Below are positions 1 through 24,424 of a stretch of DNA of 24,424 nucleotides, in pieces. Source of the stretch: Lysobacteraceae bacterium (lineage in GTDB: Bacteria; Pseudomonadota; Gammaproteobacteria; Xanthomonadales; Xanthomonadaceae); assembly GCA_017990865.1 (NCBI GenBank), contig JAGNNB010000002.1, forward strand, positions 1-24,424, given 5' to 3'. Numbering within the stretch: position 1 is the stretch's first letter; every line of letters starts with the position of its first letter. Under the pieces are notes generated by a model. The model was not told where the DNA came from. It was given only the letters and a program-made list of their open reading frames with translations, and did not search any database. The position numbers and the translations under genes were made by a program.

Positions 1-37
1 GTTTGAACGGTTTGATCACGGCCATGACCATTTTCAT
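1..37 (-). CDS. P-II family nitrogen regulatory protein (GlnB/GlnK type), N-terminal fragment
   Basis: Only the first 12 codons are in the window. Read on the minus strand they give MKMVMAVIKPFK, the highly conserved start of P-II signal proteins (first beta strand followed by IKPFKL). An AAGGAA ribosome-binding sequence sits about 6 bases before the ATG. P-II proteins are small trimers that report nitrogen and energy status (2-oxoglutarate, ATP/ADP) to the ammonium transporter AmtB and to glutamine synthetase control. The gene runs out of the window, so GlnB and GlnK cannot be told apart; a downstream amtB would favour GlnK. It is divergent from ubiK. Confidence 0.85.
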   Translation of the reverse strand, partial: MKMVMAVIKPFK

Positions 38-232
38 CCGGCGCTTCCTTCGAACTCGATCTGTCGGCAGAGGATAGCGCGATTCGGCGGCGCGCTCCGA
101 GGGGCCGTTCGTTCGCAGGCCGAGCACGCTGAATGCGACATTCGCGCAGCATCGCCATCGCAGCGTGCGTGCGCGATCCGACGAATGTCGGACTTTTCCG
201 ACCCCGCTACGCGGCATTCCCCGATAGCCCGT

Positions 233-279
233 GGTGCCGCCGCGCGGCACCCTGAGGTCCGCGCTACAATCCACCGGAC
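233..279 (+). promoter_or_regulatory. Probable ubiK-comM promoter with adjacent hairpin
   Basis: A good sigma-70 -10 match, TACAAT, lies at 265-270, only 9 bases before the ATG at 280. Transcription would begin a few bases before the start codon, so the ubiK message may be nearly leaderless; no Shine-Dalgarno sequence is visible. Just upstream is an 8-bp perfect hairpin (GGTGCCGC at 233-240, GCGGCACC at 244-251), and a smaller one (GTCGGA/TCCGAC) lies at 187-202. No convincing -35 box is seen. Confidence 0.45.
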
Positions 280-567
280 ATGCCCATGATCGACCTCAGC
301 CAAATCGACGACCTCGCCCGCCGCCTCAGCGGCCTGGTGCCACCCGCGCTGCGCGAGGGCCGCGAGGAAATGCAGGACAACTTCAAGGCCGCGCTGCAAA
401 GCGGCTTGGCCAAACTCGATTTGGTCACGCGCGAGGAATTCGACGTGCAGCGCGCGGTGCTGGTCCGCACGCGGCAGCAGTTGGACGATCTGCGCATGCT
501 GGTCGAACGCCTCGAAGCGCAGCTCGCCGAGCGCGACGGCGGCGATACCGCACCGCCCCGCGACTAA
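280..567 (+). CDS. ubiK: Ubiquinone biosynthesis accessory factor UbiK (BMFP/YqiC family)
   Basis: This 95-residue protein has the usual UbiK/YqiC length and layout. An amphipathic N-terminal helical region includes 'IDLSQIDDLARRLSGLVP' (about residues 4-21), followed by a C-terminal coiled coil rich in Leu, Arg and Glu (about 50-86). Family members bind membranes, trimerise through the coiled coil and assist the Ubi complex in aerobic ubiquinone synthesis, with UbiJ as known partner. A second ATG at 286 is an equally possible start. The gene ends 11 bases before comM and the two are probably co-transcribed. The UbiK-ComM pairing is a recurrent arrangement in gammaproteobacteria, which supports the call. 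Confidence 0.88.
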   Translation: MPMIDLSQIDDLARRLSGLVPPALREGREEMQDNFKAALQSGLAKLDLVTREEFDVQRAVLVRTRQQLDDLRMLVERLEAQLAERDGGDTAPPRD

Positions 568-578
568 GGGGCACCGCC

Positions 579-2090
579 ATGAATCTTGCGCTTGCGCACA
601 CCCGTGCGCGGTCGGGCGTGCGTGCGCCCGCGGTGAAGGTGGAGGTCTACCTCGGCGGCGGCCTGCCGCGGATGTCGATCGTCGGCCTGCCCGAAGCGGC
701 GGTACGCGAAGCCAAGGACCGCGTGCGTGCGGCGATCCAATGCGCGCAGTACGAATTCCCCGCGCGCGTCATCACCGTGAACCTCGCGCCGGCCGATCTG
801 CCCAAGGACGGCGGTCGTTACGACTTGCCGATCGCGCTCGGGATTCTGGCTGCGAGTGGTCAGATCCCCGTTCAGGCGTTGGCGGAATACGAATTTCTCG
901 GCGAACTCGGCCTGACCGGCGAGCTGCGCAGCGTCGATGGCGTGCTGCCCGCCGCCTTGGCCACTGCGCAGACCGGCCGCAAATTGATCGTGCCTGTCGG
1001 CAACGGCGCCGAGGCCGCGCTCGCGTCCGAGGTCGAGGCCTACACCGCGCGAACATTGCTCGAAGTCTGCGCCGCGCTCAACGGCAGCAAACGCTTGCCG
1101 CTCGCGACCGCACCCGTAGCGCAATACGACCACGGACCGGACCTGCGCGACGTGCGCGGCCAAACGCAGGCGCGACGCGCACTGGAAGTCGCGGCGGCCG
1201 GCGGTCATCACATTCTTCTCGTCGGCCCGCCCGGCTGCGGCAAGACCCTGCTCGCCTCGCGACTGCCGGGCCTGCTGCCCGACGCCAGCGAAGCCGACGC
1301 CTTGGAAACCGCCGCCATCGCCTCGGTGAGCGGTCGCGGCCTGGATCCGAGCCGCTGGCGCACACGCCCGTTCCGCAGCCCGCATCACACCGCCAGCGCA
1401 GTCGCTCTGGTCGGCGGCGGCGCCGATCCGCGCCCCGGCGAAATTTCGTTGGCCCATCACGGCGTCCTGTTCCTCGACGAGTTGCCCGAATGGGACCGCC
1501 GCGCGCTCGAAGTGCTGCGCGAACCGTTGGAATCGGGCGTGGTCACGATTTCGCGCGCCGCGCGGCAGAGCGAGTTCCCCGCGCGTTTTCAACTCGTCGC
1601 GGCGATGAACCCATGTCCGTGTGGCTGGGCAGGCGATCCTTCAGGCCGATGTCGTTGCCCGATCGATACCATCCGACGTTATCGCAGCAAGATCTCCGGC
1701 CCATTGCTCGAACGCATAGATCTGCATCTCGACGTGCCACGACTGCCGCCGTCGGCGTTGCGGCCGGATGCACCGGCCGGCGAGTCGAGCGATGTGGTCC
1801 GTGCACGCGTGGTGCGTGCGCGCGAACGCCAACTCGCACGCGCGGGCACGCTCAACAGTCGGCTCGATCAAGCGCAGACGATGGCGGCCTGTCGCTTGGC
1901 GCCCGCGGATCAAGCTCTGCTCGAACGCGCGATCGAAGCGCTGCAGCTCTCCGCGCGATCCATGCACCGCATCCTGCGCGTCGCGCGCACGATTGCCGAT
2001 TTGGCGGATAGCGATGTCATCGCGACGGCGCATTTGACCGAGGCGATCGGGTATCGCAAAGGCGAATCGGCGAGTCTGCGTGCGGCTTGA
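579..2090 (+). CDS. comM: ComM/YifB family Mg-chelatase-like AAA+ ATPase
   Basis: The 503-residue length matches ComM. The start MNLALAHTRARSGVRAP is typical of YifB/ComM and lies 11 bases after the ubiK stop, so the much longer open frame upstream was not used. An N-terminal Lon-protease-like domain (about 1-170) precedes an AAA+ module with Walker A GPPGCGKT (216-223) and Walker B GVLFLDELPEW (295-305). A cysteine cluster (CPCGW...CRCP) follows, then the C-terminal magnesium-chelatase helical domain ending AHLTEAIGYRKGESASLRAA. ComM is a hexameric helicase that drives branch migration of incoming single-stranded DNA during natural transformation. The gene is intact here, but pieces of its 3' end recur at 2267-2283 and 9873-9968, so its tail seems to mark the edge of an accessory block. 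Confidence 0.95.
   Translation: MNLALAHTRARSGVRAPAVKVEVYLGGGLPRMSIVGLPEAAVREAKDRVRAAIQCAQYEFPARVITVNLAPADLPKDGGRYDLPIALGILAASGQIPVQALAEYEFLGELGLTGELRSVDGVLPAALATAQTGRKLIVPVGNGAEAALASEVEAYTARTLLEVCAALNGSKRLPLATAPVAQYDHGPDLRDVRGQTQARRALEVAAAGGHHILLVGPPGCGKTLLASRLPGLLPDASEADALETAAIASVSGRGLDPSRWRTRPFRSPHHTASAVALVGGGADPRPGEISLAHHGVLFLDELPEWDRRALEVLREPLESGVVTISRAARQSEFPARFQLVAAMNPCPCGWAGDPSGRCRCPIDTIRRYRSKISGPLLERIDLHLDVPRLPPSALRPDAPAGESSDVVRARVVRARERQLARAGTLNSRLDQAQTMAACRLAPADQALLERAIEALQLSARSMHRILRVARTIADLADSDVIATAHLTEAIGYRKGESASLRAA
2040..2056 (+). repeat. 17-bp direct repeat, copy 1 (inside comM 3' end)
   Basis: The sequence gaggcgatcgggtatcg encodes the EAIGYR part of the ComM C-terminus. It recurs exactly at 2267-2283 and with one mismatch at 9915-9931, all in the same orientation. 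It may represent a recombination or attachment core, or remnants of gene-tail duplication. Confidence 0.75.
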
Positions 2091-2574
2091 TCGTTCGGCG
2101 TGGCGAGTATTCACTCTTGCGCACTCATCGGCATCTGCACGGCATTCGCCTCGCAGGCCGCACAAGCGTAAATATCGCACGTCATTCTATTTGATCGATG
2201 AGAAGTGAAACTGATCCCGCCAAAAATTGAAAAAGACCACACTGACCACTGATTTAGCGCGTAGCGGAGGCGATCGGGTATCGGCAGAGGGGTGAGCAGT
2301 AGCGTCACGAGCAACGTGAGTTCATCGGGCGACCTTCAGACCATCATCACAACTGGACAAAAGCCACACAGACCCTAGTTTTCGTTTTTTTTGAAAATCC
2401 GTAACTTTGGATGAAACGAATAGAGGCTCGGACTGCCATTACGGCCGTTTATTGACGACCTTTCAAACGCTGGATGTCCAATACTGTCTATACTCCCATC
2501 GGCCGGAATGCGGGCCTCTCATGGGCGGAATATCCATATTGGTTTTTGTTGTAAGTTGGCGAGCAGGAGACCAA
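2091..2574. other. AT-richer intergenic stretch before the ATPase cassette
   Basis: No gene is supported in these roughly 480 bases. The stretch is visibly AT-richer than comM, with runs such as ttttttt near 2385-2393, which fits foreign DNA. It carries the second 17-bp comM-tail repeat at 2267-2283. A -10-like TATACT lies at 2489-2494 without a good -35; a TTGACG at 2452-2457 is too far away to pair with it. A ribosome-binding sequence, GCAGGAGA, at 2562-2569 serves the ATG at 2575. The open frame continues upstream to 2407, but that extension has no recognisable sequence and the internal ATG has the ribosome-binding site. Confidence 0.6.
2267..2283 (+). repeat. 17-bp direct repeat, copy 2 (comM tail remnant)
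   Basis: An exact copy of comM 2040-2056 (gaggcgatcgggtatcg), 177 bases after the comM stop, in DNA otherwise unlike comM. It is flanked by 'gtagcg' and 'gcagag', so only the core is shared. Together with the fragment at 9873-9968 it brackets the segment carrying the ATPase/kinase cassette. Confidence 0.7.
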
Positions 2575-4455
2575 ATGAGCGTGTGGACGATCGAAGCTAT
2601 CGAGATCGGTGGCGGATTCCTTGAAGGCCTGTCGCTGCGCCTTCCTCGCGGTCTGACTTGCATCATTGGACCTCGCGGAAGCGGAAAGTCGACGATGGCC
2701 GAAGCCGCCCGGTACGTGCTCTCTGGGAACTCGATTCTCCCGAAGGCGCGCGCCGACCTGCTCCAAGCCAATCTCGGCGGTGGTGTGGTTGCTCTTAGAA
2801 CAAGCCCGGATGCTCGCGGCGAAGCTTGGATTATCAGGCGCCAGTACAAGCAACCTGCGAGCCTGTCGTCCTCCACGGGTCGGGTGGTCACCAGCGTCGA
2901 TCTGGACCGCGGCACGTTCCTACCGCTCGACGCCTATGCGAGCGCGGAAATCGAGGCGATCGCAGATGAGGCCGTCGGCGATCGGCGGCGGGCGCTGCTC
3001 GACGAACTGATCGTCGATGACCTACGGCCACTGCAGGCTCTCGTCTCCGAGCACAGGCGGGCCTTGGAAGCGAACGCGGAGCAGCAGAAGACCTCCCAAC
3101 GCGAGATTCAAGGCTTAACGGAGAAAATCGAGGAGCTGCGAGATCCGAGAGCGCGGCTGGCGCTGCTGCCCCCTGCCCCCCCCGACAGTACGTCCTCCGA
3201 TCTGCTGACGGCCTCACGCCAGCAGCAGATGAACACCCGCGAGGCAACGAACCTCGCAAATTCTCGCGCGGCGCTGAGCGCCCTGAGTACCGAGCTGTCA
3301 CGGGTCCTGAGCGTCCATTTGGGGACCTTCTCGACGTCCGTTGTGGTGGAGGGATCCGCGAACGCAGGTCTCATGGCCAAGGCGGATGTCGAGCTTCAGG
3401 GATTGGTCGACCGCACCGTGGCCGCCCTCACGGCGATTCAAAAGGATACCGCCGAGCGCGATCGAGTATTGGCCGAGATCACGAGCAACCTTCAGATTCA
3501 GCAAGGAACCCAAGCATCCCTATTCACCGACCTGCACCAGCGAAACTCGGCAACGAGTGAAGCCGCTCGCGTGCGCGCTGCGATCGAGCAGGAGGTGGCT
3601 CAGGTCGCCGAGTACGAGCGGCAGCGTGACGAGACTCACATCCGTTTGCGGGAACTTGCCGACGCCAGGAAGCGTTTGAAGGTGAAGTATCTCGGTGAGC
3701 GCGCCAAGATTTCGGAGATACGGCGCGACATCGCGAATCGTCTTCAACGCGACCTGGGCAACAAGGTCCGAATGCTGGTCATCGCCAACGCCGATCTTCA
3801 GGCGTATCAGCAGATATTGGTGAAGGGTCTGTACGGAGCGCGCGTTCGGAATCACGAGGACATCCTGGATGCCCTTCTGCGAATCGCGCCCGATCAACTG
3901 GGACAGATCATCAGAGACAACGACGTCGACGAGTTCGAACGCCTGTGCTCGTTCGGCGCCGAGCGGGCGGCCAAGATCCTCGGGGCGTTTCGTGAGAACG
4001 TGGACGCATACGAGCTGGAGCTGGTCTCCATCGAGGATCAGATCCGCATCGAGCTCAATGTATCGCCCGGCGACGTCGAGCATTTCAAGGACGCAAGCGA
4101 ACTGTCGCGTGGCCAGAAATGCACCGCACTGCTGCCACTCCTACTGGCGCGCCGACACTCGCCGCTCATCATCGATCAGCCGGAAGACAACCTGGACAAC
4201 CACTTCATCTACGAGACGGTCGTGGAAGCCATCCGGCGTCAGAAACAGCACCGCCAGATGATCTTCATTACCCACAACGCGAACATCCCCGTACTGGGAG
4301 AGGCCGAATTGGTCGTCGTAATGGATTCGGACGGGCGGCGAGGGTCGGTGATCAAGGCTGGGACGGTCGACCAATGCCGCTCGGAGATCATTGACCTACT
4401 GGAGGGCGGCGAGGAGGCCTTCGAACTCCGGCGGCAGCGCTATGCCAAGCGATGA
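2575..4455 (+). CDS. SMC/TrlF-like AAA family ATPase, first gene of three-gene signalling cassette
   Basis: This 626-residue ABC/SMC-type ATPase has Walker A GPRGSGKST at 32-40, a long helical, probably coiled-coil middle (about 150-430), ABC signature LSRGQK at 510-515, Walker B PLIIDQPEDNLDN at 530-542 and H-loop FITHN around His567. The C-terminal half (LSRGQK...LLPLLL...IIDQPEDNLDN...THNANIPVLG) closely resembles the ATPase module of TrlF-type proteins. The N-terminal PHP nuclease domain usual in TrlF is absent; the ATPase begins at once. The start at 2575 is preceded by AGGAGA. The 3' end overlaps the histidine kinase gene by 14 bases, so the genes are almost certainly translated together. 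Proteins of this class often act on DNA ends or serve as sensors in phage-defence operons. The specific role here is not known. Base composition looks less GC-rich than comM. Confidence 0.8.
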   Translation: MSVWTIEAIEIGGGFLEGLSLRLPRGLTCIIGPRGSGKSTMAEAARYVLSGNSILPKARADLLQANLGGGVVALRTSPDARGEAWIIRRQYKQPASLSSSTGRVVTSVDLDRGTFLPLDAYASAEIEAIADEAVGDRRRALLDELIVDDLRPLQALVSEHRRALEANAEQQKTSQREIQGLTEKIEELRDPRARLALLPPAPPDSTSSDLLTASRQQQMNTREATNLANSRAALSALSTELSRVLSVHLGTFSTSVVVEGSANAGLMAKADVELQGLVDRTVAALTAIQKDTAERDRVLAEITSNLQIQQGTQASLFTDLHQRNSATSEAARVRAAIEQEVAQVAEYERQRDETHIRLRELADARKRLKVKYLGERAKISEIRRDIANRLQRDLGNKVRMLVIANADLQAYQQILVKGLYGARVRNHEDILDALLRIAPDQLGQIIRDNDVDEFERLCSFGAERAAKILGAFRENVDAYELELVSIEDQIRIELNVSPGDVEHFKDASELSRGQKCTALLPLLLARRHSPLIIDQPEDNLDNHFIYETVVEAIRRQKQHRQMIFITHNANIPVLGEAELVVVMDSDGRRGSVIKAGTVDQCRSEIIDLLEGGEEAFELRRQRYAKR

Positions 4456-5461
4456 CGCCGTCGCGCAGGCGCTCAGCGACATGCGGCGCCTCGCGCTCGA
4501 GGATCCAAGGCAAGCCCGAGAGGCTGTCGAGCGGCTCGTTGAGGGCGACGCTGCGGTCATGGATGCTGTCCTTGTGGCACTCGACGAGCCGGGAGCAGGG
4601 CGTCTCCGTCAAGTGGTAGCGAACGCGGTCCGGCAGCATACGCAGAAAGAGCGCGTTCACCACCATCTGGTCCGTTGGCACGGCCTCGAGGTGGATGAGT
4701 TCGCGCGTAGGGCGATCTCCGCAGCTCTGGACGCGGACAGGCCAAAGACCAATAAGCTAGGAGCCATGTCCGCGGGTCTAGCAGTGACGCAGCCTGCGCT
4801 ACTGCAAACCTATCGCTACGTGGCCGATCGGTTGGCGCACGAATTGCGAAACGCTCTTTTGAGCCCGAAGGTGGCCCTCATCGACCTCAGCACCGAGATC
4901 GAGACCATCACCGATCCAGCCATCCGTGAGGCGGTAGAGTCCAAGTTTGCAGTCCTAGAGGCCGAGTTCAAGAGGCTTGGGCGCGTGATAGCGCTGGAGC
5001 CGGAAGACTCCCACTTCGAGATCCGCTCTATCGAGCTATCAGATTGGTTGTTGCGCATGAATGCCGAATACAGCAGGCACTATCGCAGCATCGATCTGTC
5101 TGTGGAGTTCGCGGAAGGTCACCGAGAAGCTCCGATCTCTGCCAGCGACTACCTCTTGCGTCTCATCTTCTGGAACCTATGGCTGAACGCGCATCAAGCC
5201 GTGGACGCGACGTGCGCGATATCAGTACGTATTGCCGTGCGGGAGACGGAGGTGCGCGTCCTGGTCCTCGACAATGGGGCTGGTTTTCCAGCTTACATGA
5301 CAGAGGCGGCTTTTCAGGAACAGTTTTCTAGGCATGGCCTGAATCGGGGCCGAGGTCTCCTCGAGGTTGCTGACGCAGCGCAGAGACTGCGGGGAGTGGC
5401 TTCGCTCGTCCGCCACGATGGGTGTCTTCGGGTGCTGTTAACCCTGCCGAGGCGACCATGA
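4442..5461 (+). CDS. Soluble sensor-less histidine kinase
   Basis: The 339-residue protein has a clear HisKA/HATPase arrangement: H-box RLAHELRN with phosphoacceptor His133 (residues 130-137), N-box FWNLWLNAHQA with Asn245 and Asn249, G1-box VLDNGAGFP (Asp277, Gly279, Gly281) and G2-box NRGRGL (301-306). The first 115 or so residues are helical with no recognised sensor domain, and there is no membrane segment or signal peptide, so the kinase is cytosolic and probably takes its input from a partner protein. The ATG at 4442 (MPSDDAV) was chosen because it lies inside the 14-base overlap with the ATPase gene; its ribosome-binding site is weak, which fits translational coupling. It overlaps the receiver gene by ATGA. 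Its cognate receiver is presumably the next gene. Confidence 0.85.
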   Translation: MPSDDAVAQALSDMRRLALEDPRQAREAVERLVEGDAAVMDAVLVALDEPGAGRLRQVVANAVRQHTQKERVHHHLVRWHGLEVDEFARRAISAALDADRPKTNKLGAMSAGLAVTQPALLQTYRYVADRLAHELRNALLSPKVALIDLSTEIETITDPAIREAVESKFAVLEAEFKRLGRVIALEPEDSHFEIRSIELSDWLLRMNAEYSRHYRSIDLSVEFAEGHREAPISASDYLLRLIFWNLWLNAHQAVDATCAISVRIAVRETEVRVLVLDNGAGFPAYMTEAAFQEQFSRHGLNRGRGLLEVADAAQRLRGVASLVRHDGCLRVLLTLPRRP

Positions 5462-7038
5462 GCTACCCGCGGACTGCTCAGGTACTGATCATTGAGGATG
5501 ACCAGCGCCCGAAGGCGCTCTATGACAAGATATTCGAGGCGGTGCTTCCGAAGAAGGGTCTGTCAATCGATCCCCCGCAATACGCATTCTGCCTAGAGGA
5601 TGGCCTCCGGCAGCTGGCGTCGGACCGCATGTTTCACTTGGTGATCCTGGACCTGCAGTTGCCCGAAGTGGCAGGGCAGCCCGCGCCCGAGTCCATCGAG
5701 TTCGGTCAGGCGCTCCTGAAGGCGTGTATCGAGCGAGAGGACTATCCCATTCCGTGCCTGCTGGTGATCAGTGGTCACTTGAACAAGGCCAAGCAAAGTG
5801 AGCTAGAGGAGTCCGTGCGCCAGGGGTTCGCCTATGGCCGCGTTCTGGTCAAGAGCGACGACCTTGCCGACGAGATCGCCACGGCCGTACGGGAGGCGCA
5901 TAGGTACTGCGACGTTGGTGTGCACCTGCGCGATGCCGATGCTCGGGCATTTCCGACGCTGTCGCCACGGGAGGAGTATCTCCTGCGGCTCGCAGCCCTA
6001 AGGGAGCAGACGAGCGGCTTGGACTTGGAGTGGTGGTCTGCCCAGAGCGATCAAGGCGGGGTGTGGACGAAGACCCTCATGGGCCGGTTCATCTTGAATA
6101 ATGCACGGGGCTTCTCGCTGCACAGCTTTTTCAAGTTCGGCGAGAGCAAGTGGGCGGAGACGACGTTTGGTGATGCCCAGGCGATGGGGCAGAAGCTCAA
6201 GCACGTGAAGGTACAGGGGCGACTCATTGCAGGCTCGCGGAGTCTTCTGATCACGCAGGCGGCCACAAGCGGTGATGGTGCCCCGCTCTCCTTGTCGGAC
6301 GTGCTTGCGATGCCGACAGATCAAGTGGCCGCCCAATTGACTGCTATCGCCGTCGACGTGGCCGAGCAAGTCAAGCGCCTCGGCGACACCTCGCCGGACG
6401 AGCGCCCAGTCGCCGAGCTGATCTGGTCCCACCACGACCGTGCGATCATCAAGGCCCAATGGCAGAGCCGGGCCGACGGCGACACCCGTGCCGGCGCGAA
6501 TCCGATCGATCTCTACGACCGCCTCAAGGCAAGTCGTTACCTCGTGCGTCATTCCCGGCAGACCATGCTTCACGGTGACCTGAACTTCACGAACATCGCA
6601 GTCGAGTTCGTGTCAGAGAAGCCTCTGGCCTTCATCTTCGATGGCGAAGGGTGCGCAGCCGGTGTGAACGTGGCTGACTTGGCGACACTGGAGGTCACCT
6701 TGCTGCTTCAACAGGATGCAGACGGCCGCGAGCCAGAGATTGTGGCGCACTGTAAATCACTTTATTGCCTGTCTGCCGAGCCCGGCGGAACCGATCTTTC
6801 ACGCGCCGAGAACACTCGCTTGCTGGTACAGGCAATTCGCGATGAGGCTCTCAAGGTCGCTACGCTTGAGACGTATGCGCTGATGGTGTTCGACAAGGCG
6901 CTAATGCAGCTCGGCGGGCTGGGCATCCAGTCCACCGGAAACAAGATCAGATCGCACGCCGATGCGGCCCGGGTAGCGGGGTTCGCGGCGGCATGGCTCC
7001 TGGAGGTCGCGCCACATCTGGCGGACGCGGCGAAGTAG
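5458..7038 (+). CDS. Response regulator receiver fused to APH/kinase-like phosphotransferase domain
   Basis: This 526-residue fusion starts with a complete receiver domain (about 8-150): acidic pair Asp14/Asp15, phosphoacceptor Asp65 in LVILDLQLPE, Ser105 and Lys132 (RVLVKSDD). The C-terminal two thirds hold an aminoglycoside-phosphotransferase/protein-kinase-like fold. HGDLNFTNI at 372-380 is the Brenner motif (His372, catalytic Asp374, Asn379). FDGEG with Asp395 is the metal-binding position, and NVADLATLE with Asp407 is the usual structural Asp. A region around FFKFGES (225-231) could carry the ATP-binding Lys. No DNA-binding domain is present, so the likely output is phosphorylation of a small molecule or protein. 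The ATG at 5458 overlaps the kinase stop (ATGA). The substrate is unknown. It closes the cassette, and no strong terminator follows. Confidence 0.82.
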   Translation: MSYPRTAQVLIIEDDQRPKALYDKIFEAVLPKKGLSIDPPQYAFCLEDGLRQLASDRMFHLVILDLQLPEVAGQPAPESIEFGQALLKACIEREDYPIPCLLVISGHLNKAKQSELEESVRQGFAYGRVLVKSDDLADEIATAVREAHRYCDVGVHLRDADARAFPTLSPREEYLLRLAALREQTSGLDLEWWSAQSDQGGVWTKTLMGRFILNNARGFSLHSFFKFGESKWAETTFGDAQAMGQKLKHVKVQGRLIAGSRSLLITQAATSGDGAPLSLSDVLAMPTDQVAAQLTAIAVDVAEQVKRLGDTSPDERPVAELIWSHHDRAIIKAQWQSRADGDTRAGANPIDLYDRLKASRYLVRHSRQTMLHGDLNFTNIAVEFVSEKPLAFIFDGEGCAAGVNVADLATLEVTLLLQQDADGREPEIVAHCKSLYCLSAEPGGTDLSRAENTRLLVQAIRDEALKVATLETYALMVFDKALMQLGGLGIQSTGNKIRSHADAARVAGFAAAWLLEVAPHLADAAK

Positions 7039-7159
7039 CTCGAGGAAAACCGGGGGCAGTGTGGACTTTCCCCACAACGCGTAGCGGCCCAGTCCGAAAG
7101 ACCGGCTCACGACGCAGCATCAGCATGACGGGCACTTCTTCCCTGTACTCATTCACGCC

Positions 7160-7877
7160 ATGCCACGCCCGACCAGACTTGATGTGCCCGGAGTGCCGCA
7201 GCACATCATCCAGCGCGGCAACGATCGCCAGCCCTGCTTCTTTGTCGACGCGAACTACCTCCGCTATCGCAGCGATCTGCATGAGGTCGCCATGCGTGAA
7301 GGCTGCGCGGTGCATGCCTATGTGCTGATGACCGACCATGTCCACCAGCTTGTCACGCCGATGAAGGAAGGCGCGATCGGCCGGGTAATGCAATCGCTGG
7401 GCCGGCGTTACGTGCGCTCCATCAACGACCGATACCGTCGGACCGGCACGCTCTGGGAGGGTCGCTACAAGGCGTGTCTAGTCGAAAACGGCGGCTACCT
7501 GATGCGGTGCCATCGTTACATCGAACTCAATCCGTTGCGCGCCACCATGGTCGTCGATCCAAGGACTACCCGTGGTCGAATCATCGAAGCAATGCCTACG
7601 GTGAATACGACCCCCTGGTCTCGCGCACGCCGGGTATCTGTCGCTATCCAGCGACCCGACGGAACGTCAGCGGGTCTACCGTGCGCCGGTCATGGAGACG
7701 GTAGGCCCGGACGAGGTGGACGCCATCCGCCGGCATCTGTAGTGCCAGCATGCTTATGGGTAGAACCGGTTTCGCGCGGTGATCGAAGCACAGCTTGGAC
7801 GAGCGGCTGGTCCCCGCAAGATCGGCAGGCCGAAAAAGTCGGATCAGACGCAACACAACCGGGAAAAGCGACTATGA
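7160..7877 (+). pseudogene. Decayed REP-associated tyrosine transposase (RAYT, HUH type)
   Basis: The intact N-terminal part begins MPRPTRLDVPGVPQHIIQRG and includes the HUH metal motif DHVHQLV (His60, His62) and LWEGRYKACLVE, typical of RAYT/Y1-transposase proteins. The expected continuation is broken. A one-base deletion near 7561 moves the reading frame so that KDYPWSNHRSNAYGEYDPLVSRTP follows. A second frame change near 7634 gives YLSLSSDPTERQRVYRAPVM. Two in-frame TAG stops follow at 7740-7742 and 7761-7763. The rest, RFRAVIEAQLGRAAGPRKIGRPKK, ends at the TGA at 7875. Because homology persists across all four lesions, this is a recently inactivated gene of about 240 codons. The 256-residue open frame that can be drawn here is therefore artificial in its last 120 residues. 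Confidence 0.88.
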
Positions 7878-7937
7878 CCCTAGTTTCCTCTTCCCGCTTG
7901 AACGCCAAACGCCGCAGGCATCGGGCATGATTCGCGC

Positions 7938-9848
7938 ATGGACCGGACGCCTCTCCTCATTCTTTTCGCCATCGCCTGCCTGTTGCCGACGACGCTCGTG
8001 GCGCAGAACGGCGCGCGCCCTGCCTCGCAAACCCCGTCGGCGGAGCTGTTCGACACACTGGCCGAGCGTTACGGCGTGCGCGGCAACGACGAATTGGCGG
8101 GCGATGATGTCGTCAAGGCCAGGATCGCCGAGCTGACGCGCGCGCTGCCCCCGAACGACTCCGTGCGCAGCGCGCGCCTCGATGCGTATCGCTGCATCAC
8201 CATCGTCGACGGCCCCGATGCTTCGCTGGCGCGGGCCGAGGCCGGGCTCGCCGGACGGCCCGCGCAGCGCGAGCCTCTGGTGCGGATGGAATACCTGATG
8301 TGCAAGGCGTACGCGTTTTACAGCCAAGGCCTCCGCACCGAGTACATGGTTCCGGTGAACGATGTGCTGCGGCTCGCCGATGCTGAGCGGCATCCACGCT
8401 TGCGCTCCGGCGCGCTCATGCTGCGCTCGTTCCACGAAAGCGACCAGGGCCGCTACGCGCAGGCGCTGACAACCTTGCATGAGGTGCTGGCGCTGGATCG
8501 GAATCGCGACGTGCCGAACGCGATACTCCGCACGGAAATCATGACCGCCGAAACCTTCAGTGAGCTCGGCCTCAACGAGCGTGCGATCGTCGTGCTTCGC
8601 GCACTCGAGAAGAATGCGCGCGCAGCAGGTCAGCCAGGCAACCTGCAGATGGTGTTGGAGCGCCTGGGCCAAGCCGAAGAGGAGTCAGGGCGCCTCGACG
8701 CCGCGCTCGCGCATTACCGGGAGGCGGAAGCGCAGGCGCGCTTGGGGGGCGCGCAAGACAGCCATGCCTCCTTGATACTTCGGATCGCCCATGTCCATGT
8801 ACTGGCCGGTCGTCTGGACGACGCGAGAAGCGCGCGCGATGAAGCCGAGCGCATGCTGTTGAGCAACGGGCTGACGGGGGCCATGCGCGCGCGGCGCGGC
8901 TACCTCGATGCGCTCATCGCGCTCGAGTCCGGCGATGCCGGCCGCGCCGCCCAATTGCTGCCGGATGTGCTGCAGCGTCTTCGCGACGACGACCAACCGC
9001 GACCGCTGGCCGATGCGCTCGACGTGCAAGCGCGCGCCTATCGCGCACTCGGGCAATGGCGTGCGGCGTTGGACGCGCGCGAGGAACAAATCCGACTGCG
9101 CGCACAGCTCGATGAGCGCATGCAGCGCGAACAGGCGCGCGTGCTCGCCGCCGAGCTGGCGCTGAGTCGGGAAACCGCCGACAAACTGCGCTTGTTGCGG
9201 CAAACGGATGCGCAACAGCTCCAGTTGCAAGCTGCGCAGCGCGAACAGCGCCTGCGACTGATCGCGATCGCGCTGCTGGCGTTGCTGCTCGCCGCGATGG
9301 CGGGTTTGCTGCTGCTGACCCGCCATCGTCTGCGCGGTGCGCGCTACGACGCGATGACCGACAGCCTGACCGGCGTCGTCTCGCGGCGTTACCTGCTGAA
9401 TCATCTCGCGCGCATGTTGTCCGACCGACGCGCCGCCGCTTATCCGCTATCGGTGCTGGCGATCGACATCGACCATTTCAAGCAGATCAACGATCGCTTC
9501 GGCCACGCCGTGGGCGACGAAGTGCTGCGGCGCGTGACCGAGGCCTGCCGGCGCGCATTGCGCGAAACCGACGAGTTCGGCCGCATGGGCGGCGAGGAGT
9601 TCATGGCCGTGCTGCGACGGACCTCGCTCGCGCATGCCGAACAACTCGGAAAGCGGTTATGCGAGGTGGTCGCGGCCTTGACGATGGACGATGTGGCGCC
9701 CGACCTGCGCGCCACCATCAGCATCGGCGTGGCCGAAGCGGCGGCGAACGACGAAGGCGCCGACCGCTTGCTGCTGCGCGCCGATGCCGCGCTCTACGAC
9801 GCCAAACGCAGCGGCCGTCATTGCGTCCGGGTCGCGCCCATGCAGTAG
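7938..9848 (+). CDS. TPR-containing membrane diguanylate cyclase (GGDEF)
   Basis: The protein has 636 residues. A signal peptide (about 1-22, ending LVAQ) precedes a large periplasmic region of TPR-like helical repeats (about 60-390) and a coiled-coil stretch, then one membrane helix (about 440-462, RLIAIALLALLLAAMAGLLLL region). The cytoplasmic GGDEF domain has an intact active site GGEEF at 551-555, and an inhibitory I-site RETD (542-545) lies exactly five residues upstream, so product inhibition is expected. It should make cyclic di-GMP from two GTP in response to a periplasmic or envelope cue sensed by the TPR region. This architecture is common in Xanthomonas-family genomes. No good ribosome-binding site precedes the ATG at 7938. 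It lies between the decayed transposase and the comM-tail fragment, so it may belong to the accessory block. Confidence 0.9.
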   Translation: MDRTPLLILFAIACLLPTTLVAQNGARPASQTPSAELFDTLAERYGVRGNDELAGDDVVKARIAELTRALPPNDSVRSARLDAYRCITIVDGPDASLARAEAGLAGRPAQREPLVRMEYLMCKAYAFYSQGLRTEYMVPVNDVLRLADAERHPRLRSGALMLRSFHESDQGRYAQALTTLHEVLALDRNRDVPNAILRTEIMTAETFSELGLNERAIVVLRALEKNARAAGQPGNLQMVLERLGQAEEESGRLDAALAHYREAEAQARLGGAQDSHASLILRIAHVHVLAGRLDDARSARDEAERMLLSNGLTGAMRARRGYLDALIALESGDAGRAAQLLPDVLQRLRDDDQPRPLADALDVQARAYRALGQWRAALDAREEQIRLRAQLDERMQREQARVLAAELALSRETADKLRLLRQTDAQQLQLQAAQREQRLRLIAIALLALLLAAMAGLLLLTRHRLRGARYDAMTDSLTGVVSRRYLLNHLARMLSDRRAAAYPLSVLAIDIDHFKQINDRFGHAVGDEVLRRVTEACRRALRETDEFGRMGGEEFMAVLRRTSLAHAEQLGKRLCEVVAALTMDDVAPDLRATISIGVAEAAANDEGADRLLLRADAALYDAKRSGRHCVRVAPMQ

Positions 9849-9872
9849 GCGCGGTGCCGCGCGGTCTTCGTC

Positions 9873-9968
9873 GACTCGGCGGACAGCGACATCATCGTCA
9901 CAGTGCATTTGACCGAGGCGATCGGATATCGGCCCAGGAAGCGCAGCGCAAGCGCGCGTTGCGGCTGA
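9873..9968 (+). pseudogene. C-terminal fragment of comM (diverged duplicate)
   Basis: The reading frame gives DSADSDIIVTVHLTEAIGYR, against DLADSDVIATAHLTEAIGYR near the end of the intact ComM: 16 of 20 identical, with mostly synonymous or conservative differences. After this the reading frame drifts, but DNA similarity continues to the comM stop region ('gttgcggctgatcg' here, 'cgtgcggcttgatcg' there). Weaker similarity may start near 9858. No earlier part of comM is present. Most simply it is the old comM tail displaced or duplicated when foreign DNA entered at the comM 3' end. Its divergence from the present comM suggests the incoming DNA brought its own tail. Confidence 0.82.
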
Positions 9969-10451
9969 TCGATCCGTTTATCGGCAAGCCCGCGGAGGAT
10001 TGCGATACCGCCGCATCGTCGATCCGCGCATCGTCGGTACCGAGGTCCGGCGCGGGCCTGTCGCGGGAATTGCGCAGTGACTCGATGCGGGAGTATGGTG
10101 CCCGTCACATGCCCGAAGGACCGGAGGGGGACGGTGAAGGCTGCGACCGCGCGTCGATCACTGCAAGATGGCCCGGCTGCGAAGGATCGGCGAAGATGGC
10201 TCGCCCGGTCGATTTCGCGGCATAGCCGGAAGCGCGCCGCAGCGACAGGAATAACGACAAGAACAGCGACACGAATGCCGCCATCGATCTGCGCACGGAT
10301 CCGCGACCGATAACACCCTGTCTTCGCAAGCATCGACCACTGGAGGGTCGGCGCGGGCTCCGTTGCGATACCTCATGTCCGTACGCATGCGCCCTGGCGT
10401 GTGCGCCGCGACGTGTCCGCACACGATTAGACGGATCAAGGAGCGATAAAC
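9969..10451. other. Intergenic region upstream of the VioB-like operon
   Basis: No gene is supported over these roughly 480 bases. A strong ribosome-binding sequence, AAGGAG (10438-10443), precedes the ATG at 10452. A short imperfect 12-nt triplication (motif gtcg..tt.tt on the minus strand) lies about 10227-10262; it would encode Leu-Phe-Ser repeats in a minus-strand open frame that I do not believe is a gene. An inverted repeat GTGTGCG/CGCACAC lies at 10399-10405 and 10418-10424, close enough to the operon start to be an operator, but this is weak. Confidence 0.5.
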
Positions 10452-11486
10452 ATGATCAAGGTACAGTGGCAGGCGCCGCAAACGCTTGCCGAAGTGCAAG
10501 CGGCGGTACAGACGGCGATCGATCTGGAATTCTCGACGCTGCCGCCCTATCTCTACGCGAAGATGACGATTCTGCCGGAGAGCAATCCAGCGGCGCTGGC
10601 GCGGCTCAATACGATCGTCGGGCAAGAAATGATCCACATGTGCCTCGCCTGCAACATCATGAATGCGATCGGCGGCACGGTGAAGATCAACCCGCCCAGT
10701 TATCCGGGCCCCCTGCCGGGCGACATCGGCGGCGGCCTCATCATCCATCTGCTGCCGTTCTCGCAAGCCGCGATGGCGCAGGGCATGGCGATCGAGGAGC
10801 CGTCGGAGCCGATCGATCCGCCCATACTCAAAATGGAGGCCGCGATCACGGCGGTCACGATCGGCGAGTACTACCACCTGCTCGATCAAGTGCTGGCCGC
10901 CTTGCCGGCATCGGCATGGATCGCCGGTAACAAGCAGATCGACGACAGCCAATTCTTCGCGGGCCAGATTTTTCCGGTCAATGCCTATGCGGACGCGCAC
11001 AAGGCGATCACGCAGATCGTCTCGGAAGGCGAAGGCACGCCGGTCAGCCCGAACGGCAACGGCAGCCCGCTGACCTTCCAGAACGAGTTGGCGCATTACT
11101 ACCGGTTCTGGGAGATGGAACAGAACATGGTGCTGGTGAAGGATCCCAATCCTGTCGGCTACGCCTGGAAAGGCTCGCTGGGCATCGACTGGAGCCAAGT
11201 CTACCCGGCGATCGCCGATCCGGAATCGCACGATTTCTCGAGCGATCCTCCCGCCGCGCGCGCGGCGCAAACGGCCTGCAACGACGCCTACACCGCGCTG
11301 GTCGATGCCCTGACCTCGGCATTCGCGGGCGCCTCCGCCGGCATGGGGATCGCGGTGCGCGCGATGTTCGATCTGCGCATGGCCTCGATCCAGGCCCTGA
11401 ATACGCCGCTGGGGGATGGCATCTCCGTGGCCGGCCCGGCGTTCGTCTACAACGCTCATACACAAGCACAAGGAGACGCGGCATGA
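10452..11486 (+). CDS. Ferritin-like domain protein (VioB C-terminal-like, iminophenyl-pyruvate dimer synthase family)
   Basis: The 344-residue protein has the ferritin-like fold found in the C-terminal half of VioB and related proteins. Probable metal ligands are Glu26 (DLEFSTLPPYLYA), Glu59/His62 (GQEMIHMCL), Glu139/His142 (IGEYYHLL) and His215 in NELAHYYRF. In VioB this region belongs to the enzyme that couples two indole-3-pyruvate imines in violacein synthesis. Stand-alone homologues occur widely, mostly uncharacterised. No other violacein-type gene (VioA, C, D, E) is in the window, so violacein production is not implied. The start at 10452 has a strong AAGGAG. The stop overlaps the next ATG (ATGA), and a second AAGGAG lies within the 3' end for the downstream gene, so the two are co-translated. 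Confidence 0.82.
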   Translation: MIKVQWQAPQTLAEVQAAVQTAIDLEFSTLPPYLYAKMTILPESNPAALARLNTIVGQEMIHMCLACNIMNAIGGTVKINPPSYPGPLPGDIGGGLIIHLLPFSQAAMAQGMAIEEPSEPIDPPILKMEAAITAVTIGEYYHLLDQVLAALPASAWIAGNKQIDDSQFFAGQIFPVNAYADAHKAITQIVSEGEGTPVSPNGNGSPLTFQNELAHYYRFWEMEQNMVLVKDPNPVGYAWKGSLGIDWSQVYPAIADPESHDFSSDPPAARAAQTACNDAYTALVDALTSAFAGASAGMGIAVRAMFDLRMASIQALNTPLGDGISVAGPAFVYNAHTQAQGDAA

Positions 11487-13342
11487 GCATTCTCGAATTT
11501 CCGCGCGTTTATTTCCGCGGCGAAATCGCCTGGGACCCGGTCACGACCAACAACTATGCGGTCGGCGACGCGGCGGCGGCCTACGACGAAAACGCCTGCG
11601 ATTCTTATCTGAACCAGAGCCGGGTGCTGACCCCGGAAGTTGCCGGCTTCCGCCAAGCGGCGATCCAGGAAGTCCTCACCGGCGGCAGTTGGAACCCGGC
11701 CGGCACCTATCGGTGTCCGTTCTACGACACGTACATCAGCGGTGTCGATCTGGGAGCGGGCCTGGTGACCACAGACACCTTCGCCACGGCGCCGGTCGGC
11801 TTCACCGGCATGCTCGTCGATTGCGAACCCTACGGCGCGTTCTCCTCGCAGTTGTTCTTCGACGATATGAGCTTCGGCATCCAGGGCGGATGCCGTATCT
11901 ACGGCAAGCGGATCGAGCGCTTCAACGACCGCTTCGTCAACTTCAGCGCCAATCCCAGCAACAACATGATCGCAGGCGTCGCGTCGGTGATGTGGCAAAG
12001 CTGTTTCGCCAAGGGCGCGGGGCTGGATATCGACGCCCACGATTCGCTGGCGCTGCAGCGGTTGAAGGCCTGCATGATGGACGACGACGTGCTGGGCGTG
12101 ATGGTCCGCTTCGTCACCTATCGCACGGTCTATTACAACGACCCGACCCTGGCGAACGGCTCGCCCAAGACCGCCTCAGCCGCAAGGGCGCTGCAGAACA
12201 AGCTCAACAGCGGCGGCTTCCAGCCCAATCCGGCCCGCAGCCTTCTGGTCGGCACCGTGGGACTGTGGCGCAGCGGCGAAGTGATCACCGAGGCATCGGA
12301 TCGAGCCCTGATCTCGACCATGGCGACGGTGCCCGGCTACTCGTCTCCGGCCAAAGGCGGGCCCGTGGTGGCCACGGCCTTCGCGCGCACCAACAACAAG
12401 GGCATTTCGCTGGATTTCTCCAACTCGATCCCCTGCTCGGATCGCGCCACGGACAAGGTGGACCTGGGGACGTTGACGCTGACCGCGGCAGATCCACCGC
12501 CTGCGGTGGCGATCGCGGAGGTCGCGAAGATCGATCTGAGCCACTACGACCGCGCGGCGTTCGAAGCCTCTTCGGGAATCATCGACATCCCGCTCGATGC
12601 CGGCCTGACGAAGCAATTGGCCAGGATGAACCTGTCGATCACCGGCGGCGACGGCACGACCTACTTGCAGGAAGCCGTGCTTCGCGCCGTTCCGTTGCAG
12701 GCCAACATCTACATCGACGAGGGCGAGACCGCGAACATCCCGGTGCAGGTCTACGAACGCGGCGTGCCGGCCGGCCCGGGCATCACCATCACCATGTCGG
12801 ATTTGAATGCGACCCAGCAGACCAGCGTGCAGCAATTGACCGACGCCAATGGCCGGGTCAACTTCCGCGTATTGGGCACGACCGGCGAAATCATCGGCTG
12901 GGTGTTCCAGACCGGCGACCATCCGATTCTGCCCGTCGGCAACGTGTTCACGCCGCTGAATTTCACCTACACATATCTTCGGGTTTTGCCGGCGGACAAC
13001 AACGTCGCCGCGATGGCGCCCACTTGGGAGAACGTACACAACTACGTGCTGGCCAACTGGGAATCGATGGCGCCGTGCATGGACAACTGGCTGCGCCTGG
13101 GCGACGAGCAGCAGGTTCGGGCCTACCGCAACGTGATCCGGACGCTGACCGACCCGGCCAACTTCGAAAACTTCCGCTACATGCCGGTGACCCGCGACCT
13201 GACGATGGGACAGCGCACGCTGCTGTACAACTTCCTGGGATTCGGCACGGCTCGGGCAACGCTCGAAAATGCGGACGCGTCGGACGAACAGATCGATGCG
13301 CGGACACAGAGCCGGTCGATGCGGGTCGGCCGAAAGGACTGA
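11483..13342 (+). CDS. VioB N-terminal-like protein
   Basis: The 619-residue protein has no signal peptide. From remembered VioB sequence it matches that protein's N-terminal half: start MSILEFPRVYFRG (VioB: MSILDFPRIHFRG), MDDDVLGVMV near 199-208, VGTVGLWRSGE at 256-266, GIIDIPL at 365-371 and YMPVTRDL at 566-573, in the same order as in VioB. VioB places this part ahead of the ferritin-like domain in one chain of about 1000 residues. Here the two halves are separate genes in reversed order, joined by a 4-base ATGA overlap with AAGGAG just upstream. The pair may therefore form a heteromeric enzyme acting on an amino-acid-derived imine, but the substrate is unknown. A strong hairpin follows 21 bases after the stop. 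Confidence 0.75.
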   Translation: MSILEFPRVYFRGEIAWDPVTTNNYAVGDAAAAYDENACDSYLNQSRVLTPEVAGFRQAAIQEVLTGGSWNPAGTYRCPFYDTYISGVDLGAGLVTTDTFATAPVGFTGMLVDCEPYGAFSSQLFFDDMSFGIQGGCRIYGKRIERFNDRFVNFSANPSNNMIAGVASVMWQSCFAKGAGLDIDAHDSLALQRLKACMMDDDVLGVMVRFVTYRTVYYNDPTLANGSPKTASAARALQNKLNSGGFQPNPARSLLVGTVGLWRSGEVITEASDRALISTMATVPGYSSPAKGGPVVATAFARTNNKGISLDFSNSIPCSDRATDKVDLGTLTLTAADPPPAVAIAEVAKIDLSHYDRAAFEASSGIIDIPLDAGLTKQLARMNLSITGGDGTTYLQEAVLRAVPLQANIYIDEGETANIPVQVYERGVPAGPGITITMSDLNATQQTSVQQLTDANGRVNFRVLGTTGEIIGWVFQTGDHPILPVGNVFTPLNFTYTYLRVLPADNNVAAMAPTWENVHNYVLANWESMAPCMDNWLRLGDEQQVRAYRNVIRTLTDPANFENFRYMPVTRDLTMGQRTLLYNFLGFGTARATLENADASDEQIDARTQSRSMRVGRKD

Positions 13343-13363
13343 TCGCGATCCGGCTCTAGCAAC

Positions 13364-13394
13364 TGCAGGGAGGGGATCGCCGCCCCTCCCTGCA
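13364..13394 (+). terminator. Hairpin after the VioB-like operon
   Basis: A perfect 12-bp GC-rich stem, TGCAGGGAGGGG at 13364-13375 and CCCCTCCCTGCA at 13383-13394, with a 7-base loop, lies 21 bases after the stop. No T-run follows (acttgtcgc), so it may act as a mRNA 3' end stabiliser or a weak intrinsic terminator. Confidence 0.7.
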
Positions 13395-13402
13395 ACTTGT
13401 CG

Positions 13403-13495
13403 CAGCGCAGAAAGCGCAGTGTGCGTACAGGCACATGAGCATTTCGAGCAGCGGACGGCGCGAAAGCACCGAGCGCAGCGGATTTTGAACAGGCT
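13403..13495 (+). repeat. Truncated copy of MITE-like dispersed repeat
   Basis: These 93 bases match the reverse complement of 16081-16173 with only five mismatches by eye. The right terminal repeat gattttgaacaggct (13481-13495) is present, but the left third of the element (left terminal repeat plus about 30 bases) is missing. Both copies preserve an identical-length small open frame: ATG at 13435, MSISSSGRRESTERSGF, stop at 13486-13488. Whether that is translated is unknown. Confidence 0.85.
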
Positions 13496-13558
13496 CTCGG
13501 ACTGGCGCCGCCGCGACAGGCGTGCCATCGTCCGAACCTCTGATCGCGGGAGTGTCCG

Positions 13559-13972
13559 ATGACCGAATCGCATGGCGGCTGCCTCTGCGGCGCTGTCGGA
13601 TTTTCGCTGGACTGGCCCAGCAAGTGGGTCGCGCATTGCCATTGCACGCAATGCCGTCGCGCCCACGGCGCTGCGTTCGTGACGTGGATCGGCATGGCCG
13701 AGGATCGCGTGCGTATCGACGACGCCGAATCGCAACTGCGCTGGTTCGCGTCCAGTCCCGGCGCCGAGCGCGGATTCTGCGCGCGTTGCGGCAGTTCGCT
13801 TTTTTTCCGTTCGGCGCGCTGGCCGGGCGAGCTGCACATCGCGCACGGGAATCTCGACGGCGAAGCCGACCGCGCGCCGATGGCGCATGTGTTTTGGGAT
13901 ACGCACGTGGGCTGGGCTTCGGTCGATGCCACCGACGCTCTGCCGCGAATCGTCGCGACCGAGGTGACGTGA
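13559..13972 (+). CDS. GFA family (glutathione-dependent formaldehyde-activating-like / CENP-V) zinc protein
   Basis: The 137-residue protein carries the full set of GFA zinc ligands: GGCLCGAV (Cys8, Cys10), HCHCTQCRRAHG (Cys27, Cys29, Cys32) and FCARCGSSLFF (Cys74, Cys77). Family members bind two zinc ions in a Mss4-like fold. A few act on S-hydroxymethylglutathione, but most have no proven substrate, so a detoxification role is only the default guess. No strong ribosome-binding sequence precedes the ATG at 13559. The gene stands alone on the plus strand, facing the minus-strand array of exported paralogues, with the truncated repeat just upstream. Confidence 0.9.
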   Translation: MTESHGGCLCGAVGFSLDWPSKWVAHCHCTQCRRAHGAAFVTWIGMAEDRVRIDDAESQLRWFASSPGAERGFCARCGSSLFFRSARWPGELHIAHGNLDGEADRAPMAHVFWDTHVGWASVDATDALPRIVATEVT

Positions 13973-14070
13973 GTGTCGCTTGTATGCGCGATCGACGCAC
14001 GCCTGTCGCAGGCGAAAAACGGCATCGACCGCGCCGTAAGGATGCGCCGCTTCGACTTGCGCCTCTTCGA

Positions 14071-14619
14071 CTAGCGCACGTTGCAGACTTCCGAGTGCTG
14101 GGCGTCGCCCTGGCATTTGCCGATCGTGCGCGCGCTCTTGCGCGCGTTTTCCTTGTGTTCCCGGTACTCGCGGCCGGTCATGCAAACGGTGGTGAAGCGA
14201 TGGCTGCCCGCTAATCGCGTCCGTTCGCAGACTTGGCGATCATCCTCGGCCTGCGTCACCGCCGCATTGACCGACTGCAGATGATTGAAGACCTCGACGC
14301 GCTGTTCGACGCGCAGTTCGTCCAAGTTCTGATGACCGTCGAGCATCTGCAACAGTCGGTCTTGTTGTTTCAGCAAGCGGTCGCGATCGCCGTCGTGCAT
14401 GTCCTTGAACGCACCGCGTTTGGCGGCGACCTGCGTTCGCAATTGCGTCTGCTGTTCGACGATCTGCTGCAACGTCGGCTGCGGCGGCTCGGCAGCAGGC
14501 GGGTCGGCGGCCATGGACGCGAAACTGACGCCCAATGCGACCGCCAACCCGCAAACCTTCCATGCGCGCGCGGCCGCATGTTGGCGACGTAGATTTCTTT
14601 CGAATGCGAATGAACTCAT
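14071..14619 (-). CDS. Exported Cys-X14-Cys family protein, paralogue 1
   Basis: The 182-residue protein has an N-terminal signal peptide (basic start, hydrophobic stretch about 22-35, likely cleavage after ASMA at 37). The mature part is highly charged and helical. It shares with its neighbours the block TLQQIVEQQTQLRTQV, then VEVFNHLQSVNAAVTQAEDDRQ, then VCERTRLAGSH with Cys131, and VCMTGREYREHKENARKS with Cys146. Two extra cysteines (169, 179) near the C-terminus are shared in number with paralogues 2 and 3. I know no function for this family. The periplasm is the likely site, with disulfide formation between the paired cysteines. An AGAGGGAA ribosome-binding sequence precedes the start. 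It is the most downstream member of the array, 70 bases after paralogue 2. Confidence 0.8.
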   Translation of the reverse strand: MSSFAFERNLRRQHAAARAWKVCGLAVALGVSFASMAADPPAAEPPQPTLQQIVEQQTQLRTQVAAKRGAFKDMHDGDRDRLLKQQDRLLQMLDGHQNLDELRVEQRVEVFNHLQSVNAAVTQAEDDRQVCERTRLAGSHRFTTVCMTGREYREHKENARKSARTIGKCQGDAQHSEVCNVR

Positions 14620-14689
14620 ATGTATTCCCTCTTTGGTGGGTTGGTTCGGTAACGGCGCATCGACGATATCGAGTGTTCGTGTCCGATCG

Positions 14690-15229
14690 TCAGTCCGAGT
14701 TGCATCCGCCTTCGCACTTCATCACCGTGCGCAGACTTTTACGGGCGTTTTCCTTGTGTTCTCGATATTCGCGTCCGGTGATGCACACGACGGAATAGCG
14801 ATGACTGCCCGTCAGACGCGTGCGTTCGCAGATGAGTCTCTCGTCTTCCGCTTGGGCCACCGCGGCCTTGACCGATTCCAAATGGTTGAACACTTCGACG
14901 CGCTCTTCGGCGCGCAGCCCATCGAGGCTGTCGCGCCCCTTCAACAGTTCGAGGATGCGGTCCTGCTGCGCCATCAAACGATGGCGGTCGCCTTCCGACA
15001 TCTCTCTGAACGGGCCGCGCCTGGCCGCGACCTTCGCGCGCAGCTCGATCTGCTGGGCGACGATGCTCGCGATCGTCGGCGCCGCGGCCGCGGAAGCCGC
15101 TTCGTTGGAGCGAACGCGGTTGCCCGCGACCGCCCACGTCGTCGCTGCGAGCGCGACGACGCAGAGCGCGACGGCGGCGGCGCCGCGAAAGCGAGCGGAC
15201 AGATCCTTTGCGAAAAAGGCCATGATCAT
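14690..15229 (-). CDS. Exported Cys-X14-Cys family protein, paralogue 2
   Basis: The 179-residue start MIMAFFAKDLSARFRG was chosen because AAGGAG lies 8 bases upstream. The frame is open for 105 more codons, but these resemble no protein and overlap paralogue 3. The alternative ATG at 15256 lacks a ribosome-binding site. A hydrophobic signal or anchor segment (about 17-36) precedes a helical mature region. Conserved blocks are RVEVFNHLESVKAAVAQAED, ICERTRLTGSHRY (Cys134) and VCITGREYREHKENARKS (Cys149), then Cys172 and Cys176 at the tail. It is most like paralogue 1 in the C-terminal block. It probably forms one transcription unit with paralogues 1 and 3 (gaps of 70 and 68 bases). No function is recognised. 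Confidence 0.8.
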   Translation of the reverse strand: MIMAFFAKDLSARFRGAAAVALCVVALAATTWAVAGNRVRSNEAASAAAAPTIASIVAQQIELRAKVAARRGPFREMSEGDRHRLMAQQDRILELLKGRDSLDGLRAEERVEVFNHLESVKAAVAQAEDERLICERTRLTGSHRYSVVCITGREYREHKENARKSLRTVMKCEGGCNSD

Positions 15230-15297
15230 CGCGATGTCTCCTTGCGGGCGCTTCATCGCAGCCCCGATGCGCCGAATCGATGGAAAACCCGCGCGAC

Positions 15298-15891
15298 TCA
15301 AAGGATGTTCACTGCGACTTTTCTTTCGCCGCCGAGGCTGCCGCCCAATTCGTTCTTGCAGCCCAGCGTTTCTTTGCCTTGGCACTTCACCGCCGTACGC
15401 AGACTTTGCCGCGCGCGTTCTTTGTGCTCGCGATACTCTCTGGCGGTCATGCACACGACTTGAAAGCGATTCGAACCGACCGTGCGCGAACGCTCGCACA
15501 CTTGTCGATCTTCTTCGGCGTTGCGCACGACCGCACTTACCCATTGCAGGTGATTGAACAGCTCGATCTTGTCTTCGGCGCGCAGTTGCGACACGTCGTC
15601 ACGACCATCCAGAAGCTGCAGAATCCGGCTTTGTTTCGCGGTCAATTCGTCGCGTTCGATCTGCGTGAGATCCTTGAACGCGCCCTTCCTGGCCAACACA
15701 TCGGCACGCAATTGCGTTTGTTGCTCGACGATCTGCTGCACCGTCGGTTGCTGCGTTTCCGCTTCGGGCTCCGGCGTCGATTGGGCGAGCACCGAGCAGC
15801 AGAACGCCGCGCTCAAGGCGAGAGCGAGCGTCGCGGCGAGTGCGCGTCGGCTGCGGGGTGCGATGGCATCGGAAGCGATTGCGAACGTCAT
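15298..15891 (-). CDS. Exported Cys-X14-Cys family protein, paralogue 3
   Basis: The 197-residue start MTFAIASDAIAPRSRR has a GAGGA sequence about 8 bases upstream; a longer open frame exists but is not supported. The signal peptide runs to about residue 36 (SVLA, then QS). The mature part follows the family pattern: TVQQIVEQQTQLRADV, IELFNHLQWVSAVVRNAEEDRQ, VCERSRTVGSNR (Cys132), VCMTAREYREHKERARQS (Cys147), plus Cys170 and Cys178. It has the longest C-terminal tail of the five. It heads the group of three closely spaced genes; 638 bases containing a MITE-like repeat separate it from paralogue 4. Function unknown. Confidence 0.8.
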   Translation of the reverse strand: MTFAIASDAIAPRSRRALAATLALALSAAFCCSVLAQSTPEPEAETQQPTVQQIVEQQTQLRADVLARKGAFKDLTQIERDELTAKQSRILQLLDGRDDVSQLRAEDKIELFNHLQWVSAVVRNAEEDRQVCERSRTVGSNRFQVVCMTAREYREHKERARQSLRTAVKCQGKETLGCKNELGGSLGGERKVAVNIL

Positions 15892-16529
15892 AACGAAATC
15901 CTCAGGAGGTGAATGCGGTCGCGAATCGCAGCATCGAATCGCGGTCGTGGACGGGTCTCGAATCGCGGCCGAACGCCACCGATGCCGCGACAAGCGCAGT
16001 CATGAACGGTCGGCAGCGCTCCGCTGCTGGTGAAGAAGTCCCTCGGGAACGAAGACGCCCGATTCGGCAGGGCGTCTTGGAGCCTGTTCAAAATCTGCTG
16101 CGCTCGGTGCTTTCGCGCCGTCCGCTGCTCGAAATGCTCATGTACCTTTACGTACACTCCGCTTTCTGCGCTGCGGGCGGCGCGAAATCCCCATCGCTCG
16201 CGACGATTTTGAACAGGCTCTTGAACGTGAGGATGTCGGACCGCGCGAAAAGGTCGCAGTCTTCGTCGAAGGCGTTGAAATGGCCGATGCGGTCCGCGCC
16301 GCCGAATCGGCGAGAGGGCCTCGAGAGACGGCGCGAAGGCGCTGTGTGTGCGCCGAAGATGCGAGGTCGAGGCTCCGAACCGCGGAGGCCTCGCTGAACG
16401 AGGATGACGCGTTCGCGGCATTCGCGCGGGCACTGAACCGCCGTGGAGAGCCTCAGATACGCCCGAGGCCACGATGTCCGCACACGCCAGGGCGACGTGT
16501 CGGCCCCGACCTTGCGAAACGCTTCGGGT
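15892..16529. other. Gap in the paralogue array holding a MITE-like element
   Basis: The repeat at 16080-16220 occupies the middle. On the minus strand the frame crossing the repeat reads HFNAFDEDCDLFARSDILTF and then into the repeat, but it has no start signal or recognised homologue. The rest (16221-16529) is GC-rich without a convincing gene on either strand. It is longer than the other gaps in the array, suggesting inserted DNA or a decayed sixth copy; I could not recognise family motifs in it. Confidence 0.5.
16080..16220 (-). mobile_element. MITE-like element with terminal inverted repeats
   Basis: A non-coding unit of about 141 bases is bounded by perfect inverted ends: agcctgttcaaaatc at 16081-16095 and gattttgaacaggct at 16205-16219, extendable by one pair (g16080/c16220). 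Flanks ttg on both sides could be a 3-base target duplication, but that is ambiguous. Bases 16081-16173 match 13403-13495 in inverse orientation with five mismatches. On the minus strand it carries the small open frame MSISSSGRRESTERSRF, one residue different from the other copy. There is no transposase inside; mobilisation in trans would be required. Confidence 0.75.
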
Positions 16530-16985
16530 TTAAGGCGCGGTGGAGGTCAACGCTTTCTGCGCTTGCTGTTTTTGCTCGCGGTAATCGCTGACGTTCATGC
16601 ACAGCAAGCGATAGCGATTGCTGCCGATGACTTTCGTGCGCTCGCAGACTTGGCGATTGTCCGTGGCTTTGTTGACGGCCGCCTTCACGGATTCGAGATG
16701 GTTGAACAGCTCGATTTTCTCGTCCACAAGCAGTTCGTCGATGCTGCCGTGACCGTCCAGCATTTCCAGCACGCGGGTCTGGGTCTTGACCAGAGCGTCG
16801 CGATCGTTCGCGGTCAGATCTTTGAAGGGGCCGCGGCCAGCGACCACCATGGCCCGCAAGTGGCTTTGCTGAACGACGATATCGCGCACGGCCGGCGGGA
16901 TCGGGCTCTCGGTTGAGGCCATCGCGACCGACAGCCACAGCGCCAGCGTCGCGATCGTCGCCGCGAGCAGATTGCGGATGTTCAT
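16530..16985 (-). CDS. Exported Cys-X14-Cys family protein, paralogue 4
   Basis: The 151-residue start MNIRNLLAATIATLALWLSVAMA is a clear signal peptide (cleavage after AMA, residue 23), with GGAGG 6 bases upstream of the ATG. The body has the family blocks IELFNHLESVKAAVNKATDNRQ, VCERTKVIGSNRYR (Cys114) and LCMNVSDYREQKQQAQK (Cys129). It lacks the two C-terminal cysteines of paralogues 1-3, and YREHKE is changed to YREQKQ, so it is a diverged subtype, intermediate towards paralogue 5 (shared CER.KVIGSNR). Function unknown. It stands 119 bases downstream of paralogue 5. Confidence 0.82.
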   Translation of the reverse strand: MNIRNLLAATIATLALWLSVAMASTESPIPPAVRDIVVQQSHLRAMVVAGRGPFKDLTANDRDALVKTQTRVLEMLDGHGSIDELLVDEKIELFNHLESVKAAVNKATDNRQVCERTKVIGSNRYRLLCMNVSDYREQKQQAQKALTSTAP

Positions 16986-17104
16986 CGTCGCCTCCGAGCC
17001 ACCGTCCGAAATGTCGGTGTACCACAACCGCAGGCGATGCGCACCTGGGCTGCCCTCGGTAGGCCGCCCTCAGCCGGTGCCGCGGGCGGTCCAGAAGCGG
17101 CGGG

Positions 17105-17554
17105 TCAGCGTTCGACCTTCAGCCCTTCTTGCTGGGCTCGCTCGCGCTGCCGGCGGCGTTCGGCGACCGTCAGGCATTTGTTTTGCGGGCGATTGGAGCC
17201 GATCACTTTCACCCGCTCGCACACCATCCGGCCGTCCTCGGCCTTCGCGACGAGGGCGCGGACTTCCTCCACCGCATTGAACAAACGGACCTTCTCGTCC
17301 TCGCGCAGGCCATCGAAACTGTCGCGGCCTTCGATCAGCGCATAGACCGTGTCCTGCTTGCGCAGGATCGCTTGTTTCTCGCCGTCCGTGAGGTGCTCGT
17401 AATCGCCCTTCTTGGCGGTGAGATCGCGTTTGAGGGCGTCTTGCGATGCGCGCAGGCTCTGCGGCGTGCCGTCGATGGCGATCGCGTCGTCGGCGACGAC
17501 AGCGAAGGAGAGCGTTGCCGCCAAACACAGGGCGGCCAGGGACGAAATTCGCAT
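17105..17554 (-). CDS. Exported Cys-X14-Cys family protein, paralogue 5 (most diverged)
   Basis: The 149-residue protein begins MRISSLAALCLAATLSFAVVA, a signal peptide cleaved near residue 21. The mature part keeps VRLFNAVEEVRALVAKAEDGR, VCERVKVIGSNR (Cys112) and KCLTVAERRRQRERAQQ (Cys127), so the Cys-X14-Cys spacing is identical to the other four even though most other residues differ. It has no C-terminal cysteine pair. A GAAGAA sequence about 6 bases upstream is a modest ribosome-binding site. The same frame stays open for 1100 codons upstream, antisense-free but out of frame with aceA and aceB; that is a GC artefact, not a fusion. Function unknown. Confidence 0.8.
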   Translation of the reverse strand: MRISSLAALCLAATLSFAVVADDAIAIDGTPQSLRASQDALKRDLTAKKGDYEHLTDGEKQAILRKQDTVYALIEGRDSFDGLREDEKVRLFNAVEEVRALVAKAEDGRMVCERVKVIGSNRPQNKCLTVAERRRQRERAQQEGLKVER

Positions 17555-17600
17555 GCGGCGTTCTTCGAAAATTGCGGGACCGCACAGCATACGCAAATCG

Positions 17601-17620
17601 CAGCCCGTCGCGACGGGCTG
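17601..17620. other. Perfect 20-bp palindrome downstream of aceA
   Basis: cagcccgtcg is followed directly by its reverse complement cgacgggctg. With no spacer it can form a hairpin with a small loop in either transcript, or be a dimeric protein-binding site. It lies between paralogue 5 and the aceA terminator-like hairpin. Confidence 0.7.
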
Positions 17621-17631
17621 GAAGTCATGCG

Positions 17632-17661
17632 AACGGCCGAGGACGCGAGTCCCCGGCCGTT
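17632..17661 (-). terminator. Hairpin after aceA
   Basis: AACGGCCG (17632-17639) pairs with CGGCCGTT (17654-17661). After a one-base mismatch, an inner GGAC/GTCC stem continues, closed by a gcga loop. It lies 36 bases beyond the aceA stop. No clear T-run is seen, so termination strength is uncertain. Confidence 0.6.
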
Positions 17662-17697
17662 GCGATACGCGCTGCGATGGCCTGCGATAGGCTGTGG

Positions 17698-18999
17698 TTA
17701 AGCCGCGGCGGCAGGCGCCTCGTGGAACTGCTCTTCCTCGGTCGAGCCCTTCAGCGCGACGGTCGAGGACTGTCCACCCTGAATGGTCTGGGTCACGCTG
17801 TCGAAGTAGCCGGTGCCCACTTCGCGCTGGTGCTTCACCGCAGTGAAACCGCGATCGGCGGCGGCGAATTCGGCTTCCTGCAACTCGACGAAAGCGCTCA
17901 TCTGGCGACGCGCGTAACCGTGCGCGAGGTTGAACATCGAGTAGTTCAGCGCGTGGAAACCGGCGAGCGTGATGAACTGGAACTTGTAGCCGTAGCTGGC
18001 GATTTCCTTCTGGAACTTCGCGATGGTGGCGTCGTCGAGGTTCTTCTTCCAGTTGAAGCTGGGCGAGCAGTTGTAGGCCAACAGCTTGCCCGGGAACTTC
18101 GCGTGGATGGCTTCGGCGAACTTGCGTGCGAATTCGAGGTCCGGCTTGCCGGTTTCGCACCACACCAAATCGGCGTAAGGCGCGTACGCCAGGCCGCGGC
18201 TGATCGCCTGGTCCAAGCCGTTCTTGGTCTTGTAGAAGCCTTCGACCGTGCGCTCGCCGGTGCAGAACGGCGCGTCGTTGGCGTCGACATCGCTGGTGAG
18301 CAGATCGGCGGCTTCGGCGTCGGTGCGGGCGACGATCAGCGTCGGCGTGCCCATCACGTCGGCGGCGAGGCGCGCGGCGACCAGTTTCTCCACCGCTTCG
18401 CGAGTCGGCACCAGCACTTTGCCGCCCATGTGGCCGCACTTCTTGACGCTGGCGAGTTGGTCTTCGAAATGCACGCCCGCCGCGCCGGCTTCGATCATCG
18501 CTTTCATCAATTCGAACGCATTCAGCACACCGCCGAAACCGGCTTCGGCGTCGGCCACGATCGGCTGCAGAAAGTCGATATCGCCGGTGCCTTCCGCGCA
18601 TTGGATCTGATCGGCGCGCAGCAGCGTGTTGTTGATGCGCTTGACCACCTGCGGCACCGAGTTCGCCGGGTACAGCGATTGGTCGGGATACATTTCGCCG
18701 GCGATGTTGGCGTCGGCCGCGACCTGCCAACCGCTGAGATAAATCGCCTTCAAGCCGGCCTTCACCTGCTGCATCGCTTGATTGCCGGTCATCGCGCCGA
18801 GCGCGTTGACGAAGTCCTCGGTCTGCAGCGATTTCCAGAGTTTTTCGGCGCCGATCTTGGCGATCGAATGCTCCACCGGCACGGTGCCGCGCAGACGCAC
18901 GACTTCCTCGGCGGAATAGGGGCGGGTGATCCCGGCCCAGCGCGGGTTGTTGTTCCAATCCAGCTTCAGTTGTTCGGCGGTGGGGAGCGTGGTCTTCAT
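17698..18999 (-). CDS. aceA: Isocitrate lyase
   Basis: The 433-residue length matches the short bacterial ICL type. It cleaves isocitrate to glyoxylate and succinate, the first step of the glyoxylate shunt, in the cytosol. Signature features are [12 protein letters not shown] (88-99), the catalytic loop [11 protein letters not shown] with Cys188 (186-196), the metal-binding acidic residues around [10 protein letters not shown] (148-157), FEDQ (178-181) and NCSPSFNW further on. The start [18 protein letters not shown] was chosen over an upstream open frame because the extra 38 codons run through a REP-like hairpin; AGGA lies about 8 bases upstream of this ATG. It is downstream of aceB in the same direction with a 126-base gap that contains the hairpin. 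Confidence 0.97.
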
Positions 19000-19035
19000 G
19001 GTCGTGGGTCCTGCGTGGGGTCTGGTAGAAAAGGG

Positions 19036-19114
19036 GCTGTAGGAGCGCCGGAAGGCTGTGGGAGGGCCGGAAGGCCCGAATGCAGAATCCATCGGGCCTT
19101 CCGGCCCTCCCACA
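19036..19114. repeat. REP-like hairpin between aceB and aceA
   Basis: A perfect 23-bp inverted repeat (19057-19079 and 19092-19114, arms rich in gggagggccggaaggccc, 12-base loop) starts 12 bases after the aceB stop. Beside it is a 19-nt direct repeat, gctgtaggagcgccggaag at 19036-19054 and gctgtgggagggccggaag at 19055-19073, differing at two bases. There is no T-run, so it more likely acts as a mRNA processing or stability element that sets aceB and aceA apart than as a full terminator. It resembles short extragenic palindromes of this bacterial group. Confidence 0.8.
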
Positions 19115-19125
19115 ACATCGACGGT

Positions 19126-20796
19126 TCAATCGATCCGTTCGTATGCCGGCAGCGTGAGGAAATCGGCGAGCGTGTCGCGGTGCGTGAGTTCCGACAGCAG
19201 CGCGATCGCTTCGTCGACGCGTGAGGCGCCCGCGACGGTGGCGTCGGCGGCGAGTTTCGACGGCAAACCGATCAGGGCGCGCTCGAACAGCGCGAAATCC
19301 AACTGCGTGCCGTCGGCCAAATGCAGCGAGCCGCGCGCGGCGTCGCCATCGGCGTAATGCAGCCATTGCCACAATTGCGCGCGCGCGATTTCGGCGGTGG
19401 CGGCGTCTTCCATCATGCCGTGGATCGGCACGCAGCCGTTGCCGTCGAGCCACGCGGCGAGATAACGCACGCAGACTTCGACATTGCCGAAGAAACCCGC
19501 TTCGGTGATGGTGCCGAGCGAAGGCCGCAGCAGGTCTTCCGCCGTCGCGTTCACGTCGCTGCGGCCGACATGCTGTTGATGCGGCTGCGGCATGCGCGCA
19601 TCGAAAATCTCGCGCGCGATCGGCACCAAACCCGGATGCGCCACCCAAGTGCCGTCGTGACCGGCCTCGGCTTCGCGCAGTTTGTCGGCGCGCACGCGCG
19701 CGATGGCAGCGGCATTGGCCACCTCGTCGCGCGGATTGGGAATCTGCGCCGCCATCCCGCCCATCGCATGCGCGCGACGGCGGTGACAAGTCTTGATCAG
19801 CAGTTCCGAATACGCTTTCAGGAACGGCTGCGTCATCGTCACTTGCCCGCGTTCGGGCAGGACGCGGCTGGCGCGCGCGCCGCCGCGATGCGCGCGCAGC
19901 GTTTTGATGTACGAAAAGATGTAATCCCAGCGCCCGCAGTTCAAACCGACGATGCGGTCGCGCAGCGCGTGCAGAATCTCGTCCATCTCGAACGCCGCCG
20001 GCAGCGTTTCGATCAGCACCGTCGCCTTCATCTGGCCGTGCGCCAAGCCCAGCATCTGTTCGATTTCGCTCATCACCGCGTCCCACAACTGCGCTTCTTC
20101 CATGCACTGCAGCTTGGGCAGATAGAAATACGGGCCGCGGTCCTGCGCCGCGAGCGCCGCGGCGTTGTGGAAGGCGAACAGGCCGAGATCGAACAAGCTG
20201 CCGCTCATGCGCGTGCCGTCGATGCGGATGTGCTTTTCGTCCAGATGCCAGCCGCGCGGGCGCACCAACAGCACCGCGCGCTCGGCGGCGGGCTTCAAAC
20301 GGTATTCCTTGCCGTTGCCGTCGAAGGCGAGCGTGCCGGCGACCGCCTCGCGCAGCGCGCGCTGGCCGATCAACAGGTTCGCCCATGTCGGCGTGGTGGA
20401 ATCCTCGAAATCGGCCATGTAGCAGTTCGCGCCCGAGTTCAGCGCGTTGATGACCATCTTCGGGTCGACCGGGCCGGTGATCTCCACCCGGCGGTCGAGC
20501 AAGGCGTCGGGAATCGGCGCCACGAACCACTCGCTTTCGCGAATGGCGCGGGTGTCTTCGCGAAAGGCCGGCAGCGCACCGGCGTCGAATTGGGCCTGCC
20601 GCGCCTGCCGGGCGGCCAGACGGATCCGCCGCTGCGGGTCGAAGCGGCGATGCAGTGCGGCCAGGAAGCGCAGCGCTTCGGGCGTCAACAGCGCGTCTTG
20701 GCCGGGGAAGGCACCGAGCACCTCGACGCCGGCATCCGCACCCTGCGGCGCGCCTGCGGAGGGATCGGCATCCTGAGGTTTGAGGACAGCGGACAT
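19126..20796 (-). CDS. aceB: Malate synthase A
   Basis: The 556-residue protein condenses glyoxylate with acetyl-CoA to malate, completing the glyoxylate shunt. Signature stretches are MVINALNSGANCYMADFEDS (114-133), RPRGWH (179-184), GLNCGRWDYIFS (284-295), the DGTWVAHPG segment, and MEDAATAEIARAQLWQW near the C-terminus, which contains the catalytic Asp region of the A isoform. The ATG at 20796 (MSAVLKPQD) was chosen; an in-frame GTG at 20811 is possible. Neither has a strong ribosome-binding site. It is the first gene of aceB-aceA on the minus strand, divergent from the LysR regulator with only 124 bases between the starts. That spacing suggests direct control by the regulator. Confidence 0.97.
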   Translation of the reverse strand: MSAVLKPQDADPSAGAPQGADAGVEVLGAFPGQDALLTPEALRFLAALHRRFDPQRRIRLAARQARQAQFDAGALPAFREDTRAIRESEWFVAPIPDALLDRRVEITGPVDPKMVINALNSGANCYMADFEDSTTPTWANLLIGQRALREAVAGTLAFDGNGKEYRLKPAAERAVLLVRPRGWHLDEKHIRIDGTRMSGSLFDLGLFAFHNAAALAAQDRGPYFYLPKLQCMEEAQLWDAVMSEIEQMLGLAHGQMKATVLIETLPAAFEMDEILHALRDRIVGLNCGRWDYIFSYIKTLRAHRGGARASRVLPERGQVTMTQPFLKAYSELLIKTCHRRRAHAMGGMAAQIPNPRDEVANAAAIARVRADKLREAEAGHDGTWVAHPGLVPIAREIFDARMPQPHQQHVGRSDVNATAEDLLRPSLGTITEAGFFGNVEVCVRYLAAWLDGNGCVPIHGMMEDAATAEIARAQLWQWLHYADGDAARGSLHLADGTQLDFALFERALIGLPSKLAADATVAGASRVDEAIALLSELTHRDTLADFLTLPAYERID

Positions 20797-20920
20797 GCGG
20801 ACATCCAACACAACGTGGGGAAGTCACCATCCGCCCACGTACAGTATTTGACAACTGAGTTTTTTCAATTGTAATTATTAGCTAAACTTATAAGTAGGCA
20901 AATCAATCACCTCCGGACCC
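20797..20920. promoter_or_regulatory. Divergent aceB / lysR promoter region
   Basis: A sharply AT-rich patch (about 20841-20910) stands in GC-rich DNA. Towards the LysR gene: TTGACA at 20848-20853 and a weak -10 TAATTA at 20872-20877 (18-bp spacing). Towards aceB: TTGAAA (minus strand, 20863-20868) and TACTGT (20841-20846), 16-bp spacing. The two predicted promoters overlap, so occupancy of one should affect the other. A palindrome CTTATAAG lies at 20887-20894 and is a candidate core for a LysR-type site, though no clear T-N11-A dyad was proven. Confidence 0.55.
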
Positions 20921-21883
20921 ATGGCCGACTCCCCTACTCGACGATTTGCCTATAAGGGCGACCGCCTGAAGCCCCTCCGGGCCTTCTGCCAGGTGGCCCG
21001 GCTGGGGTCGGTTTCGCGCGCGGCGGCGGCCCTTTACGTCACCCAGCCGGCCATTACCCTGCAATTGCAGGCGTTGGAACGGGAACTCGGCGTGCAGTTG
21101 TTCGAACGCGCCGGCCGCCGGCTCACACCCACCCGCGAGGGCGAGGCCCTATACGAACTGGCGCGGCCGCTGGTGGAAGGCATCGACAGCCTGCCCGCCG
21201 CCTTCCGCGAGCAGGTCAAAGGCCTGGATGTCGGCGAACTGCATGTCGCCGCCGGCAGCTCGACCATCCTGTACCTGCTGCCGAAGATCGTGGAGGCCTA
21301 CAGACAGGCTCATCCGGAAGTGAAGCTGGTGCTGCACAACGTCACCGGCGCCAGCGGCCTGGACCTGCTGCGCAGCGACGGCGTGGACCTTGCCGTGGGC
21401 TCGATGCTGGACGTGCCCAGCGACCTCGACTACACGCCCGTCTACCGCTTCGAACCGATGCTGATCGCCACGCCCACCCATCCGCTGGCGACCAAGCCCG
21501 AACTGAAACTCGACGACCTCTCGCCCTACGGCCTGATCCTGCCGCCGAAGCGACTCACCACCTATCGTCTGGTCGACTTGGTGTTCCAACAAAACCGCGT
21601 CCCCTACACCGTCGCGCTGGAAGTCGGCGGCTGGGAAGTCATCAAGCAATACGTCGCGATGGGCCTCGGGATCAGCATCGTCACCTCGATCTGCCTCACC
21701 GACGCCGATCGCACCCGCCTCGCCGCCCGATCGCTCGCGAAATATTTCCCCTCTCGCAGCTACGGCGTGGTGATGCGCAAAGGCAAATACCTCTCATCGC
21801 AAGCCCGCGACTTCATCGCGCTGATCCAGCCGCAGATGCTGGCCCCGCGCGAATACGACGAGACAGGGCATTCGGGCAGGTGA
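20921..21883 (+). CDS. LysR-type transcriptional regulator, probable regulator of aceBA
   Basis: The 320-residue length is standard for the family. An N-terminal winged helix-turn-helix (about 16-75) contains LGSVSRAAAALYVTQPAITL, QALERELGVQLFERAGRRLTPT. The periplasmic-binding-like effector domain follows (about 97-310), resembling the CysB/Cbl-like subgroup in overall shape. Divergent placement from aceB with overlapping promoters is the classic arrangement for a LysR protein that controls its neighbour and itself, so regulation of the glyoxylate shunt is likely; the co-inducer is unknown. No good Shine-Dalgarno sequence precedes the ATG at 20921. The same pairing with aceBA is, from memory, seen in Xanthomonas genomes. 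Confidence 0.92.
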   Translation: MADSPTRRFAYKGDRLKPLRAFCQVARLGSVSRAAAALYVTQPAITLQLQALERELGVQLFERAGRRLTPTREGEALYELARPLVEGIDSLPAAFREQVKGLDVGELHVAAGSSTILYLLPKIVEAYRQAHPEVKLVLHNVTGASGLDLLRSDGVDLAVGSMLDVPSDLDYTPVYRFEPMLIATPTHPLATKPELKLDDLSPYGLILPPKRLTTYRLVDLVFQQNRVPYTVALEVGGWEVIKQYVAMGLGISIVTSICLTDADRTRLAARSLAKYFPSRSYGVVMRKGKYLSSQARDFIALIQPQMLAPREYDETGHSGR

Positions 21884-21909
21884 GGTTCGCGAAAACCATA
21901 TGTCGCATC

Positions 21910-21997
21910 CGTAGGGCGGAACCCGCAAAGCGGATTCCGCCGCCCGACGTATTCACCAACGCATTGGCGGAATCGCCTTCGGCGGTTCCGCCCTACG
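21910..21997. repeat. REP-pair (BIME-like) unit upstream of RAYT
   Basis: The 88-base unit is bounded by cgtagggcggaacc and ggttccgccctacg, inverted copies. Inside are two hairpins: ggcggaa...gcggattccgcc (about 21915-21941) and ggcggaatcgcc-ttc-ggcggttccgcc (about 21966-21992). A near-identical-length unit lies on the other side of the transposase gene at 22638-22725. Such flanking pairs are the substrates of REP-associated tyrosine transposases. Confidence 0.88.
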
Positions 21998-22089
21998 GCC
22001 GCCATGATGTTGCGTGTCGGAGTTTTCTGACGAGGTTATGTATGTTTCGCCGATGTTGCTCGCATCGCACGTATCCGATGCTGGGCACT

Positions 22090-22581
22090 ATGCCGAACTA
22101 TCGACGACTTTGGGTGCCCGGCGGCACATGGTTTTTCACGGTCAACTTATTGCAACGACGCGATAACGATCTGCTGGTTCGCGAGATCGACCGACTTCGC
22201 GATTGCGTCGCGCGCGAACGCGGCCGCCGCCCGTTCTCGATCATGGCATGGGTGGTGTTGCCCGAGCACATGCACTGGATTTGGCGACTGCCGGAGGGCG
22301 ATGCCGATTTCGCCATGCGCTGGCGCAGAATCAAGACCGATTTCAGCCTCGGTATCGAAAAAACGGAGCATCGCTCATCCGCGCGGATCGTGCGCGGCGA
22401 GCGTGGCATCTGGCAGCGACGTTATTGGGAGCATGCGATCCGCGACGAGGTCGATCTTTGGCGTCATGTCGATTACATCCACTACAACCCTGTGAAGCAT
22501 GGTCTCGTCGCGAATGTCGCGGATTGGCCGCACTCGTCATTTCATCGATATTTCCAGCAACGACACTACCCGCACGATTAG
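22090..22581 (+). CDS. REP-associated tyrosine transposase (RAYT), apparently intact
   Basis: The 163-residue protein begins MPNYRRLWVPGGTWFFTVNL, typical of the REP-associated Y1 transposase family. It has the HUH motif LPEHMHWIW (His60, His62) and RRYWEHAIRDE...HVDYIHYNPVKHGLV (111-140), whose tyrosines include the likely nucleophile (Tyr129 is my best guess). It nicks and rejoins single-stranded DNA at REP hairpins and is thought to have spread them, as a domesticated single-copy enzyme. The ATG at 22090 was chosen because it begins the conserved domain; an ATG at 22078 would add four residues. It lies exactly between two 88-base REP-pair units, and no lesion was seen, unlike the decayed relative at 7160. 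Confidence 0.93.
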   Translation: MPNYRRLWVPGGTWFFTVNLLQRRDNDLLVREIDRLRDCVARERGRRPFSIMAWVVLPEHMHWIWRLPEGDADFAMRWRRIKTDFSLGIEKTEHRSSARIVRGERGIWQRRYWEHAIRDEVDLWRHVDYIHYNPVKHGLVANVADWPHSSFHRYFQQRHYPHD

Positions 22582-22637
22582 GCCGACTTCTCAGGCGCGT
22601 AATCCGCGAGACGGATGCCATCGTCGAATACCGAAAT

Positions 22638-22725
22638 CGTAGGGCCGAACCCGCGAAGCGGATTTCGCCACCCGAGATATTCGCCATAGCAAAGACGGAA
22701 TCGCCTTCGGCGGTTCCGTCCTATG
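22638..22725. repeat. REP-pair (BIME-like) unit downstream of RAYT
   Basis: The 88-base unit has the same plan and orientation as the one at 21910-21997: left hairpin gggccgaacccgcgaagcgg..., right hairpin acggaatcgccttcggcggttccgt. Outer ends are cgtaggg and cctatg, with a few substitutions, mostly in compensating or G-T pairing positions. Confidence 0.87.
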
Positions 22726-22799
22726 CCATCGCATCGAAATCCACGTTGGCTTTACGTACGCAACGATGCCGTCGACGCCCGTCAGCGCCGACCGCGGCA

Positions 22800-23189
22800 T
22801 CAATGCATCGAATGCAAACCGAACATGTTGCCTTCGGTGTCGACCGCGAGCGCGCAAAAGCCGTAGGGGCCGATCGAGATTTTCTGTTGCTGAATAAGGC
22901 CGCCCGCCGCTTCCACGCGGCCCGCTTCGACCGCGCAGTCTTCGCAGGAGAAATACACCAGTATGCCGTTGCCGTTCGGCGCGAAACCCTCCATCTTCAC
23001 CAACGCCCCACTGGCGCCAGGAAGCGGTTCTTCGCTCATCGCGAACGCGTACATCTCGATACTGGGGCCTTCGATACCTTCGGTCGGCAACAGGGTCAAC
23101 GCGCGTCCCAGCACGCGCTCGTAGAACGCTTTGGCGCGCGGCATATCGTGTACGTAAATCTCGAACCAACCGACTGGATTCATATTCAT
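22800..23189 (-). CDS. VOC superfamily (glyoxalase/bleomycin-resistance fold) protein
   Basis: The 129-residue single-domain protein has the two beta-alpha-beta-beta-beta motifs of the vicinal oxygen chelate fold. The first is GWFEIYVHDMPRAKAFYERVLG (7-28) and the second begins NGILVYFSCEDCAVEAGRVEAAGG (74-97), ending FCALAVDTEGNMFGLHSMH. It is closest in feel to the small YaeR/PhnB-like proteins of unknown substrate. Glu10 and residues in the C-terminal strand (Asp117, His126) may bind metal. The start MNMNPVGW at 23189 has GGAGG 7 bases upstream. It stands alone on the minus strand between REP units; nothing nearby suggests its substrate. Confidence 0.9.
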   Translation of the reverse strand: MNMNPVGWFEIYVHDMPRAKAFYERVLGRALTLLPTEGIEGPSIEMYAFAMSEEPLPGASGALVKMEGFAPNGNGILVYFSCEDCAVEAGRVEAAGGLIQQQKISIGPYGFCALAVDTEGNMFGLHSMH

Positions 23190-23647
23190 CGCATCGCCTC
23201 CTCGTTGACTGCGTTCGTGGAAGTCGCGCACGACGCGGGCACGTACGGCCCGCCACAGCGCCGTTTCGCAACACCCGTAGTATGTACCGGAAGCCGGGCT
23301 ATTTAGGCAAAAAGAAAGCGCAAGGACAGAATCCGCACAGCGGTTTCCGTTACGCGTCGCCGAGCGGTGCGCAACGGCGCGTTTCGATAGCGACATCGGC
23401 CATGCCTTCAGCGATTCCGCCACTCGACCATGTACGTGCAATCGTCACGCATCTATTCAGCATCGCACGACCGCCCGCTTGTCGGCGGTCGTGACCGATA
23501 GCCGTTCCGCATGCGGCGATGATTGCTAGCATCGACATCGCCGCGTCGTCGATGCGGCGCTTCGCGAGCCTCGCCGGGTTCGGGGGGAAGCCGATGGATG
23601 AGGCATGGCCGCGGGGAATATCCGCAACTTTCAAGGAGCGAAAACCC
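23190..23647. other. Intergenic region with a degenerate REP unit and a hairpin
   Basis: No gene is supported. About 23322-23425 is a third, worn REP-pair unit: aggacagaatccgcacagcgg matches aggg-cggaacccgcaaagcgg of the others at most positions, and the right half catgccttcagcgattccgcc matches their right hairpin. A separate perfect 10-bp hairpin, CACGACCGCC/GGCGGTCGTG, lies at 23466-23475 and 23484-23493 with an 8-base loop and no T-run. AAGGAG at 23633-23638 serves the next gene. Confidence 0.6.
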
Positions 23648-24019
23648 ATGAAACGTTTATTTTCCGGCGTTACCGCCGCCGCACTCTCGGCGCTGCTGCT
23701 GTCGTTCGGCGCATCGGGCGTCGCGTCGGCCGCATCGTATGCGTATGCGTATGCGGACTGCAGCCTGCAAACCAACCTCTGCGCCGGCTATGGCGGTAGC
23801 GATAGCGGCCCGGTGCGGTTGATGTGGTCGTTCGAAGGTAACGGCATCGATCCGATCTTTCCAGACTGCACGGATCAGAACATCTGCACGTTTTGGTGTC
23901 GGCGTTATCCGGGGCCGCTCGTCGCACGGCTGTACGTGTACGACACCAGCTTCAACTTGCTGGCCGTGAGCGACCCGGCGCCGGGATATTGCTCGCAGCA
24001 GGACGAAATCCTGCCGTAA
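23648..24019 (+). CDS. Small exported Cys-rich protein, unknown function
   Basis: The 123-residue protein has a clear signal peptide (MKRLFSGVTAAALSALLLSF..., cleavage after GVASA at about 28), then a mature domain of about 95 residues with six cysteines (38, 45, 74, 80, 84, 115), consistent with three disulfides. The mature start carries a YAYAYA run. The last third (ARLYVYDTSFNLLAVSDP) looks like beta strands. AAGGAG lies 9 bases upstream of the ATG. I recognise no family. It is followed by a strong hairpin at 24083-24111 and appears monocistronic. Confidence 0.82.
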   Translation: MKRLFSGVTAAALSALLLSFGASGVASAASYAYAYADCSLQTNLCAGYGGSDSGPVRLMWSFEGNGIDPIFPDCTDQNICTFWCRRYPGPLVARLYVYDTSFNLLAVSDPAPGYCSQQDEILP

Positions 24020-24082
24020 TCGTCGCATCGGCGACATCGCACGAACGCGAAGGCGGTACCTCCGCGACTCGCGAACGCTCAT

Positions 24083-24111
24083 GGGCGGGGCCGCCTCAGG
24101 CAGCCCCGCCC
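24083..24111 (+). terminator. Hairpin terminator-like structure
   Basis: GGGCGGGGC (24083-24091) pairs with GCCCCGCCC (24103-24111). Inside, after a mismatch, gcc/ggc adds three pairs around a tca loop. It lies 63 bases after the stop of the exported protein gene. No T-run follows, so it is GC-stem type only. Confidence 0.65.
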
Positions 24112-24187
24112 TCGCGCGGGCGCCGCGACCCGGCAGACTGCATTTTGGTTAAGATCGCGCCACAGTGTTCGACAGCCTGGAGGCGGA

Positions 24188-24424
24188 ATGTTCGTTCAAC
24201 CGATGTGGAGCGACGATGTGGAGCGCATCGGGTTCCGCCGATGTACGCCGATCGGTTATGCGCTGCACGGCGTCGCCGGTCTGCTCGGCTTTATCGGGTT
24301 GTTGTTGCTGCTTGCGGCTCTCGTCTATCTGGCGCATCGAGGCGTCAACGGCACGTTCGAGGCGTCGCTGCTGTGGCTACCGGCCGTAGCGTTGGGCTTC
24401 GGTCTGGCCGGCTGGTCGCTCACC
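24188..24424 (+). CDS. Membrane protein of unknown family, N-terminal fragment
   Basis: A start codon with GGAGG five bases upstream opens a frame that runs 79 codons to the window edge without a stop. It begins MFVQPMWSDDVERIGFRRC. Then comes a hydrophobic helix (about residues 28-51, GVAGLLGFIGLLLLLAALVYL region), a short loop HRGVNGTFEAS, and the start of a second helix (SLLWLPAVALGFGLAGWSL). At least two membrane segments are present, with a charged cytoplasmic start. The family cannot be named from the fragment. Codon use fits a real gene: high G/C third positions and a sensible hydrophobic pattern. Confidence 0.7.
   Translation, partial: MFVQPMWSDDVERIGFRRCTPIGYALHGVAGLLGFIGLLLLLAALVYLAHRGVNGTFEASLLWLPAVALGFGLAGWSLT

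Follow-up and report, generated by a model that had tools for sequence, protein, structure and literature searches.

The cassette and its insertion site

The stretch analyzed here (the window, 24,424 nucleotides from a Lysobacteraceae bacterium) contains three tightly coupled genes, encoding an ATPase, a histidine kinase, and a receiver fused to a domain with the APH/choline-kinase fold (Table 1). This observation, made in an initial annotation of the DNA, is confirmed: all three frames are open, and the coordinates place a 14-base overlap between genes 1 and 2 and a 4-base overlap between genes 2 and 3. In a scan of positions 2080-7200, no sigma-70 promoter was found ahead of gene 1 (1.1 expected by chance), and no further signalling gene was found directly 3' of gene 3. 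The lower GC content that had been noted by eye is real but mild, at 61.7% in the cassette versus 64.0% in the remainder of the window; the corresponding values are 68.7% upstream (231-2090) and 67.8% in the downstream GGDEF gene.

Table 1. Features at the cassette locus, in window coordinates
Feature	Position	Strand	Description
comM (YifB-like Mg-chelatase family)	579..2090	+	Pfam Mg_chelatase, 8.7e-95
comM 3' end, first copy	2040..2093	+	DNA similarity ends at 2056 for 8/9 relatives (L108: 2011)
comM 3' end, second copy	2255..2375	+	remnant; identical 17-bp core 2267-2283; 84.9% over 73 nt vs L108 comM end
Gene 1	2575..4455	+	ABC/SMC-type ATPase, 626 aa; resembles TrlF but lacks its first ~290 positions
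Gene 2	4442..5461	+	histidine kinase, 339 aa, probably soluble
Gene 2 N-terminal domain, HEAT-like and all-helical	4442..4732	+	residues 1-97, six helices; structure model and profile match
Gene 3	5458..7038	+	receiver (residues ~5-151) fused to APH/choline-kinase-fold domain (~167-520)
IS200-like (Y1) transposase relative	7160..7930	+	between comM ends; Pfam Y1_Tnp, 5.2e-13
TPR-GGDEF gene	7938..9848	+	Pfam; near comM in congener L108 as well
comM 3' end, third copy	9872..9931	+	remnant, closes interval; 83.3% over 60 nt vs window 1997-2056

The cassette sits at the 3' end of comM, which is a variable insertion point. At E <= 1e-80, 26 of 30 relatives have a comM homologue. The TPR-GGDEF gene probably lies outside the system; window positions 7894-8860 share 83% DNA identity with L108.

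Domain organization of the three proteins

The catalytic residues named in the initial annotation (K38, D534 and H567 in gene 1, H133 in gene 2, and D65, H372, D374, N379 and D395 in gene 3) all lie where it placed them and are conserved in relatives. Judged by its sequence, gene 1 is an ABC/SMC ATPase, kin to Rad50/SMC, that is TrlF-like minus the N-terminal part of TrlF. It carries a Walker A motif (K38), a signature (S511-G513), and a Walker B motif (D534-E537) in addition to H567; K38 is kept in four of five relatives, the exception being cut by a contig end, and D534 and H567 are kept in all five. The TrlF family AAA-like ATPase model NF045780 matches the ATPase half (1.5e-85, 288.7 bits, model positions 291-943 of 944), and gene 1 falls outside the family because this score lies below the 350-bit cut-off and the model is not covered full-length. 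The missing model positions 1-290 are presumably the PHP part; Pfam reported no PHP domain in L086, the sole long relative scanned. The partner genes also differ from those of TrlF.

Gene 2 possesses the kinase motifs H133, N249, D277/G279 and G303/G305, with H133 conserved in 18/18 relatives. Its N-terminus is HEAT-like: gene 2 has a whole-length profile match to kinases carrying Pfam HEAT_2, and no TPR match was found in it. Since this helical domain precedes the kinase, the earlier label "sensor-less" was wrong.

The structure model of gene 3 (pLDDT 94) is a confident Rec-APH fusion. Among 108 relatives, D65 is conserved in 106 (two gaps), and H372, D374, N379 and D395 in 107 each (one gap), as is K226 of the APH N-lobe, which the initial annotation did not list. 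The APH/choline-kinase fold and the catalytic Lys, HxD....N and Asp are all present, and the domain is predicted to be active. The C-terminal part of gene 3 was matched by 132 of 133 collected proteins, weakly in two (P0110 and P0140) and not in P0153; P0140 and P0153 resemble a receiver and N-lobe with a different tail. Pfam returned TCAD9 and APH, both below their cut-offs, and no PNP. For TCAD9 (PF19974), which numerous gene 3 family members carry, gene 3 scored 21.0 bits, short of the 40-bit cut-off, and a diverged relative in L085 scored 47.3 bits. The fold, and the best Foldseek matches, which are APH(3')-Ia, would also suit an inducible antibiotic-inactivating enzyme, whose APH domain modifies a drug that the relay senses; we regard this as extremely improbable.

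Recurrence, output exchange and neighboring genes

The three genes do form a conserved neighborhood, as had been proposed. The same order was found at all four genome loci reached via gene 3 (Acidobacteriota and Planctomycetota), each with a 4-base kinase/receiver overlap, the ATPase of L010 leaving its contig; the possibility that homologues are not found together elsewhere thus fails. Of nine plasmid loci inspected, eight carry a diverged Rec-APH triad in full, two of these being near-identical, and its homes include conjugative IncF plasmids. At 13/13 Planctomycetota loci in 8 genomes, a HEAT-kinase gene and a receiver gene come after a short ATPase (the kinase of L066 being split). In IMG/VR, kinase and receiver genes follow short ATPases at 24/24 and 21/21 of the loci whose contig continues, some of these being near-duplicates. 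Such partners accompany 0/17 long-form ATPases in viral loci (one locus ends at the ATPase) and 0/7 other Planctomycetota ATPase matches (one lacks room). L084 was left out of these counts, its ATPase being a 131-aa remnant and its kinase and receiver, more than 2 kb away, resembling an ordinary pair.

Otherwise the distribution is sparse. No full match to gene 3 was found outside the five known genomes among 369, 392, 250 and 102 genomes (centre genomes included), and none in viral contigs, plasmids or phages. Against plasmids and phages, gene 1 gave part-length matches only (nine records at E <= 1e-30, which all fall short of 80% coverage, and seven at E <= 1e-10, 19-22% covered); a Klebsiella plasmid cassette was traced from such matches and has no near match in the E. 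coli genomes searched. Phages gave no match to the receiver protein of the plasmid type, and in a sample of 274 Gammaproteobacteria genomes the sole ATPases recovered were that of the window itself and a single long-form one. This rarity may be overstated because the genome searches score few candidates per genome and the contig scan needs strict words.

In four genomes a SpoIIE phosphatase takes the place of the kinase half (HEAT-SpoIIE), and the ATPase and HEAT domain therefore represent the constant input. Retention of the ATPase when the output changes is as expected of a sensor, which supports its earlier nomination as the candidate sensor. The ATPases of the HEAT-SpoIIE loci nest within the ATPase group of the window, with starred support in one tree and not in another; the branch joining the window and plasmid Rec-APH types on one side is supported at just 85/80 and is a meeting point of long branches. 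Receiver proteins vary as well, three of the four scanned from relatives having DeoR/HTH-type tails. Such tails and SpoIIE phosphatases are usual outputs of signalling, and they fit, as do the Rad50/SMC kinship of the ATPase and the ordinary genes surrounding the close loci, a host DNA-damage or replication-stress pathway in which broken or stalled DNA is detected by the ATPase and the output, be it a kinase, a transcription factor or a phosphatase, tunes the physiology of the cell. We consider this pathway somewhat unlikely, given the very sparse distribution, the plasmid homes, the variable chromosomal site, the virus-database contigs, and the defence neighbors at several distant loci.

A search for nearby defence genes, which the initial annotation had suggested, found none beside the five close loci: Pfam alone detected none among the twelve ORFs neighboring the window cassette, and PADLOC none among ten selected ORFs flanking L009-L012, some of which are perhaps not genes. 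Only more distant relatives have such neighbors. These comprise BrxL with a weak PglZ match, a type I methylase, an HNH restriction enzyme, an AbiEii-type toxin gene, an integrase together with a DEAD helicase with DUF1837, and VapBC pairs. Enrichment is not claimed because the ORFs submitted to Pfam and PADLOC were selected by eye. The VapBC pairs lie to either side of the cassette on a plasmid from Leclercia, and this arrangement, the IMG/VR loci and the plasmid homes, conjugative IncF plasmids included, would be expected of a module for maintenance of, or competition between, plasmids or mobile elements, by addiction or exclusion, as opposed to an immune system of the host. This is clearly unlikely: relays of three steps in which the sensor is a separate part are seldom used in addiction, and the mobile genes among the ORFs scanned at close loci are confined to a serine recombinase at L010, an IS transposase ~8 kb off at L012, and the Y1 relative in the window.

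Relation to known systems and a proposed relay

Detocs is a two-component defence system with a receiver-enzyme effector; it has a TPR sensor part and a receiver-only gene, and we know of no ABC ATPase in it. The cassette resembles Detocs in its histidine kinase and receiver-enzyme fusion, between which motifs and co-occurrence predict phosphotransfer, and the Detocs-like logic put forward in the initial annotation is thus supported. It differs in having an APH domain rather than the ATP-cleaving PNP of the best-described effector, and a HEAT input and an ATPase without a TPR part or a receiver-only gene. The accessible text of PMC11249213 describes Detocs as three genes with a PNP effector.

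Other systems share single components. The receiver of gene 3 (residues 4-148) weakly matches the PADLOC SduA model of Shedu (1e-5), whose effector is a DUF4263 nuclease rather than an APH-fold domain; Pfam reported no nuclease, DUF4263 included, in the cassette. Gene 1 resembles mad3 of MADS (PADLOC, 9.4e-23), and with genes 2 and 3 matching no mad model in a scan of genes 1-3, the cassette does not make up the mad1-mad8 gene set. A figure legend on the vWA-MoxR-VMAP ternary conflict systems mentions TCAD9 (PMC10910872, accessible portion), and in the accessible part of PMC7159879 no histidine kinase domains are reported among vWA-associated effectors. The gene 3 family shares TCAD9 with these systems; its partner here is a kinase. 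Membership was rejected, as Pfam found no vWA or MoxR among the 15 window ORFs scanned. Elsewhere in the window, comM shows other AAA-type matches. In the OLD-ABC two-gene systems WonAB and PARIS, as the accessible portions of PMC12137116 and PMC12839542 describe them, an ABC ATPase triggers a separate effector; those effectors are nucleases and act without a phosphorelay. No description of the triad was found in the literature searched, including the accessible portions of PMC10910872, PMC7159879, PMC12839542, PMC12137116, PMC10952713 and PMC11249213; an ABC-ATPase survey (PMC7544218) may already list it.

The interpretation first placed on the cassette is thus supported in part. We think it slightly probable that these three genes constitute a mobile conflict system, directed most likely at phages or plasmids and operating as an ATPase-gated two-component relay; its role would probably be defence against viruses or plasmids. 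The short TrlF-like ATPase would bind a structure, of nucleic acid or nucleoprotein, that arises when the cell is invaded, and the HEAT-like domain would read the ATP-driven change in the ATPase and switch the kinase between its autokinase and phosphatase states. Gene order and output swaps show that ATPase and HEAT domain are paired, with a putative contact between them. Phosphate could then pass from H133 to D65 of the receiver, as the intact motifs and co-occurrence suggest, freeing the fused APH-fold kinase to phosphorylate a cellular target, either a small molecule or a macromolecule, and so to halt growth or phage replication. Exchangeable outputs would be mounted on this constant input: Rec-APH, receivers with DNA-binding-type tails, or the SpoIIE phosphatase. 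Counting against a conflict system, E134, which adjoins the kinase histidine, is lost in 4/18 relatives, and the Vibrio and Pantoea proteins, two of the nine Rec-APH proteins from plasmids, do not contain the simple word HGDxxxxN.

More tentatively, and with rather less than even confidence, we suggest that the cassette belongs to an unnamed family of ABC-ATPase-gated signalling immunity with one input and interchangeable outputs (APH-fold kinase, receiver transcription factors, PP2C-type phosphatase), carried on plasmids, virus-database contigs and chromosomal sites, in which the APH output, by phosphorylating a metabolite or a macromolecule, would represent a novel type of immune effector. 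If this is true, phosphorelay immunity would extend beyond Detocs, an ABC ATPase could serve as a two-component sensor, outputs would be swapped like cassettes, and an APH-fold kinase would be an immune effector, making the molecule it phosphorylates a directly testable question. The rule of a short TrlF-like ATPase followed by a HEAT-kinase and a receiver-X protein would then serve to find new effectors on plasmids and in DNA of viral origin.

Gene arrangement and conserved residues

The three genes are coupled by overlaps of 14 and 4 bases, as the initial annotation had read them, and every catalytic residue that it named lies at the position claimed. Gene 1, a short TrlF-like ABC/SMC ATPase, starts at an ATG preceded by an AGGAG ribosome site read from the sequence. 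Its residues D534, E537 and H567 are present in 5/5 ATPases, and K38 in four of the five, the fifth being truncated at a contig end. In gene 2, a HEAT-like region joined to a histidine kinase, H133, N137, N245, N249, D277, G279, G281, G303 and G305 are invariant among 18 kinases, and E134 is found in only 14 of these. The gene 3 product is a receiver-APH fusion whose receiver D65 is conserved in 106 of 108 aligned proteins (the remaining two have gaps). Its APH residues H372, D374, N379 and D395 are each present in 107 (one gap), as is a further catalytic residue, K226, in the APH N-lobe.

Features of the cassette and of the comM site
Feature	Position (nt)	Strand	Basis
comM 3' end, first copy	2040-2093		DNA comparison
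comM 3' end remnant	2255-2375		DNA comparison
Gene 1, ATPase	2575-4455	+	open reading frame
Gene 2, histidine kinase	4442-5461	+	overlaps gene 1 by 14 bases
Gene 3, receiver-APH	5458-7038	+	overlaps gene 2 by 4 bases
comM 3' end, another remnant	9872-9931		DNA comparison

Conservation of the triad and exchange of its output

Excluding the query itself, 107 relatives of gene 3 were collected from the protein database. Separately, in two proteins (P0140 and P0153) a receiver and an APH-N-lobe-like part lead into another C-terminus, unmatched in Pfam, which is a candidate alternative effector. A genome-contig scan with strict words recovered four loci (L009-L012), one from Bryobacteraceae and three from Planctomycetota. 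The proposal that the three genes form a conserved neighbourhood was borne out at these loci: the order of ATPase, kinase and receiver-APH is identical at all four, although the ATPase of L010 runs off its contig, and each has the 4-base kinase/receiver overlap. Some gene 3 matches may be missed because whole-genome searches score few candidates per genome. In such searches a full match was confined to the window's own genome among 369 Gammaproteobacteria (a further 18 had weak partial matches, the strongest at 8.9e-9), to the centre genome among 392 Planctomycetota and among 250 genomes from the order of L009's genome, presumably Bryobacterales, and to the centre genome and that of L010 among 102 from the order of L012's genome.

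Relatives of the triad also reside on mobile DNA. A tblastn search of plasmids with the Klebsiella receiver-APH returned 48 records, and Piscirickettsia accounts for 36. The nine loci opened span eight genera (two from Klebsiella and one each from Caballeronia, Vibrio, Leclercia, Shinella, Pantoea, Rhizobium and Piscirickettsia), and eight of these loci hold the full triad; that of Piscirickettsia encodes the receiver protein and a short piece of a kinase, without the ATPase. The simple word HGDxxxxN occurs in seven of the nine receiver-APH proteins and is absent in Vibrio and Pantoea, whose catalytic loops may have diverged. The ATPase profile matched 43 loci in IMG/VR, 26 of which lack a long N-terminal extension (three cut or broken, some near-duplicates). 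The kinase is present at 24/24 of these short-ATPase loci that continue beyond the ATPase, and the receiver protein at 21/21 that continue further. Both are absent at all 17 loci with long ATPases, classed by length (730-1035 aa); one, L149, ends at the ATPase.

The association of ATPase, kinase and receiver was first seen via window-family profiles, Pfam or position. In Planctomycetota, 15 of 246 genomes gave ATPase matches at 21 places, one being the known G370 locus, and 13 places in 8 genomes have short ATPases (265-384 bits). A HEAT-kinase and then a receiver gene follow at 13/13 of these, counted with profiles to which nine of the kinases and eleven of the receivers had contributed; the L066 kinase is split over two frames. 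Neither gene lies in the same short flank at the other seven places, and L046 leaves no room for them. HEAT_2 (Pfam) matched all six kinases scanned, two above cut-off, and the window kinase aligns with the Planctomycetota HEAT-kinases over its whole length, including the HEAT part (hhalign probability 98.6, E 1.2e-15). HTH-type tails are present in three of the four receiver proteins scanned from these loci.

Among 200 genomes from the order of L009's genome, the ATPase profile matched 7, including L009's own. Four encode an ATPase close to that of the window (843-864 bits) followed by a gene that keeps only the HEAT-like part and continues into a SpoIIE phosphatase; no receiver gene comes next at the three SpoIIE loci whose contig continues. 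In the larger ATPase tree these loci branch within the window's group, a placement whose support is starred there and not starred in another tree. Also among the seven are an ATPase remnant (L084) and a locus with a diverged ATPase, a HEAT-kinase and a receiver-APH above the TCAD9 (PF19974) and APH cut-offs (L085).

Genomic neighbourhoods and the comM site

Ten ORFs next to the Planctomycetota loci were picked by eye, and seven had PADLOC matches at 1e-3: BrxL (1.6e-132) and a weak PglZ match upstream of the ATPase at L059, a type I methylase (5.6e-163) beside the cassette at L063, an HNH restriction enzyme (2.3e-25) adjoining the receiver gene at L058, and weaker or less telling matches at L062, L058 and L066. 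A further scan gave a weak mad8 match at L061. The Caballeronia triad has an integrase on one side and, at a distance of two genes on the other, a DEAD helicase/DUF1837 pair that we take to be Hachiman-like; an AbiEii-type toxin gene lies near the Vibrio triad, and a VapBC pair on each side of that of Leclercia. Genes seen at the Shinella, Pantoea and Klebsiella loci include plasmid and IS genes among others, none recognised by name as a defence gene. Two observations count against defence: none of ten ORFs flanking L009-L012 matched PADLOC, and the neighbours of the window cassette look ordinary by Pfam. Separately, a long-form ATPase adjoins a Schlafen AlbA_2/HATPase_c_4 gene at L086 7572-11522.

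Nine relatives, eight of the genus and one of the family, were compared at comM. DNA similarity to the window comM stops at 2056 in eight of them; in L108 it stops at 2011. The sequence that follows mostly differs among the nine, the first gene being common to L113 and L114. In the congener L107, comM is followed by a 4.4-kb insert that carries a caspase-domain gene (Pfam 1.4e-9; PADLOC 3.9e-13) and ends at a second copy of the comM 3' end. Given the repeated comM 3' ends and this varying sequence, the window cassette seems to be accessory cargo in a variable site. The L107 segment 2349-6587 is possibly a separate conflict system; besides the caspase-domain gene it holds a weak alpha/beta-hydrolase-like gene, an HTH gene and one gene without a match.

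Elsewhere in the window, a ferritin-like protein (Pfam 5.5e-45) overlaps by 4 bases with a 619-aa protein without Pfam match (10452-13342). Several neighbouring ORFs at 14071-17628 (-) encode similar small exported-looking proteins with shared stretches by eye; they look like a tandem family, and the two scanned had no Pfam match. An ORF at 21880-22581 without Pfam match resembles a REP-associated tyrosine transposase by eye, and stretches to either side of it that translate alike hint at flanking repeats. An ARAGORN tRNA-Gly call at 13606-13694, inside a GFA-domain gene (13559-13972), is probably false.

A proposed relay

The comparisons establish the gene order, motifs and folds, and the persistence of the ATPase-HEAT pair through a change of output. 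We propose that the ATPase would sense invader nucleic acid and act through the HEAT part of the kinase, that H133 would hand its phosphate to D65, and that the APH kinase would be released by this transfer to the receiver. The logic is that of Detocs, a phosphorelay defence with a receiver-enzyme effector, but the parts differ. No description of the triad was found in the literature searched, a search that ran outside the main ABC-ATPase survey. On balance we lean slightly towards a role in conflict that works through an ATPase-HEAT-kinase-receiver-APH relay.
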